Shown: positions 1 to 64,000 of the stretch, piece by piece
How the letters are laid out: each line of letters starts with the position of its first letter
Numbering within the stretch: the stretch's first letter is position 1
Source: Caballeronia sp. NK8
GTDB lineage: Bacteria; Pseudomonadota; Gammaproteobacteria; Burkholderiales; Burkholderiaceae
Reading direction: 5' to 3'
Assembly (NCBI RefSeq): GCF_018408855.1
Contig: NZ_AP024328.1
Span: forward strand, 1-64,000
DNA: 64,000 nt
The notes under the pieces: model-generated
Seen by the model: only the letters and a program-made list of their open reading frames with translations
Told to the model about the DNA's origin: nothing
Databases searched by the model: none
Translations under genes and position numbers: made by a program

Positions 1-1494
1 ATGGTCCGCCTCCAGACTAGCAGCGAAAGTGAAGCAGTACCTGCCGATGAAACGTTGGCTTCGATGGCAACCAAACCTCGGCGCCAGCAGCACGGCGTTC
101 AGGACGTCATTAACGACACCGATCCGGTTCCCACAGGTAGGACGTCCGAAAGTCTGCGCAAGTCGGTGCCTGAGGAACTCGCGCGATTCTTGGAAACGAA
201 CGCGGCCGAAGGCAAGGAGCAGTTTCAACAGAGCCTCGAGCTTTTCGACGACGGCACTGGCATCGCCGACAGTCCGTCCGATATCGTGCTAAAAAAGGGT
301 AGTCAGCGGATTCGATCGGAAGTGTCACTCACCCTGCTTCAGAAAAAATTATTCAACGCGTTACTGTTCGTTGCACGGCCGAATCTCACGAAGGAGGGCA
401 TGTTCAGCGTCCCAGTTGACTACCTCTCTTGGTGCGTAAGTCATGACCGGTCCGACCTTAAGTATCTAAAGGACGCGATTCGCGCGATGAAGAAAGTCGT
501 GATCGAAATCGAGAACAGCGACGCGAAGCCGTCCGATCCTTGGTTCATGACCAATCTGCTTGCCGATGCTGGCTTCGACGGAAGAAACTTGGTCTGGGAT
601 TTCCCGGCCTTGATACGTAGGAACCATAGTGCGCCTCAGCGCTATTTCTACATTTCGATGGTGGTCAATGCCCGTTTCAGGAGTAAGTACTCCCTTTCGC
701 TTTACGAGATGCTGAAAGAGTACGAGTTCCGGGGGGAGACGCCGTGGATGACGATTCCTGAGTTTCGTGAGCGAGTCGGCGTGGAAAAGCACGAGTATCT
801 TGAGTTTAAACGGCTGTCGGAGCGCGTCATTGTGTCCCCCCTCAAAGAACTGGAAGAAGTCAGCGACTTCAAGGCAGAGGTGGCCTACCAATTCCGAGGC
901 CGAAAAATCATAGGGATCAAGTTCTCTATCGCGGCTAACAAGAAGAACCAACTGGAGGATGGCGGCGATCGTATTCGTCCGGAGTACTGGACAATGATGA
1001 AGGACGAGTTCGGCTTGAACCGCAATCAAATCGATGAGCTTACGAGAGCATACCCGTCCAGTCGTGTTGAAGAAATCTGCGATGTCCTTTTTTATCATTA
1101 TATTGTAGGCAAAAAGAAGATCGGGAATGGGTATCGTCTAATGGCGAAGGCTTTGCAAGATGAAGGCGGCAGCTACCATCTTACAAATCGCCAGAAGAAT
1201 GAGCTTCTCGGTTACAAGGAGAGGCAGGAAACGAAGACCTTCGATCAACAAATGCTTGAAACGCAGCAGCGTCAGCATGCTAAACGGGTTGTCGACTTCC
1301 AACAGGCATGGGCTGGTTGGACTAAGGATCAGCAGCAAAAGCAGTGGCACCTTTTTCTCAATTCCGTTGAAGCAGGTCCCCTGATCACAACTCGGATAAT
1401 TAAGGGCCACCCAACAGAACCTCAGATCGATCATCCTGGGATCAAGCCCGCGTTTATAGGGTTTCTAACGCGAACCGGACAAATAGGTGAATAA
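1..1494 (+). CDS. Plasmid replication initiator protein (Rep_3/RepB-like)
   Basis: This 497-residue protein resembles initiators of the Rep_3 (RepB/TrfA-like) superfamily, which bind origin repeats through two winged-helix domains and start plasmid replication. Residues about 100-320 hold the conserved part: a helical stretch around 'LLQKKLFNALLFVARP', a segment 'VSHDRSDLKYLKDAIRAMKK', then 'YSLSLYEMLKEYEFRGETPW', typical of Rep winged helices. The first 80 residues are low in conservation and likely disordered. The reading frame begins exactly at the window edge, so the true start is uncertain: it could lie upstream, at base 1, or at the internal Met near residue 22. It converges on parB. 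Rep function is inferred from fold-level similarity and the partition neighbours. The origin was not located and may lie upstream of the window. Confidence 0.75.
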   Translation: MVRLQTSSESEAVPADETLASMATKPRRQQHGVQDVINDTDPVPTGRTSESLRKSVPEELARFLETNAAEGKEQFQQSLELFDDGTGIADSPSDIVLKKGSQRIRSEVSLTLLQKKLFNALLFVARPNLTKEGMFSVPVDYLSWCVSHDRSDLKYLKDAIRAMKKVVIEIENSDAKPSDPWFMTNLLADAGFDGRNLVWDFPALIRRNHSAPQRYFYISMVVNARFRSKYSLSLYEMLKEYEFRGETPWMTIPEFRERVGVEKHEYLEFKRLSERVIVSPLKELEEVSDFKAEVAYQFRGRKIIGIKFSIAANKKNQLEDGGDRIRPEYWTMMKDEFGLNRNQIDELTRAYPSSRVEEICDVLFYHYIVGKKKIGNGYRLMAKALQDEGGSYHLTNRQKNELLGYKERQETKTFDQQMLETQQRQHAKRVVDFQQAWAGWTKDQQQKQWHLFLNSVEAGPLITTRIIKGHPTEPQIDHPGIKPAFIGFLTRTGQIGE

Positions 1495-1530
1495 CTTCTG
1501 AGCTCTAGTCACTAGCTGATTAGACTCAAG

Positions 1531-1548
1531 CCTGCCGGCGCCGACAGG
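1531..1548. terminator. Possible stem-loop between convergent rep and parB
   Basis: An 18-bp GC-rich near-palindrome (CCTGCCGGCGCCGACAGG) lies in the 89-bp gap between the convergent ends of the initiator gene and parB. It could form a short hairpin ending transcripts from either side. No clear T-run follows on either strand, so the call is weak. Confidence 0.3.
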
Positions 1549-1583
1549 TCAACCATAAAGTTGGTGTTCTACTTTGGAGCCGG

Positions 1584-2666
1584 TCAATCTTCCCTTGTAT
1601 CTTCAACCTTTTGCGACTCTTCCTTTACGATATCGTGGAAGCGGCTTTGAAGTACGTCTCGAAGCTCTCGAGGCAAATTCTTAAGAGTAATCGAGAGTTG
1701 GTCGTCGCCATATGTTTTCATCGCGCCGACGTGCGTGCCACCAAGTTTGAAATCCACAAGGTTTAGGTATTTCTTCCTACTTGGAAGTCTCGAACCGGCC
1801 TCGCTATTGCTCACTATCTCTTTCACCTGCCGCACAGATAATTGCTCGTCGATGATCCGAGTAATTAATCGGTTTGCTGCCGTGACTCCCCTAGCGCGGA
1901 AGTACTTAGAGACTGCGTATGCAGTGTTCATTCCGAACAGGTCCACGCGATCGAGCATGCGCTCGATCATTTCCTCCGGAAGGTCGCCGATGGCAAGCGT
2001 CGCGGAGACGCTCGTTCGTTCGATACCCAGATCGTCAGCCAAAGCTTGCTGCGTCTCATATTCACCGTTATCGATCATGCGCTTCCATACGACCGCGTTG
2101 TCGAAAACTGTCTGAGTCTCCTGTTGTGTATTAAGGTCGTAACCGAGCTTGTAGCTTTCGCGTCCTTGCGGTACGTCTACGACGATCGCTTTCACATCGG
2201 TCTTCTGCAGTTCCCTCAAAGCGCGGACCCGCCTCCCGCCATCGTGCACAAAGTAGGTACCCAGCTTCTCAAAATCTGGCGTAACGAGGATAGCTTGCTG
2301 TTGTGGCTGTGTGGACAGATTGAGAGCCAATTGGCTGATCGAATCTTTCCGATAAAAGTGGCGAGGATTGAAAGGACTCGCCTTCACACTGCTTAGTTGG
2401 ACAACAATCACAGACCCAGGTGAGTAGTTGTTTGCGATACACCAGTCTCTGAATTTCCCCTCTATCACATCCGCCGTAATGGTGAGAGGCCCGCCAAGCG
2501 GGGGCGTTATAGTCGACGAAGGCAGTTCGCGCGAGAGCGAGCCCCGGTTCGCTTCCGCTTCACCCTCGATGATCCGGTCTGCGTTCGCAAAGCGGTCGAA
2601 CGCCATCGGTTTTGCCGCCACTCTTGGGGCATTGCTGAGTCTTCCAGCTAGAGCATTTTTTTTCAT
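1584..2666 (-). CDS. parB: ParB-family partition protein
   Basis: This is a 360-residue centromere-binding ParB homologue. An N-terminal ParB/Srx-type domain (about residues 75-185) contains 'NPRHFYRKDSISQLALNL' and the CTP-site region 'VHDGGRRVRALREL'. The usual GERR motif reads GGRR here, a substitution at the normally acidic position. A helix-turn-helix KorB-like domain follows (about 200-260, 'TQQALADDLGIERTSVSATLAIGDLPEEM'). The extreme N terminus is basic and probably unstructured, where ParB proteins usually contact ParA. The gene starts 3 bp after the parA stop, so the two are one operon read leftwards. The likely targets are the four identical palindromes 0.2-0.8 kb upstream of parA. 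Family assignment is firm; target assignment is inference. Confidence 0.88.
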   Translation of the reverse strand: MKKNALAGRLSNAPRVAAKPMAFDRFANADRIIEGEAEANRGSLSRELPSSTITPPLGGPLTITADVIEGKFRDWCIANNYSPGSVIVVQLSSVKASPFNPRHFYRKDSISQLALNLSTQPQQQAILVTPDFEKLGTYFVHDGGRRVRALRELQKTDVKAIVVDVPQGRESYKLGYDLNTQQETQTVFDNAVVWKRMIDNGEYETQQALADDLGIERTSVSATLAIGDLPEEMIERMLDRVDLFGMNTAYAVSKYFRARGVTAANRLITRIIDEQLSVRQVKEIVSNSEAGSRLPSRKKYLNLVDFKLGGTHVGAMKTYGDDQLSITLKNLPRELRDVLQSRFHDIVKEESQKVEDTRED

Positions 2667-2669
2667 TGC

Positions 2670-3380
2670 TTATGCCTCTTCCTTTTCGTCAAACCAAAGC
2701 CAGTCCGAGCTTGCTAATGTGATTAGCTCGTCAGCAAGTTTCAGTGACTCCGCCGCTGCTGCCTTGCCGCCTTTGCCTGGCATTGCCGATGCGGCGACGC
2801 CGAGCGCTATCGCTTGACGGTAGCATTCCCTCACCGGAACCGTCGTGAGAAGTGCTGGGATCCTCGTTTCCTCTACTGCCTGATTGATTTCCTTGTCGAG
2901 TACGCGCTTTCCTTCGTACTTGTTGAGCAGCCAAACGGGCTTTAGAGTCGGATTCGCGATGTGCGCTCTCCGTACCATATCCACGAAACTTTTGCTCGAC
3001 CAAAAGTCGGCGGGTGATGATGACGTAGGCATCACAACAATGTCAGCCACGAGCATTACGACAGCCGGACGCGGGTCGTCCATTGAAGGCGGGCAATCGA
3101 CGATGATGTAGTCATATTGCGTGACGTGCTTCTTAATTTCCCGGTGAATTTTCTCTCGAGCGGCATCGAGTGAGATTACGGTGAACGGAAGCCCTTCTTC
3201 GTCTTCGTGGGCAGCCGCTGACCATTGCATCAGCGTGTTCTGAGGGTCCGCGTCGATTCCTAGAACGCGAAGGCCGCGCGCGGATAGACCGGATGCGATA
3301 CCGACGACAGACGTCGTTTTTCCAACCCCGCCTTTCTGGTTCGCTACTGCGATTACCTTCGCTTGGTGTTCTAACATCAT
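2670..3380 (-). CDS. parA: ParA-family partition ATPase
   Basis: This 236-residue protein is a deviant-Walker ATPase that would move plasmid copies apart along the nucleoid together with ParB. The signature Walker A (QKGGVGKTT, residues 15-23) sits next to the N terminus, followed by 'GIDADPQNT' (A' motif) and 'YIIVDCPPS' (Walker B). There is no N-terminal HTH extension, so this is a short ParA rather than the large self-regulating P1/F type. Two adjacent Met codons begin the gene. It is cotranscribed with parB, and the AT-rich stretch just upstream (about 3385-3440) is the probable promoter region. The last 20 residues, ending near [10 protein letters not shown], are unusual but do not affect the call. 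Confidence 0.92.
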
Positions 3381-3558
3381 AAGATTCCGTCGACATAATT
3401 CAATTAAAGTAATTTATCAAAAACAAGGAGCAAGTCAATGATTTTCGTGTAGAACCGTGCCGCCACGCCATCAGCCCGACTTTCAAGCGTCGCCGCTTTG
3501 CTCCCGTTTTTGATATCGAGTGCTACCCGTCCATGTTGTGGGGCAACGTTCCCTTTGT

Positions 3559-3572
3559 GTGATACGTATCAC
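3559..3572. repeat. parS-like palindrome, copy 1
   Basis: Perfect 14-bp palindrome GTGATACGTATCAC, the copy nearest to parA (187 bp upstream of its start). Identical sequences occur three more times within 660 bp. Arrays of short palindromes next to parAB are typical ParB binding sites (parS). Confidence 0.7.
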
Positions 3573-3667
3573 GATCGCGTCGCGGCGTTAGATTATGTTG
3601 TTCGCGCCGCCTGCGACTTCACAACGAATAGAGCGGTACGGGATAGGCACGAGCGTTTTACAAAGTC

Positions 3668-3681
3668 GTGATACGTATCAC
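3668..3681. repeat. parS-like palindrome, copy 2
   Basis: Exact copy of GTGATACGTATCAC, 109 bp from copy 1 (start to start). The flanks are not conserved, so the 14-bp core, perhaps with one flanking base, is the recognised unit. Confidence 0.7.
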
Positions 3682-4002
3682 ATCTCGGCCAGTCAGGCCC
3701 TTGTAGCTGATGGGATCTAGGCCGCGGATATCGCCGTCCTCTGGCACAATCGCAAACCAGCGACAGCCGGCCGCGGCCCGTCGCCGCATTGATCGACCCC
3801 ACCGCAGCGAGCAAGCGCAGCGGTAGACGGCGCCAAATTATTATTCACGAGCGTATGTGAGGAGGCCGGCGCATGGCCGGGGCTTTCCGCATCACCCAAG
3901 TGTGGCCATGCACTCATGGGACCGTATCGTTGCCGTCTGAATCGCGGATACAGCGCGATCGCGATGTGCGGCTGAGACCCAGTGACAGGGTCCGCCGTCG
4001 CC

Positions 4003-4016
4003 GTGATACGTATCAC
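4003..4016. repeat. parS-like palindrome, copy 3
   Basis: Exact copy of GTGATACGTATCAC, 335 bp from copy 2 (start to start). A C precedes the core here, as in copies 2 and 4. Confidence 0.7.
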
Positions 4017-4206
4017 CTCCCGGGTAAGAGTCAGTGGCCGAGTAGCCGGCGTCGACCGCACTCAGGATATCGGCCGTGCTTTGGCGCGGCAGTGTCCCGC
4101 CCCGATAATGCGACCGTTGGTCCACGACCAAGCCTTACTAGAGGAATTCCGATTCAGAGATTTGATCGCTGTGCATTCTCCAATGAAGCATCCGGTAGAC
4201 CGGTCC

Positions 4207-4220
4207 GTGATACGTATCAC
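4207..4220. repeat. parS-like palindrome, copy 4
   Basis: Exact copy of GTGATACGTATCAC, the one nearest to the double-HTH gene (654 bp upstream of its start). It is flanked by C and G, extending the symmetry to 16 bp. Confidence 0.7.
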
Positions 4221-4873
4221 GGTGGCGATTGGGCTGCGCCAATCGTCCAAACGTCCCCAACGGCAGCCGATGCGTTCACACAGAGCGACGGCATCGGCTG
4301 GGGAGCGACTGAGCGGCGCCGTCACGGACGGTTTCGTGTTGGCATTGTTTCAAAAGGCCGGAAGGCAGCAGACGGCCGCACACCTAATAAGGAAGAGTTC
4401 GAAAACACGGTGCAAACGACAGCGGCAGCGCCAGCTTCGTCGTCTGTCAGAGTCTGGCTAAATATGACCCGCTAGGATTGTGCTGCTCCGAAATCATGAT
4501 TTTTCCTGGCGACAGGGATGGCGCGGCCACTGCAACGAACCTGCTGCCCGACCGGGCCGTCGGCATTCGCCGCCGAGACAAATTAGGAATGGTCGATGGA
4601 CGTCGACGGCCGTCGCCGCTTCTCTGCCCTATGGGCCGAAAGGTTCCTGTGCGCGAAAGGTGCGATCGGTGTGCGTGCGGCAGGGCGCGACCCGATTGGC
4701 CGATTGTCAGTCGGGCGCGGGAGCAAAGTTTAATGGTGAAGGGGACGCCTGACGGCCTGCGTCTGCGGACAGAACCTAACTCGCGAAAAGCGCTGGATTT
4801 TCGCGTTTCTTTCGCCCATCAAGATGATGGGGGGCCGAAGATAATTGGGCGACGATAAAGGAGAAAGGAAATT

Positions 4874-5758
4874 ATGCCGCCACTTGCTGGAATGCCTATT
4901 TCGCGAGATCCGATGGCGCTTGCGGACCTCTACAACGCTGGTCTTGGCAAGAATTGGAGCACTCAGAAAGAAGCAGTAGCTGCCATGGCGAGGTTTTCGC
5001 CGAAGGTGACGCGCGAAGCTCTTAACCGGGCGATTGGGGTGTCCAAGCTCCCAAACGAGGTGCTGCGGCTTTTCGAAGTAGCCGGTATCTGGCCGCACAC
5101 GGCGAGAGTTCTTGTCCAACTTTCTAGGAAATACGGCGCGACAGTGCTCGAAGAGCGAGCGAAGGTCATCGACGCGACAGGTAAAACCTGGAGCGAAATA
5201 ATTGCACTCCTCGACGGCAGAGAAGCTGTCCCGCCAAAGCGGGCAGCACGTTACTCATCACCGTTGACGGTGGCGGCTGAATACAAGCAGGGTCTTACTG
5301 ATGGGCGGTGGACATCAATCAATTCCGCGGTGGACATGTGCAAGGAGTGGGAGCGCCGTACCGTTGCGCGGGCGATAGCCATATCCAATCTGCCCCCGGA
5401 AGTACTGGAGCTTTTCGTATATCGTCCATTAACTTTCAGCACCGGTGCAACGCTGCTCAGGATTCAGAAGGCTATGGGGGCTGAAGAGCTTGCGCGGCGC
5501 GCGGCAGAGATGCTGAAAGCCCCGCGGCGTCGCTCGACGGACGAGATTGTCGCCTCGTTGCTGAGAGCTCGATCGAATGCTGGGCCGAATATGACGGTCC
5601 GGATGGACGGCACAGATATGGTGATCGTGTTCAAGGTGCCTGTCGACGACCCCGAAGAACTACTTTTTACGGCTGAAGAGATGGGTCCGGTCATCGAGAT
5701 GGCCATCATGACCCTGCGCGCTCGAAGGAAGTCAGGAAAGCTGAAAACACTTAACTAG
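4874..5758 (+). CDS. Putative DNA-binding protein with two ParB/KorB-like repeats
   Basis: This 294-residue protein has no ParB catalytic (CTP-binding) domain but contains two tandem copies of a roughly 110-residue helical unit resembling the KorB/ParB helix-turn-helix domain. Unit 1 (about residues 15-120) runs 'ALADLYNAGLGKNWSTQKEAV' ... 'ALNRAIGVSKLPNEVLRLFE' ... 'GKTWSEIIALLDGR'. Unit 2 (about 130-235) runs 'AAEYKQGLTDGRWTSINSAV' ... 'VARAIAISNLPPEVLELFV' ... 'RRRSTDEIVASLLRAR'. The start is supported by a purine-rich AAAGGAGAAAGGAAA just upstream. The position beside the palindromes and parAB suggests a role in plasmid partition, replication control or regulation; that role is inference. 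The protein is not a recognised named family to me. Confidence 0.65.
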   Translation: MPPLAGMPISRDPMALADLYNAGLGKNWSTQKEAVAAMARFSPKVTREALNRAIGVSKLPNEVLRLFEVAGIWPHTARVLVQLSRKYGATVLEERAKVIDATGKTWSEIIALLDGREAVPPKRAARYSSPLTVAAEYKQGLTDGRWTSINSAVDMCKEWERRTVARAIAISNLPPEVLELFVYRPLTFSTGATLLRIQKAMGAEELARRAAEMLKAPRRRSTDEIVASLLRARSNAGPNMTVRMDGTDMVIVFKVPVDDPEELLFTAEEMGPVIEMAIMTLRARRKSGKLKTLN

Positions 5759-5826
5759 TAGCTACGCAGAAGTCGATATACTGAATTTTGGCCAGTTTCG
5801 GCGAACATCGGAATCGCGGCGTACTA

Positions 5827-5846
5827 TACTGTATGGATATACAGTA
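5827..5846. promoter_or_regulatory. LexA (SOS) operator
   Basis: TACTGTATGGATATACAGTA has perfect 8-bp arms around GGAT and contains CTGT-N8-ACAG, matching the E. coli-type LexA consensus, which is also used by beta-proteobacteria. It lies 10 bp upstream of the ATG at 5857, so a bound repressor would block that gene. Confidence 0.75.
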
Positions 5847-5856
5847 CTCAGGTGCC

Positions 5857-6078
5857 ATGCCACTCCCTGATTTCCTACCTGTCTCCTACCACGAACTGAG
5901 GCTCCTATGGAGTCGGTACCGGACGCACGATGCTGACGTCTTGCGCTCGGTGCTTGAGGTTCAACGCTTTCGTGGGGTGGTCGATGAGGTCTACCAACTC
6001 CAACAGACTATAGAGAAGTGCTGGCGGGAGGAGGGGCACGGTCTCTCGTCGCTCTCGAGGAGCTGCGTCTCCTTTTGA
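5857..6078 (+). CDS. Small SOS-controlled hypothetical protein
   Basis: I do not recognise this 73-residue protein. It starts 'MPLPDFLPVSYHELRLLWSRY' and continues as a mostly helical, charged sequence ('HDADVLRSVLEVQRFRGVV', 'EVYQLQQTIEKCW') ending in a serine-rich tail. An earlier ATG at 5833 lies inside the LexA operator and is therefore less likely. The strong operator directly upstream implies induction on DNA damage. On plasmids such genes often modulate SOS mutagenesis, cell division or toxin release, but nothing in the sequence picks one of these. No partner gene follows within 270 bp on the same strand. Confidence 0.5.
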   Translation: MPLPDFLPVSYHELRLLWSRYRTHDADVLRSVLEVQRFRGVVDEVYQLQQTIEKCWREEGHGLSSLSRSCVSF

Positions 6079-6351
6079 ACAACGAACGGACTCGCTAGGG
6101 ATTTCACGTGTGAAACTGCAGCAAGCAGGATGTTGCGACTAGGCGGACGCGACGATCGGCGTGCTTCACGCGGTTCGGCCGGGTCCAGTTCGTTTAACGT
6201 CGGCGGGGAGGTATCTAGGGTTATCCCCTAATACAGCAACAGTTTGTTGTTCAATCGCTCATTAATCTTAAGCGGACGCTTACCTATACTGGGATCACTG
6301 AACCGCAGACAAGGGTTGTTTGCGAAGAACAAAGATCTGGAGGTAAGCATC
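6079..6351. other. Intergenic region with GGGTTATCCCC-type palindrome
   Basis: No gene is seen. Near 6216-6230 there is a partial palindrome, TAGGGTTATCCCCTA, about 120 bp upstream of the DUF4148 gene start. A similar inverted motif occurs at 54138-54152. It may be an operator for a regulator shared by exported-protein genes. Confidence 0.35.
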
Positions 6352-6651
6352 ATGAAACTCGCAACTCTCATTGTCGCCGCTGCACTCGCTGTCCCGGCAG
6401 TCTCATCCTTTGCACAAAGCCAACCGGTGACTCGCGCGCAGGTGAAGGCCGAATTGGTTCAACTTCGGGATGCTGGATACAACCCCGGCATGGATCGCAC
6501 GACGTACCCGGCGCAGATCCAAGCTGCCGAAGCTAAGGTAGCGGCTCAGAACGGCCAGAACAGCTACGGTGGCGTCGTCGACACTGCCTCGGCGTCGGGC
6601 GGCCCGGCTCACACCGGCAATAGCATCGCCCCTGTCTATTTCGGTCACTAA
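6352..6651 (+). CDS. DUF4148 family exported protein
   Basis: A 99-residue secreted or periplasmic protein of the DUF4148 family, which is abundant in Burkholderia and relatives. Residues 1-20 form a Sec signal peptide (MKLATLIVAAALAVPAVSSF) with cleavage expected after 'SFA'. The mature part has the family hallmark 'VTRAQVKAELVQLRDAGYNP' followed by 'YPAQIQAAEAKVAAQ' and a flexible Gly/Ser-rich tail. The start at 6352 is preferred over the upstream in-frame ATG at 6244 because GGAG lies 10 bp before it and it begins the signal peptide. The function of the family is not established; expression often responds to stress. A hairpin follows at 6694-6729. Confidence 0.85.
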   Translation: MKLATLIVAAALAVPAVSSFAQSQPVTRAQVKAELVQLRDAGYNPGMDRTTYPAQIQAAEAKVAAQNGQNSYGGVVDTASASGGPAHTGNSIAPVYFGH

Positions 6652-6693
6652 TCGACCGAGCGAGCCAAGTAACTCGCGTTAGGTACTGGAGAG

Positions 6694-6729
6694 AACTGGC
6701 CGCTGCCGGGATACCGCAGACGGCCAGTT
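6694..6729 (+). terminator. Hairpin downstream of the DUF4148 gene
   Basis: Nine-base arms AACTGGCCG (6694-6702) and CGGCCAGTT (6721-6729) enclose an 18-base loop and are followed by TTGCTTATT. This is plausible as a weak intrinsic terminator for the DUF4148 transcript. Confidence 0.4.
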
Positions 6730-6825
6730 TGCTTATTAGCACCTCCGCCACCGGCATAGCCGATGGCTTGCCCAGCACCAGAAAGGTCCTGGGCCTTTTT
6801 GCGATCTCAGCTTCTTCGTGGGTAT

Positions 6826-7122
6826 CTACGGGAAGAGGATAGCGGCGATGTCTCGGGCGCTATGCAGCACATGAATGACGTCGATGCGCTCGGGGTGCCC
6901 GATCACACGATAGAAAATCTGATAGCTGCCGTGAACGCGATGTCGCACGCCGCGATCTTCGTAGCGAGGCACGAGCGGGTAGGCGAGGGGCATGTCTGCG
7001 AGGTTCATGCACTTTTCACGCAGTTCGCGAACGAAGCTCAAGGCACGGCGTGGATTGTCGCGGGCGATGAAGTCGCCGATGGCCTCGAGTTCAGCCTCCG
7101 CGCCAGGCAGGATGCGGACAAC
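6826..7122 (-). pseudogene. parE: ParE-like toxin with frameshifted start
   Basis: The minus-strand frame from 7122 reads VVRILPGAEAELEAIGDFI, then 'RDNPRRALSFVREL' and ends 'ERIDVIHVLHSARDIAAILF'. This is a nearly complete RelE/ParE-superfamily toxin, a predicted gyrase poison or ribonuclease. It lacks an in-frame ATG or GTG: the ATG at 7124-7122 is offset by one base from the toxin frame, and the first usable in-frame codon is a TTG at 7041 that would remove the first helix. The simplest reading is a one-base deletion at the start codon, inactivating the toxin while parD stays intact. Sequencing error or translational coupling from parD is possible. Confidence 0.6.
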
Positions 7123-7378
7123 ATGCCTTGCGGTTCACCATCGCCTGATACTTGGCTTCCAGCCGGTCGAACACCTCTTCGGCGGGTTTTCCTCGACCTG
7201 CGTCTGAATCGGCGATGCCTCGCTCGATCACGGCGTCCAGCGCGGCAAGCTGCGTCTCGCGATCTTGAATCAGTCGCACCCCTTCGCGGAGCACTTCGCT
7301 TTTCGAGCCGTACCGTCCTGATTCGACCAGCTTCGTAATGTACCCCTCGAGCTGCTGTCCAAGGTCTGCACTAATCAT
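7091..7378 (-). CDS. parD: ParD-family antitoxin
   Basis: This 95-residue antitoxin begins 'MISADLGQQLEGYITKLVES', a ribbon-helix-helix domain that binds operator DNA, followed by 'SKSEVLREGVRLIQDRETQL', the classic ParD helix pair, and a C-terminal toxin-binding region ending near 'RLEAKYQAMV'. The start at 7378 is chosen over an upstream in-frame ATG because GGAGG lies just before it and the family begins here. The final residues (about CCPHPAWRGG) read into the toxin sequence and are probably not part of the ancestral antitoxin. It would neutralise ParE and repress the operon. It is read leftwards with parE. Confidence 0.85.
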   Translation of the reverse strand: MISADLGQQLEGYITKLVESGRYGSKSEVLREGVRLIQDRETQLAALDAVIERGIADSDAGRGKPAEEVFDRLEAKYQAMVNRKACCPHPAWRGG

Positions 7379-7743
7379 GGGTCTGCCCTCCGAGTAAGTG
7401 CTAATAGTGCAGCGCTTATCAACTATTATCAAGCGAAGTGTGAGCGTCTTCCGAACGTTGCGGGCTTCATGGACGAACCACAACGGGCGGTGCAGAAAAA
7501 AGCCCGCTCACGATGGGCGGGCTAAGTCCATGTCCGTGGGGCAGAACTCCGCAACCTTCATACCTAAATGCCTCACTTGAGGAGCACGTTCGTCGCTTCT
7601 CATACCCCTCCCAGCCCTTGGCTGAGACTCCTAAACAATCCTATAACTTGGAAGGCCCGGCTGCTTACCGCTGAATCCGCAATCGGGCTGTCTGTCGGGT
7701 ATAGGTAGCAATAAAAATAAGCAGTAGGGCAGGGAGACGGGCC
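7379..7743. other. Region upstream of TIR-STAND copy 1, homologous to 15115-15399
   Basis: No gene is seen. From about 7493 this DNA resembles the region before the second TIR-STAND gene, with shared blocks 'GGCGGGC', 'AAGTCCATGTCCG', 'CATACCTAAATG' and the final 60 bases running into the GTG start. The duplication therefore took the regulatory DNA along with the receptor gene. Confidence 0.65.
7501..7523 (-). terminator. Stem-loop with T-run on the minus strand
   Basis: Arms AGCCCGC and GCGGGCT are separated by 9 bases and preceded by six A on the plus strand, so read leftwards this is an intrinsic-terminator shape. The same hairpin occurs at about 15127-15148 before receptor copy 2. No leftward gene ends here, so it may insulate the receptor promoter or be a relic. 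Confidence 0.45.
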
Positions 7744-10700
7744 GTGGCTGACACGTTCGACTTCGATGTTTTCCTGAGCTATCACTGGCGCGACCATGCT
7801 CAGGTTGAAGCGCTCGCGCGACGCCTGCATAAGGCCGGCGTTCGCCCTTTTCTCGACCGCTGGTACTTGGTGCCCGGTACTAACTGGCTCAGCGCCCTAG
7901 AAAAGAACCTCGCACGCTGCAAGTCGGTCGCCGTTTGCCTGGGTGCCGAGATGGGCCCGTGGCAGCAGCGCGAGCAGTACAGCGCACTGGAGCGCCAGGT
8001 CGCCGAAGAGCGCCGCGGCGCTGTGTTCCCGGTCATCCCCGTCCTGCTGCCCGGCGCCGAGGCTCCGTTGGGCTTTCTCAGACAGATTACTTGGGTCGAC
8101 TTCCGGCTTAGCTTGGACGACCAATTGCGCTTTAAAGTCCTTGTCCAGGCCATTCGCGGCCAGCCGCCCGGGCCGGACGTCGAGTCAGTCATACAGCAAG
8201 CTGTGGCGGAAGTGTGTCCTTTTCGCGGCCTGCTGCCTTTCCGCGAACAGGATGCCGCTTTCTATTACGGCCGTTCGGCGGCGATCGAACAATTGGTAGC
8301 GACAATCACTCACCGCTCATTGGTTTTGGTAGTCGGTGCATCGGGCAGTGGAAAGTCTTCGGTGGCGCGAGCGGGTCTTTTGCCACGCCTTCGGACGAGT
8401 CGCTCGCCGGTCTGGGAAATCGCCACGCTCGTGCCAACGGATCGGCCGCTGCATGCGCTTGCTGCAGTCTTGCTGCCGCTGCTCGAACCGGACCTGAGCG
8501 AAGTTGTCCGTCTAGGAGAAATAAATCGACTTGCCGGCCAGTTCGTCGACGGGTCGACGGCCCTGCGCGATGTGGTTGATCGTGTGCTCGCCAAGCAGCC
8601 GGGCACTGAACGGCTGATGCTGGTGGTCGATCAATGGGAGGAACTTTTTACACTGACGCACGAGGACCGGACGCGTCAGCGCTTCATAGACGGTGTGCTT
8701 GAAGCGACACAGAAGTCCAAGCTGTCAGTGGTGCTCACGGTACGGGGGGACTTCTTTGGCCGTGCGATCACCGGCCAGCGCGCGCTATCGGACCGCCTGC
8801 AGAGCGCCCAAGTTAATCTGGGACCAATGACGCCCGCCGAGCTCCGCCAGGCGATAGAAGAACCGGCACACAAGGTCGGCCTACGCTTCGAGCCGGGGCT
8901 CGTTGAGGCAATCCTCGCGGATGCTCGTGGGGAACCAGGTAATCTGCCGCTACTTGAGTTCGTTTTGCGAGAGTTATGGGAACAGCGCGAGGGCGGACTT
9001 TTGCTCAAGGCCGCGTATGAGGCGATGGGGCGGTTGCAGGGAGCCATCGCTCAAAAAGCCGATGCGCTGTATCGCCAGTTGGTCGGGCAAGACCCTCAAG
9101 CCGAGAGGCGAATTCGAGGCGTGTTCTTGCGGCTGGTCCGACCAGGCGAAGGGGAACAGGACACTCGCCGGCGGGCGGTCGCGTCGGAATTCGGGCCCGG
9201 CACCGCGGCACTGATCCAGCAACTCAGTAACGAACGACTCCTGGTCACCTCTAAGGCGAGCGCAGACCGCACAGAGACCGTGGAAGTCGCGCACGAAGCG
9301 TTGATCCAGAATTGGCAGCAGTTGCGCGACTGGATTAGCGCGGATCGACAGTTTTTGATGTGGCAGCAGCGTCTGAATGCCAGCGCTTCGGAATGGGAGG
9401 CTAAAAAACGCAGCGCTGACTTGCTGCTGCGCGGCCTGCCGCTGGCCGAAGCCCGCGATTGGCGAGCGAAACGCCCGGACGGTCTCTCTGAGCTGGAAGG
9501 CGAATTCATCCGCGCAAGCACCAAGCGTCGACTCGTTACGCGCGTCGCGGCGGCGTCCGTCACCGGCGTGATTTCGGTTGTGATGCTCGCGACAGGTGCG
9601 TGGATTGTTTACCAAACCCGGGTGGTTGCGCGCCAGACGTCGCTTGTGTTGGCTGTTGCAGCCGAAGCGGCAGCAGATCGCAATCTGTTTGACGAAAGTC
9701 TTCGGTTGGGCGTACTGGCGACCAGATCGTCATGGCTCCATCCTGCGCACCCGTCCGCAGCGGCTTCCTTAGCGCGCGCGGCCGATGGCAGTACACTGCG
9801 CACGCTGATCAAAGGTCACACTCACGACGTGTTCTCCGCCAGATTCAGTCCAGACGGCAAGCGCATCGTCACCACATCGGACAAGACGGCGCGCGTCTGG
9901 GACGCCGACAGTGGCAGGCCGCTCGGCTTTCCCATGACGCATGGAAAATGGGTCACCTCGGCGAGCTTCAGTCCGGACGGCAAGCTCGTGGTCACCGCAT
10001 CATGCGACAACTCGGCCCGCGTCTGGGACGCCAACACCGGCAAGCCTCTCGGCAAGGCGATGACGCATGACGCTTGCGTCGTATCGGCGAGCTTCAGTCC
10101 GGACAGCAAGCGCGTGGTGACCGCATCAGAGGACAAGACGGCGCGCGTCTGGGACGCCGACAGTGGCAGGCCGCTCGGCTCGCCCATGACGGATGGGGGT
10201 GGGCTCACCTCGGCGAGCTTCGGTCCGGACGGCAAGCGCGTCGTCACCGCAAACTGCGACAACGCCCGCGTCTGGGACGCCGACACCGGCAAGCCACTCG
10301 GCGAGCCCATGATGCATGACTCTTGCGTCGACTCGGCGAGCTTCAGTCCGGACGGCAAGCGGGTCGTCACCGCATCACAGGACAAGACGGCGCGCGTCTG
10401 GGACGCCGACAATGGCAGGCCGCTCGGCTTGCCCATGACACATAGCGGTAGGGTCAGCTCGGCGAGCTTCAGTCCGGATGGCAAGCGCGTGGTCACTTCA
10501 TCTAGCGACGCGACGGCGCGCGTCTGGGACGCCGACACCGGCAAACCCCTCGGCTTTCCCATGATGCATAGTGATGACGTCACCTCGGCGAGCTTCAGTC
10601 CGGACGGCAAGCGCGTGGTCACTGCATCTAGCGACACGACGGCGCGCGTCTGGGATGCCGACAGTGGCAACAGGATCGGCTTGCCCATGGCCCATGACGG

Positions 10701-12087
10701 GGTAGTGTACTTCGCGAGCTTCAGTCCGGACGGTAAGCGCGTGGTGACCGCATCAGAGGACGCGACGGCGCGCGTCTGGGACGCCAACACCGGCAAGCCG
10801 GTCGGCGAGCCCACGTATGGCCAGGGCGTGACCGTCGCTAGGTCCAGCGAGGACGGCAAGCGCGTGGTCACATTAAACGGCAAGACGGCGCGCGTGTGGG
10901 ATGCCGACGCGGGCAAGCCGCTCGGGGAGCCGATAACGCTTAACCTCCCCTTCAGTCACGCGCTTTTCAGTCCGGACGGCAAGCGTGTGCTGCTCATATC
11001 AGTCGACCACATGGAGCGCGTCTGGGATGCCGACAGGGGCAAGCTGCTCGTCGAGGCCATGACGCATTGCGGGCAAGGGAATGTGGGCTCTGCGACATTC
11101 AGTCCAGACAGCAAGCGCGTGGTCACATTAGTCGACGAGACGGCGCGCGTCTGGGATGCCGACACCGGCGAGTCGATCGGTAAGCCCATGATGCATAAGT
11201 ATTGTGTCGCCACCGCCAGCTTCAGTCAGGACGGCAAGCGCGTGCTCACTGCAACTGTGTACGACGAGGCGCGCGTCTGGGACGCTGACACCGGCAAGCC
11301 GCTCTCCGAGCCTATGATGCTTGATAGCCTGGTCAGTCCCGCGAGTCTCAGTCCGGATGGCAAGCGCGTGGTCACCGTACCTGAGGACAACCCGGCGCGC
11401 ATCTGGGACACCGACACCGGCAAGCCGCTCGGCGAGCCCATTACACATGACGGCGAATGGGTACGTTCCGCGAACTTCAGTCCAGACAGCAAGCGCGTGG
11501 TCACTGCAGCTGGTAACAAGACGGCGCTCGTCTGGGACGCGGACACTGGTAAGAGGATCGGCTTGCCCTTGACGCATGACGGGGCGGTGTACTCCGCGAG
11601 CTTCAGTCCGGACGGCAACCGCATCGTCACCATATCGGACAAGACGGCGCTCGTCTGGGACGCCGACACCGGCAAGCCACTCGGCGAGCCCATGACGCCG
11701 GGCGGGAAGCTGTACTCCGCGCGGTTTAGTCCGGACGGCAAGCGCATCGTCACCGCATCAGAGGACAAGACGGCGCGCGTCTGGGACGCTGACACCGGCA
11801 AGCCACTCGGCGAGCCCATGACGCCGGGCGGGAAAGTGTACTCCGCGCGCTTCAGTCCGGACGGTAAGCGCGTGGTCACTGAATTCGAGGACTATTCGAA
11901 GCGCCTCTGGTACGCGGTCTGGGACGTCTACTGGCCGTCCATTTCTCGGACGCCAAACCTTATTGACGAGGTCTGTCAACGTAAGCTGCACGGGGAGGCG
12001 CGAAAACTTACTGAGTCGGACATTCGCGCAGCCCGAATCCTGTCAGCCGAGAGGATCGGAGAGGACGTCTGCGTTGACGCCCCGTAA
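7744..12087 (+). CDS. TIR-STAND NTPase-WD40 receptor, copy 1
   Basis: A 1447-residue NLR-like protein. Residues 5-140 are a TIR domain ('FDVFLSYHWRD', 'FLDRWYLVPGTNWLSALEKN'; E53 is the candidate catalytic glutamate for NAD+ cleavage). About 155-560 form an nSTAND1-type NTPase with 'CPFRGLLPFREQDAAFYYGR', Walker A GASGSGKSS at 198-206 and Walker B 'LMLVVDQWEE' near 291-300. One membrane helix lies at about 602-625. Seventeen WD40 repeats of about 42 residues fill 690-1395. The GTG start follows GGGAGACGGGCC. The architecture fits antiphage receptors in which WD40 blades sense a ligand, the NTPase oligomerises and TIR depletes NAD+. That role is inference from family knowledge. A truncated SLATT relic follows. 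Confidence 0.88.
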   Translation: MADTFDFDVFLSYHWRDHAQVEALARRLHKAGVRPFLDRWYLVPGTNWLSALEKNLARCKSVAVCLGAEMGPWQQREQYSALERQVAEERRGAVFPVIPVLLPGAEAPLGFLRQITWVDFRLSLDDQLRFKVLVQAIRGQPPGPDVESVIQQAVAEVCPFRGLLPFREQDAAFYYGRSAAIEQLVATITHRSLVLVVGASGSGKSSVARAGLLPRLRTSRSPVWEIATLVPTDRPLHALAAVLLPLLEPDLSEVVRLGEINRLAGQFVDGSTALRDVVDRVLAKQPGTERLMLVVDQWEELFTLTHEDRTRQRFIDGVLEATQKSKLSVVLTVRGDFFGRAITGQRALSDRLQSAQVNLGPMTPAELRQAIEEPAHKVGLRFEPGLVEAILADARGEPGNLPLLEFVLRELWEQREGGLLLKAAYEAMGRLQGAIAQKADALYRQLVGQDPQAERRIRGVFLRLVRPGEGEQDTRRRAVASEFGPGTAALIQQLSNERLLVTSKASADRTETVEVAHEALIQNWQQLRDWISADRQFLMWQQRLNASASEWEAKKRSADLLLRGLPLAEARDWRAKRPDGLSELEGEFIRASTKRRLVTRVAAASVTGVISVVMLATGAWIVYQTRVVARQTSLVLAVAAEAAADRNLFDESLRLGVLATRSSWLHPAHPSAAASLARAADGSTLRTLIKGHTHDVFSARFSPDGKRIVTTSDKTARVWDADSGRPLGFPMTHGKWVTSASFSPDGKLVVTASCDNSARVWDANTGKPLGKAMTHDACVVSASFSPDSKRVVTASEDKTARVWDADSGRPLGSPMTDGGGLTSASFGPDGKRVVTANCDNARVWDADTGKPLGEPMMHDSCVDSASFSPDGKRVVTASQDKTARVWDADNGRPLGLPMTHSGRVSSASFSPDGKRVVTSSSDATARVWDADTGKPLGFPMMHSDDVTSASFSPDGKRVVTASSDTTARVWDADSGNRIGLPMAHDGVVYFASFSPDGKRVVTASEDATARVWDANTGKPVGEPTYGQGVTVARSSEDGKRVVTLNGKTARVWDADAGKPLGEPITLNLPFSHALFSPDGKRVLLISVDHMERVWDADRGKLLVEAMTHCGQGNVGSATFSPDSKRVVTLVDETARVWDADTGESIGKPMMHKYCVATASFSQDGKRVLTATVYDEARVWDADTGKPLSEPMMLDSLVSPASLSPDGKRVVTVPEDNPARIWDTDTGKPLGEPITHDGEWVRSANFSPDSKRVVTAAGNKTALVWDADTGKRIGLPLTHDGAVYSASFSPDGNRIVTISDKTALVWDADTGKPLGEPMTPGGKLYSARFSPDGKRIVTASEDKTARVWDADTGKPLGEPMTPGGKVYSARFSPDGKRVVTEFEDYSKRLWYAVWDVYWPSISRTPNLIDEVCQRKLHGEARKLTESDIRAARILSAERIGEDVCVDAP
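9811..11932 (+). repeat. WD40-encoding tandem repeat array, copy 1 (about 17 units)
   Basis: A coding tandem array with a period near 126 bp. Each unit encodes roughly 'SASFSPDGKRVVTASxDKTA' and 'RVWDADTGKPLGxPMTHD'. The units differ more from each other than in copy 2, and several are degenerate (residues such as 'LPFSHALFSPDG', 'VLLISVDHMERVW'). Confidence 0.9.
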
Positions 12088-12174
12088 CGAGGTAAGCGCG
12101 CGCTCGGTCTTCAATGTCAACGTATGCCTTTGGTGCGCCCAAACCAAACCGGCGGGAATATGAGAACCGCACCT

Positions 12175-12300
12175 ATGAACGATGAAGTCATTGCGAAGAT
12201 CTGGCACCGCCGGATCGAATGGTCGCGAGCCGCCGACAAGCTGAGGGCTCGGGTGGAAAGGTATCGAGTTGTAGTGCGATTATTGTCGTGCTTTTCATGA
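12175..12300 (+). pseudogene. Truncated SLATT gene remnant
   Basis: Bases 12175-12259 match 19891-19975 almost exactly, encoding 'MNDEVIAKIWHRRIEWSRAA'. The similarity then stops abruptly within the first helix and the frame ends at 12300 after unrelated residues. This is the 5' piece of a SLATT membrane-effector gene left after the intact gene was lost behind receptor copy 1, and it shows that receptor plus SLATT were duplicated as a unit. Confidence 0.8.
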
Positions 12301-12459
12301 AGGTCGCCACGTCGGTGGTTGTTGACCGTCGGCTTATCGGCCGACGCGTCCGTGGACTTTAACTGCAAGTCCAGACGGCTGCGGTCCCATCGTCGGGAGA
12401 CGAATCTACGCCTATCTCTTAAGCTACGGCATCGTATTCAACGGAGAGGGCGACAGTTC

Positions 12460-14241
12460 ATGCGGAAAGTGACTTACAAGATCAAGGGCCGGCATGGCTC
12501 GATTGCCGACCTTGAATGGACAGACGTCCCCCCGTTCGCCGTTGTAACCGGCGAGAACGGTGCAGGTAAGACCCATCTGCTGGAAGCCCTTGGAGTAGCA
12601 ACCGGTCGCGGGGGAACGCCTCCGCGCCACCTACGGAGCGTGCAAAAGAAAGTCGTCGTCACTGTGACCACGTCGGACGGCCAACAGGTGAGTTTTAAAG
12701 ACGTTTTCCATGCTAAGGACGACTGGGAGCCAGCATCTTTTGGCTCGGCTACGGTTGAACAGGTCGTTGCCGAGGCGCAGCGGCTCTATGAGCTGGGCGA
12801 CGCTGCTTTCATAAAAGGACTGAACGATCCGCTATACGCCGACTGGACCGTAGCCCCTGATGCAATGCCGACGGAGCGGCGAGTGGCCCGTCCCGAATGG
12901 GAGCAGTTCGAGGCTCGGCTGACTGCGCAACGGCTTTCCGCAAACGTAGATGACGGGAAAAATCTCGCCTTTCTCTTTCTTGCTTACGAAGTCTTAAGGG
13001 TTGCGGCTAAGGATCGATGCCAGCGTTCCGGAGCCGACTACGAGGCTGCCCTGCTTCATCTAGGCGAGCCGCCTTGGGAGCAATTTAACCGGATGTGCCG
13101 GGAGGCAGACGTCGGTTTGGAAATTCTATCGCCCACCGTAGAGCGAAAGATCATGGCGCCTCCAAGCGGCCCTTATGAGTTGCGCATCCGTGATCTTGAG
13201 CGAGGCACCGTCGTCTCCGAAGCCGGGGCATCGTCAGGTGAGCGCATCATGTTGCACGTGGTCGCTTGGCGGTTCTTGGCAGAAGCGTCTGGGGTGCGCT
13301 ATGACCTGATATTGCTCGACGAGCCGGACGCGCATCTGCATCCATCACTCGTCAGGAAGTTTCTTCGGTTGTTGGAAAACATATTGGTCCGGCAGCATGG
13401 CGCCCGCCTTATCGTAACGACGCATTCGCCGACCACGGTTGCGCTTTCTCCCAAAGACTCAGTATTTGCACTTCGCCGCCATGGGTCGCCTCGCATCGAG
13501 AGCGTTGAGAATGTTAGTTCGCTAATCGCTAGGCTCACTGACGGATTGGTGGCTGTCGACCCAACAACACGTTTTGTCGTCCTTGAGGGTAAGACAGACG
13601 AACCTTTCTTTAGCCACGTTTGGAGCTTACTCATGGAGGCGGGCCATCCAGCGTTTCCGGGGGTTGCGTTTTTCAAACGCGATGGTTGCGCTAAGGTCCG
13701 GGAGACGGTCCGATTCCTTCGAGAGTGGGACTTCAACCGCTTTTTTGGAATACTTGATCGGGATGCGCCTCCTAACGAGAACGTGCCCGAACCCGGCCTT
13801 TTTGTGCTGAAGCGAAATGGCGTCGAGAACTACCTTTTCGATCCTCTGAACGTCTGGCTATGTCTTTGGCTTAACCATAAGAAGATGCACGCTCAACTTC
13901 ACCAGCTTCCGGATCTCAGGATAGGAGGAGGGCATCAATTGCGTCAAATGCCGACTCATGAATTGCAGGAGATAGTGAACTCCGTCTGCACTGTCGTAAG
14001 ACCTTTCTTAGAGAACACAAGTGCCAGCGCGGGCGACCCGATTGATGCGCATTTCGCTAACGGGTTGCGGCTTAGCTATCCCCGTTGGACATTTGAGCAC
14101 GACGACCACTCACTGGCTGTTGCAGTTCGCGCCGCATTCTCTCCGTACCCGTTTCCTGGTCAGGATGTGATGGATAGTTTCATGACGCTGAACCTTGTCC
14201 CTCTGGAGTTTGTTGAAATCTTTGGTGAAATCATGCGGTGA
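12460..14241 (+). CDS. OLD/PARIS-like AAA ATPase with C-terminal TOPRIM-like domain
   Basis: A 593-residue ABC-type ATPase joined to a nuclease-like domain. The N-terminal half has Walker A GENGAGKT (31-38), a signature-like 'SSGERIMLHV', Walker B 'DLILLDEPDAHLHP' and the switch His in 'TTHSPTTVA'. The C-terminal third has 'VLEGKTDEPFF' and 'FGILDRDAP', the acidic Glu...Asp-x-Asp pattern of TOPRIM or DUF4435 domains. Such fusions occur in OLD-family nucleases (GajA) and in PARIS (AriA plus AriB), both antiphage systems. The start at 12460 is preferred over 12319 because GGAGAGG precedes it and homology begins there. It sits alone between the two receptor copies. Which of the two families it belongs to is not settled. 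Confidence 0.75.
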   Translation: MRKVTYKIKGRHGSIADLEWTDVPPFAVVTGENGAGKTHLLEALGVATGRGGTPPRHLRSVQKKVVVTVTTSDGQQVSFKDVFHAKDDWEPASFGSATVEQVVAEAQRLYELGDAAFIKGLNDPLYADWTVAPDAMPTERRVARPEWEQFEARLTAQRLSANVDDGKNLAFLFLAYEVLRVAAKDRCQRSGADYEAALLHLGEPPWEQFNRMCREADVGLEILSPTVERKIMAPPSGPYELRIRDLERGTVVSEAGASSGERIMLHVVAWRFLAEASGVRYDLILLDEPDAHLHPSLVRKFLRLLENILVRQHGARLIVTTHSPTTVALSPKDSVFALRRHGSPRIESVENVSSLIARLTDGLVAVDPTTRFVVLEGKTDEPFFSHVWSLLMEAGHPAFPGVAFFKRDGCAKVRETVRFLREWDFNRFFGILDRDAPPNENVPEPGLFVLKRNGVENYLFDPLNVWLCLWLNHKKMHAQLHQLPDLRIGGGHQLRQMPTHELQEIVNSVCTVVRPFLENTSASAGDPIDAHFANGLRLSYPRWTFEHDDHSLAVAVRAAFSPYPFPGQDVMDSFMTLNLVPLEFVEIFGEIMR

Positions 14242-14535
14242 GGCCCCCACGCACTTGTGAGTTGGGCAAGCGCGAGAGCGGCGCTGCTCGGTTAAGGCCG
14301 GTACCGAGTTCGACGAGCTTCGAAAAGGTTGGCGTCATGTCCGCGGCCTAGGCCGCGACGTCAACTAGCAGGCCTGGTTTTTTGGAGCGGCCGTAGAAAG
14401 AGGCCACTTCGAGCATGCGTTGCTTGTCTGCCTGAACATGCATCGATGCTGAGCATAAGGGGGATGCGGGCGGAGACGTCGGCCACCGACGACAAGTCAG
14501 TGCGATGGCCGTCGCGAATCTGGTAGCGACCCGGA
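14242..14535. other. Intergenic, no gene seen
   Basis: The roughly 290 bp between the ATPase stop and the small membrane-protein gene hold no credible frame or RNA gene. CCGCGGCCTAGGCCGCG near 14341-14357 is a strong palindrome of unknown role. Confidence 0.4.
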
Positions 14536-14952
14536 TCAGACGTAATCGTTGAACAACTTCTTAGCGCCGTAGGCACCCCCAATCAACGCTACGAGTGCCC
14601 CAAACTCGGTGTACCAGGCGTTCCACCATACGGTTACGTCTTCATCATAGAGCGAGGGCCGATATCCGCCATGCGCAGCCCAATGGTCCAGCGCGGGCCA
14701 GAACGCCACCCACACCAGCCCAATCAACACTGGCCAGACGCTTCCGAGGCGAAGCATGTCGTAATCGCCGTCGAAGAACTTGAAAGAGGTAATTCCCAGG
14801 GCGATGGGGATCGCGAGAAGCGCCATGACTTTACTGCCGGTGCTCATGTCCAGCCCAAACGCGTTCGAGAACTGCCAGACGCAAAACAGGATGAAACCGC
14901 CGCCTAGAATCACAACGAGCAGGACCAGATCGTTGCCGTTTCGATTGCTCAT
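14536..14952 (-). CDS. Small membrane protein of unknown function
   Basis: I do not recognise this 138-residue protein. It starts 'MSNRNGNDLVLLVVILGGGF' and has four predicted membrane segments (about residues 9-28, 40-57, 70-87 and 113-130) with the soluble stretch 'WAAHGGYRPSLYDEDVTVWW' between the last two. The start at 14952 is chosen because upstream residues are basic and unlike the rest. It is the only minus-strand gene among the defence genes and is separated from them by intergenic DNA, so it may be an independent cargo gene or an accessory immunity or effector protein. Neither can be shown. Confidence 0.6.
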   Translation of the reverse strand: MSNRNGNDLVLLVVILGGGFILFCVWQFSNAFGLDMSTGSKVMALLAIPIALGITSFKFFDGDYDMLRLGSVWPVLIGLVWVAFWPALDHWAAHGGYRPSLYDEDVTVWWNAWYTEFGALVALIGGAYGAKKLFNDYV

Positions 14953-15399
14953 ACAAAAAGCCCTCAAAAGACGGACATATCGACCGCTGGCGTGCGAACT
15001 TTAATTTTCTGAGTTGCTTTTAGCGCGCTTCGCGCCTTTTGTCCAAAGTTTGGACATTAGAAAAACTCCGCCGGGGGCTTGGAGTCGATTTCAATCCGGG
15101 ACGATCCACTGCGCTAACCAAAGAAAAGCCCGCTCATGCAGGCGGGCCGAAGTCCATGTCCGCGGGGCAGGACAATGGAGGAGACACTGGGTTGGTCGCA
15201 ATCGTCATACCTAAATGTCAATCGGCGCGGCTCAAGCCCACGCGGCCATGGCTTCCCATACTCCTCCAGCGTCCTTGGCTGAGACCCCTAACGATCCTAT
15301 AACTTGGAAGGCCCGCCTGCTTACCGCTGAATCCTTGATCGGGCTGTCTGTCGGTATAAGTAGCAGTAAAAACGAGGCTGTAGGGCAGGGAGACGGGCC
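14953..15399. other. Region upstream of TIR-STAND copy 2 with palindrome and duplicated leader
   Basis: No gene is seen. TGTCCAAAGTTTGGACA at 15040-15056 is a 17-base palindrome with 8-base arms and may be an operator. From about 15115 the DNA is homologous to the leader of receptor copy 1, including a hairpin with arms GCCCGC and GCGGGC at about 15127-15148, and it runs with few changes into the GTG start at 15400. Confidence 0.6.
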
Positions 15400-19800
<4,401 letters not shown>

Positions 19801-19827
19801 GGGGCGAGCGCGCGCTCAATCTCGAAC

Positions 19828-20799
19828 ATGAAGGCAGGTGCCTATTGGCGGCTCCAAACTCTTATCGGCGAAATCGTGGAATTGCACCGGATGAACGATG
19901 AAGTCATTGCGAAGATCTGGCACCGCCGGATCGAATGGTCGCGAGCCGCCGCCAAGCTGAGGGCACGGGTGGTGTACGGACGTCTGGCCGTGCTGATTTT
20001 GAATGTCGTCGGTGCAATCGCGGCAACCCTGTCTGCGACGATACCCTCGCATATACCGCAAGCCAGTGCCGGGTGCGCGCTCCTGAGCGCTATCGTGCTC
20101 GCAGTCGCCACATATGTGAAAGCACACGTCATTTCCGTGGACGCGATCCGGGCCTGGACCCGGGCGCGTTCCGTGTCAGAAGGGCTCAAAACCGAGATCT
20201 ACCTGTTCTGCGCGCGGGCGCGACCCTATGACGGTGAGGATGCTGTTTCGCTCCTCAATGAGCGAACTCGCGCCATTGAGAAGCCAGCTGGCGATCTGAC
20301 GCCGCATTTGGCCGCCGTGACTGAAGCCGTGCCGAGCCCGCCAGCGATGATGGACGAGAACGAATACATCGAGAAGCGGGTAAAGCAACAAATCGACGGC
20401 TACTATCGGGCAAAGGCACGGCTGTATGCCGAGCGGTTGAGGGCTTTTCGCTGGGTCGAATTAGCCCTCGGGCTGATCGGCACCGTGTTAAGCGCCGCTG
20501 CAGCATTCACGAGTCACCACGACGTGGCCCATACCGCCACTCAATCGGGTCTGGCGGCATGGGTCGCGGTCGTAACGACGATCAGCGCGGCATTGGCGGC
20601 CCATGTAGCCGCGGACCGCTATGACTTCGTGGTCATGAGCTATCACGCCACCGCAAGCAGACTTGACGCACTAGTTGATGAATGGCAATCGCCGCCAAAG
20701 AATAAGCGCCGATCGTGGTCCAGTTTCGTCAAATCCTGCGAAGACGCGATCTCCGTCGAGAACGAAAGCTGGCTCGCGAAGTGGTCAAAAAAACTCTAA
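19828..20799 (+). CDS. SLATT/DUF4231-like membrane protein
   Basis: A 323-residue membrane protein of the SLATT group, proposed in comparative-genomic work to be a pore-forming effector in nucleotide- or receptor-controlled defence systems. It has two similar halves. The first is 'RMNDEVIAKIWHRRIEWSRA' followed by two membrane helices ('LAVLILNVVGAIAATL' and 'GCALLSAIVLAVATYV'). The second is a helical 'YYRAKARLYAERLRAFRWVE' followed by two more ('LALGLIGTVLSAAAAF' and 'LAAWVAVVTTISAALAAHVA'). It lies 27 bp after receptor copy 2, so the two are probably one operon. ATG 19891 is an alternative start and is the one preserved in the relic at 12175. Its last 4 bp overlap the convergent recombinase gene. 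Confidence 0.78.
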   Translation: MKAGAYWRLQTLIGEIVELHRMNDEVIAKIWHRRIEWSRAAAKLRARVVYGRLAVLILNVVGAIAATLSATIPSHIPQASAGCALLSAIVLAVATYVKAHVISVDAIRAWTRARSVSEGLKTEIYLFCARARPYDGEDAVSLLNERTRAIEKPAGDLTPHLAAVTEAVPSPPAMMDENEYIEKRVKQQIDGYYRAKARLYAERLRAFRWVELALGLIGTVLSAAAAFTSHHDVAHTATQSGLAAWVAVVTTISAALAAHVAADRYDFVVMSYHATASRLDALVDEWQSPPKNKRRSWSSFVKSCEDAISVENESWLAKWSKKL

Positions 20800-22607
20800 G
20801 CAGGCTCGGATTTCGGACGACGATAGAAGGTCGCGGCCTCGCGGAGCATCCGTAGTTTTTCCGCCTGCACATAGACCGAGGTCGTCTGCAGCGACGCGTG
20901 CCCGAGGATTCGTTGCACGACGTCGAGCGGCACGTCCTCGGCCGCGGCATGTGTACCGAACGTATGACGGAACGCGTGAGGCGATGTGCCAGCCAGCAAC
21001 TTGATTTCGTCGACCGACAACTCAGTGCTCATTTCCGCAATCAACCGCTTCATCGCCCACGCGATCATCTTGTTGATGCCGTCGACGTGGTAGGCGAGGG
21101 CGGTGCCGTCGGCGTACTTTTTCTGGCCGTGCGCCGTCCGAGGAACAAAAAGCGTCGACAATAGCGGGCCTTCCTTTGCCGTATCGAACTCAAGCCCGCG
21201 GTCCCGCCAATGCGCCGTCAACGCCGCGATGGTCGCGGGGCTGACCGGCACCGTGCGTTGCTTGTTGCGCTTGCCAACGATGGAGAGTTGCCAGACCGTC
21301 TCTTGGCCATCGCCATAATTCGTCGGGGACATCGCTTCCCGCCGGGCATTGACCAGCTCCTCTCGCCGCAACCCGGAGTCGCCGCTCAACAAAAGCGCGA
21401 CGCGAACCGACCTCCAGTACGCGCCATCGTCCCGGTCGCATTGTGTATCGATGTAGGCGCGAATCCGCTGCCACAGGGACGGCGGGAGCGCCCGATCAAC
21501 CCTGAGCAGATCCTCCCGCTCAACGATGAGCGGATCAGATACCGCGCTCCACGGGTTGCCGGCGAGATAGCGCACATTCACCAACCAAGCGAACGCCGCG
21601 CGCAAAGCGCGCACCGCGTACCGCTGACTCTCGGAACTGAGCTCCGCTGTGGCAAAGGGTCTCCAACGGCCGCTTACTCTCGACGCACGCGGGCCGACAA
21701 AGTCAGGCGAGGGTGCACGCAAGAAGTCTTTATAGGCTTCGCAGTCGTCGGCGAGCAGGGAGCTGAGCGGCTTGCTCCTCACGGTCACAGACCAAAGCAG
21801 GAACCGCTCGATCTCCTTGGTATAGGCGCGTAGCGTCTTAGGCTGATCGCGGTAATGGTGCAGGTAGGCGCGAACGGCATCCAGATCGTGGCGAGCTCGG
21901 ATATACGAAAAGCTGCTGTGGCGATTGACGCCATTTGTGCCCGCCAGTTCGTTCGCCAAGTCGAGCCGCTCGAGCGGCGCCAGGATGTGCGAACCTGTAT
22001 CGATCGTTACAAGGTCCGCCTCGGGCGCGCGGAACGGGTCGTCGAGGATGACGTCCGACGCGACGTACGCGCCGAGGTCGCGTTCATGGTGGCGTAGCCA
22101 GGACACGATGTGTTGTGCGCGACCCGGCCCAATGCGCGGCACCGCGCGCCACCAGCTTCCGCCCCGCCGGTTACAGAAGTCCACCAGTTCAGCCAGCGTC
22201 TGAACGCCCGCGTCTTTCAGCCGCCGGGCGACCAGCGGCCGGAACCACATGCCGACGCCCTGCGTCGGCTCGGGCTTGGCGACGGCCAACAGCGCCGCCT
22301 GCTCGACCATCTTGAGCGTCACGGCGGTCAGGCGCGCGCTGCCGTGGGCCTTGGCCGACGACTTCAGGTGGTCGGCGAGCACCGATGAGCCATGCTCGAG
22401 CGCCAGTTCCACCAGTTCCGCCTGCATGCGCCGCAGAAACGCCTCGACCCAGGCGGGCGTCGCGTCGTTGCCGTCTTCGTCTTCGGAAAAGTACAGACGC
22501 GTAATCGTCGACGCGGGAATGCGCTGGACGAACGCGCGCAACGCCGCGAAGTGGTTGCGCGTGTACGCCGCGCGGCTTTTTGTGACGGTCTGCGGTTTGT
22601 TGGCCAT
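20796..22607 (-). CDS. Tyrosine recombinase/integrase with DUF3701-like N terminus
   Basis: A 603-residue site-specific recombinase. Residues 15-180 form a long N-terminal region like the DUF3701 domain found in Burkholderia integrases, with a helix-hairpin-helix-like 'WWRAVPRIGPGRAQHIVSWL'. Residues 235-345 are the SAM-like core-binding domain, and 370-595 are the catalytic domain with R414 (in SGLRREE), H544 and R547 (HAFRH), H570 (LGHAS) and the nucleophile Y579 (TSVYVQ). All catalytic residues are present. Three related 24-bp sites with recombinase-site symmetry lie 70-290 bp upstream of its start and are probable substrates. It may resolve plasmid multimers or move or invert DNA. Confidence 0.88.
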   Translation of the reverse strand: MANKPQTVTKSRAAYTRNHFAALRAFVQRIPASTITRLYFSEDEDGNDATPAWVEAFLRRMQAELVELALEHGSSVLADHLKSSAKAHGSARLTAVTLKMVEQAALLAVAKPEPTQGVGMWFRPLVARRLKDAGVQTLAELVDFCNRRGGSWWRAVPRIGPGRAQHIVSWLRHHERDLGAYVASDVILDDPFRAPEADLVTIDTGSHILAPLERLDLANELAGTNGVNRHSSFSYIRARHDLDAVRAYLHHYRDQPKTLRAYTKEIERFLLWSVTVRSKPLSSLLADDCEAYKDFLRAPSPDFVGPRASRVSGRWRPFATAELSSESQRYAVRALRAAFAWLVNVRYLAGNPWSAVSDPLIVEREDLLRVDRALPPSLWQRIRAYIDTQCDRDDGAYWRSVRVALLLSGDSGLRREELVNARREAMSPTNYGDGQETVWQLSIVGKRNKQRTVPVSPATIAALTAHWRDRGLEFDTAKEGPLLSTLFVPRTAHGQKKYADGTALAYHVDGINKMIAWAMKRLIAEMSTELSVDEIKLLAGTSPHAFRHTFGTHAAAEDVPLDVVQRILGHASLQTTSVYVQAEKLRMLREAATFYRRPKSEPA

Positions 22608-22679
22608 TGGCGGTTTCTTGACGTTCGCTGAGAGGCCCGTCAGGACGGGACGTAGATGCCCTACCCCCTGATTTTACCC

Positions 22680-22703
22680 ATTAAACGTAATCCTGATAAT
22701 ACG
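22680..22703 (+). repeat. Candidate recombinase site 1
   Basis: A 24-bp element beginning ATTAAACGTAAT and ending GATAATACG. With the next 10 bases it forms a palindrome with arms CCTGATAAT and ATTATCAGG around ACGA (22692-22713), the geometry expected of two recombinase-binding arms around a short crossover region. It is directly repeated, with changes, at 22792. Confidence 0.6.
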
Positions 22704-22791
22704 AATTATCAGGCATGGAGGGACGTTTTTCGGCAGATCTCCATGCCGCTGGCCGACCAAAGCCGTTGATGGGTCGTACCGCAGCGGCAAG

Positions 22792-22815
22792 ATTAAGCGT
22801 AATGCTGCTAATACG
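22792..22815 (+). repeat. Candidate recombinase site 2
   Basis: A 24-bp element ATTAAGCGTAAT plus GCTGCTAATACG, in the same orientation as site 1 and 112 bp from it. It lies within an imperfect palindrome whose outer arms are AAGCGT and ACGCTT (about 22796-22827). Confidence 0.6.
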
Positions 22816-22871
22816 ACTTATCACGCTTGAAATGACGTCCACCAGTGCCTAAAGTCGGCGTGGGAGCGCCA

Positions 22872-22895
22872 CGTATTAGCAGAATTACGCTTAAT
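22872..22895 (-). repeat. Candidate recombinase site 3 (inverted)
   Basis: The minus strand reads ATTAAGCGTAAT plus TCTGCTAATACG, differing from site 2 at one base, in opposite orientation. An inverted pair would allow inversion of the short segment between sites 2 and 3. Confidence 0.6.
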
Positions 22896-24362
22896 GGCGG
22901 GCGCAGGGTTGGCGAGGTTCTAAAGCGTCGACGGAAGCGCCCGCCGCGCCCGGCTGATCTGCGATCACGGGTTCGTTTGACCCAGGAGCGCCCGATGTTG
23001 CGGGGCGAGGCAAGCACTTCCGGGCGTCGTGGGCCCCTCTGCCAACACACGAAGGCCGTGGCGCCCCGGTCGAGGGAGCGTCGAATATGGCGGTTGGGAA
23101 CGGGTCGGGCACCGTTCGCCGCAGCGAAACGCAGGATCGTGCCACTGACTTAACGAGGGTGGCTCGCTTGACGCTAAAGGCCGCTTACCGCAATGGGCCG
23201 GTACGCCGCCCCTTTTACCGATCTGTGAACTCAAGACCATAGCCATGCGCCTTTCGCGGGCAGCCCGCCGCGTCGCTTCGCGCGGCGAGCATGTCTCAAT
23301 CGGTTGCAGGCCACGGAAACCATGCTCGCCGGCGCCTAGTAGGATGACCGGTCCATTTCAAGAGAGGAAGGCGTTTAGGACGTCAGTCAACGGCGCGCAA
23401 GGCAAACGGGGCGAGGAGGGTTCGCCCGCGGGCTTCGCCCAAGGACCTCGACGATCCGGTCGCGGGAGCGAGCCAGTGTGCCGGAGGCGGCTCACGCTCG
23501 GTAGGCGGTCAGTGGAGGGGGCATAGGCGCCTCGCAGTAAAAGATTTACCGATTATCCACCGTCGCGAGATTCGCCGCGGCAGATTTTGCCGCTACTAAC
23601 ACTGAATGTTGAATGCCCATCCGCCCCACCGCTGACCGTCCGTCGCCCGTTCATGGCCGAGGCGTGTTCGTGCTCACGCGCATCAGTTCCGGTGAGGTGC
23701 TGTCTAAGTGCGAAGGCTAGCTTCTCCCTTAGAAGGAAGCGCAGCGCCGGCCGCTCAGGCCGCCCTCAAGCGACTCTATGGATGTCACTGCGGATCACTT
23801 GCCTGTCCAAGGGGCGATGCTCGCGCCACGCGGCCGGTAACGGCCCATGTATGCCCGCCTTACCATTGCGACGGGCGTAGGTGGGCACCATTGGACTTGT
23901 GACCCGTCCGCTCCCCAGTTCGCTCCTCAGCCGCTTTGTCGCTCGGTGCCTGTGCTTCAAGCAAGCGAGAAAAATCGGAGCCAAGTCGGCAAGCTGCCCA
24001 AAGCTACAATTGCCATGGGTTGCAATCGGGTTGGCGAGGAGGCGGCGAGTTTGAACGAGGGCGGATCGAGGGTCATCGCCGTGCGTGGAGCTGCAGAGCG
24101 ATCCGTCGTCCGACGCCGATACGCTGGGCAGCGATCGATCGCACGGCGCGAATTCCGAGGACTTGACGATCGCGGGTAAGGGAACGCATGAGGTCTGTTG
24201 GGTCTGCCCACGGAGATCCCTTGGAGTCGCCGTGCACTCGTCGGGGGAAGAGTTCGGCTCAATCGCTTCGCTAGGGTGTTTGTGGCCGTCGAACGGTGTC
24301 GGCAGCGGGCGAGACGACGATACAATATGTATACGTCAATCCCTGCAGTCGCCAATTAAGAG
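22896..24362. other. 1.5 kb without a convincing gene
   Basis: Several frames of 70-130 codons exist on both strands but overlap each other, lack ribosome binding sites and have Arg/Pro/Ser-rich compositions typical of spurious frames in GC-rich DNA. The right end contains an AT-richer stretch with TACAAT at 24321-24326, which may be the -10 element for the defence operon that starts at 24363. This may be decayed DNA next to the recombinase. Confidence 0.5.
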
Positions 24363-25661
24363 ATGAAAAAAGTTCGGCTGTTGCATCTTTCAGATATCCA
24401 TTTCCACCCTCCGGGCGCAATCGGACACGATCCCGACTATGCGCTTCGGGAGGATCTCCGTTTGGATCTCGCGGCGATGGTTGCGGGGCGAGGTCCTCTC
24501 GACGCGATTCTAGTAACTGGAGATATCGCGTTTTCGGCGGCTAAGGTTGAGTACGAAAATGCTTCCGAGTGGCTCGATGCGATGGCCGACACCGGCGGTT
24601 GCGGGCGTGAGATGGTGTACGTATGTCCTGGCAATCACGATATTGACAGAGAGTTCATCCGCAAGAACGGGCTGGTTGAAGACTTGCACGATAGCGTGCG
24701 AGGTCGACCGTCACACTTCGAGCGGGAACAGCACCTCATGAGGCGCCTGGAACAAGACGTTGCCCGCGAGTTGGTGTACTCACCCCTGACGGAGTACAAC
24801 AAGTTTGCTGCCCGGTACGATTGTGCTTTTTTTGCTGATGAGCGTTACGCTTGGGACAGTGACGACTTTGTGCTCAACGACGGGTCTGCCTTGAGGATAC
24901 GAGGGCTGAATTCAGCGCTACTCTCGGGTCCCCGCGATGCACGCGGCTCCTTGTTTTTGGGCGCGAAGGCTTACACGATTACAAGGCGCGCCGGCGTTGA
25001 ATACCTGACAATGTGCCACCATCCACCGTCATGGTTGATTGATGGCGCCGAGGCGCACCGATCTCTGGAAGACCGCGCACGTATTTTGTTATTTGGTCAC
25101 GAACATGATCAGCGTATTGCGTTCGGTCGTGACAATGTCGCTTTGTACGCTGGCGCTACCAATCCAGCTCGGGACGAAAAGGGTTGGAAGCCGGGATACA
25201 ACATCATAGAAATCTGGGTGGAACGCGCCGGAGATGTCCGCCAGCTCCATGTGGAGGTGGTAGCAAGAGAATGGCAGGACCGTCCGGTGCAGTTCCGTAA
25301 CCACGAGGATCGTAGGAACAGGCCAACTCACGTTCACCATTTTGAGCTTGAGCCTTGGATCGCACCACACGCGTCGGAGGCTCCGGCAATGGTAACCCCA
25401 AGCGAGAATGGTGGTCCGACGGCCGAAGCGCCGGCCGTGAAAGAGGAATCTCCGCGTCCGCCTGCAATGCGATCGATTCTCCACGCATTCTTTCGGCTGC
25501 CAATCTCTCGGAAAAGCGAAATCGTCGGGAAGCTTGGCCTGCTCGATGACAGCGAGACACGGCTACCGGAAGTCGAGCGCTTCAAGCGTGCAATCGAACG
25601 CGCGAAGCAGCAGGGTAAGCTAGAGACGCTCTGGAAAATGACAATGGAACGGGGAAGTTAA
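24363..25661 (+). CDS. Calcineurin-like metallophosphoesterase with C-terminal adaptor domain
   Basis: A 432-residue protein. The N-terminal 270 residues carry the full set of dimetal phosphoesterase motifs: 'LHLSDIHFH' (DxH), 'ILVTGDIAFS' (GD), 'VCPGNHDID' (GNHD), 'TMCHHPPSW' and 'LLFGHEHDQ' (GHxH). It could therefore cleave a nucleotide, nucleic acid or phosphoester. A flexible linker (about 320-365) leads to a compact helical C-terminal domain, 'FFRLPISRKSEIVGKLGLLD' ... 'RFKRAIERAKQQGKLETLW', resembling adaptor domains that couple effectors to GTPase-centred conflict systems. It starts an operon of five genes with a 3-bp gap to the next. I infer that it is the effector or toxin of the system. 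Confidence 0.82.
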   Translation: MKKVRLLHLSDIHFHPPGAIGHDPDYALREDLRLDLAAMVAGRGPLDAILVTGDIAFSAAKVEYENASEWLDAMADTGGCGREMVYVCPGNHDIDREFIRKNGLVEDLHDSVRGRPSHFEREQHLMRRLEQDVARELVYSPLTEYNKFAARYDCAFFADERYAWDSDDFVLNDGSALRIRGLNSALLSGPRDARGSLFLGAKAYTITRRAGVEYLTMCHHPPSWLIDGAEAHRSLEDRARILLFGHEHDQRIAFGRDNVALYAGATNPARDEKGWKPGYNIIEIWVERAGDVRQLHVEVVAREWQDRPVQFRNHEDRRNRPTHVHHFELEPWIAPHASEAPAMVTPSENGGPTAEAPAVKEESPRPPAMRSILHAFFRLPISRKSEIVGKLGLLDDSETRLPEVERFKRAIERAKQQGKLETLWKMTMERGS

Positions 25662-25664
25662 ACG

Positions 25665-26777
25665 ATGTCGGAGACGACCGCACAGTATCTATCGCGCTTG
25701 CACCTCTCAACTGGTCTGGTATCGGATACGGATGTAGTGGACCGCAGGGCAACGGCGATCAAGTCGGTAGCTGAAAAGTGCACAATCGAACAGGCCGTCA
25801 TCGGTGCGTCGGTCGCGGCTGGCATCGCGAGCGATTTTTCTAAGCTGCAGTGGTTGACCACGCCGATTTCCGCCGCTGATCCTACATACGCACCTGTAGG
25901 AATTGACAAATCCGCAGCTATCGCCGCGTCTGCGTTCACGAACGCGGTGCTTGCGGGTTCGGACAAGCGCAGCTCGGCTGCGGCGCTCGTTGTGTTGTCA
26001 GCGGGCCTGTCTGCCGCGCGAGTTACCATCGTCGACGATCGGCTTTCGGCCGCGGCCCAGCGACGTTTGTGGGCAATCCAGCAGATCGGGGGGCCGCAAA
26101 TTAAATATAGTCAACCATCGGCGTCGGTTGTGGCGGAGCAGATCGTGGCGCTAAGCACCCCGTTGGCGCAAAACAATGCCCCAGCGGCGGTTGAGCCGTT
26201 GAAGGCGGTAGTTGATGGGCTCGTGAAGGCAGACGCTGCACAGGGCAAAGCAGCGTCTGAGGCAGTTTCAGCGATTATCACCAGACAAAATCTGCTAGAA
26301 GCAGAAGTGCAAATGCTGTGGTGGGTAGTCGGTAAGGCGAGTCACGAGTTGCTGAAACCGTTTGCCGATCTTCCGGCCTATGAAGCTGCCGCTCGTGCCG
26401 CGAAGGAGCTCGTTGGGATGTTTTCGCCGCATCGGCCATCAGGTCCATTCGCAGCACCATCGCTGTTAGAGCGCGTTCTGGAGTCGAATCAAAAATCGAG
26501 GTCTGCCGCACAGACACTTGAGAAGGCAATGAGCGGACTCGCTAAGGAGGTGCGCGCAGCGTTGTTTGTTGCTAGGCCGTCTGCATCCGCTGCGCCGGCC
26601 GCATTTCCGATCATGCTCGCAGCGGAATTTTCTCTTGAAAGCAACGACGAGCCGGACTGGAAGCCTCGGTTCACACGTACATCCCATGTTGACGCAACGC
26701 ACGAGCTCACTCCGGTCGAGTTCGCCAAGCAACTTCTTCGTGAGTTCCTGCTATGGAAGATGCTGTCAACGTCGTAA
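25665..26777 (+). CDS. All-helical GTPase-associated protein (GASH-like)
   Basis: A 370-residue protein without catalytic motifs, rich in Ala and helices, beginning 'MSETTAQYLSRLHLSTGLVS'. Its N-terminal part resembles the region described as the GTPase-associated system helical (GASH) domain; this rests on composition and operon position and needs a profile search. The C terminus, ending 'ELTPVEFAKQLLREFLLWKM', may contact the GTPases. It begins 3 bp after the phosphoesterase gene and its end overlaps the next gene by 25 bp, indicating tight translational coupling. The likely role is a scaffold or inhibitor between effector and GTPases. Confidence 0.6.
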   Translation: MSETTAQYLSRLHLSTGLVSDTDVVDRRATAIKSVAEKCTIEQAVIGASVAAGIASDFSKLQWLTTPISAADPTYAPVGIDKSAAIAASAFTNAVLAGSDKRSSAAALVVLSAGLSAARVTIVDDRLSAAAQRRLWAIQQIGGPQIKYSQPSASVVAEQIVALSTPLAQNNAPAAVEPLKAVVDGLVKADAAQGKAASEAVSAIITRQNLLEAEVQMLWWVVGKASHELLKPFADLPAYEAAARAAKELVGMFSPHRPSGPFAAPSLLERVLESNQKSRSAAQTLEKAMSGLAKEVRAALFVARPSASAAPAAFPIMLAAEFSLESNDEPDWKPRFTRTSHVDATHELTPVEFAKQLLREFLLWKMLSTS

Positions 26778-27793
26778 CGCCCAAAGGTAAGTGCCGCACT
26801 TCTGGATGCTTCGCCCCAGACGAGCGCTGTATTGAAGGTCTGACTTTAGAGGAATGCCCGAACTTCACGTTTGGGGAAATCGAGCGAGACGATTCTACTG
26901 AGCAGAGACTGGTTGAAGCCCGCGGGCATGGACACATCGAAGCTACCACAGTGATCGGTCGGGGGGGCGCGGCATTTTCTGCAGCGGAGGCCGACTCATG
27001 CATCTTAAGCATGCCGCTACGCTCGACGGTCGGAGTTGTGTCGCTCGTAGGCGTGCCGGATTCCGGCAAGACGACGCTCCTCGCAAGCCTCTATGAGATA
27101 GTGCGTCGAGGCCTCGTTCATGGAGCACTCTTCGCAGGGAGCGAAACGATCCGCGGTTTTGAGGAACGGTGCCACTATTCGAGACTTGCTTCGTTCCGGT
27201 CGTCGCCGGACACACCGCGCACTGCCGCGGAGTTGAGACTGCTTCATCTTAGTGTGGCATTGGAGGGTACCGGCAAACGGATCGAATTGTTTTTCGCTGA
27301 CCGCCGCGGCGAACAGTTTCAGGATCTGCTCGATCGCCCAGCGCTGAATGACAGCTTCATAGAGGTACAACGCGGAAGTCACGTCGCATTTCTCGTCGAT
27401 GGAGACCATCTGATCGATGGTGGTAAGCGGGAGGCCGCAATCGCGAAAGTCCAGCGGCTTGCGATTGCATTGAAAGACAAGCTCTCGGATACATGTGCGA
27501 TCCAGCTGGTTGTGACCAAGAACGACCGACTGGAAGGTCATACCGATGAAGCGTTTATTCGCAGCAGGATCGACTCGCTATTCAAGCGAATCAGCCAAAC
27601 CCTCAAGGCTGACGTTCGCGTCTCAGTGCACTATATCGCCTCGAGAATGCTCGGGGAACCAGCGAGCGGACTGAATGGATTGCTGGAGCAATGGCTCCAA
27701 ATCTATCCTGCCGCGCAACGCGAAGCGATATCTGTACCTTTGGGGTCCAACGCGTTCGAACGCCTGATGAACGTCCAGACGGGGAACGAATGA
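26753..27793 (+). CDS. Cys-rich P-loop GTPase (double-GTPase family, first member)
   Basis: A 346-residue GTPase. The N terminus has a zinc-ribbon-like set of four cysteines (C14, C19, C26, C35 in 'CRTSGCFAPDERC' and after). The G domain has Walker A GVPDSGKTT at 100-108, a DRRG switch-2 motif in 'FFADRRGEQF', and a degenerate specificity motif TKND in 'LVVTKNDRLE'. It resembles the 'double-GTPase' (DO-GTPase) families that occur in adjacent pairs in predicted conflict systems. The start overlaps the upstream gene by 25 bp and its stop overlaps the next start in ATGA. It is likely a switch controlling assembly or activation of the effector. Confidence 0.75.
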   Translation: MEDAVNVVTPKGKCRTSGCFAPDERCIEGLTLEECPNFTFGEIERDDSTEQRLVEARGHGHIEATTVIGRGGAAFSAAEADSCILSMPLRSTVGVVSLVGVPDSGKTTLLASLYEIVRRGLVHGALFAGSETIRGFEERCHYSRLASFRSSPDTPRTAAELRLLHLSVALEGTGKRIELFFADRRGEQFQDLLDRPALNDSFIEVQRGSHVAFLVDGDHLIDGGKREAAIAKVQRLAIALKDKLSDTCAIQLVVTKNDRLEGHTDEAFIRSRIDSLFKRISQTLKADVRVSVHYIASRMLGEPASGLNGLLEQWLQIYPAAQREAISVPLGSNAFERLMNVQTGNE

Positions 27794-28671
27794 AACGGAA
27801 ACTCATCATCGCCGGCATGCCCGAGTCCGGCAAAAGTACTTTCATCGCAGCTCTGCGGCACTTACTCGTCCACCAAGATGTTCGGACGAAGCTGGTTGCG
27901 ACTCGCCTATCTGATGCGGAAGGTCATCTCAATCGCCTTGAACAGGAATGGATCGCTTGCGAGAAGGTCGAGCGGACAAAGCAGACTGTCGAAGAATGGG
28001 TGTCACTGTTCGTTAAACAAGTTGACGGCAGCCAAGAAGCAGTATTGATGATTCCAGATTTCTCTGGAGAAGCCTTCCGACGCCCCGCTGCGACCGGACA
28101 TTGTTCTGAGGCGGTCGCTTCAATGCTTCAAGAGATTGATGGGATGTTGCTGTTCACGAACGCCGACCGCGGCGCGGACGACATTCGACTAGAGCAATTC
28201 GCTGGGCTACTTGACGAGGCTATCGACGCCTCGGAAGACCTTGTGGAAGGTGTGCCAGTCGGATCTAAAGAGTCTGTCAATGAGGACGTCGTCCCGTTTG
28301 AGCCGCTGAATATGCCCGAAGAGCCGCTCCTCGTGGAGATATTGCAGATTCTAAACAGACCGCCCCGCGCGCCAAGAAAGAGGATGCTCGCGATCATTGT
28401 GTCAGCGTGGGATGAAGTGCAGGATAACCCCGCGGAACCGGAGGAGTGGCTCCGTCAGCACCGTCCAATGCTCTGGCAATACCTTCGCAGCAACACAACT
28501 TTATGGGAGAGCCGCGTTTACGGAGTTAGTGCTCAAGGAGGCCGGCTACCGCAGGATAAGGTCGCTCTGCAATGTACGATTCCTGGTCAACGCGTCCAGA
28601 TCGTTGGCCACCAAGCGCAGCCGCACGATCTAACAGATCCGATCGATTGGCTGATGGCGAGCACCGAGTAG
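27790..28671 (+). CDS. P-loop GTPase (double-GTPase family, second member)
   Basis: A 293-residue GTPase starting 'MKRKLIIAGMPESGKSTFIA' with Walker A at residues 9-17. The switch-2 equivalent is 'MIPDFSGEAF' and the specificity motif is replaced by 'IVSAWDEV', a divergent SAWD in place of NKxD. The start at 27790 (ATGA overlap) is chosen over the in-frame ATG at 27691, which lies deep in the previous gene. The neighbouring pair of divergent GTPases is the hallmark of the system. The two probably form a heterodimer or respond in sequence, which is inference. Confidence 0.75.
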   Translation: MKRKLIIAGMPESGKSTFIAALRHLLVHQDVRTKLVATRLSDAEGHLNRLEQEWIACEKVERTKQTVEEWVSLFVKQVDGSQEAVLMIPDFSGEAFRRPAATGHCSEAVASMLQEIDGMLLFTNADRGADDIRLEQFAGLLDEAIDASEDLVEGVPVGSKESVNEDVVPFEPLNMPEEPLLVEILQILNRPPRAPRKRMLAIIVSAWDEVQDNPAEPEEWLRQHRPMLWQYLRSNTTLWESRVYGVSAQGGRLPQDKVALQCTIPGQRVQIVGHQAQPHDLTDPIDWLMASTE

Positions 28672-28679
28672 TACGCAAA

Positions 28680-30782
28680 ATGAGTATGCCAAAGGAGTTG
28701 CTCGAGTTTGACCAAGCAGTGCACGGCTATAGGGACGGGCACCGCCAGCTCTATGGGTCCACCATGTTGGATCTGGCGAGTGCCGACACTATGACCCTAG
28801 CGAGTGATCTCTTGATCTCACGCAGCCTGAAGAACAACGAAAGCTATCTCACCGGATATCCGCTAAAGGGAGCGCATAAATATGTGTTTGCGCGGACGTG
28901 GCCTGCGCCCGAAATGTCTCGGCCTGGATGTGTCTGGACTCATTCGCTCATCATTGACTATCTGACTGTTTCGAAAATCGACGACGCTCGAGCCATTTTG
29001 TCGATGTTCAAGCGACCGACTATCGCTACTTTGTCGGACTACGGTTCCCCCATAAATTTTTCGGAGAAGCAATCGACGCTTGAGCAAGCGATCTCGGAAG
29101 AGATAGCGCTTGAGGTCGTACATTGCCTGTATGCAGCGGTGAGGCCGCAAAAATCGCGTGTGATTTTTGCGAATCGGTCGACAGTAGATAACACATCCAT
29201 AGCACTTTCCATTTGGTCTCAAATGCCTCCGCGACTGCGCCGAGCGGCAGCTTTCTGCACAGGCGACTCAGCGAGCACGGTACCTTCTGATTCTGACATC
29301 GCTATCGGATTTTCGTCTTTGCCGACGGAACATACACTCTGCGACTTGCAATACTTTTCGGATGCTCGCTCCGGTGGTATGCGTCTACTCGCAAAGGATC
29401 TAACGCGTCGATTCATGACACCTCTGCGTCAGTTTTTGCGCCGCTATTCTGTTGATGTGAAGGATCCCCTTGGAGCGATCCGACCGTTGGCAGAGTTCTT
29501 CGATTCACTTCGCCTCGCACGCGATCCCCAGGATTTTCGTGCAATTGCCGCTACAGTCGGAGAGGCTTTTCCAACACGCATCGACGCGCGGTCCTTCAAA
29601 CAGGACCTTCTGCTGGGACGATTCTTTGATCGGAGCGATGCACTGATGCTTCGAATGAATTGCGTTTTCGGAACACTGCAAGCGGTCGAGAGCGCCGAGC
29701 TGCCTATGGTCGTTCCCGAAGGCAGCGAAGTTAGCGAACTATCTAATCTGTTAGCACGTACGCCACAAGCACTGCCGTCAGTTTTGAAGTTCTATAGTTC
29801 TGATGTAGTCGGCGATCTGGTAAGGCTCTCCTTGGCTGAGGCGGCGTCTCAAGTTCCTGCCAGCACAGTGTCTTTTTTAGGATTCGAAGATGACGAAGCA
29901 TTGGCGGTTGCGAGGTTATGGCCTAGTGTCCTGCACGAGCGCAATTTTTGGTTAACTCACCGCGATGTGCGAAGGCAACTTCTCGATGCGTCTGGATTAG
30001 ACTCACGAGCGGTATCTCGCTTTATCGACGTGTTCTGGGAAGAACTGAATGAAGAGGATTTCCGTTTGTGTCTGGTAAAGGACCACGAGGTAACCGTTAG
30101 CGCGATCGGTGAGCGGTGGCGTGCCGACGATCCCGCCACAGAAGTGTCTACGCGGGCGATCAGGAGCTTAGCGGCTTACGATGGACTCCTTTCTAGAGCA
30201 GTACGAGTCGCTGGCTGGTTACCGCGTGTACTCTGGAAGCAAATTGGAATTCAATTGGCCAGTGCCGTTTGCGGTCCAGAGGATGATGCGGTGTGGGCTA
30301 CGATTTTAGCCAGGTCCAATGTTCAGAGATTGGGGCGCGACGAAAGTGCTCTTGCGTGCGTCTTTTTTATTTGGTCCTTAAGCAGCGCGCCAGCTACCTC
30401 CATGCAGTTGATCAATGCCAGCTTCGATTTACTGTACGATATCGCTTGGAATGGGCAACTTGTACCAATTGAGCAAGAGGTCCTCGAAAAGGGCTTGCCG
30501 CGAGACGGGGTCTCGAGTTGGGATTACTGCAGGCGCCTTGCGCGGGCGCTCGTTAGGCGGGTGATCACGGGCGAAGGTTGGGAGCTTGAGGTGCTGTCGC
30601 TCGACTTAAGCGCTCTTACTATTGGCGGTGTGATCAGGGAAATCGAGTCACGCAGCGACGCTCTCGATTTGTTGAGATCCCTCGAGGATTCTCTCGACCG
30701 CGTTTCGGGCGCGGAGCGGCGTTGGAGCAAAGCTCTTAAAACCGCAATTAAGCAGCGAACGTCTCTTTGGTCGCTTTGGTGA
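28680..30782 (+). CDS. GAP1-like GTPase-associated protein
   Basis: A 700-residue protein beginning 'MSMPKELLEFDQAVHGYRDG' and then 'HRQLYGSTML'. The HGYxxGH motif near the N terminus is the recognisable signature of GTPase-associated protein 1 (GAP1, N-terminal domain). A middle helical region and a C-terminal domain follow with no catalytic motifs visible. The start at 28680 lies 8 bp after the previous stop; ATG 28686 is an alternative with no stronger ribosome site. It is the last same-strand gene of the operon. GAP1-type proteins are predicted sensors or scaffolds for the paired GTPases. Confidence 0.75.
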   Translation: MSMPKELLEFDQAVHGYRDGHRQLYGSTMLDLASADTMTLASDLLISRSLKNNESYLTGYPLKGAHKYVFARTWPAPEMSRPGCVWTHSLIIDYLTVSKIDDARAILSMFKRPTIATLSDYGSPINFSEKQSTLEQAISEEIALEVVHCLYAAVRPQKSRVIFANRSTVDNTSIALSIWSQMPPRLRRAAAFCTGDSASTVPSDSDIAIGFSSLPTEHTLCDLQYFSDARSGGMRLLAKDLTRRFMTPLRQFLRRYSVDVKDPLGAIRPLAEFFDSLRLARDPQDFRAIAATVGEAFPTRIDARSFKQDLLLGRFFDRSDALMLRMNCVFGTLQAVESAELPMVVPEGSEVSELSNLLARTPQALPSVLKFYSSDVVGDLVRLSLAEAASQVPASTVSFLGFEDDEALAVARLWPSVLHERNFWLTHRDVRRQLLDASGLDSRAVSRFIDVFWEELNEEDFRLCLVKDHEVTVSAIGERWRADDPATEVSTRAIRSLAAYDGLLSRAVRVAGWLPRVLWKQIGIQLASAVCGPEDDAVWATILARSNVQRLGRDESALACVFFIWSLSSAPATSMQLINASFDLLYDIAWNGQLVPIEQEVLEKGLPRDGVSSWDYCRRLARALVRRVITGEGWELEVLSLDLSALTIGGVIREIESRSDALDLLRSLEDSLDRVSGAERRWSKALKTAIKQRTSLWSLW

Positions 30783-30958
30783 TGACCAAATGGCGACCGA
30801 CATGCATTGAACACGAATTTCATAAACGGGCATCCCGGTCTCGCACTTTGCGAGGTCTGAGACTGAAAGCTCCAACGACGAGCGCCCGACATTCCCCGAC
30901 GAAATGACGTTTTCGCGATGCTCGGGCGCTTGCAGGCCAAGCCTAACGTTTCGACCGG

Positions 30959-32032
30959 CTATTTCGGCTTCGCGGCAACCTCGCTTGGTTGCTTGCGCAT
31001 CCGACGAACCATCCAACGATGAATGCTGCGGATGCCTTCCGAACCAGGCCGCCCACTTGTCCTGTTGAGCGGGACCATGCAGAAGACTACGAGCCCAGGA
31101 ACTAGTAGAAGAAGGGAGGTCAAGGCATCCCCGACGATGTTAAGTGGCTCAGCGTTCAACCAGCCATAATGGCCGCCGACCAGAACAGTGCTCAACGCGA
31201 CGGCAGATGCGCTGATCAACGCTTTCGCGGTTAGGAGCGCCACCCATTTCCAAGTGGTCCAGATGAACCGGGGCCGTCGCGCGGCGCCGCTTAACCCCGC
31301 CATCAAATACGCGCACCATTGCGTAAGCGAGATAAACGCTAGGAGGCCGAGGAGAAGAAAAACTTCCCGCTGTAAATCCAAGGAATACTCGACGGTGGCC
31401 AATATCGCGCGCGCAAGTGCGTTTCGTGGCTCTCCGTCGAAGCCAAATATGCCGGACTCGCCGGCAGCAACGAGAACAAATGAACTTCCAAACAATGCGC
31501 CGAAATAGGCCGCCCACATCGGGTAGATGACTTCAGGCTCGGATTTTGCCTTTTCGTTCACGACGTGGAGCATGAATGCGATCATATAGAGCGCGACGAA
31601 CATGACTGCCGCGTAGGGATGCGAACGTACGAGAGAGCTGACCGTCGTTTGCTTGTCGAGTGGCATCCAGCCGCACCCGCTGATCAACCTGTAGCGATTT
31701 GTCTCGAGGGGCTGGAAGACGAGTTCTTGTGTTTCCAAGCCATCGCCAAATTGGGCTTTCGAAAACCCAGCGTTGGTAAGGAAACGCGTGATTTTGGCTT
31801 CTCCGTCATCACGCTCGCGCGACGGAGTCACCTGCGTCTCATCGCGATGATTGGTCACGTCCACGGTGATTCTTCCATGGTCTGCTACGTAGTGCCCGTC
31901 AAGCTGCGGCCAAAGCCACAGCCACGCGAGGGTGCACCAAGCAGTGATTGCCACGATCGAAAGCAGCCTGCTTTGTACTCTTCGGTTATCGCTCCGAGGA
32001 ATTAAGGTAAGCCATCTAGTTGCTGATGCCAT
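30959..32032 (-). CDS. Multi-pass membrane protein convergent with the GTPase operon
   Basis: I do not recognise this 357-residue protein. From 'MASATRWLTLIPRSDNRRVQ' it has a first membrane helix ('SIVAITAWCTLAWLWLW'), an extracytoplasmic domain of about 100 residues with a 'LISGCGWMPL' element, then five or six further helices ('AAVMFVALYMIAFML', 'MWAAYFGALFGSSFVLV', 'VFLLLGLLAFISLTQW', 'LLTAKALISASAVALS', 'ALTSLLLLVPGLVVFC') and a basic cytoplasmic tail. The start at 32032 is preferred over 32131 because upstream residues look non-coding. It converges on the GAP1-like gene with a 176-bp gap. It may be a membrane effector or unrelated cargo. Confidence 0.6.
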   Translation of the reverse strand: MASATRWLTLIPRSDNRRVQSRLLSIVAITAWCTLAWLWLWPQLDGHYVADHGRITVDVTNHRDETQVTPSRERDDGEAKITRFLTNAGFSKAQFGDGLETQELVFQPLETNRYRLISGCGWMPLDKQTTVSSLVRSHPYAAVMFVALYMIAFMLHVVNEKAKSEPEVIYPMWAAYFGALFGSSFVLVAAGESGIFGFDGEPRNALARAILATVEYSLDLQREVFLLLGLLAFISLTQWCAYLMAGLSGAARRPRFIWTTWKWVALLTAKALISASAVALSTVLVGGHYGWLNAEPLNIVGDALTSLLLLVPGLVVFCMVPLNRTSGRPGSEGIRSIHRWMVRRMRKQPSEVAAKPK

Positions 32033-32506
32033 CTCGTTCACCCTCGGCACGCGGGGACATGAAGCGAGACCGAACACCGACCGGTCGGTTGTGCGGGAAA
32101 CCAGCATCGGTCTTGCCGTTTTAAAACGCAACAGCGGGAACTGCTGCCGTGCCTATAACCAAGAAGGGATTCGATTTTCATACCTTACGGCCCATCCTTG
32201 CAAATCCGGGTTATCGGCAAAAGCGCGGATGTCTGAAGACCGACGCGTTGGCAAAACTCCTGGTAAGGACTTTAATCAACTGCTCCGGCGGGTGCCGAGC
32301 ATCTTCGAACGTGTCGCAGCTCTCAACGCGTGCCGAGAACGTTAAACAATTGTGGTAGCCGATGAAGCCTGCTAACAGGAGATTTACGGTTACAGACGCA
32401 CCGCAACTAACTTGAGAGTATCGGAGGTTGCCTCGGGCGGGGCAGGCAACAAGACTTCTAGGGGCTGGAAACCTGGATCTGTAACTGCGAACTCAAGGAA
32501 GCACAT
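32033..32506. other. Intergenic between defence and catabolic regions
   Basis: Short frames exist on the plus strand (for example 32149-32358) without ribosome sites or recognisable similarity. The stretch presumably contains the divergent promoters for the membrane-protein gene and the RraA-like gene. Confidence 0.4.
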
Positions 32507-33244
32507 ATGAATCAACTACCCGTGCTACAAATCAGCGAGCGGCTCGGAGCACTTAGTTCTTCCGACGCAGCTGACGCATTGATGAGCTTGGGCGTATCAC
32601 GCGTTGTGATGAACGAGCTGCAGAACTTCGGAAGCTCAAAGGGCTCTATTGTTGGGCGCGCAAGAACGTTGCGGTTCCTCCCGGAAAGGGAGGACATCGA
32701 AAGTGCACCAGGACGCCGGGTTAATCGGCAGCTATATGAAACCGTCAATCCGGGGGACGTGTTAGTCGTTGACGCTTTGGGCGCACCGTACGCCGCTATG
32801 GGAGACATGATGTTTTCCCGATTAGCCTACAGGGGTGTCGGTGCGATCGTTGTGGACGGCGCGGTGCGAGACGTTGGGGCCGCAGCAAGCAAAGACTTTC
32901 CTGTGTTCGCCCGGGGTAGGTCTGCAAGACCTTACTTCGGCGCGATGCAGCCGTGGGAGGCTGATGTCGCCGTCCAATGCGCGGGTGTACTCGTTTGCTC
33001 CGGCGATTGGATAGTCGCAGATAACGACGGGATAGTTGTTGTTCCCCCTAGCCTTGCGTCGGACGTGGTCGAGATGGCGGAGCGTAAGCGCATCGCAGAT
33101 CAGTTCAGCCGGGCGTTGATTGAGGCGGGCTTTCCACTCGCAGACGCCTATCCTCTGCCGCGATACATGAATACATTCTTGGCGCGATACCTTGACGATC
33201 AAGTTTTGCCGACGCAAGAAGAAGTGGCTGCCTCGAAAGACTGA
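32507..33244 (+). CDS. RraA/HMG-aldolase family protein
   Basis: A 245-residue protein of the RraA-like superfamily, which includes 4-hydroxy-4-methyl-2-oxoglutarate/4-carboxy-4-hydroxy-2-oxoadipate aldolases (metal-dependent pyruvate-forming lyases at the end of aromatic meta-cleavage routes) and RNase E regulators. Visible motifs are 'LSSSDAADALMSLGVSRVVM' at the N terminus, 'AAMGDMMFSRLAYRGVGAIV' (substrate-binding loop) and 'VDGAVRDVGAAA', with R and D of the GxxRD pattern conserved. The frame starts at ATG 32507, 10 bp after AAGG. The IS21 element begins 12 bp after its stop, which probably separates it from the catabolic cluster it once led. Substrate unknown. Confidence 0.75.
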   Translation: MNQLPVLQISERLGALSSSDAADALMSLGVSRVVMNELQNFGSSKGSIVGRARTLRFLPEREDIESAPGRRVNRQLYETVNPGDVLVVDALGAPYAAMGDMMFSRLAYRGVGAIVVDGAVRDVGAAASKDFPVFARGRSARPYFGAMQPWEADVAVQCAGVLVCSGDWIVADNDGIVVVPPSLASDVVEMAERKRIADQFSRALIEAGFPLADAYPLPRYMNTFLARYLDDQVLPTQEEVAASKD

Positions 33245-33255
33245 TATTTAGAGAA

Positions 33256-33276
33256 CGACAATTATCTTGGCCGGTC
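33256..33276. repeat. IS21 left terminal inverted repeat
   Basis: CGACAATTATCTTGGCCGGTC, matching the right end at 20 of 21 positions. A related internal copy sits at about 33279-33299. Confidence 0.8.
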
Positions 33277-33407
33277 CTTTGACAGTTACCTTGGCCGGTG
33301 GTGAGGAGTCGAAGGCGGCGTAGCCGCCGGAGACGACGAACTACCGGCGGCGCCGGAGTAACGGGGTTTTACGATGGCTGATCGCGTCGAACAAGAAGCG
33401 AACAGCC

Positions 33408-34907
33408 ATGCCTGGAACCTACGTGACGGACCAGCAGGTCCGACTCTATATGAGTAAGCGCAAACATCACACTCAGGAAGTCGCCGCGGCGATGGCGGGC
33501 ATGAGCGTTCGCACGGCCCGGCGCATCGAGCATGAGGGCCGTCTGCCGTCGCAGAAGCCATCACGCGCGTGGCGTACACGTCACGATCCGTTCGCGGAAG
33601 TTTGGGAGAGCGAGGTCGTGCCATTGCTGCGCCACGCGCCCCGGCTCAAGGCCATCACGTTGCTGTGCAAGCTGCAGGAGGCGCATCCGGGCCTCTTCCC
33701 TGACAGCATGCGGCGTACGCTCGAGCGGCGCGTCAGCCAATGGCGCGCACTCGAGGGCCCTGGCAAGGAGATCTTCTTCCCGCAGCAGCACTTGCCCGGC
33801 GTGCAGGGGCTCTCGGACTTTACCGACATGCGGGATCTGCGCGTGACGGTCGCCGGTGCGCCCCTCGATCACCGGCTCTATCACTTCGTGCTCGCGTTCT
33901 CGCACTGGGAATATGCCTATGTCGTCGAAGGTGGCGAGAGCTTCGAGGCCCTCTCCACCGGATTACAGAACGCGCTGTGGCAAGCCGGCGGCTGCCCGCA
34001 TGAGCATCGCACCGACAGCCTATCGGCAGCGTTCAAGAATTTGCAGACTGAAGAGGACTTCACGGCTCGCTATGACGCACTGCTGGTGCATTACGGCATG
34101 GCCGGCACGCGCAATAACGTCGGCGTGGCCCATGAGAACGGTAGTGTGGAATCCTCGCACCGCCATCTGAAGGAGGCGATCGACCAAGCGCTGATGCTGC
34201 GTGGCCATCGCGACTTCGACGATCGGGCTGCCTATGACGCGTTTGTTCGCGACGTCGTCATGCGCCGTAACCGCCGTAACGCAGCGGCGTTTAACGCTGA
34301 GCGCGAACATTTGCAGGATTTGCCCGCACATCGCACGACCGACTTCATCGAAGAGGAAGCACGCGTGACACGCTGTGGCACCTTCACCGTGCGGGGCATT
34401 CTCTACAGCGCGCCGTCGCGCCTGATTGGTCACCGTCTGAAGGTGCGCGTCTATGCCGATCACCTCGACTGCTATCTGTCCGGCGCGCTCGTGCACAGCA
34501 CAGCACGGGGCTCGCATGCGGCCAATAGCCGCCGTCGCAAGCTCGACTACCGGCACTTCATTGAGGCGCTCAAGCGCAAGCCCCAGGCGTTCAAGGGGCT
34601 AGCGTTTCGCGACGACTTGTTTCCGCGCGAGGCGTACCGCCGGACGTGGGAGCGGCTTGAGGCTCGGCTCACGCAGCGCGAAGCCTGCAAGACCATGGTC
34701 GGCTTACTGGAACTGGCCGCGAATCACGGAGTCGAGGCCGTTCTTGCTGAGCGGCTCGAGGCGTTGCTCGCCGCTGGCGAGCTGCCCGATCTCGAGCAAC
34801 TACAGAATGAATTTGCGCCGCGGCAGGCGCAATGCCCAGACGTGGCTGTGGACATGCCGACGGCCGCTCTCTATGACACGCTGCTTGGCGAGGAGGCATC
34901 GGTATGA
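33408..34907 (+). CDS. istA: IS21-family transposase IstA
   Basis: A 499-residue DDE transposase. An N-terminal HTH ('QEVAAAMAGMSVRTARRIEH') binds the terminal repeats. The integrase core carries the catalytic acidic residues in 'LSDFTDMRDLRV' (first Asp), 'EHRTDSLSAAF' (second Asp) and 'NGSVESSHRHLKEAID' (Glu). Length and organisation are normal for the family. Its stop overlaps the istB start (ATGA), the usual coupling that keeps both proteins in ratio. No frameshift or truncation was seen. Confidence 0.95.
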   Translation: MPGTYVTDQQVRLYMSKRKHHTQEVAAAMAGMSVRTARRIEHEGRLPSQKPSRAWRTRHDPFAEVWESEVVPLLRHAPRLKAITLLCKLQEAHPGLFPDSMRRTLERRVSQWRALEGPGKEIFFPQQHLPGVQGLSDFTDMRDLRVTVAGAPLDHRLYHFVLAFSHWEYAYVVEGGESFEALSTGLQNALWQAGGCPHEHRTDSLSAAFKNLQTEEDFTARYDALLVHYGMAGTRNNVGVAHENGSVESSHRHLKEAIDQALMLRGHRDFDDRAAYDAFVRDVVMRRNRRNAAAFNAEREHLQDLPAHRTTDFIEEEARVTRCGTFTVRGILYSAPSRLIGHRLKVRVYADHLDCYLSGALVHSTARGSHAANSRRRKLDYRHFIEALKRKPQAFKGLAFRDDLFPREAYRRTWERLEARLTQREACKTMVGLLELAANHGVEAVLAERLEALLAAGELPDLEQLQNEFAPRQAQCPDVAVDMPTAALYDTLLGEEASV

Positions 34908-35725
34908 ACGCGCCCGCAATTTACGATGCCGCCCGTATGGGGCTGATGCTCACCGAGTTGCGCTTGCCGACGATCGCGCGGCTATGGTCCGAGTTCACAC
35001 AGCGCTCCGACAAGGAAGGCTGGCCATCGACGCGCCTGCTCGGCGCGCTGCTCGAGCACGAACTGGCCGAGCGCGCGAAACGGCGCATCGAGCGGCATCG
35101 CGTCGAATCGCATTTGGACCCAAGCAAGACGCTCGAGGCCTTCGACTTCGGCTTGGTACCAATGGTGTCCAAGGCACATGTAATGGCGCTCGCGAGCGGC
35201 GACTCGTGGCTCGAGAAAGGCGCCACGATCCTGCTGTTTGGGCCACCGGGTGCCGGGAAGAGCCATTTAGGCTCCGGCATTGGTCATGCGCTGATCGACG
35301 CCGGGTACCGGGTGCTGTTCACACGCACCGGCGAAATCGTGCAGAAGCTGCAGGCGGCACGCCAAAGCCTGCAGTTGCCATCGATGCTCGCCAAGCTCGA
35401 TCACTTCGATCTGATCATCCTCGATGACCTGTCGTACGTCAGAAAGGACCAGGCCGAAACGAGCGTGCTGTTCGAATTGATTGCGGAAAGATACGAGCGT
35501 CGAAGCCTTCTCATCACGGCCAACGCCGCGTTCTCCGGCTGGAATGATGTCTTCCCCGATCCCTCAATGACGGTCGCCGCCATCGACCGACTGGTGCATC
35601 ACTCGACGATCTTCGAGCTGAACGTGGAGAGCTACCGGCGTCGCAGTGCCGATGACAACAAGCGCGCGCGGCGGCGTCAATTACCCCACCCCGAATCGGA
35701 AGGAGCGACAACTATGCCGAGCTGA
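34904..35725 (+). CDS. istB: IS21-family helper ATPase IstB
   Basis: A 273-residue AAA+ ATPase related to DnaC that selects target DNA and activates IstA. Walker A is 'LLFGPPGAGKSHLGSGIG', Walker B 'FDLIILDDLSYV', and 'LITANAAFSGWNDVF' contains the sensor region. The C-terminal basic tail is followed by terminal repeats of the element. Complete and in the normal position relative to istA. Confidence 0.95.
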   Translation: MNAPAIYDAARMGLMLTELRLPTIARLWSEFTQRSDKEGWPSTRLLGALLEHELAERAKRRIERHRVESHLDPSKTLEAFDFGLVPMVSKAHVMALASGDSWLEKGATILLFGPPGAGKSHLGSGIGHALIDAGYRVLFTRTGEIVQKLQAARQSLQLPSMLAKLDHFDLIILDDLSYVRKDQAETSVLFELIAERYERRSLLITANAAFSGWNDVFPDPSMTVAAIDRLVHHSTIFELNVESYRRRSADDNKRARRRQLPHPESEGATTMPS

Positions 35726-35746
35726 GCAGCGACAACTAACCCCGTC

Positions 35747-35767
35747 GACCGGCCAAGATAGTTGTCG
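35747..35767. repeat. IS21 right terminal inverted repeat
   Basis: GACCGGCCAAGATAGTTGTCG, the complement of the left end with one mismatch. Related 'GCGACAACTA' copies lie inside it at about 35705 and 35729. Confidence 0.8.
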
Positions 35768-35808
35768 CCCGGGCGGCCATCGTAATTGACAATCTACAGA
35801 TATTCCTA

Positions 35809-35950
35809 CGCATCTCACCACGGCTGATCGCTAGTGTGCTCTATCGCAAGACTGGGGGCGGCTCGCTCATCGCCTTGCACGCATCTCACTACGGGCTGAT
35901 CGCCGGTGTGTTCTATCGCAAGACAGGGGCGGCTCGCTAATCGCCTTGCC
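35809..35950. repeat. Two tandem copies of a 71-bp repeat
   Basis: Copy 1 (35809-35879) and copy 2 (35880-35950) share the blocks 'CGCATCTCAC', 'GGCTGATCGC', 'CTATCGCAAGAC' and 'GGCTCGCT' / 'ATCGCCTTGC', with about ten differences. They are non-coding and lie 40 bp after the IS21 element. Confidence 0.8.
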
Positions 35951-36180
35951 AACGAGACCCGCACCATCGCTCTCCTACGTACACGCACTTGAGTTTTGTC
36001 TTCATCCATAGGCGTACGTCGGATTGCGACGGTCGTCCCTTAACGTCGTGACGCGCTCGCTTTTGCTATGCAAGGGCGGTCGCAAGGGCCGCTGAGCGTT
36101 TTAGCAACCCTTTCAGGACGGGCTGTATCCACATCGCTAGAAATCTATAGGTGTTTTCCCTGAATCTGCTAGTTTTGCTT
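35951..36180. other. Leader of catabolic block A
   Basis: No gene is seen. Homology with the leader of block B begins at about 36145 (matching 57662), so the region before that is unique to this copy. Confidence 0.5.
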
Positions 36181-36208
36181 TTGAGGCGCAGATTTGCTTC
36201 CCTATAAT
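36181..36208 (+). promoter_or_regulatory. Sigma-70-like promoter of catabolic block A
   Basis: TTGAGG (36181-36186) and a perfect TATAAT (36203-36208) are 16 bp apart, 59 bp before the ferredoxin start. Both elements are conserved in the second copy (57698-57725). CATATGCAAGTTGATG and TTTCATATGCG follow, giving two CATATG elements around the expected transcription start. Confidence 0.65.
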
Positions 36209-36266
36209 GTCCATATGCAAGTTGATGTTTCATATGCGGAACACGACGGTTCCTTAGGATCACATA

Positions 36267-36581
36267 ATGGATGAACAGTGGCAAAGCGTTGGGCGCATAG
36301 ATCAGATCGCTGAGGACGCGCCGATTGAATTCAAGGGGTGTGGCGTAGAGGTGGGCGTCTTCAAGGTCGGAGAAAGCCTCTACGCCATTGAGAACGTATG
36401 CCCGCATGCGTATGCGTTGCTGACACAGGGCTTTGTTGATGGAGACACGGTCGAGTGCCCCTTGCACGAAGCGGTCTTCCACATCCCGACCGGAAAGTGT
36501 TTGAAAGAGCCCGGGGGACGCGATCTGAAGATGTACGCGGTGCGTCTTGCCGGTGAAGAAATCCAGATCAAGGTGGAGTGA
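36267..36581 (+). CDS. Rieske-type [2Fe-2S] ferredoxin, copy A
   Basis: A 104-residue electron carrier for a ring-hydroxylating oxygenase, related to BphF/NahAb-type Rieske ferredoxins. The cluster ligands are C45 and H47 in 'VCPHAYA' and C64 and H67 in 'ECPLHEAVFHIPTGKC'. It is the first gene of the block and stops one base before the HTH-like gene. Electrons would come from the FAD reductase at 46870 and go to the oxygenase at 36942. An identical gene lies at 57784. Confidence 0.92.
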   Translation: MDEQWQSVGRIDQIAEDAPIEFKGCGVEVGVFKVGESLYAIENVCPHAYALLTQGFVDGDTVECPLHEAVFHIPTGKCLKEPGGRDLKMYAVRLAGEEIQIKVE

Positions 36582-36582
36582 C

Positions 36583-36894
36583 ATGTCGGAAGTGACCGTG
36601 AACTTTAATCCGTTCCTCAAGCCATGGCTGGCACCGCAGCCGAATAACGTTGCAGGCAAGGGCGTGATCGAGCGGCCCGGCCAAGTTGAGAATTTCCCAT
36701 GGCAGGCGCGTAAGGCGGAGCCGACGCAGTACGAGAACGACTTCGGTGACGCGCTAGAGAAAGTCTTCGCCGACGGCGCGTTGCAACTGCACGAAGTCAG
36801 CGACGGGTTGAATCGCGTCGGCTTTCGCACGCCGCACGGTGGTCTGTGGACACCCGAGACGCTGGCTGCCGAGCTGCACGCGCTGGCCGAATAA
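36583..36894 (+). CDS. Small recombinase-like HTH protein, copy A
   Basis: A 103-residue protein starting 'MSEVTVNFNPFLKPWLAPQP'. The C-terminal half ('ALEKVFADGALQLHEVSDGL' then 'NRVGFRTPHGGLWTPETLAA') resembles the helix-turn-helix of serine recombinases, where a resolvase-type HTH reads along the lines of 'LNARGIRTRRGGRWTA'. Small proteins of this kind are annotated as 'recombinase-like helix-turn-helix domain' next to Rieske oxygenases. There is no catalytic recombinase domain. It sits one base after the ferredoxin stop and 47 bp before the oxygenase, so it is in the operon. It could be a regulator or an oxygenase accessory protein. Identical copy at 58100. Confidence 0.7.
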   Translation: MSEVTVNFNPFLKPWLAPQPNNVAGKGVIERPGQVENFPWQARKAEPTQYENDFGDALEKVFADGALQLHEVSDGLNRVGFRTPHGGLWTPETLAAELHALAE

Positions 36895-36941
36895 GCGCTC
36901 GGCTCTTCACCCTTTAACAAATTAGTCTCCCGGAGTTTTGC

Positions 36942-38033
36942 ATGTCGTCCCCCGTCGATCGGAATTCTCAAGAAGTCGATGCCGCCCAAGCGCTGGTCAA
37001 GCGCGGGCTACGGAACTACTGGTACCCAGTCTCGCCCAGCTGGCGAGTGGGCAACGCGCCGGTCGGCGTGACGCGGCTGAGCGAGCAGATCGTTCTGTGG
37101 CGCGACCAACAAGGCAAGGTGCACGCACTGGAAGACCGTTGCCCGCATCGGGGCGCACGTCTTTCGCTGGGCTGGAATCTTGGTACCAGCGTCGCATGCT
37201 GGTACCACGGCGTCGAGGTGAACGGGCAAGGGACGGTGACCAATGTGCCGGCGGTTGCGGATTGCCCGTTGGAGGGCCGCAAGTGCGTGAAGTCGTATCC
37301 GGTAGAGGAGCGTGCTGGCGCAATTTTCTTGTGGTTCGGAGATGAGGCTCACCAAGATCCGGCGCCATTGGAGTTGCCCGAAGAGTTGGCATCGGAGGAG
37401 TATTCCAGTTTTCTATGCGTCGGCAACTGGAAGGTGAACTACCAGTACGTGATCGACAACGTCATGGACCCGATGCATGGTGCTTATCTGCATTCGGTGT
37501 CGCACTCGATGGCAGACGGCGACAAGCGCGCAGAGATGCGGGTGAGGAAGACCGAACGAGGTTTGATGTTTGAGAAGGTCGGGCAGCGCGATGTGAACTT
37601 CGATTGGGTCGAATTGGGCGAGACGGGCAATTTGTGGATGCGCTTGGCGATTCCGTATGCCAAGAAGTTCGGCCCGGGTGGCAGCTTCGGCATCGTGGCA
37701 ATGGCCACGCCGGTTGACGAAGACAATAGCCAGTGTTTCTTCTGGCGCACGCGCAAGGTCTCAGGTTGGGAGCGAGACGCGTGGCGCTTTCTGTATCGCA
37801 ACCGCCTCGAGGGCCTGCACTGGAACGTGCTGGAGCAAGACCGTTCCATTCTTGAGGGCCTCGCGCCAAACGCAGTAGATCACGAGTTCCTTTATCAGCA
37901 CGACGTAGGCATTACGCGCGTACGCCGTTTGATGAAACAACGCGCGCAGCAGCAGCTCGAACAACTGCAGGCTTTTCAACACAAACCGGAAGGCATCGAC
38001 ACGACATCAGCGCAGGTCGCTTCGCATGTCTGA
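36942..38033 (+). CDS. Rieske non-heme iron oxygenase, alpha subunit, copy A
   Basis: A 363-residue oxygenase of the VanA/phthalate-dioxygenase-like group, shorter than naphthalene-type alpha subunits and with no separate beta subunit in the window. The Rieske cluster ligands are C67, H69 (RCPHRGA) and C86, H89 (CWYHG). The mononuclear iron site is in 'VMDPMHGAYLHS': D176 as the electron-bridging residue, H179 and H184 as ligands. It would hydroxylate or demethylate an aromatic or heterocyclic substrate with electrons from the ferredoxin upstream. It ends with a tail 'HKPEGIDTTSAQVASHV' that differs from copy B. Its stop overlaps the SDR start by 8 bp. Confidence 0.92.
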   Translation: MSSPVDRNSQEVDAAQALVKRGLRNYWYPVSPSWRVGNAPVGVTRLSEQIVLWRDQQGKVHALEDRCPHRGARLSLGWNLGTSVACWYHGVEVNGQGTVTNVPAVADCPLEGRKCVKSYPVEERAGAIFLWFGDEAHQDPAPLELPEELASEEYSSFLCVGNWKVNYQYVIDNVMDPMHGAYLHSVSHSMADGDKRAEMRVRKTERGLMFEKVGQRDVNFDWVELGETGNLWMRLAIPYAKKFGPGGSFGIVAMATPVDEDNSQCFFWRTRKVSGWERDAWRFLYRNRLEGLHWNVLEQDRSILEGLAPNAVDHEFLYQHDVGITRVRRLMKQRAQQQLEQLQAFQHKPEGIDTTSAQVASHV

Positions 38034-38805
38034 GGTCCCCAAGGTCTATAGCGTCGCACCGTTAGTGGGCCGTCGTATCGTCGTCACCGGGGGAGCGCGC
38101 GGGCTTGGCGCTGCGTTTGTTACTTCCTTGTTAGAAGCGGGCGCGACGGTCGCATTCGGTGATTGTCTGACGCGAGAGAGTCAGGCGCTGATCGAATCAA
38201 TGGGAGCGGTGCGAGAATCCGCACACTTCGCGCACTTGGATCTCCTAGATCCACACAGCGTCAACGATTTTTTTTCGGAATGCGCGGAACGGTTAGGTGG
38301 CATAGATGGACTTGTGAATAACGCTGCAATTACAAACTCTGGCGGTGTAGCCGCGGACGATCTCTCTGTCGAGACTTGGGACGCGGTCATGAACGTCAAC
38401 GTGCGTGGCACCTGGTTGGCAAGCATCGCGGCTTTGCCCCATCTCCGCGCATCAGAGCGTGGCAGCATTGTAAACATTGCATCGGATACCGTACTGTGGG
38501 GTGCGCCTAACGTTCTGGCGTACGTTGCGAGCAAAGGTGCTGTCGTTTCAATGACGCGGTCACTGGCGCGGGAGTTTGGCGGTGCAGGGATAACGGTTAA
38601 TGCGATCGCTCCGGGTCTGACCGAGGGTGAAGCAACGGCCTATGTTCCAGCCGAGCGGCACGAACACTACTTGAAGGGGCGAGCAATCACGCGCTCGCAG
38701 ATGGCTAGCGACGTAGTGGGTCCGGTCCTCTTCCTGTTGTCCGACGCAGCACGGTTCGTGACAGGGCAGCTATTGCCGGTCAATGGCGGTTTCGTTCTTA
38801 ATTGA
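38026..38805 (+). CDS. Short-chain dehydrogenase/reductase with complete active site
   Basis: A 259-residue classical SDR. The cofactor-binding motif is 'VVTGGARGLGAAF' near residue 20, the NNAG motif is in 'GLVNNAAIT' and the catalytic Tyr and Lys are in 'LAYVASKGAVVSMTRSLA' with Ser in 'SIVNIASD'. It starts within the oxygenase stop (ATGTCTGA), so it is translationally coupled and probably oxidises the diol or alcohol made by the oxygenase. It differs from the two atypical SDRs downstream, which lack the Tyr and Lys. Confidence 0.88.
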   Translation: MSEVPKVYSVAPLVGRRIVVTGGARGLGAAFVTSLLEAGATVAFGDCLTRESQALIESMGAVRESAHFAHLDLLDPHSVNDFFSECAERLGGIDGLVNNAAITNSGGVAADDLSVETWDAVMNVNVRGTWLASIAALPHLRASERGSIVNIASDTVLWGAPNVLAYVASKGAVVSMTRSLAREFGGAGITVNAIAPGLTEGEATAYVPAERHEHYLKGRAITRSQMASDVVGPVLFLLSDAARFVTGQLLPVNGGFVLN

Positions 38806-38840
38806 ATAAGCTGGAAGTGTTTAATTTACAGGAGTCAGCA

Positions 38841-39368
38841 ATGGCAGATACAGAAGTCGGGACTGCGGACGTTGAACAGCGCGCCGGTGGAAGCCTCGCC
38901 GAGTTGATGAGCAATCGGGTAGCGCTTTTCGAGACAAGAAAATACGACTGGGACGCGCTCAAATTCCAGGCGGACTACGACCCGGCGTATCGACGGGCGC
39001 AAATGCGGTACGTCGGAACCGGCGGCACGGGCGTCGCCAAGGACGTTAACACCGTTCCTGCGGGCTCGTTCACATTTTCGACTATGGTGATTCCAGCCGG
39101 CAACATTGGTCCGAGCCACATTCACATCGACGTTGAAGAAATCTTCTTCGTGCTGCGCGGGAAAATGAAGGTCATCTGCGAAAAAGATGGCGAGACATGG
39201 GAGGCGGTTCTCGGCGAGCGAGATCTGATTTCCGTGCCGCCCGGTGTGTATCGCAGCGAGATCAATGTCGGCGAGGAGGACGCTTTGATGTGCGTCATGC
39301 TGGGGTCGCCGAAACCGATCACGCCAACATATCCGCCCGATTCGCCGCTGGCTAAATTGAAACGCTGA
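38841..39368 (+). CDS. Cupin-domain protein
   Basis: A 175-residue single-domain cupin. The metal-binding motif is 'PSHIHIDVEEIFFVLRGKMK' (two His and Glu of cupin motif 1), with 'DLISVPPGVYRSEINVG' forming the second part. The start at 38841 is supported by AGGAG at 38830-38834; the in-frame ATG at 38802 overlaps the previous stop and is less likely. It may be a small dioxygenase, isomerase or hydrolase acting on a pathway intermediate; the substrate is not evident. It is 35 bp after the SDR and 15 bp before the hydrolase gene. Confidence 0.78.
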   Translation: MADTEVGTADVEQRAGGSLAELMSNRVALFETRKYDWDALKFQADYDPAYRRAQMRYVGTGGTGVAKDVNTVPAGSFTFSTMVIPAGNIGPSHIHIDVEEIFFVLRGKMKVICEKDGETWEAVLGERDLISVPPGVYRSEINVGEEDALMCVMLGSPKPITPTYPPDSPLAKLKR

Positions 39369-39383
39369 CTTGCGGACAGCACG

Positions 39384-40256
39384 ATGCCAGCATATACCGA
39401 GGGTAACCTCTCGCAAAACTTTATGCAGGAACTGCTCGGGTACCCGTCTAAACTCGCGCATATTCCTGGTGGTCAGATTAGCTTTCGCGAGGCCGGTCAA
39501 GACAGAAAGGATGCGATCCCGCTGGTTTTACTGCATGGCATCGGTTCGGGTGCTGCGTCGTGGTCAAAGCAACTAGACAGCGTAGGGCAGGCGAGGCGCG
39601 TAGTGGCTTGGGACGCCCCCGGCTATGGCGAGTCGACGCCAGTGAAACCTTGCGTACCGGTAGCAGCCGATTACGCAGAAGTGCTTTTCGCGTGGCTTGA
39701 AACGATCGAAATAGATCGCTGCGTAATGGTGGGGCATTCGCTAGGAGCAATAATCGCTGGCGGGTTCGCGTTAGCGCACGGGTCCAAGCTCGCGGGTCTT
39801 TTGCTGCTTTCTCCAGCAAGAGGCTACGGCAACGCGAGTGCCGAGGTACGTGACGGAAAGCGCAATGGACGCTTGGAGATGCTCAGGACGCTTGGCCCAG
39901 AGGGTCTCGCAAGGGAGAGATCTTCGAATATGTTGTCGTCAGCCGCCAGCGATGAAGCTCGTCTATTTGTGCATTGGAACATGTCAAAGGTCGTACCAGA
40001 GGGGTACGAACAGGCGACGCATTTGCTCGCAAATGCGGATTTGGCAGCGGACATATCCAGATTCCGCGGTCGAATCGCAGTCGCCGTTGGCGCAGAAGAT
40101 ACCATCACTCCTGCGTCGGCTTGCGAGCCGGTTGCCCGCGCTGCGGGGGTGGCTTTGCAAATCGTTCCCCAAGCAGGGCATGCAGGTTACATCGAGCTTC
40201 CAGGCGTGTATTCGAACTTGATCGAAACATTCTGCCGTACATGTGAGAGCTGGTAG
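39384..40256 (+). CDS. Alpha/beta hydrolase, C-C hydrolase-like
   Basis: A 290-residue alpha/beta-fold hydrolase like MhpC/BphD meta-cleavage-product hydrolases. The oxyanion loop is 'LLHGIGSGAASW', the nucleophile is S119 in 'VGHSLGAI', the acid is in 'VAVGAEDTITP' and the base His in 'PQAGHAGYIE'. With a VOC-type ring-cleaving dioxygenase in the same cluster, hydrolysis of a ring-cleavage product is the most natural role. Ester or lactone hydrolysis is equally compatible with the fold. It ends 56 bp before the IclR gene. Confidence 0.82.
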   Translation: MPAYTEGNLSQNFMQELLGYPSKLAHIPGGQISFREAGQDRKDAIPLVLLHGIGSGAASWSKQLDSVGQARRVVAWDAPGYGESTPVKPCVPVAADYAEVLFAWLETIEIDRCVMVGHSLGAIIAGGFALAHGSKLAGLLLLSPARGYGNASAEVRDGKRNGRLEMLRTLGPEGLARERSSNMLSSAASDEARLFVHWNMSKVVPEGYEQATHLLANADLAADISRFRGRIAVAVGAEDTITPASACEPVARAAGVALQIVPQAGHAGYIELPGVYSNLIETFCRTCESW

Positions 40257-40312
40257 GGGAGTGCGAGGCTTGAAGTGCTCGATTGTAAAATCTCTGACGT
40301 ATAGGACTACCA

Positions 40313-41122
40313 ATGACTGAGACTGTGCCAGGACTCGAGCGTGGTCTGAAGATGCTAACGGAGTTTTCCGCTCGTGAACCGGTGCTCGGGGCGCCTGAGC
40401 TGACGAAGCGGCTGGGAATTCCGCGCTCGACCGTTTTTCGCCTTCTTCAAACGCTCGAGTCTTTGAGGTTTGTAGAGCGAGTGGACAAGGATAGAAATTT
40501 CAGCCTTGGTCCTGCGGTGCTACAGCTCGGCTACGGCTTCCTAGCGTCGATGGAAATAGCACGTACCGGTCAGCCCGTGATCGAGTCGCTGCGGGATGTA
40601 ACAGGCCTCGCTTGCCATGTGGTCATTCGTGATGGGCGGGACATTGTTGTTGTCGCACGAGCAAAGAGTCAGCTCCCGCTGTTGAGGTCGGTACGGATTA
40701 ACGTAGGAACCCGCTTACCTGCTCATGCTGCCACCCACGGTTTTGCCCTAATGGCCGATCTCACTCTTGGAGAGCTCCGGTCGTTGTATCCAGAACCGAC
40801 GCTACGGCGCTTCACATCTCTTACGCCAGGTACGGTCGAGGAGTTGCACGCACGCGCACTAGAAGATGCGAAGAGGGGCTACTCAATCGGCGAATCTTCA
40901 TTTGAGAGTGGCATCTCCGTGGTATCGGCTCCAATCCGCGATGCAACGGGGAGGTTGGTAGCCGTTGCGACGGCAACCGTCGCGGCTTCTAAGGTCGACA
41001 TGGCCCTCCTCGAGGACGGACTCGTCTGGAAGGTCAAAGACGCTGCAAATGAAATCTCTCGACGGCTCTCGCGGAGCACTCAGGCAACGAGTAAATACCT
41101 CGAGCAGGCGGAGTTGCAATGA
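40313..41122 (+). CDS. IclR-family transcriptional regulator 1
   Basis: A 269-residue regulator with an N-terminal winged HTH ('ELTKRLGIPRSTVFRLLQTL') and a C-terminal GAF-like effector domain ('RDVTGLACHVVIRDGRDIVV', 'GYSIGESSFESGISVVSAPI'). IclR proteins commonly control aromatic-degradation operons in response to a pathway intermediate. It lies within the operon, overlapping the next gene by ATGA, so it is expressed with its targets. A close paralogue lies at 51959. Confidence 0.9.
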   Translation: MTETVPGLERGLKMLTEFSAREPVLGAPELTKRLGIPRSTVFRLLQTLESLRFVERVDKDRNFSLGPAVLQLGYGFLASMEIARTGQPVIESLRDVTGLACHVVIRDGRDIVVVARAKSQLPLLRSVRINVGTRLPAHAATHGFALMADLTLGELRSLYPEPTLRRFTSLTPGTVEELHARALEDAKRGYSIGESSFESGISVVSAPIRDATGRLVAVATATVAASKVDMALLEDGLVWKVKDAANEISRRLSRSTQATSKYLEQAELQ

Positions 41123-41925
41123 TGAAGCTCGATCTATCGGGGCAGGTTGCTGTGGTTACTGGTGGCAGTTCTGGAATTGGACTAGCAGCGGCGCTGCTAC
41201 TCCTCGGTGCCGGTGCCAGTGTCGGAATCTGCGGGCGCAATTGGGAGCGTCTGAAAAGCGCAGAAGCTTCGCTTGCTCAGGCCTGCGCTGATGGAGACGA
41301 CCGGAGGCTTCTCGTTCAACGATGCGACGTATTAAATCAGGAAGATGTCAAGAGCTTTGCTGAGGCTATGCGAGCCCGCTTCGGACGGGTCGACATGCTC
41401 ATCAACAACGCGGGTCAGGGGCGCGTTTCTACATTTTCAAGCACCCTCGACGAGGAGTGGCGCGAGGAATTGGAGTTGAAATACTTTGGGGTCATCCGTC
41501 CGACTCGCGCGTTCCTGCCAATGCTCCAAGCCTCGCCCAACCCGTCGATCGTCTGCGTGAATTCACTTTTGGCGCTGCAACCCGAGCGGCACATGGTAGC
41601 GACGTCGTCCGCACGCGCGGGGTTGCTCAACCTGACCAAATCGCTTGCGAACGAACTTGCAGGTGATGGCATCCGGGTTAACTCGATCCTTATAGGAATT
41701 GTCGAATCGGGCCAGTGGCGCCGACGCTTCCAGTCCCAAGCGCAAGACGAACAGTCGTGGGATGAATGGACTGCAGCGATCGCGCGAGAGAAGGAGATAC
41801 CACTAGGTCGATTTGGGCGGCCCGAGGAGGCCGCCAAAGCGATTTTTTTCTTAGCTACGAGCCTGTCGTCGTACACGACGGGCAGCCATATTGATGTTTC
41901 TGGAGGCGTTGCGCGACATGTCTAG
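41119..41925 (+). CDS. Atypical SDR lacking the catalytic Tyr-Lys pair
   Basis: A 268-residue Rossmann-fold SDR: 'VAVVTGGSSGIGLAAALLLL' (cofactor loop) and 'MLINNAGQGRVST'. Where YxxxK is expected the sequence reads 'MVATSSARAGLLNLTKSLA': Tyr is replaced by Thr and Lys by Arg. The same pattern occurs in the SDR at 49676, so the change is a property of this subfamily, not decay. It may act by a different mechanism, or not as a dehydrogenase. ATG 41119 overlaps the IclR stop; ATG 41122 is in frame directly after it. Its last 8 bp overlap the ThDP gene, and its 3' end is present as a relic at 59573. Confidence 0.85.
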   Translation: MMKLDLSGQVAVVTGGSSGIGLAAALLLLGAGASVGICGRNWERLKSAEASLAQACADGDDRRLLVQRCDVLNQEDVKSFAEAMRARFGRVDMLINNAGQGRVSTFSSTLDEEWREELELKYFGVIRPTRAFLPMLQASPNPSIVCVNSLLALQPERHMVATSSARAGLLNLTKSLANELAGDGIRVNSILIGIVESGQWRRRFQSQAQDEQSWDEWTAAIAREKEIPLGRFGRPEEAAKAIFFLATSLSSYTTGSHIDVSGGVARHV

Positions 41926-43553
41926 TAAAACTACCGTTGGCGATGTGATCGCCGCTTTTCTCGAGCAGTGCGGCGTGCAAACGGCGTTCGGCGTGATTTC
42001 GATTCATAACATGCCGATGCTTGATGCAATTGGCCGACGGAGCAAGATTCGATTTGTTGGCGCACGAGGCGAGGCAGGTGCGGTGAATATGGCCGACGGT
42101 CTGGCTCGCGTCTCGGGGCAGCTGGGCGTAGCGTTTTCCAGCACGGGTACGGGTGCAGGCAACCCCGCTGGCGCGATGGTTGAGGCACTGACTGCGAGCA
42201 CGCCACTGCTGCACCTTACCGGTCAGATTGAGGCGCAGTACCTGGATCGCAACTGTGGCTATATTCATGAGGTGCCGCGTCAGTTGGAGATGCTCGCGGC
42301 GATCTCGAAGGCCGCCTACCGCGTGCGTAACGCTGAGACAGCACTGGCGACGGTGCGCGAAGCGGTGCGCGTTGCGCAGACAGCGCCGACGGGCCCGGTG
42401 AGCGTCGAGATTCCGATCGACATCCAAAGTGCCGAAATCGATTGGCCGGCCGATCTTAGCGCACCGCAAATCACTACGCCCGCACATAACAGCGCGCAGA
42501 TCGAGCGACTCGCCGATGCGCTTGCTAGTGCCAAGCGGCCGTTGCTGTGGCTTGGTAGCGGAGCGCGCCATGCAACGCGTCAAGTCGAGCGGCTAGTCGC
42601 GCTGGGCTTTGGCGTGGTGACCAGCGTGCATGGACGCGGCGTGCTGCCTGAAGACCACCCGATGTCGCTTGGCGCTTTCAATGCACACGCTGCGGTGGAG
42701 AAGTTCTACCAAACGTGCGACGCGGTGGTGGTAGTCGGCTCCCGTCTGCGTGGTAACGAGACGATGAAATTCAAGCTGGCCCTGCCCAAGCCGCTCTATC
42801 GCATTGATGCAGACGTGCTCGCCGAGAACCGCTCCTACCCGAGCGAGTTGTTCGTGCATGGTGATGCGGCACTAGTGCTCGATGAACTGGCAACTCGGCT
42901 GGAGGGCCGTCTTTCGGTAGACGACCGCTTTGCAGCCGATCTTGCCGCAGTTCATGAGGCCGCGGTGGCAGACATGGTCAAGGGTCTTGGACCGTACAAG
43001 CCGCTGGTTCAAGCGTTGCAGGCGGTGGCGGGGCGCGACTACAACTGGGTCCGAGACGTGACGATCTCCAACTCATCCTGGGGCAACCGGCTGTTGAAAA
43101 TCTTCACCCCGCGCGCGAGCGCTTATGCGGTCAACGGCGGCATCGGGCAGGGCTTGCAGATGGCAATCGGTGCGGCGGCAGCGGGTTCAGCGGCCAAGAC
43201 GATCTGTATCGTCGGCGACGGCGGGCTGATGTTGAACGTGGGTGAACTTGCCACCGCGGTTCAGGAGAACCTTGATCTGCTGATCGTGCTGATGAACGAC
43301 CAGCGCTATGGCGTGATCAAGAACATCCAAGACAAACAGTACAACGGACGTCACTACTACGTTGAGCTGAAGCAGCCTGATTTTGGGCAACTGTGCGCGA
43401 GCATGGGGGTGAAACATCACCTGTTGACTTCCTTTGACCATGTTCAGCAGGTGCTCGAAGAGGGAATCCAAGAAAGCGGACCCGTGGTTGTTGAAGTCGA
43501 CATGCTCGCTATCGGTGATTTCGCGACCCCGTTCGCAGGACCAGCTACGAAAA
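41843..43553 (+). repeat. Direct repeat, block 2 copy A (matches 59573-61283)
   Basis: This segment covers the last 27 codons of the atypical SDR and almost the whole ThDP gene. It matches the second copy at an offset of 17730 with scattered, mostly silent differences and about seven amino-acid changes. Confidence 0.9.
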
Positions 43554-43585
43554 AAACAGACTCACAGGAAGCAAAACATGGCTAA
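41918..43585 (+). CDS. ThDP-dependent 2-oxo-acid decarboxylase-type enzyme, copy A
   Basis: A 555-residue thiamine diphosphate enzyme of the benzoylformate decarboxylase/acetolactate synthase superfamily. The activating Glu is E52 in '[14 protein letters not shown]' and the ThDP/Mg motif is GDG at 433-435 followed by 'LMLN' and '[13 protein letters not shown]'. The order of Pyr, central and PP domains is normal. It could decarboxylate or cleave a 2-oxo acid from the pathway, giving an aldehyde for the ALDH at 44408. The start at 41918 is favoured because GGAGG lies 9 bp upstream and it is conserved in copy B. It overlaps the next gene by 8 bp. Confidence 0.85.
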
Positions 43586-44396
43586 CGCATTGCGCGACGC
43601 CCTCGAAGTCACCCTAATTGGGTTTGGCGCGATCGGGTCAACAGTTTACAAAGCCGTTGCGGACGACCGTGATTTGAAGATCACGCAAGTAATCGTTCCT
43701 GAGTTGCAAATCCAGAATGTGCAAGAACTGGTCGGTGCGGATGTGGAAGTCGCTTCGTCTGCGATGACGTTTAGTCGTCGTCCGCGGTTCGTCCTCGAAT
43801 GCGCTGGACATGCGGCGCTGCGAGACCACGTCGTACCTCTGCTGCAAGCAGGTACCGACTGTGCTGTGGCATCGATCGGCGCTTTGTCGGACGATTTATT
43901 GCGTGGGGCATTAGTGGAAGCCGCGGAGGCAAGCGGTGCCACGCTTAGCCTGATTGCAGGCGCGATCGGTGGTGTGGACGCAATTGCAGCGGCCCGCAAC
44001 GGGGGACTGGATGAAGTCTTATACACTGGACGCAAGCCGCCAAAGGGTTGGCTCGGCACCCCGGCAGAGGGCGTTTGCGACCTCAATGCCTTAAGCGAAG
44101 CACATGTCATTTTCGAAGGCAGTGCTCGCGATGCAGCTCGCTTGTTTCCGCAAAACGCCAACGTCGCCGCGACCATTGCGCTAGCCGGACTGGGCCTTGA
44201 CAAGACTTCCGTACGATTGATCGCGGATCCGAGCATCCAACGAAACATCCATCGGATTACGGCCCGCGGCGCGTTCGGCGAAATGTCGCTGGAAATGTGT
44301 GGTAAGCCCTTGGCTGACAATCCGAAGACGTCTGCACTGACCGCCTTCAGCGCCATTCGAGCGTTGCGCAACCGCGCTGCACATTACGTAATCTGA
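43578..44396 (+). CDS. Aspartate dehydrogenase-like oxidoreductase
   Basis: A 272-residue protein of the NadX/aspartate dehydrogenase (DUF108) family: Rossmann motif '[17 protein letters not shown]', the central '[20 protein letters not shown]' and '[19 protein letters not shown]' with the conserved Asn-Val-Ala segment. The family interconverts L-aspartate and iminoaspartate with NAD(P). In catabolic clusters such proteins may act on an imine or amino-acid-like intermediate, which would fit a nitrogen-containing substrate. The start at 43578 is preferred over 43434 because homology begins at '[16 protein letters not shown]'. Copy B of the block lacks this gene. Confidence 0.8.
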
Positions 44397-44407
44397 AGGG
44401 CAATGAA

Positions 44408-45898
44408 ATGAGCGCATTTGACCCAACCCTTCTCGGGAACGACAAGATATTCGTTGCCGGGGAATGGCGACGCGGCGATGGGGATGCTTATGTGAGCATT
44501 TACCCCGCGGATCAATCGGTGAATGCGGAAGTAAGCACCGCCACGGCGCGTGATGTCCAAGATGCGGTCGTTGCTGCAGACGTCGCCTGGCGGCAGGCGA
44601 ACTGGGCGGGGCTAAAGGCACACGAACGCGCCGCTGTATTGCATAACATCGCCTCACTAATTGACGCGAAACACGAAGGACTTTCCTTGCTGCAGCGACG
44701 GGATAATGGTAAGCCCATCAATGAGACTCGTGCCTTGGTACGCAGTGCCGCAAACACCTTCCGGTACTTTGCGTCTTGCCTTGAGACACTTGAGGACGCT
44801 GTTACCCCCTCGCGTGGGGACTACATTACGATGAGCGTTCACGAGCCGATGGGCGTCGTTGCTGCCATCACTCCATGGAATTCTCCGATAGCGTCCGATG
44901 CTCAGAAACTTGCGCCGGCACTAGCCGCCGGTAACTCGGTCGTCCTTAAGCCGGCGGAAGTAACACCGCTGGCGTCGTTAGCACTCGCGCGAATTTGCGA
45001 GGAGGCCGGTGTTCCAAAAGGAGTTCTCAGTGTACTTCCAGGGAAGGGCTCGGTGGTGGGCGATGCGCTAGTAAGGCACCCACTCGTGAAGAAAGTATCC
45101 TTCACTGGCGGCACGACAGTCGGTCGAGGCATAGCGCGACTTGCAGCCGAAAAGCTAATGCCTGTCTCTCTCGAGCTAGGCGGCAAGTCACCGACCATAG
45201 TGTTTGAGGATGCCGACCTTGATCACGCAATCAATGGCGTGCTTTATGGGATTTTTAGTTCATCGGGCGAGTCCTGCATCGCAGGGTCTCGCCTTTTTGT
45301 CGCGCGGGAGATCTTCGACGAATTTGTCACGCGACTGACCCATGCAGCTCAGTGCCTCAGAGTTGGCGACCCTTCGCGCGAAGACACGCACATGGGTCCG
45401 CTGATCTCCAAGCAACACCGAGAAACTGTCGAACGGTACGTTGCGAAGGCGATAGAAGAGGGCGGAAGGCTGCGCTGCGGCGGAGAACGTCCGACGGGCA
45501 ACGGTCTCGAGGCGGGTTTCTTCTACCTTCCCACGATTTTCGATGGATTGACGAACGATGCTCTCGTCTGTCAAGAGGAGATCTTCGGTCCGGTCCTCGT
45601 GGCGCTTCCGTTTGACGGTGAGGAGTCTCTCATTGAGCAAGCGAACGACAGCGTCTTTGGTCTTGCCGCGGGTATCTGGACGCGTGATTACAAGCGCGCC
45701 TGGAGAGTCAGCAAGGCACTCGCAACCGGAACTGTGTGGATCAACACCTACAAGCAGTTTTCGATCTCAACCCCTTTCAGTGGCTGGAAAGAAAGTGGTA
45801 TGGGACGCGAAAAGGGCTACCTAGGAATCCGAGAGTACATGCATCAAAAGAGCGTCTATTGGGGCATGAACGACGAGCCACTAGCGTGGGCGAAGTGA
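44408..45898 (+). CDS. Aldehyde dehydrogenase
   Basis: A 496-residue NAD(P)-dependent aldehyde dehydrogenase. The general base E256 lies in 'SLELGGKSP', the catalytic C290 in 'SSSGESCIAGSR', and the Asn for substrate positioning in 'ITPWNSPIA'. Length and motif order are normal. It would oxidise an aldehyde formed by the ThDP enzyme or another step to the acid. It lies 11 bp after the aspartate-dehydrogenase-like gene and 13 bp before the VOC gene. Confidence 0.93.
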   Translation: MSAFDPTLLGNDKIFVAGEWRRGDGDAYVSIYPADQSVNAEVSTATARDVQDAVVAADVAWRQANWAGLKAHERAAVLHNIASLIDAKHEGLSLLQRRDNGKPINETRALVRSAANTFRYFASCLETLEDAVTPSRGDYITMSVHEPMGVVAAITPWNSPIASDAQKLAPALAAGNSVVLKPAEVTPLASLALARICEEAGVPKGVLSVLPGKGSVVGDALVRHPLVKKVSFTGGTTVGRGIARLAAEKLMPVSLELGGKSPTIVFEDADLDHAINGVLYGIFSSSGESCIAGSRLFVAREIFDEFVTRLTHAAQCLRVGDPSREDTHMGPLISKQHRETVERYVAKAIEEGGRLRCGGERPTGNGLEAGFFYLPTIFDGLTNDALVCQEEIFGPVLVALPFDGEESLIEQANDSVFGLAAGIWTRDYKRAWRVSKALATGTVWINTYKQFSISTPFSGWKESGMGREKGYLGIREYMHQKSVYWGMNDEPLAWAK

Positions 45899-45911
45899 AA
45901 GGAGCATTGGC

Positions 45912-46860
45912 ATGACGATTTTAGGCATAGAGCAAATCAAGTATGGCGTGACTGATCTGGCGACATGCAGGTCCTTTTTCAAGGACTGGGGACTGAAGGA
46001 AGTGTCGCACGATGGGCGACAGGTTCGCTTTGAAACGCTCAACGGTTGCACGGTCATTGCGGTGGATGCGAACGACCCGTCGCTGCCGCCCGCGTTCGAG
46101 GAAGGCTCGACGTTGCGGGAGGTGACGTGGGGTGTGGGCAGCCGTGAAGAACTTGATGCGTTGAGGGGCCGTTTTGAAGGTCAGCCGGCGCACTTCGAAT
46201 CGGACAATGCCATCGGATGCATTGATCCGACTGGAATGGCGATCCGCATTGAGGTGACACGCAGGCGCGAGGTGGACATCAAGGCTTCGACCTCGAACAC
46301 ATGGGGCAATGCGACGCGTATTGACACCCCGGGGGTGATCTACGATCACGCGGAGCCCATCGAGGTTGGACACGTCGTGTTATTTACGAACCGGCTGGCC
46401 GAGCAGGAAGAGTTCTACCACGAACTGCTTGGGTTCGAGGTTTCCGACCGATATCCGGGGCGCGGCACGTTTATGCGATGTGCGGCCCACGGTGGGCACC
46501 ACGACCTGTTCATGCTGCAACTGCCAGATGGCAAGCCGGGGCTTAATCACGTCGCGTTCACGGTGCGCGACATCCATGAAGTTTTTGGCGGGGGCTTGCA
46601 TGTGAGTCGCTGCGGCTGGAGCACCAAGCTGGGCCCGGGTCGTCATCCGATTTCCGCTGCGTACTTCTGGTACTTCGAGAACCCGGCTGGCGGGTTGATC
46701 GAGTACTACTCGGACGAAGACGTGCTCACGCCCAACTGGCAACCGCGCGAGTTCGAGCCGAGTCCGACCATGTTTGCCGAGTGGGCAATCGATGGCGGAC
46801 TCGATGGCAACACCCGCCGCCAAAAGAACGCAAAAGCACCCGACGGACGCTTCATGACGG
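45912..46860 (+). repeat. Direct repeat, block 3 copy A (matches 61390-62338)
   Basis: The VOC gene region matches its second copy at an offset of 15478 with scattered silent changes and two amino-acid differences before the C-terminal tails. Confidence 0.88.
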
Positions 46861-46877
46861 AGCGTTCAAATGACTGA
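45912..46877 (+). CDS. VOC-superfamily extradiol-type dioxygenase, copy A
   Basis: A 321-residue protein with two vicinal-oxygen-chelate modules. The second carries a metal triad H154 ('EVGHVVLF'), H213 ('GLNHVAFTV') and E264 ('GLIEYYSDED'), the arrangement of type I extradiol dioxygenases, which cleave catechols next to the hydroxyl groups. AAGGAG precedes the start at 45912. It overlaps the reductase gene by 8 bp. Ring cleavage is the best-supported role; a glyoxalase-like reaction cannot be excluded. The second copy is at 61390. Confidence 0.85.
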   Translation: MTILGIEQIKYGVTDLATCRSFFKDWGLKEVSHDGRQVRFETLNGCTVIAVDANDPSLPPAFEEGSTLREVTWGVGSREELDALRGRFEGQPAHFESDNAIGCIDPTGMAIRIEVTRRREVDIKASTSNTWGNATRIDTPGVIYDHAEPIEVGHVVLFTNRLAEQEEFYHELLGFEVSDRYPGRGTFMRCAAHGGHHDLFMLQLPDGKPGLNHVAFTVRDIHEVFGGGLHVSRCGWSTKLGPGRHPISAAYFWYFENPAGGLIEYYSDEDVLTPNWQPREFEPSPTMFAEWAIDGGLDGNTRRQKNAKAPDGRFMTERSND

Positions 46878-48117
46878 AGCATTCGTGAGCGTCACGGCGG
46901 GACCGCCCCGGACAATCGCCGTTGTCGGCGGCGGCCAGGCAGCCGGCTGGGTACTCAAGACCTTGCGAAAAGAAGGCTTTGACGGGCGGCTCGTTATGGT
47001 GGCCGACGAAATCCATGCGCCCTACGAGCGGCCGCCGCTTTCCAAGGCTGTTCTATCGGGTGATGCCACGGTTGATTCGTTAGCGCTGGTGAAGCCTGAC
47101 GAGTTCGAAGCGCTCAAGGTGGAATGTTGGCAACCTGATCGCGCGGTGGAAATTGAGCGAGATCAGCATCTGCTGCGCACCGCTCAGGGCCGTGTACTTC
47201 ACTTTGATCGACTGATTGTCGCGACCGGCGGCGCTGCACGGCGTCTCGAAGGGTCGCAAGGCGCAACGAAAAATCTCGCGTATCTTCGCACCATCGACGA
47301 TGCCGTCGCGTTGAGTGCTCGCTTGCGTGACATCAAACATCTGCTCGTGATTGGCGGGGGCTGGATCGGGCTCGAGGTCGCCGCTACCGCCCGAAAGCTA
47401 GGACTTGATGTCACGGTAGTTGAAGGAGCACCTAGGCTTTGCGCTAGGACCGTGCCCCCTGCCGTTTCAACGTTCTTGGCAGATTTGCATCGAAAACAGG
47501 GCATACAGCTGCGGATCGGTACCAGCCTATGCTCCCTCGAGGATCATCCGGATGATTCCTGCCGTGTTCTTGCCACGCTTGAGGACGGTGAATGCATTGA
47601 CGCCGACTTTGCGGTGGCAGGCGTTGGACTATTGCCGCACACAGCATTAGTCGAAGCTGCTGGTTTGCCGGTGCAAGACGGGGTCGTCGTCGATGAGTAC
47701 GGAGCCACCGAGGATCCGACGATCTTCGCTTGTGGTGACGTCGCAAACCATCTAAACGCCTGGCTCGGGCGCCGTGTCCGACTGGAATCCTGGGCAAATG
47801 CACAGAACCAAGCGATAGCCACCGCAAAGGCATCAATCGGGATATTGGCGCCATACGCAGAAATACCATGGTTCTGGTCCGACCAGTATGACGTCAACTT
47901 GCAGATTCTCGGCGACGTTCCAGTCGATTCGGAGCCGATTGTCCGCGGGGACCTCGACGCGAAGCGTGCATCGCTGTTTTTCCTACGCGACAACATGATC
48001 AGAGGGGTTGTGTCAATTAACGCTGCCCGCGATCTGAAGCTTGCCCGCAAATGGATGAATCAGGGCCGAAAGGTCGACCGAGAAGTTTTGATGGACGTGA
48101 CGGTTCCTCTCGCCTGA
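46870..48117 (+). CDS. FAD-dependent ferredoxin reductase
   Basis: A 415-residue NAD(P)H:ferredoxin reductase of the BphA4/putidaredoxin-reductase type. The FAD-binding motif is 'IAVVGGGQAAGWVLKTL', the NAD(H)-binding motif 'LLVIGGGWIGLEVAATA' and the FAD ribityl motif 'IFACGDVAN'. A C-terminal reductase domain follows. It would pass electrons from NADH to the Rieske ferredoxin. Only one reductase serves both ferredoxin copies. It overlaps the VOC gene by 8 bp. Confidence 0.92.
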   Translation: MTEAFVSVTAGPPRTIAVVGGGQAAGWVLKTLRKEGFDGRLVMVADEIHAPYERPPLSKAVLSGDATVDSLALVKPDEFEALKVECWQPDRAVEIERDQHLLRTAQGRVLHFDRLIVATGGAARRLEGSQGATKNLAYLRTIDDAVALSARLRDIKHLLVIGGGWIGLEVAATARKLGLDVTVVEGAPRLCARTVPPAVSTFLADLHRKQGIQLRIGTSLCSLEDHPDDSCRVLATLEDGECIDADFAVAGVGLLPHTALVEAAGLPVQDGVVVDEYGATEDPTIFACGDVANHLNAWLGRRVRLESWANAQNQAIATAKASIGILAPYAEIPWFWSDQYDVNLQILGDVPVDSEPIVRGDLDAKRASLFFLRDNMIRGVVSINAARDLKLARKWMNQGRKVDREVLMDVTVPLA

Positions 48118-48143
48118 CGCAGCTTTAGCTAACTGAGACGCGA

Positions 48144-49577
48144 ATGAAAGTAATGGATAAAGGTGTGCCCGCTCCGGCTGAAACCGCGGGTCTCGCCCAG
48201 CCGAGCAAAGGTTCGCTAATAGCTCGACTGGAGCGATTGCCGCGTAACGCCATGCAGGTTCGAGCTAGGCTGCTCATTGGCACCGCGACGTTTTTCGATG
48301 GTTTCGACGTCATCGTAATAGCTGCCACGCTGCCGCTACTCATCCAGAAATGGGGACTTTCACCTGCACACGTCGGCTTCCTGATAGCTTCGGGATCGGT
48401 TGGCCAACTCGTCGGTACTTTTCTTTTTCCCGCTATCGCTGAGCGGTACGGTCGTGTCCGCTCGATCGCGTGGAGCTCCGGAATAATTGGCGCGGCTAGT
48501 ATAGCTTGTGGATTTGCGCCGACCTTTGCCGTTTTCGTGGCACTCCGCGTTATCCAAGGACTCGGGCTAGGCGGTGAGCTGCCGGTAGCAGCGGCCTACA
48601 TAAACGAAATTACTCGAGCCGAGGGCCGGGGAAAATTCGTGCTTTTGTATGAGCTCGTTTTTCCTATTGGACTGCTGGTGTCAAATGGTCTTGGGGCGCT
48701 TATAGTGCCGCGCCTAGGCTGGGAAACTATGTACTTCATTGGCGGTGTGCCCGTCATCATCTTCGCGCTCGTGCGGTGGGTTGTCCCGGAGTCGCCTCGT
48801 TGGCTGGCGGAGAAAGGCCGCTTCTCAGAAGCAAGCATCGCGCTTGCAGCGTTCGAGGCAACAGTGAAGGGTCCTCTGCCGCCGGTAACGCGGCTGCAAG
48901 ATTTCGACAACATGGTGTCGGCACGTGCGTCGCGCAGGGTGCGTGATTTGTTCGGCCACGCCTTCGTCAAACGTACTATCGCGGTAGCGATGCTCTGGGT
49001 AACTTCGGGCGCCTTGCAATACGGGTTAGCTACATGGCTACCCACGATATACCGGGACTCGTATAGAGCGCCGCTTCAACTGGCTTTGAACTTGTCGGTG
49101 GGAGCGTCGATATTCGTTTTGCTGGGTGGCCTAGCCTGCGCATTGCTAGTGGACAAAGTCGGTCGAAAGCCCGTGATCACTGTTTCCTTCTTGCTGTGTG
49201 CCGTGTCACTGGCACTTGCCGGAGTATTTCACAGCTCGTCGATCTATTTGGTAGCTCTTCTTTGCGCTCTGGGATTGGGTTTCATGGGCTCGGGCTTCAT
49301 GACGGCTTACGTCTATACGCCGGAGTTATATCCCACCAGCATCCGTGCCTTCGCTTGCGGGCTTGGTGGAGGGTGGCTCAAGGTCGCGGCCATATTCGCA
49401 CCGGCGCTTACCGGCAAGCTAACGCTTCACGGCAACCTGCAACTTTTGTTTTTTTGCTTTGCTGTCATTCCGGTCGCAGCAGCGATTTGCATCCACTATC
49501 TTGCGCCGGAAACGAAGGGAAAGGTTCTCGAGGAGCTTGACGGGGAAATGCGTTCGTTCCATAGGGACGGTCGATAG
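48144..49577 (+). CDS. MFS transporter 1, AAHS-like (aromatic acid/H+ symporter)
   Basis: A 477-residue, 12-helix major facilitator. 'TATFFDGFDVIVIAATLPLL' carries the DGFD motif of the first helix of the aromatic acid:H+ symporter family (PcaK-like), and 'FPAIAERYGRVRSIAW' the loop 2-3 motif. Two ATGs (48144 and 48153) are possible. It is 26 bp after the reductase, so probably the uptake carrier for the substrate of the cluster. Confidence 0.88.
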   Translation: MKVMDKGVPAPAETAGLAQPSKGSLIARLERLPRNAMQVRARLLIGTATFFDGFDVIVIAATLPLLIQKWGLSPAHVGFLIASGSVGQLVGTFLFPAIAERYGRVRSIAWSSGIIGAASIACGFAPTFAVFVALRVIQGLGLGGELPVAAAYINEITRAEGRGKFVLLYELVFPIGLLVSNGLGALIVPRLGWETMYFIGGVPVIIFALVRWVVPESPRWLAEKGRFSEASIALAAFEATVKGPLPPVTRLQDFDNMVSARASRRVRDLFGHAFVKRTIAVAMLWVTSGALQYGLATWLPTIYRDSYRAPLQLALNLSVGASIFVLLGGLACALLVDKVGRKPVITVSFLLCAVSLALAGVFHSSSIYLVALLCALGLGFMGSGFMTAYVYTPELYPTSIRAFACGLGGGWLKVAAIFAPALTGKLTLHGNLQLLFFCFAVIPVAAAICIHYLAPETKGKVLEELDGEMRSFHRDGR

Positions 49578-49675
49578 ACGCGGTTTCGATGACGACGCAG
49601 TTGTAGCTGATACCATCGCTCGATTTTTGAATTTCGAGTGTGTGCGCAGGATGACAGGATAAGAGAGGCTGAATC

Positions 49676-50464
49676 GTGGATTTAAAGCTGAAAGAGAAAG
49701 TGGTGGTCGTCACCGGCGGCACGTCGGGCATCGGGCTCGAAACGGCCCGACAACTGCTTGTGGAGGGAGCCCGCGTAGTGATCTGCGGACGAAACGAGGA
49801 GCGTTTGAGCAACGCGCGCCAAGAATTGGCTGGCATTGTAGGCGACAACGTCCTGGCACTCCGATGCGACGTCACCAATAGCGACGATGTGCAAGCGATG
49901 CATGACACAGTAATCCGGCACTTCGGACGCGTCGACGGCCTCGTTTGTAATGCGGGTGAGGCGAAAGAGGGCAACTTTTTCACTAATACCGTTCAAGACT
50001 GGCGCGACGAACTCGAACTGAAGTTCTTCAGTTACGTGCATCCCATCCGCATCTTTGCGGACGCGCTAAAGCGTCACGCGACTGGAAGCATTGTTTGTGT
50101 CAACTCCACTGTTAGCACGCAACCCGAGCCGCATTTGTTGACCAGTTCTGCGGCTCGCGGTGGGGTATTGAACCTCGCAAAGTCTCTTGCGGGCGCGTTG
50201 GGGCCCGAGATACGCGTCAATTCCGTAACGATGGGGCCAATTGCCAGTGGGCAGTGGGAGCGGCGTTATGAAAAGCGGAAAGCCCCGGGTCAGACCTATG
50301 ACGACTGGCTTGTTCAGGAAGCGAGTAAGCGAGACATTCCCCTCCGCCGTTTCGGGCGTCCTGAAGAAGCCGCCTCCGCTATCTTGTTCCTCGTCTCCTC
50401 GCAGGCCAGTTACATCACTGGCGCTCGGTTAGAAGTGTCGGGCGGGACGACGCGCCACATCTGA
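49676..50464 (+). CDS. Second atypical SDR lacking the catalytic Tyr-Lys pair
   Basis: A 262-residue paralogue of the SDR at 41119. 'VVVVTGGTSGIGLETARQLL' is the cofactor loop and 'GLVCNAGEAKEG' replaces NNAG with CNAG. At the active site 'LLTSSAARGGVLNLAKSLA' replaces Tyr with Ser and Lys with Arg. The start is GTG with AGAGAGG 8 bp upstream. It lies between the two MFS genes. With an MFS and IclR 2 it forms a second regulatory-enzymatic module related to that at 40313. Confidence 0.82.
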   Translation: MDLKLKEKVVVVTGGTSGIGLETARQLLVEGARVVICGRNEERLSNARQELAGIVGDNVLALRCDVTNSDDVQAMHDTVIRHFGRVDGLVCNAGEAKEGNFFTNTVQDWRDELELKFFSYVHPIRIFADALKRHATGSIVCVNSTVSTQPEPHLLTSSAARGGVLNLAKSLAGALGPEIRVNSVTMGPIASGQWERRYEKRKAPGQTYDDWLVQEASKRDIPLRRFGRPEEAASAILFLVSSQASYITGARLEVSGGTTRHI

Positions 50465-50527
50465 TGGTTGTTGAAGGTAGAAAATTGACAGATCGCTTGA
50501 TATTCACGTATCGGCAACAGACGATAA

Positions 50528-51850
50528 ATGCACGCAAAAGCTAGTACAACTGCCACCGAAACACCTGGCGATAAAGGCAAACCGCTCAGTCTCGACCATT
50601 TCAAAGTGCTAGCGTTGGCTTCCATGGGCGGATTGCTAGAGTACTACGAGTTCACAGTCTTTATCTTTCTTACCCCGTTTACGAGTCGATTGTTTTTTCC
50701 TGCATCCAGTCCCGAATGGCTTCGCGAGCTCGAAACGTTGACAATATTTGCCTCGGGGTACCTCACGCGCCCGCTTGGGGGAATATGGCTCGCAAGCCTC
50801 GGGGATAAACTGGGTCGGAAAAAAATGTTCGCGGTAAGTGTGCTACTGATGGCAGCCCCAACCCTTGCCGTCGGATTACTTCCTGTATATGCACAGATCG
50901 GAGTCTGCGCGCCGCTTGGCCTGCTTGCATGTCGCCTGTTGCAAGGTGCGGCGCTAGGTGGCGAACTGCCAACGGCTATGGTGTTCGTGTCGGAGCACGT
51001 GCCGGAGCGTCGTTTGGGGCTTGCATTTGGCGTTCTAGGGACGGGCGTCGTGCTTGGATTTGTCTTGGCGTCCGGCGTCATTACTATGCTACTTCATCAC
51101 ATGGGTGCGGAAGCGTTCCAAGTGAGGGGGTGGCGCGTGCCGTTCATCCTCGGCGGTGCTTTCGGTCTTGCTTCTGCCTTCCTTCGACGCTACGTTAACG
51201 AGACGCCCGTATTCCGAGATCTATCGGCGCGGAGACACCTCGTAAGAGGGACGCCGTTCCGGCAGCTTTTTAAACGGTATAAAGCTGAGACGATTCTATG
51301 CCTGCTGTTGAGCATTGCACCAGGCGTAATCGTCCCAGGGGTCCATCTGTTTCCAGCTATCTACCTTCAAACTTCCTTACATTACGATGCCAGAATAGTC
51401 AACGACGCTTTGTTTTGGTTGCAAGTCACGATGCTCGTCAGCGGAATCGTTGGTGGCCTGGCCGTCGATATTTTGGGCTGGCGCTCCGTAATCGTTACGA
51501 CCTTTCTCGCATTAATTTTGACGCTTTTCGGTTTTTACCGATTTGTCACGCCCGACAGTTTGCACCTTTGGTTTTGCGCGCTCGGTCTTTTTTTGTCGGG
51601 CTCGATTATGCTTTATAACCCGCTTGTCGCAAGCTTTCCGGCCCAGGTGCGAATGACGGGGATTGCCAGTGTCTATAACGTCGGTGCCGCTGTTTTTGGT
51701 GGGACAACGCCGATTGTCATGCAGATTTTGGCACGGTACAGCAAATGGGGGCTCCCGCTCTATCCTGCAGCCGCAGCAACGGTTGCAATTGTGGTAACAC
51801 CGCTCCTTTGGAGAATGAGGAAGCCAGTCGGTCCTGACGAGGCGACCTAA
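50528..51850 (+). CDS. MFS transporter 2, MHS-like
   Basis: A 440-residue 12-helix transporter similar to the metabolite:H+ symporter family. 'ASMGGLLEYYEFTVFIFLTP' is the first-helix motif and 'LASLGDKLGRKKMFAVS' the loop 2-3 motif. It starts 64 bp after the second atypical SDR. It probably imports a second substrate or exports an intermediate. Confidence 0.88.
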   Translation: MHAKASTTATETPGDKGKPLSLDHFKVLALASMGGLLEYYEFTVFIFLTPFTSRLFFPASSPEWLRELETLTIFASGYLTRPLGGIWLASLGDKLGRKKMFAVSVLLMAAPTLAVGLLPVYAQIGVCAPLGLLACRLLQGAALGGELPTAMVFVSEHVPERRLGLAFGVLGTGVVLGFVLASGVITMLLHHMGAEAFQVRGWRVPFILGGAFGLASAFLRRYVNETPVFRDLSARRHLVRGTPFRQLFKRYKAETILCLLLSIAPGVIVPGVHLFPAIYLQTSLHYDARIVNDALFWLQVTMLVSGIVGGLAVDILGWRSVIVTTFLALILTLFGFYRFVTPDSLHLWFCALGLFLSGSIMLYNPLVASFPAQVRMTGIASVYNVGAAVFGGTTPIVMQILARYSKWGLPLYPAAAATVAIVVTPLLWRMRKPVGPDEAT

Positions 51851-51958
51851 ATACACATCTTCGGCGATTGGAGCGACCGTGACAAGGGGTGGCCGATAAA
51901 TTACACTAGGAGTTCATAGACATGCCAGCCCAGAGCGCGCGACCGAGAGCGAACGAGT

Positions 51959-52819
51959 ATGACGAGGGATATTGACGAAGATGCCGGCTTGGATGGCAGA
52001 AGCGGTCCGTACTTCGTGCCTGGACTTGACCGGGGGTTGCGTATATTGATGGAATTCTCGCCGCGCGAGCCGGTGCTTGGCGCACCGGAGCTAGCGAGGC
52101 GGTTAGAAATTCCTCGGACGACTGTCTTTCGCTTGCTGCAAACGCTGGAATCGCTCGGTTTTCTCGAGCGCGCTGACAAAGACAAAAGCTATCGATTGGG
52201 CGTTGCCGTGTTGCGCCTCGGATTCGAGTATCTGAGCTCCCTAGAGTTGACAGACTTCGGCGCTCCTATTATCGAGCGGCTGAGAGATGAGACCGGTTTA
52301 ACCAGTCACATTGTAATTCGCGACGGGCGAGACATTGTGTTCGTTGCCAAGGCTCAAAGCTACGAATCTGGTTTCTCGTCGGTTCGGGTTCATGTCGGCA
52401 CCAGACTTCCCGCTTACGCAACCGTACACGGCCGCCTTCTTATGAGCGGGCTAACTTTTAAAGAACTGAAGGCTCTCTTTCCCGAATCAAGGCTTCAACA
52501 ATACACTGACCGTACTCCGCAGACGGTCACCCAGTTGTATAAGTTGATCCAGGAGGATATCCAACGCGGATTCGTGGTCAGCGAATCGTCGTTTGAACGC
52601 GGAATCTCGGTTGTTACCGCTCCCGTTCGGGACGATGTTGGACAAGTTACCGCAGTCATCACTGTAACTATTCCGCGAGCGGAGATTACGCCCCGAGAGC
52701 TTGCAAGCGGCCTCGTCGAGAAGGTTAGAGCGGCGGCAGACGAACTGTCGCTGCGGCTGAATTACCGTCCGGAGGCCATCTCCAAACCTTCGCGCTATTT
52801 AAAGTCTCTCGGACTTTGA
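51959..52819 (+). CDS. IclR-family transcriptional regulator 2
   Basis: A 286-residue paralogue of the regulator at 40313 with the same HTH ('ELARRLEIPRTTVFRLLQTL') and effector domain ('RDETGLTSHIVIRDGRDIVF', 'GFVVSESSFERGISVVTAPV'). The N terminus is longer by 16 residues. It ends the run of plus-strand catabolic genes and may regulate the SDR-MFS pair upstream. Confidence 0.9.
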   Translation: MTRDIDEDAGLDGRSGPYFVPGLDRGLRILMEFSPREPVLGAPELARRLEIPRTTVFRLLQTLESLGFLERADKDKSYRLGVAVLRLGFEYLSSLELTDFGAPIIERLRDETGLTSHIVIRDGRDIVFVAKAQSYESGFSSVRVHVGTRLPAYATVHGRLLMSGLTFKELKALFPESRLQQYTDRTPQTVTQLYKLIQEDIQRGFVVSESSFERGISVVTAPVRDDVGQVTAVITVTIPRAEITPRELASGLVEKVRAAADELSLRLNYRPEAISKPSRYLKSLGL

Positions 52820-52882
52820 GGGCCCTGGATTGTCTGAACGGGATTTGACGCCTCCAATTCAAGTGTCCACAAATCTTCGCAA

Positions 52883-53932
52883 TTAAAATGGATAGCCGGT
52901 CAGGTCGCGCATATCGGTTGCAGTCTTGCCATATTTCATCGGAGGCATACCTGCCCATCTGCGAAAAGCGCGAGTGAAGGCTTTCTCTGACGAATATCCG
53001 ACGTTGTGAGCCACCTCCATTAGCCGAGCTTTGCCGTGCATCAATTGCCCGGCGGCTAGATACATGCGATAAGCAGTCAAGTGCGCGATTGGAGTTTCTC
53101 CAACAAGTTCAAGGAACCGCGCGCTGAACCGCGACCGGGACATACCCGCCTCGGCGGCAAGATCGTCGACGGTCCAGGGACGGCTCGGTTGCCGATGAAT
53201 CAGAGCCATCGCTTTGACGAGATGCGTATCGGTCATTGCTCGAAGCCAACCGGCGTCGCGCGCGGCGGTATTGGTTAGGTACGCGCGCAATAAATGAATG
53301 AACAGTACGTCGGCAAGTCGCGAAGCAGCCATTGCCCATCCAGGCTGGCAGCTCATGGACTCTTCAATGAAGCTCGTAAGCGTAGTTTTCAGCCACGGGG
53401 GAACGGCAGGGTCCCCCGAATGGATGTGAATTAGAGGAGGCAGGACCGACAAAAACGGATTCCGGCGAGTCTCCCGGAATCCGACAATGCTCGTGTAGAT
53501 GTCGCTTACAGGTCCGTTTCCACCTGCACGGACGGTCAGCGGCGTGTTCACCCTCGGGTGTACATCGTTCTCACGCAAGAGCGTTGCCAATGGGATAGCC
53601 GGGATGTCAAGCGACGAACACAACGTATGTTGATGGCCGTGCGGCAGCAGGACAAAATCGCCCTCTTGCACAAAGACCGGATGCATGCCTTCAACGACCA
53701 AGTAGAACGGGTTACCAGTACACATTCGGAAGGGAACGCCTGGGACGGCCGGCTTCACAAAAGCCCATGGCGCGGAGAGCGTAAATCTACCGGTGACGAC
53801 CGTGTCTGACCGCAGGTCAGACAGTGCCTTACTCAGAAGGTCCATATGCCATTCCCCGTCCGGGTGCTGCGGATCGGGCAAGCTGATACCGATAGACGGG
53901 TCCTTCGTATCGGACGGTGGCTGCATCCCCAT
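52883..53932 (-). CDS. AraC-family regulator with cupin sensor
   Basis: A 349-residue regulator. The N-terminal 200 residues form a cupin ligand-binding domain ('EGDFVLLPHGHQHTLCSS'), and the C-terminal 100 hold two HTH motifs ('TVDDLAAEAGMSRSRFSARF' and 'MEVAHNVGYSSEKAFTRAFR'). It is read leftwards, away from the chemoreceptor and porin genes; targets are not evident. Confidence 0.9.
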   Translation of the reverse strand: MGMQPPSDTKDPSIGISLPDPQHPDGEWHMDLLSKALSDLRSDTVVTGRFTLSAPWAFVKPAVPGVPFRMCTGNPFYLVVEGMHPVFVQEGDFVLLPHGHQHTLCSSLDIPAIPLATLLRENDVHPRVNTPLTVRAGGNGPVSDIYTSIVGFRETRRNPFLSVLPPLIHIHSGDPAVPPWLKTTLTSFIEESMSCQPGWAMAASRLADVLFIHLLRAYLTNTAARDAGWLRAMTDTHLVKAMALIHRQPSRPWTVDDLAAEAGMSRSRFSARFLELVGETPIAHLTAYRMYLAAGQLMHGKARLMEVAHNVGYSSEKAFTRAFRRWAGMPPMKYGKTATDMRDLTGYPF

Positions 53933-54245
53933 GGCTCTCCTCTACGCTCTGGATGACTGGTCGCCGCACTGGGCCGCCTGCTTTTCTTGGAACAACCGCG
54001 ACAGGAACTGCGGCCCAAGTGTGTTGCGGCGTGCTCGGTCCGGGAAGCGTTCCGATCTGTTCCAAATATAAAACGCCGGATTTTATTCGGTCATTATATT
54101 GCGGAGAAGCAAGTAAAAAATAATAAATAGCGCCTGAGGGGGATAACCCCCCAGTTGTAGTCAGGGTGTGTTGCAGTCCGTCGCAAAAGGGTTGCTTTTC
54201 GTATCAAGATAGATCAAATACACGTGAAGCGCTTGATACAAAACA
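53933..54245. other. Intergenic region with GGGGG-ATAA-CCCCC hairpin
   Basis: No gene is seen. GGGGGATAACCCCCC at 54138-54152 is a strong short hairpin and resembles, on the opposite strand, the motif at about 6216-6230. It lies downstream of the chemoreceptor gene and upstream of the AraC gene, so it could be an operator or a terminator element. Confidence 0.45.
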
Positions 54246-55772
54246 TCAGCGAAAGACAGCAGCCGTTGACTCAAGCGCGCGAGCTTGGACAGCAAGAGCT
54301 TCCGTTGCAGCAGTCGTCTGTTCGACTAACGCGGCGTTTCTCTGCGTATCTTCGTCAATCTGGCCGAGCCGATGATGAATCTCGTCGAGAGAGGCGCTTT
54401 GCTGCTTGCTGCCGCCAGAGACTTCGCTCATCAGATCTCCGACGGTATCGACCGCTCGCGCAAGGTCCTTGATGACGAGATGCGCCACGTCGACGCGGGT
54501 TTGGCCCTCTTTCGCTCGCTGCAATGACTGCTGGATTAGCGTGCCGATGTCCGCGGTTGCTTCGGAAGCACTGGCAGCGAGCCTGCGGACTTCCTGCGCC
54601 ACCACACTGAATCCGCGTCCGTGCTCGCCAGCCCTTGCCGCTTCAACCGCGGCATTCAACGCGAGAAGATTGGTTTGAGCGGCGATCGCTTGTATCGCTT
54701 TGGTAACTTCCTTCATCTGGTCCGCACCGCGAGCGATGTCGGCCATGCATTCAACAACGGATTCCACCGCTCGCAGGCCGCGGAGCGATCCCTCAGTCGC
54801 GGTTTTCGCAACTGTTGCAGCGTTCTCGGCATGACCGGTTGTGCTGCCGACGAGTTCAACCAGCCGACCCAGAGTGGCCGTAATTTCGGCTGTCGCCGCA
54901 GCTTGTCGTTCGGTCCGACCGGAGAGATCCATGTTGCCTTCGGATAGCTGATCGATCGACGTCGTCATCTCGGATAGTTCGGCCCGCAACTCAGACACCA
55001 TGGATACGAGACTTTCCCGGGTAAGGTTCAACGCGTTTGTCAGCGGGTCTCCGGCAACGGCGACTGCGTTGCTGGCCTTATATGACAACTCTCCCGATGC
55101 TATCAGGTGCAACTGTGTCTCGCAGTCAACCAGCGGCTTTCGCATCCGCTTGCGCAGAAGCGCTACTGCCGTCAATGAGAATGCTGACGATGACAGAAGG
55201 AGGGCGTGGAGCATACCGGCGCTTAGATGACTGCCATTCGCCTCGAAGAGAAGAACCGTGGCGCTCGTCATCAGCGCGGGTAAGGCGGCGATTCCAAGGA
55301 GGGCGGCGAGGTCCTGAGTTACTCGGAAAACGTTGAACGGTTTGGCCCAACTTTTGTACACAAGTCGCCCACAGTTAATCCCCACTATCGCGCCGGGTGT
55401 CGCTAGACGTCGATGCAACCTCAGCGCAGCCGCAATTTCAGTCTCCGTTGCGCCCGTCCTTACCGTCGTTGTGCCTACGATGCGGCCCCCCTCATACCAT
55501 GGGGACATGCTGGTACGCGTAAAAAGGACGGTTCCGTCCCGACGCCGCATCCCTAAGATGCCTTCCCACCGCACGCCCCTTGAAAGAGTCGCGCCAATGT
55601 CCCTGAGCACCTCTTTCGGCGTGTCGGGATCGAGGTATCGCATGTAACCCGATCCCACCACATCGTCAACCGAATAACCAGCCGCCCGGGCAAACGAAGC
55701 GTTCGCGTAAAGTATGGATGTCTTGTTTGACCGGGTAATCATGTATTGCGCATGCTTCGGGCTACTGTTCAC
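54246..55772 (-). CDS. Aer-like PAS-containing methyl-accepting chemotaxis protein
   Basis: A 508-residue chemoreceptor. Residues 10-100 are a PAS domain ('NKTSILYANASFARAAGYSV', 'RRRDGTVLFTRTSMSPWYEGG'). A hydrophobic hairpin of two helices at about 165-215 anchors it in the membrane. A HAMP-like segment follows, and 265-508 is the signalling domain with the invariant tip 'EAARAGEHGRGFSVVAQEVR'. There is no large periplasmic domain, so it probably senses redox or energy state like Aer. With the porin and transporters it fits a module for moving towards and taking up substrate. Confidence 0.9.
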   Translation of the reverse strand: MNSSPKHAQYMITRSNKTSILYANASFARAAGYSVDDVVGSGYMRYLDPDTPKEVLRDIGATLSRGVRWEGILGMRRRDGTVLFTRTSMSPWYEGGRIVGTTTVRTGATETEIAAALRLHRRLATPGAIVGINCGRLVYKSWAKPFNVFRVTQDLAALLGIAALPALMTSATVLLFEANGSHLSAGMLHALLLSSSAFSLTAVALLRKRMRKPLVDCETQLHLIASGELSYKASNAVAVAGDPLTNALNLTRESLVSMVSELRAELSEMTTSIDQLSEGNMDLSGRTERQAAATAEITATLGRLVELVGSTTGHAENAATVAKTATEGSLRGLRAVESVVECMADIARGADQMKEVTKAIQAIAAQTNLLALNAAVEAARAGEHGRGFSVVAQEVRRLAASASEATADIGTLIQQSLQRAKEGQTRVDVAHLVIKDLARAVDTVGDLMSEVSGGSKQQSASLDEIHHRLGQIDEDTQRNAALVEQTTAATEALAVQARALESTAAVFR

Positions 55773-56267
55773 GGATGCTCCTCATATTCAATGCACTGAA
55801 CGATAAAATGTAAGAGAAAGTCGTATAAATCGGTCCGACCGTTAATCCGGAATCCTATTAAATAGCGGATTGTTGGCGCTCGCTCGCGCTACCTACCGCC
55901 AGACCGCACGATGAGAGTGCTCCTATTAGCGGCACTTCCGTGCAGACCTTTAGGCCCGGGAACACTGGTGACATGTCGCAGCCCATTTCCATCATTCGGT
56001 GAAGTTATTTGCTTGCGAACGCAAGTGGGCGTGGCATACAGGAGTTAAAAGCAATAGTCTGCACCTCCAGAGAAAAAAAGACTCTAAGAAACTAAACGTG
56101 GATTCATGGTGCCCTGAACCGACTTGACAAGGAAGATCACAGTAAGCGAGACATATTTTCTTATAGAAGTCACCAGCTTGACATGCATATTTTGAGGATA
56201 CCTAATGCGGTTGCTTTAATGTTCGGAGATCCCGTGACGCCAAGCCTTGGCTAGACGCGTCTGGTCG
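55773..56267. other. Divergent promoter region of chemoreceptor and porin
   Basis: No gene is seen in about 495 bp; the stretch is AT-richer than its surroundings. It should contain the leftward chemoreceptor promoter and the rightward porin promoter; no individual site could be fixed. Confidence 0.4.
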
Positions 56268-57380
56268 ATGGATGCGTTGCACGGCAGACAAACAATTTAT
56301 GAGGCTCCATTGAGAAACATTCTGATAGGTGTTTGCACAGCAGTGTCTTGCTGTCCCGCGCTGGCACAATCAAACGTCTCGCTGTACGGCAGCCAGGACG
56401 TTGGCATTGGATACTTCAACAATGTTGGTGGATCCAGCAAGTGGACCACAGTCAACACGATGTCCCCTGATAGGTTCGGGCTAGTTGGACAAGAGGACTT
56501 AGGCGGCGGTTTGAAAACCGTTTTCCGGTTGGAAAACGGCTTCTATACAACCACAGGCGCCATGGCGTTGCCGGGAACGATCTTCAACCGCCAGGCGTAC
56601 GTTGGGCTTACGAAGGAGCGGCTCGGAACCATTACTCTCGGGCGTCAGACTCCGTTCAACTTTGACTGGTTGGGCCCGCTGAGCACCGCCTATAACGCGG
56701 CCGACTGGTATATGTTTCACCCAGGAAACATCGATGAGCTCGCCGCGACCAGTAATGTGCAGTATTCGAACAGTTTGAAGTTCACGACTTCAAACTACGG
56801 CGGGCTAACGGCTGGCGCGATGCTGGGGCTGGGCAATACCGCAAACTTCGGATTCGGCCGTAACCTTAGTGTAGGCATCAACTTCGAGCGTGGTCCGCTA
56901 CGAGCTAGTGCTGTCTATTCTGATGAGCATAATCGATCTGTCTTGGTCTCGACGACGGGGCTTTCCATGTTTCAAGGCCAGCCTGCATCAAGTTACATGG
57001 CGGACCGCATCGAGAACATGGGAGCAGGCGCGACGTACAACGTTGTAGACACGCTCACGCTGCACGCCTTGTACACAAGGACCAAACTGACAAGCGGACA
57101 GCGCTCCGACGTTTATCAAACCATCGACGGAGGTGCAACGTACCGTCTGACCCCGGCATACTCGATTGCAGCAGGTGCCTTCACGACGACGCTGGCGGGC
57201 ATGCGCTGGACCGAATACACAGTGGGAAGCGTCTACGCCCTTTCTAAGGCGACTCAGCTTTATGCGGATGCGCTCCTCGAAAAGGCGTCTGGTGGCGCGA
57301 AAGCTGCAATTTTCACAGTTGGACCATCTTCCAATGGCACTCAGCTCGGTGTGATTGCCGGACTGCACCACTCTTTTTAA
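56268..57380 (+). CDS. Outer-membrane trimeric porin
   Basis: A general porin of the Burkholderia OmpC-like family, about 370 residues. The signal peptide is 'LRNILIGVCTAVSCCPALAQ', followed by the mature start 'SNVSLYGSQDVGIGYFNNVG' and a C terminus ending in Phe ('VIAGLHHSF'), the usual outer-membrane sorting signal. The L3 region includes 'TLGRQTPFNFDWLGPL'. The start is uncertain: ATG 56268 gives about 14 extra residues before the signal peptide and TTG 56310 lies exactly at its beginning. It may admit the aromatic substrate of the cluster. Confidence 0.88.
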   Translation: MDALHGRQTIYEAPLRNILIGVCTAVSCCPALAQSNVSLYGSQDVGIGYFNNVGGSSKWTTVNTMSPDRFGLVGQEDLGGGLKTVFRLENGFYTTTGAMALPGTIFNRQAYVGLTKERLGTITLGRQTPFNFDWLGPLSTAYNAADWYMFHPGNIDELAATSNVQYSNSLKFTTSNYGGLTAGAMLGLGNTANFGFGRNLSVGINFERGPLRASAVYSDEHNRSVLVSTTGLSMFQGQPASSYMADRIENMGAGATYNVVDTLTLHALYTRTKLTSGQRSDVYQTIDGGATYRLTPAYSIAAGAFTTTLAGMRWTEYTVGSVYALSKATQLYADALLEKASGGAKAAIFTVGPSSNGTQLGVIAGLHHSF

Positions 57381-57697
57381 AGCGGGGAGGTCAGGTGAGA
57401 ACAGGAGGGCGACAGCTCGCTATCCCTCTTTCCAATCGATTGTCGCAGGTCGTTTATTTCAGCAGTTCTGGCCGGCGACCTGAGCCCCATGTGTCCTGCG
57501 TGTCCTTCTGGAAGGCGGGTCAGTGAGAAGGAATTGGACCGCGCCGGCCGATCGTCCGCGTGGTTGCACCGCGTACGCATTCGAGTTCGCAGAGCTGAGG
57601 GAAAGGTTTTGAGCTTCTCAGCAACCCTTACGAGAGTAACGGTGCCGTCTGCCAAAAATTGATATAGGGGCTTTCCCTGAATCTGCTAGTTTTGTTT
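57381..57697. other. Intergenic before block B
   Basis: No gene is seen. From about 57662 the DNA matches the leader of block A, starting at 'TATAGG' and 'TTTCCCTGAATCTGC'. The part before that is unique. Confidence 0.45.
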
Positions 57698-57725
57698 TTG
57701 AGGCACAGATTTGCTTCCCTATAAT
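57698..57725 (+). promoter_or_regulatory. Sigma-70-like promoter of catabolic block B
   Basis: TTGAGG (57698-57703) and TATAAT (57720-57725) with a 16-bp spacer, conserved with the promoter at 36181. Both blocks should therefore be expressed under the same control. Confidence 0.65.
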
Positions 57726-57783
57726 GTCCATATGCAAGTTGATGTTTCATATGCGGAACACGACGGTTCCTTAGGATCACATA

Positions 57784-58098
57784 ATGGATGAACAGTGGCA
57801 AAGCGTTGGGCGCATAGATCAGATCGCTGAGGACGCGCCGATTGAATTCAAGGGGTGTGGCGTAGAGGTGGGCGTCTTCAAGGTCGGAGAAAGCCTCTAC
57901 GCCATTGAGAACGTATGCCCGCATGCGTATGCGTTGCTGACACAGGGCTTTGTTGATGGAGACACGGTCGAGTGCCCCTTGCACGAAGCGGTCTTCCACA
58001 TCCCGACCGGAAAGTGTTTGAAAGAGCCCGGGGGACGCGATCTGAAGATGTACGCGGTGCGTCTTGCCGGTGAAGAAATCCAGATCAAGGTGGAGTGA
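57784..58098 (+). CDS. Rieske-type [2Fe-2S] ferredoxin, copy B
   Basis: A 104-residue ferredoxin identical to that at 36267, with cluster ligands C45, H47, C64 and H67. It stops one base before the HTH-like gene. No separate reductase accompanies this copy, so it depends on the one at 46870 or on a host reductase. Confidence 0.92.
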   Translation: MDEQWQSVGRIDQIAEDAPIEFKGCGVEVGVFKVGESLYAIENVCPHAYALLTQGFVDGDTVECPLHEAVFHIPTGKCLKEPGGRDLKMYAVRLAGEEIQIKVE

Positions 58099-58099
58099 C

Positions 58100-58411
58100 A
58101 TGTCGGAAGTGACCGTGAACTTTAATCCGTTCCTCAAGCCATGGCTGGCACCGCAGCCGAATAACGTTGCAGGCAAGGGCGTGATCGAGCGGCCCGGCCA
58201 AGTTGAGAATTTCCCATGGCAGGCGCGTAAGGCGGAGCCGACGCAGTACGAGAACGACTTCGGTGACGCGCTAGAGAAAGTCTTCGCCGACGGCGCGTTG
58301 CAACTGCACGAAGTCAGCGACGGGTTGAATCGCGTCGGCTTTCGCACGCCGCACGGTGGTCTGTGGACACCCGAGACGCTGGCTGCCGAGCTGCACGCGC
58401 TGGCCGAATAA
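58100..58411 (+). CDS. Small recombinase-like HTH protein, copy B
   Basis: Identical to the 103-residue protein at 36583. Its retention in the shortened second block, while regulators and most enzymes were lost, suggests that it is needed by the oxygenase rather than being a general regulator; this is inference. Confidence 0.7.
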   Translation: MSEVTVNFNPFLKPWLAPQPNNVAGKGVIERPGQVENFPWQARKAEPTQYENDFGDALEKVFADGALQLHEVSDGLNRVGFRTPHGGLWTPETLAAELHALAE

Positions 58412-58458
58412 GCGCTCGGCTCTTCACCCTTTAACAAATTAGTCTCCCGGAGTTTTGC

Positions 58459-59541
58459 ATGTCGTCCCCCGTCGATCGGAATTCTCAAGAAGTCGATGCC
58501 GCCCAAGCGCTGGTCAAGCGCGGGCTACGGAACTACTGGTACCCAGTCTCGCCCAGCTGGCGAGTGGGCAACGCGCCGGTCGGCGTGACGCGGCTGAGCG
58601 AGCAGATCGTTCTGTGGCGCGACCAACAAGGCAAGGTGCACGCACTGGAAGACCGTTGCCCGCATCGGGGCGCACGTCTTTCGCTGGGCTGGAATCTTGG
58701 TACCAGCGTCGCATGCTGGTACCACGGCGTCGAGGTGAACGGGCAAGGGACGGTGACCAATGTGCCGGCGGTTGCGGATTGCCCGTTGGAGGGCCGCAAG
58801 TGCGTGAAGTCGTATCCGGTAGAGGAGCGTGCTGGCGCAATTTTCTTGTGGTTCGGAGATGAGGCTCACCAAGATCCGGCGCCATTGGAGTTGCCCGAAG
58901 AGTTGGCATCGGAGGAGTATTCCAGTTTTCTATGCGTCGGCAACTGGAAGGTGAACTACCAGTACGTGATCGACAACGTCATGGACCCGATGCATGGTGC
59001 TTATCTGCATTCGGTGTCGCACTCGATGGCAGACGGCGACAAGCGCGCAGAGATGCGGGTGAGGAAGACCGAACGAGGTTTGATGTTTGAGAAGGTCGGG
59101 CAGCGCGATGTGAACTTCGATTGGGTCGAATTGGGCGAGACGGGCAATTTGTGGATGCGCTTGGCGATTCCGTATGCCAAGAAGTTCGGCCCGGGTGGCA
59201 GCTTCGGCATCGTGGCAATGGCCACGCCGGTTGACGAAGACAATAGCCAGTGTTTCTTCTGGCGCACGCGCAAGGTCTCAGGTTGGGAGCGAGACGCGTG
59301 GCGCTTTCTGTATCGCAACCGCCTCGAGGGCCTGCACTGGAACGTGCTGGAGCAAGACCGTTCCATTCTTGAGGGCCTCGCGCCAAACGCAGTAGATCAC
59401 GAGTTCCTTTATCAGCACGACGTAGGCATTACGCGCGTACGCCGTTTGATGAAACAACGCGCGCAGCAGCAGCTTGAAGATCTGCAGGCGCTCGGCGGTA
59501 ACACGGAAACTTCTAACGCAACGACGGGAAGCTCGACTTGA
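58459..59541 (+). CDS. Rieske non-heme iron oxygenase, alpha subunit, copy B
   Basis: A 360-residue oxygenase identical to copy A through residue 340, with the same Rieske ligands (C67, H69, C86, H89) and iron site (D176, H179, H184). The C-terminal tail after 'QQLE' is different ('DLQALGGNTETSNATTGSST'), marking the recombination junction. The active site is unaffected. The stop is followed by about 30 bp of unique DNA and the SDR relic. Confidence 0.92.
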   Translation: MSSPVDRNSQEVDAAQALVKRGLRNYWYPVSPSWRVGNAPVGVTRLSEQIVLWRDQQGKVHALEDRCPHRGARLSLGWNLGTSVACWYHGVEVNGQGTVTNVPAVADCPLEGRKCVKSYPVEERAGAIFLWFGDEAHQDPAPLELPEELASEEYSSFLCVGNWKVNYQYVIDNVMDPMHGAYLHSVSHSMADGDKRAEMRVRKTERGLMFEKVGQRDVNFDWVELGETGNLWMRLAIPYAKKFGPGGSFGIVAMATPVDEDNSQCFFWRTRKVSGWERDAWRFLYRNRLEGLHWNVLEQDRSILEGLAPNAVDHEFLYQHDVGITRVRRLMKQRAQQQLEDLQALGGNTETSNATTGSST

Positions 59542-59572
59542 AGTGCGGCATCGGCTTCAGGCCCACCAATCG

Positions 59573-59655
59573 ATTTTTTCTTAGCTACGAGCCTGTCGTC
59601 GTACACGACGGGCAGCCATATTGATGTTTCTGGAGGCGTTGCGCGACATGTCTAG
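59573..59655 (+). pseudogene. 3' relic of the atypical SDR
   Basis: These 83 bp match 41843-41925, the last 27 codons and stop of the SDR at 41119 ('FFLATSLSSYTTGSHIDVSG'). The rest of that gene, the regulator, hydrolase, cupin and first SDR are missing. The relic precedes the ThDP gene exactly as in block A and supplies its ribosome binding site, which explains why it was kept. Confidence 0.88.
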
Positions 59656-61283
59656 TAAAACTACCGTTGGCGATGTGATCGCCGCTTTTCTCGAGCAGTG
59701 CGGCGTGCAAACGGCGTTCGGCGTGATTTCGATTCACAACATGCCGATGCTTGATGCGATTGGTCGACGGGGCAAGATTCGATTTGTTGGCGCACGAGGC
59801 GAGGCGGGCGCGGTGAATATGGCCGACGGTCTGGCTCGCGTCTCAGGTCAGCTCGGCGTAGCGTTTTCGAGCACGGGTACGGGCGCAGGCAACCCTGCTG
59901 GTGCGATGGTTGAGGCACTGACTGCGGGCACGCCACTGCTGCACCTTACCGGTCAGATCGAGGCGCAGTACCTGGATCGCAACTGTGGCTATATTCATGA
60001 GGTGCCGCGTCAGTTGGAGATGCTCGCGGCGATCTCGAAGGCCGCCTACCGCGTGCGTAACGCTGAGACAGCACTGGCGACGGTGCGCGAAGCGGTGCGC
60101 GTTGCGCAGACAGCGCCGACGGGCCCGGTGAGCGTCGAGATTCCGATCGACATCCAAGGTGCCGAAATCGATTGGCCGGCCGATCTTAGCGCACCGCAAA
60201 TCACTACGCCCGCACATAACAGCGCGCAGGTCGAGCGACTCGCCGATGCGCTTGCTAGTGCCAAGCGGCCGTTGCTGTGGCTTGGTTCCGGAGCGCGCCA
60301 CGCAACGCGTCAAGTCGAGCGGCTAGTCGCGCTGGGTTTTGGCGTGGTGACAAGTGTGCATGGACGCGGCGTGCTGCCTGAAGACCACCCGATGTCGCTC
60401 GGCGCTTTCAATGCACACGCTGCGGTGGAGAAGTTCTACCAAACGTGCGACGCGGTGGTGGTAGTCGGCTCCCGTCTGCGTGGTAACGAGACGATGAAAT
60501 TCAAGCTGGCCCTGCCCAAGCCCCTCTACCGGATTGATGCAGATGTGCTCGCGGAGAACCGCTCCTACCCGAGCGAGTTGTTCGTGCATGGCGATGCGGC
60601 ACTAGTGCTCGATGAACTGGCAACTCGGCTGGAGGGCCGCCTTTCGGTAGACGACCGCTTTGCAGCCGATCTTGCCGCAGTTCACGAGGCCGCGGTGGCA
60701 GACATGGTCAAGGGTCTTGGACCGTACAAGCCGCTCGTTCAAGCGTTGCAGGCGGTGGCGGGGCGCGACTACAACTGGGTCCGCGACGTGACGATCTCCA
60801 ACTCATCCTGGGGCAACCGGCTGTTGAAAATCTTCACGCCGCGCGCGAGCGCATATGCGGTCAACGGCGGCATCGGGCAAGGTTTGCAGATGGCAATCGG
60901 TGCGGCGGCGGCGAATTCGGCGGCCAAGACGATCTGTATCGTCGGCGACGGCGGGCTGATGTTGAACGTGGGTGAACTTGCCACGGCGGTTCAGGAGAAC
61001 CTTGATCTGCTGATCGTGCTGATGAACGACCAGCGCTACGGCGTGATCAAGAACATCCAAGACAAACAGTACAACGGACGAAACTACTACGTTGAGTTGA
61101 AGCAGCCTGATTTTGGGCAACTGTGCGCGAGCATGGGGGTGAAACATCACCTGTTGACTTCCTTTGACCACGTTCAGCAGGTGCTCGAAGAGGGAATCAA
61201 AGAAAGCGGACCCGTGGTTGTCGAAGTCGACATGCTCGCTATCGGTGATTTCGCCACCCCGTTCGCAGGACCCGCTACGAAAA
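59573..61283 (+). repeat. Direct repeat, block 2 copy B (matches 41843-43553)
   Basis: SDR relic plus ThDP gene, differing from copy A by scattered, mostly third-position changes. The match ends in the last 20 codons of the ThDP gene. Confidence 0.9.
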
Positions 61284-61333
61284 AGCCTGAACCAGTTGAT
61301 CCCAATCCGGAGAAACTGAGGTTCTACGGCTAG
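59648..61333 (+). CDS. ThDP-dependent 2-oxo-acid decarboxylase-type enzyme, copy B
   Basis: A 561-residue copy of the enzyme at 41918, with E52 and the GDG motif conserved. Seven substitutions were counted before the tail (for example S42G, S in 'TASTP' to G, G to N in 'AAAGSAA', H to N in 'NGRHYY', Q to K in 'GIQES'). The C terminus is replaced by 'EPVDPNPEKLRFYG'. Start and ribosome site as in copy A. The next gene is 56 bp downstream. Confidence 0.85.
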   Translation: MSSKTTVGDVIAAFLEQCGVQTAFGVISIHNMPMLDAIGRRGKIRFVGARGEAGAVNMADGLARVSGQLGVAFSSTGTGAGNPAGAMVEALTAGTPLLHLTGQIEAQYLDRNCGYIHEVPRQLEMLAAISKAAYRVRNAETALATVREAVRVAQTAPTGPVSVEIPIDIQGAEIDWPADLSAPQITTPAHNSAQVERLADALASAKRPLLWLGSGARHATRQVERLVALGFGVVTSVHGRGVLPEDHPMSLGAFNAHAAVEKFYQTCDAVVVVGSRLRGNETMKFKLALPKPLYRIDADVLAENRSYPSELFVHGDAALVLDELATRLEGRLSVDDRFAADLAAVHEAAVADMVKGLGPYKPLVQALQAVAGRDYNWVRDVTISNSSWGNRLLKIFTPRASAYAVNGGIGQGLQMAIGAAAANSAAKTICIVGDGGLMLNVGELATAVQENLDLLIVLMNDQRYGVIKNIQDKQYNGRNYYVELKQPDFGQLCASMGVKHHLLTSFDHVQQVLEEGIKESGPVVVEVDMLAIGDFATPFAGPATKKPEPVDPNPEKLRFYG

Positions 61334-61389
61334 TCGTCCTTTAAGAACTCGCGCGAGGGCCATAGACCCTCGATATTAGGAGTAGCGGC

Positions 61390-62338
61390 ATGACGATTTT
61401 AGGCATAGAGCAAATCAAGTACGGCGTGACTGATCTGGCGACATGCAGGTCCTTCTTCAAGGACTGGGGACTGAAGGAAGTGTCTCACGATGAGCGACAG
61501 GTTCGCTTTGAAACGCTTAACGGTTGCACGGTCATTGCGGTGGATGCGAACGACCCGTCGCTGCCGCCCGCGTTCGAGGAAGGCTCGACGTTGCGGGAGG
61601 TGACGTGGGGCGTGGGCAGCCGTGAAGAACTTGATGCGTTGAGGGGTCGTTTTGAAGGCCAGCCGGCGCACTTCGAATCGGACAATGCCATCGGATGCAT
61701 TGATCCGACCGGAATGGCGATCCGCATTGAGGTGACACGCAGGCGCGAGGTGGACATCAAGGCTTCGACCTCAAACACGTGGGGCAATGCGACGCGTATT
61801 GACACCCCGGGGGTGATCTACGATCACGCGGAGCCTATCGAGGTTGGACACGTCGTGTTATTTACGAACCGGCTGGCCGAGCAGGAAAAGTTCTACCACG
61901 AACTGCTTGGGTTCGAGGTTTCCGACCGATATCCGGGGCGCGGCACGTTTATGCGATGTGCGGCCCACGGTGGGCACCACGATCTGTTCATGCTGCAATT
62001 GCCAGATGGCAAGCCGGGGCTTAATCACGTCGCGTTCACGGTGCGCGACATCCATGAAGTTTTTGGCGGGGGCTTACATGTGAGTCGCTGCGGCTGGAGC
62101 ACCAAGCTGGGCCCGGGTCGTCATCCGATTTCCGCTGCGTACTTCTGGTACTTCGAGAACCCGGCTGGCGGGTTGATCGAGTACTACTCGGACGAAGACG
62201 TGCTCACGCCCAACTGGCAACCGCGCGAGTTCGAGCCGAGTCCGACCATGTTTGCCGAGTGGGCAATCGATGGCGGACTCGATGGCAACACCCGCCGCCA
62301 GAAAAACGCAAAAGCACCCGACGGACGTTTCATGACGG
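61390..62338 (+). repeat. Direct repeat, block 3 copy B (matches 45912-46860)
   Basis: VOC gene region matching copy A with scattered differences. The match ends at 'CATGACGGAG' near 62340. Confidence 0.88.
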
Positions 62339-62361
62339 AGAAGGCGCCCGGTAAAGCGTGA
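61390..62361 (+). CDS. VOC-superfamily extradiol-type dioxygenase, copy B
   Basis: A 323-residue copy of the enzyme at 45912 with the same metal triad (H154, H213, E264). Two substitutions precede the tail (G35E and E167K), and the C terminus ends 'EKAPGKA' instead of 'ERSND'. It has its own ribosome site (AGGAG). No reductase gene follows; instead there is about 200 bp of non-coding DNA before the molybdenum hydroxylase gene. Confidence 0.85.
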   Translation: MTILGIEQIKYGVTDLATCRSFFKDWGLKEVSHDERQVRFETLNGCTVIAVDANDPSLPPAFEEGSTLREVTWGVGSREELDALRGRFEGQPAHFESDNAIGCIDPTGMAIRIEVTRRREVDIKASTSNTWGNATRIDTPGVIYDHAEPIEVGHVVLFTNRLAEQEKFYHELLGFEVSDRYPGRGTFMRCAAHGGHHDLFMLQLPDGKPGLNHVAFTVRDIHEVFGGGLHVSRCGWSTKLGPGRHPISAAYFWYFENPAGGLIEYYSDEDVLTPNWQPREFEPSPTMFAEWAIDGGLDGNTRRQKNAKAPDGRFMTEKAPGKA

Positions 62362-62559
62362 ACGGCGCACCCTGCGGTGCAACGCTTCAGGACCACGCCT
62401 GGGTCTACGCGCCGTACTGACGCGGGACTGTAGATTGGTACGGTCAGCAACCCCAAAGAGTCGGTCGGTGGTTGCAGGCATAGCTACCCGCGGCAAGAAT
62501 GTCCCGTTACGCATGAAATTCGGTGAAGTAGTCCTGGAAACACGCACTCGGAGTCAGTA

Positions 62560-64000
62560 ATGAAACAATCCACCATTGGCCATGAGACGCCGCAAGTAAC
62601 TGCGCGAGATAAAGTTACTGGGGTCGCTTTGTATGGCGGTGACCTCAAGATGCCAGGAATGTTGCATCTGAAGGTCCTACGGAGTCCGCATGCCCATGCT
62701 CGGATTGTGCGAATCGACACCGAAGCGGCCCGCGCCCTTCCCGGCGTCCACCTGGTTCTGACCGGCGAAGACACGCCGGAGCGTCTCTCCGGCGTCATGC
62801 ACAAGCAGCACAGGATTCTTGCAACCGGCAAAGTTCGCTTCATCGGGGAAGAGGTGGTGGCGGTCGCTGCTGTCGATGAGGAAACGGCTCGCGATGCACT
62901 CGATCTCATACATGTCGAATACGAAGAACTGCCTGCGGTATTGAATCCCGACCATGCGTTGATGCAGGGCACGATCGAGGTTCATCAAGGCACTGGAAAT
63001 ATCGCGCACGAGTATCACATCTGTCAGGGCGACGTGGATAAGGCCTTTGAGACCGCAGCCGCGGTTTATGAGGCAACCTACGAAACGCATTCGCAGTACC
63101 CCGGTTATCTTGAACCAATGGCGACAGTTGCCTGGATGGGGGCGAACGACCGGCTCAATGTGTGGACTCCATCTCAAATGCCGTTCCTCCAGCGGATGAG
63201 GTTTGCGGAAGCGCTCGATCGTCCTGTCTCTACTATTCGGATCATTCAGGCTACGACGGGCGGAGGGTTCGGCGGGAAAACGGTTGAAGAATGCAATAGT
63301 CTTATTTGTGCGTGGGTGGCCACGAAAACCCGTCGGCCTGTTCGGTTCTTGAATAGTCGGCTTGACGATTTTCAGGGGGCTCGAGCGAGCGTTCCGGAGC
63401 GTATTTGGCTCAAGATGGGCGTGAGCGCTGACGGCATTATCGTCGCAAAGGATGTTCGTATCATCGCTGAATGCGGAGCGTACGCCGGTCTGGCTCCGGA
63501 AGTTCTTCAGGTGTCGGTAATGCGAAGCGACAACATGCACCGCACGCTAAAAAATGTTAGGTCGCACGCTACCTTGGTATATACGAACTGCCCGCCGCGT
63601 GGCGCATTCCGAGGCTTCGGTGGTACCCAGATGACCTTCTGCGTGAGCAGCCATTTGAGCGTGCTCGCGGATAAGATTGGGATGGACCCAATTGACCTTC
63701 ATACGTTAAATGCCGTGCGTTCTGGTGATGTGACCGTTCACGGGTTCGAGGTTGGAAGCAGCGGTCTAAGTGAGTGCCTGGCGCAAGTGCGCACAGCGAT
63801 GAACTGGGACGAGAAAAGGCGCCGTCCGAAAGGAGCCGGAGCGAAACGTCGAGGCATCGGTATGGGTGCTGCGATACACGTGAGTGGAAATCGAGCAATG
63901 GGTAACTGGGACGGCTCCACGATTGCGCTTAAGATTAATCCGGACGGCCGAGTGATGCTGTACACAGGCGAGGCCGACATCGGACAAGGCGCCAACACAA
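62560..64000 (+). CDS. Xanthine dehydrogenase-family molybdopterin-binding subunit (partial)
   Basis: The first 480 codons of a large molybdenum hydroxylase subunit (CoxL/XdhB type), cut by the window end; full family members have about 750-800 residues. It begins 'MKQSTIGHETPQVTARDKVT' and contains 'GVALYGGDL' and 'VLRSPHAHARIVRID' (N-terminal a/b hammerhead), 'QATTGGGFGGKT' and 'CPPRGAFRGFGGTQM' (pterin-binding loops), and 'YTGEADIGQGANT' at the end. Such enzymes hydroxylate N-heterocycles or oxidise aldehydes or CO with water. The start is supported by GGAG at 62550-62553. Small FeS and FAD subunits are expected beyond the window. With an aspartate-dehydrogenase-like gene in block A, a nitrogen-containing substrate is a possibility, not a conclusion. 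Confidence 0.88.
   Translation, partial: MKQSTIGHETPQVTARDKVTGVALYGGDLKMPGMLHLKVLRSPHAHARIVRIDTEAARALPGVHLVLTGEDTPERLSGVMHKQHRILATGKVRFIGEEVVAVAAVDEETARDALDLIHVEYEELPAVLNPDHALMQGTIEVHQGTGNIAHEYHICQGDVDKAFETAAAVYEATYETHSQYPGYLEPMATVAWMGANDRLNVWTPSQMPFLQRMRFAEALDRPVSTIRIIQATTGGGFGGKTVEECNSLICAWVATKTRRPVRFLNSRLDDFQGARASVPERIWLKMGVSADGIIVAKDVRIIAECGAYAGLAPEVLQVSVMRSDNMHRTLKNVRSHATLVYTNCPPRGAFRGFGGTQMTFCVSSHLSVLADKIGMDPIDLHTLNAVRSGDVTVHGFEVGSSGLSECLAQVRTAMNWDEKRRRPKGAGAKRRGIGMGAAIHVSGNRAMGNWDGSTIALKINPDGRVMLYTGEADIGQGANT

Follow-up and report, generated by a model that had tools for sequence, protein, structure and literature searches.

The window, the first 64,000 nucleotides of Caballeronia sp. 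NK8 contig NZ_AP024328.1, contains a row of five genes on the + strand, which spans 24363-30782 in the list of ORFs and their translations. A sequence-only reading had described these genes as tightly coupled; all of the ORFs are present on the + strand, and recomputing the successive spacings again gave 3, -25, -4 and 8 bp. The same reading had named a phosphoesterase, GASH, two GTPases and GAP1, and profile searches match these families strongly, with all five proteins exceeding the curated Pfam cut-offs. The first gene (24363-25661) encodes a 432-residue effector in which a calcineurin-type metallophosphoesterase domain (residues 5-249; PF00149, Metallophos, 35.6 bits, cut-off 21.5) is followed by a C-terminal GAAD (residues 369-429, 25467-25649; PF19976, 58.9 bits, cut-off 23.6), where the sequence-only reading had placed a helical adaptor. 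Next are genes for the 370-residue, all-helical GASH protein (25665-26777; PF19994, 129.5 bits, cut-off 27; alignment A3) and for DO-GTPase2 (346 residues, 26753-27793; PF19993, 164.7 bits, cut-off 27), which carries an N-terminal Cys4 segment in its translation (C14, C19, C26 and C35; 26792-26857). DO-GTPase1 (293 residues, 27790-28671; PF19975, 224 bits, cut-off 27) starts at an internal ATG at 27790 within a longest ORF that begins at 27691, and GAP1, of the GAP1-N1 type (700 residues, 28680-30782; PF20012, 100.8 bits, cut-off 27), likewise starts at an internal ATG at 28680 within a longest ORF that begins at 28572. No Rfam family reached its gathering score within the window.

The architecture had been attributed to predictions by Aravind, Burroughs and colleagues, and the locus is indeed the GAP1-N1 architecture described computationally by Kaur et al. 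(2020; PMC7159879), with an identical parts list in which no component differs; the layout is thus already known. According to the available text of that study, GAP1-N1 systems have two DO-GTPases, of which one bears a zinc ribbon at its N-terminus, a conserved Walker B glutamate, a three-domain GAP1 (N, M and C), and a variable effector connected via GAAD, EAD1 or fusion to GAP1. The calcineurin phosphoesterase is given there as the commonest GAP1-N1 effector and the GAAD-bearing effector as a frequent configuration, GAAD is predicted to bind GAP1, and action against invaders is a prediction of the authors (PMC7159879). The earlier statement that such systems were described computationally and lack an experimental mechanism agrees with the open-access literature, in which we found no experiments on these families and the work found was the computational study of Kaur et al. 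(2020).

Relatives of the locus were collected as a set of 81 loci, the window plus 80 fetched through GAP1 alone. The phosphoesterase carries the motifs DxH, GD, GNHD, HH and GHxH, which we take to be the ligand motifs of dinuclear metallophosphoesterases, and the corresponding residues (D11, H13, D54, N91, H219/H220, H246 and H248) are each kept in 59/59 proteins. A literature search on DS8/DS9 phosphoesterases found no relevant work. The effector slot varies among loci, with SEFIR/TIR, phosphorylase, alpha/beta-hydrolase or patatin domains replacing the phosphoesterase, while GAAD remains constant behind the exchanged domains. GAAD has a single match in the genome of the window; among 38 whole genomes from which such loci come, 37 have exactly one, and there are zero matches in the 38th genome, which has a lone GAP1, and in 14 control genomes.

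Both GTPases retain conserved motifs, P-loop, DxxGE and SAWD in DO-GTPase1 and P-loop, DxxGE and TKxD in DO-GTPase2. The DxxGE (Walker B) glutamate is kept in 79/80 DO-GTPase1 proteins (E94 in the 293-residue protein, E127 in the numbering of the longest ORF) and in 78/79 DO-GTPase2 proteins (E187). The Cys4 pattern, which from its sequence appears zinc-ribbon-like, was found in 48 of the 79 DO-GTPase2 proteins. The two GTPases are related to each other, with an hhalign probability of 98.9. Against the PDB, the DO-GTPase1 profile found zero chains at E 0.1; the best 60 of 79 chains matched by DO-GTPase2 are mostly P-loop stretches from unrelated NTPases, and GASH matched one chain besides designed helical bundles, all at E 0.085 or worse.

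The sole Pfam match in GAP1 is GAP1-N1; its AlphaFold2 model (mean pLDDT 91.9, pTM 0.82) divides into longin-like, alpha/beta and helical parts. Longin domains have the order beta-beta-alpha-beta-beta-beta-alpha-alpha. Residues 1-129 (28680-29066) are predicted to follow this order, with strands at 8-17, 21-26, 56-62, 67-75 and 85-93, helices at 32-42, 103-109 and 115-122, and an extra short helix at 94-97; accounts of the longin domain count five beta-strands and, besides two longer helices, a short one. The predicted alpha/beta segment (residues 125-215, 29052-29324) has four modeled strands (125-127, 159-164, 190-196 and 207-212), and the DENN core that follows a longin domain is an alpha/beta fold with a five-stranded sheet. 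The remainder (residues 216-700, 29325-30782) is predicted to be all-helical, with structure matches pointing to an armadillo-like solenoid in its second half, at the C-terminal end. Among the best 25 structure matches of the modeled residues 1-262 are three TagF entries (one, titled PA0076, is presumably TagF) and one archaeal Rag-like GTPase, and the rest are longin or DENN proteins; no entry falls outside the longin, DENN, TagF and roadblock types. For the DENND1A, DENND1B and DENND10 entries the alignments cover 218-223 residues (rmsd 5.2-6.0) and, together with that to TagF entry 9t0n, reach across the 125-215 segment. The model of GAP1 residues 1-262 thus resembles longin/DENN regulators of GTPases, with moderate fold scores. 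Sequence similarity to longin or DENN families was detected neither by Pfam nor by a PDB profile search of GAP1; a search of the PDB by sequence gave one spliceosome helical chain (E 0.011), taken as a chance match. The words longin, roadblock, DENN and armadillo do not occur in the available main text of Kaur et al. (2020; PMC7159879), and a literature search found no bacterial DENN link; the predicted likeness is possibly a new observation.

Arg81 of GAP1 (codon 28920-28922) is invariant in 76/76 sequences of alignment A4 and 90/90 of alignment A1, and is the sole arginine of the longin-like domain invariant in both. In the model it sits in the beta4-beta5 loop, within the motif RPGCVWTH, and we consider it a candidate GTPase-contacting or catalytic residue. 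A longin-domain arginine has been described as catalytic or proposed to be so in SMCR8, NPRL2 and FLCN, and Arg81 also lies in a loop of a longin-like domain; because the available descriptions of the analogous NPRL2 and FLCN loops give no strand numbers, we do not claim that Arg81 is their equivalent. Resemblances to FLCN-FNIP (Lst7-Lst4), GATOR1 (NPRL2-NPRL3), C9orf72-SMCR8 and DENND1 extend to the predicted arrangement of a longin-type N-terminus, an alpha/beta segment and helices, and to the encoding of GAP1 together with GTPases, which in the Rag case also form a pair. In contrast, GAP1 has no detectable sequence similarity to these regulators, and a single regulator protein is encoded here in place of a heterodimer. 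As a separate observation, Arg187, which GAP1 carries beyond its longin-like domain, is equally conserved in alignment A1 (90/90).

We favor, with a probability of roughly 0.6, the reading of the operon as a double-GTPase system of the GAP1-N1 type, in which a longin-type regulator sets the switch and a phosphoesterase serves as effector. The two differing DO-GTPases would act as a pair, which GAP1 would contact via its predicted N-terminal longin/DENN-like module, and whose nucleotide state it would set, in the way known for longin proteins acting on Rag, Rab and Arf GTPases. Helical GASH, along with the armadillo-like C-terminal region of GAP1, would hold the complex together and may receive the trigger, and the effector would be docked through GAAD onto GASH and/or GAP1 and kept off. 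An invader or stress would shift the GTPase pair and thereby release or activate the phosphoesterase, which would then cut phosphodiester bonds in nucleic acid or nucleotide and stop growth or the invader. We propose that the switch resembles the action of FLCN-FNIP or GATOR1 on Rag GTPases. With the predicted fold, what was a set of domain names yields a claim open to biochemical testing, that GAP1 binds the GTPase pair and alters GTP turnover; if this holds, it would link bacterial conflict switches to the ancestry of the longin proteins that regulate eukaryotic Rag, Rab and Arf GTPases. More tentatively, GAP1-N1 systems as a whole might be the bacterial counterpart of the eukaryotic longin/DENN GTPase-pair switch, with GAP1 a one-chain longin-DENN-like regulator bearing an armadillo-like tail, Arg81 serving in catalysis or contact, and the switch freeing an exchangeable toxic effector. 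Should the DENN-like part prove genuine, longin-DENN arrangements would not be limited to eukaryotes.

GAP1 could instead be a mere scaffold, its N-terminus a generic PAS/longin-like sheet for docking, as in TagF, and the GTPases regulated by themselves or by GASH. TagF, a type VI secretion protein reported to bind Fha, matches the fold of the GAP1 N-terminus, yet its N-terminal domain aligns to GAP1 with an hhalign probability of 0.1 (13 TagF sequences out of 16 matches), and we rejected it as a homologue of the GAP1 N-terminal part. We regard a scaffold-only role as unlikely, since the best 25 structure matches beyond TagF and the Rag-like GTPase are longin or DENN proteins. Most of these longin and DENN proteins regulate or bind GTPases. 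DO-GTPase1 also accompanies GAP1 in 80/81 loci, all but the lone GAP1 (L019), which again argues against a scaffold-only role. MglA-MglB offers a bacterial precedent of a GTPase with its own regulator, the roadblock protein MglB acting as the GAP, but it has one GTPase, from a family other than the DO-GTPases, and the roadblock fold is said to be a circular permutation of longin.

Whether the favored switch serves defense, a role that we infer, bears on a second alternative: that the operon is a housekeeping or stress-signaling module whose phosphoesterase destroys a nucleotide second messenger. The effector profile matches three solved sequences, two named phosphohydrolase and one LMO2642, and none named nuclease; no operon-specific defense model was matched, and no DO-GTPase1 relative was found among 50,697 phage records. 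These results are in keeping with signaling, but occurrence is patchy within the genus, part of the occurrences are plasmid-borne, and the effector is swapped for other domains, of which TIR, PNPase and alpha/beta-hydrolase are among the effectors in the available text of Kaur et al. (2020; PMC7159879). We therefore consider signaling without defense improbable, more so than a scaffold-only GAP1. A defense-island comparison was also made. From 187 flank ORFs at 20 loci and 158 control ORFs (the first 11.7 kb of 20 stretches from the same genomes), 120 each were drawn at random after dropping ORFs >900 aa. PADLOC (E 1e-15) matched 51 models in flanks and 30 in controls; the 25 matches listed, one ORF per model, gave 9 system names in flanks and 6 in controls. 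This enrichment was discarded as evidence because the signal is too weak and the flank set is not clean, wrongly containing the patatin effector gene of one locus (L012), probably a system component.

The order GAAD protein-GASH-DO-GTPase2-DO-GTPase1-GAP1 on one strand is found in 73/81 loci, a count that includes L022, where effector and GAAD lie on separate ORFs, and L079, where DO-GTPase1 is split over two; among the remaining eight, L058, L062, L066 and L085 start ≤113 bases from a contig end. This synteny among unrelated bacteria refutes chance adjacency of unrelated genes. The component order is nearly fixed across phyla, and the systems occur in many bacterial phyla, with 564 GAP1 relatives among 8000 scored candidates. 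In comparison with the C. cordobensis relative, similarity is also far higher in the five-gene block than in the adjoining gene.

Co-divergence was evaluated as a means of finding the partner of GAAD. With p-distances, the top GAAD partial correlations were with GAP1-M and its own enzyme domain (0.37 each) among 57 phosphoesterase loci, and with DO-GTPase2 (0.26) and GAP1-M (0.25) among all 73 loci. A second pass used BLOSUM-based distances, 69 non-redundant loci and 500 bootstraps, over which the top GAAD partner was DO-GTPase2 in 312, DO-GTPase1 in 65, GAP1-M in 63 and GASH in 60; among the 54 phosphoesterase loci within this set, GAAD correlated highest with GAP1-M (0.40) and then GASH (0.28). 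The approach was dropped for GAAD because the best partner shifts with the locus set. Co-divergence of GASH with GAP1-C (0.22-0.46) and with DO-GTPase1 (0.17-0.42) was stable over the bootstraps.

Five genes lie on the + strand at 24363-30782, with spacings of 3, -25, -4 and 8 bases. Gene 1 encodes a Metallophos domain (residues 5-249; 35.6 bits, Pfam cut-off 21.5) followed by GAAD (residues 369-429; 58.9 bits, cut-off 23.6), and genes 2 to 5 match GASH (residues 7-366; 129.5 bits), DO-GTPase2 (residues 95-315; 164.7 bits), DO-GTPase1 (residues 6-288; 224 bits) and GAP1-N1 (residues 10-110; 100.8 bits), each with a Pfam cut-off of 27. The sequence-only reading had described five genes and filed them as a GTPase-centred conflict system; the five genes are confirmed and the filing is supported, with all six domain matches above their Pfam cut-offs. 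The two GTPases are mutually related (hhalign probability 98.9). No PADLOC system model fits the five-gene system; the enzyme domain by itself shows partial likeness to PADLOC and NCBIfam defence-phosphoesterase models, far below the cut-off for NCBIfam. The operon is a further case of the system type described computationally in 2020 (Kaur 2020, PMC7159879), with exactly this effector.

The constancy of the arrangement was evaluated through GAP1. The GAP1 alignment comprised the window protein and 89 of the 120 listed matches (564 in all); the best 80 of 134 confirmed GAP1 loci were fetched (L-numbers), and their components were called with profiles iterated from the window's own proteins. 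Judged by the names in their record titles, these loci span Pseudomonadota, Bacteroidota, Acidobacteriota, Planctomycetota, Verrucomicrobiota, Spirochaetota, Chloroflexota, Cyanobacteriota and Myxococcota. A GAAD protein, GASH, DO-GTPase2, DO-GTPase1 and GAP1 follow in this order on a single strand in 73 of the 81 loci (window included), and phosphoesterase-GAAD is one protein in 56 of the 81. In four of the eight exceptions (L058, L062, L066 and L085), the locus starts no more than 113 bases from the end of its contig. L065 carries a SEFIR protein without a GAAD match at the effector position; in L080, phosphoesterase-GAAD is immediately 5' of DO-GTPase2, with no GASH match; and in L073 the phosphoesterase lacks a GAAD match and the GASH-position protein a GASH match. 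The latter protein (312 aa, L073 6343-7281), which has no other Pfam match, is a candidate divergent or replaced GASH. L019 contains GAP1 without the other four components; this lone gene (8992-11037, in a Sphingomonas genome) is followed by a serine recombinase gene at 11580. A profile search found GAAD exactly once in 37 of 38 genomes behind the loci and not in the genome of L019; there is therefore, as far as seen, one adaptor-bearing protein per genome, within the system.

The domain ahead of GAAD is exchanged. GAAD was labelled on 117 of 120 effector relatives among the matches listed (653 in all), and other loci place SEFIR/TIR, PNP/UDP phosphorylase or alpha/beta hydrolase domains ahead of it; sub-threshold matches point to a GNAT-like domain (E about 0.04) in another locus and an NTPase in a 1205-aa GAAD protein. 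L021, L082 and L086 appear phosphorylase-type by eye, and L056 and L061, cut at the contig start, retain part of the phosphoesterase. In L012 (3776-6023), a patatin-like gene is overlapped by a separate 139-aa GAAD-only gene, which may represent effector and adaptor as two proteins or one split gene. An NPF tail ends 21 of 74 GAAD proteins, phosphoesterase and other effector types alike, and might be a docking signal. A solved-structure profile search with the phosphoesterase gave three partial matches: the phosphohydrolases 2dxl and 2zo9 (E 4.4e-6) and LMO2642, 2xmo (E 3.1e-4). The metal-ligand residues D11, H13, D54, N91, H219, H220, H246 and H248 are identical in 59/59 phosphoesterase proteins, and the enzyme is therefore probably active, in contrast to effectors that Kaur 2020 (PMC7159879) describes as inactive in certain other systems.

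Three motifs are retained in both GTPases: GxxxxGK(T/S), DxxGE and either TKxD or SAWD. In 48/79 DO-GTPase2 proteins, that of the window among them, a Cys4 pattern lies N-terminal to the P-loop. Ras-like proteins use a catalytic Gln; Glu in its place suggests, from general knowledge, that intrinsic GTP hydrolysis by the DO-GTPases is slow. GASH co-divergence is 0.22-0.46 with GAP1-C, the C-terminal part of GAP1, and 0.17-0.42 with DO-GTPase1. The components, their order, effector exchange, conserved catalytic motifs and block-wide similarity to Caballeronia cordobensis are observed directly. Beyond these, we infer pairing of the GTPases, a GAP1-GTPase contact, docking, a trigger and a defence role: in our best reading, GAP1, as a longin-type regulator, would set the state of the GTPase pair, which would hold the GAAD-docked phosphoesterase off until the trigger arrives. 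The longin/DENN-like fold predicted for GAP1-N1 by AlphaFold2 may surprise specialists and can be put to a direct test.

The window is the start of one of seven contigs (C7) in a genome of 9,216,772 bases. Rep3 initiator and ParA/ParB genes occupy its first 3.4 kb (1-3380), and the contig is therefore probably a plasmid or secondary replicon. The closest relative among the matches listed is C. cordobensis (GAP1 95% identical). Positions 24192-30842, ending 60 bases past the GAP1 stop, are 96.7% identical to that genome, and the integrase region at 20812-22713 is 82% identical; that the entire block is more similar than the region beside it suggests transfer as a unit. GAP1-N1 was found in 6/101 genomes (4 above cut-off). 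Within the genus, DO-GTPase1 was found in 4/58 genomes (3 above cut-off); both counts include the genome of the window. Of 72,556 plasmid records, 20 carry a DO-GTPase1 relative, and 14 of these plasmids are called conjugative; a search of 50,697 phage records found no such relative.

Upstream, two large nSTAND1-WD40 genes (7744-12087 and 15400-19800) flank an AAA_21 ATPase gene (12319-14241, putative AbiEii-type). The WD40 part of each is an array built from a 126-base unit, with 16.3 copies at 73% matches in the first gene and 15.5 copies at 83% in the second, and probably varies in copy number. A SLATT-domain membrane gene (19828-20799), 27 bases past the second nSTAND1-WD40 gene, possibly encodes its effector. 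An oppositely oriented integrase, a tyrosine recombinase with DUF3701 (20796-22607, - strand), separates the SLATT gene from the five-gene system, which the recombinase region adjoins in C. cordobensis too (82% identity). Between integrase and effector, 22608-24362 (∼1.75 kb) wholly contains no ORF longer than 132 aa and has no Rfam match; parts are 79-93% identical to C. cordobensis, one short piece being inverted. Directly past GAP1, a 390-aa ORF (30959-32131, - strand) has no Pfam match at E 0.01, and an IS21-type transposase/IstB pair lies farther downstream at 33408-35725.
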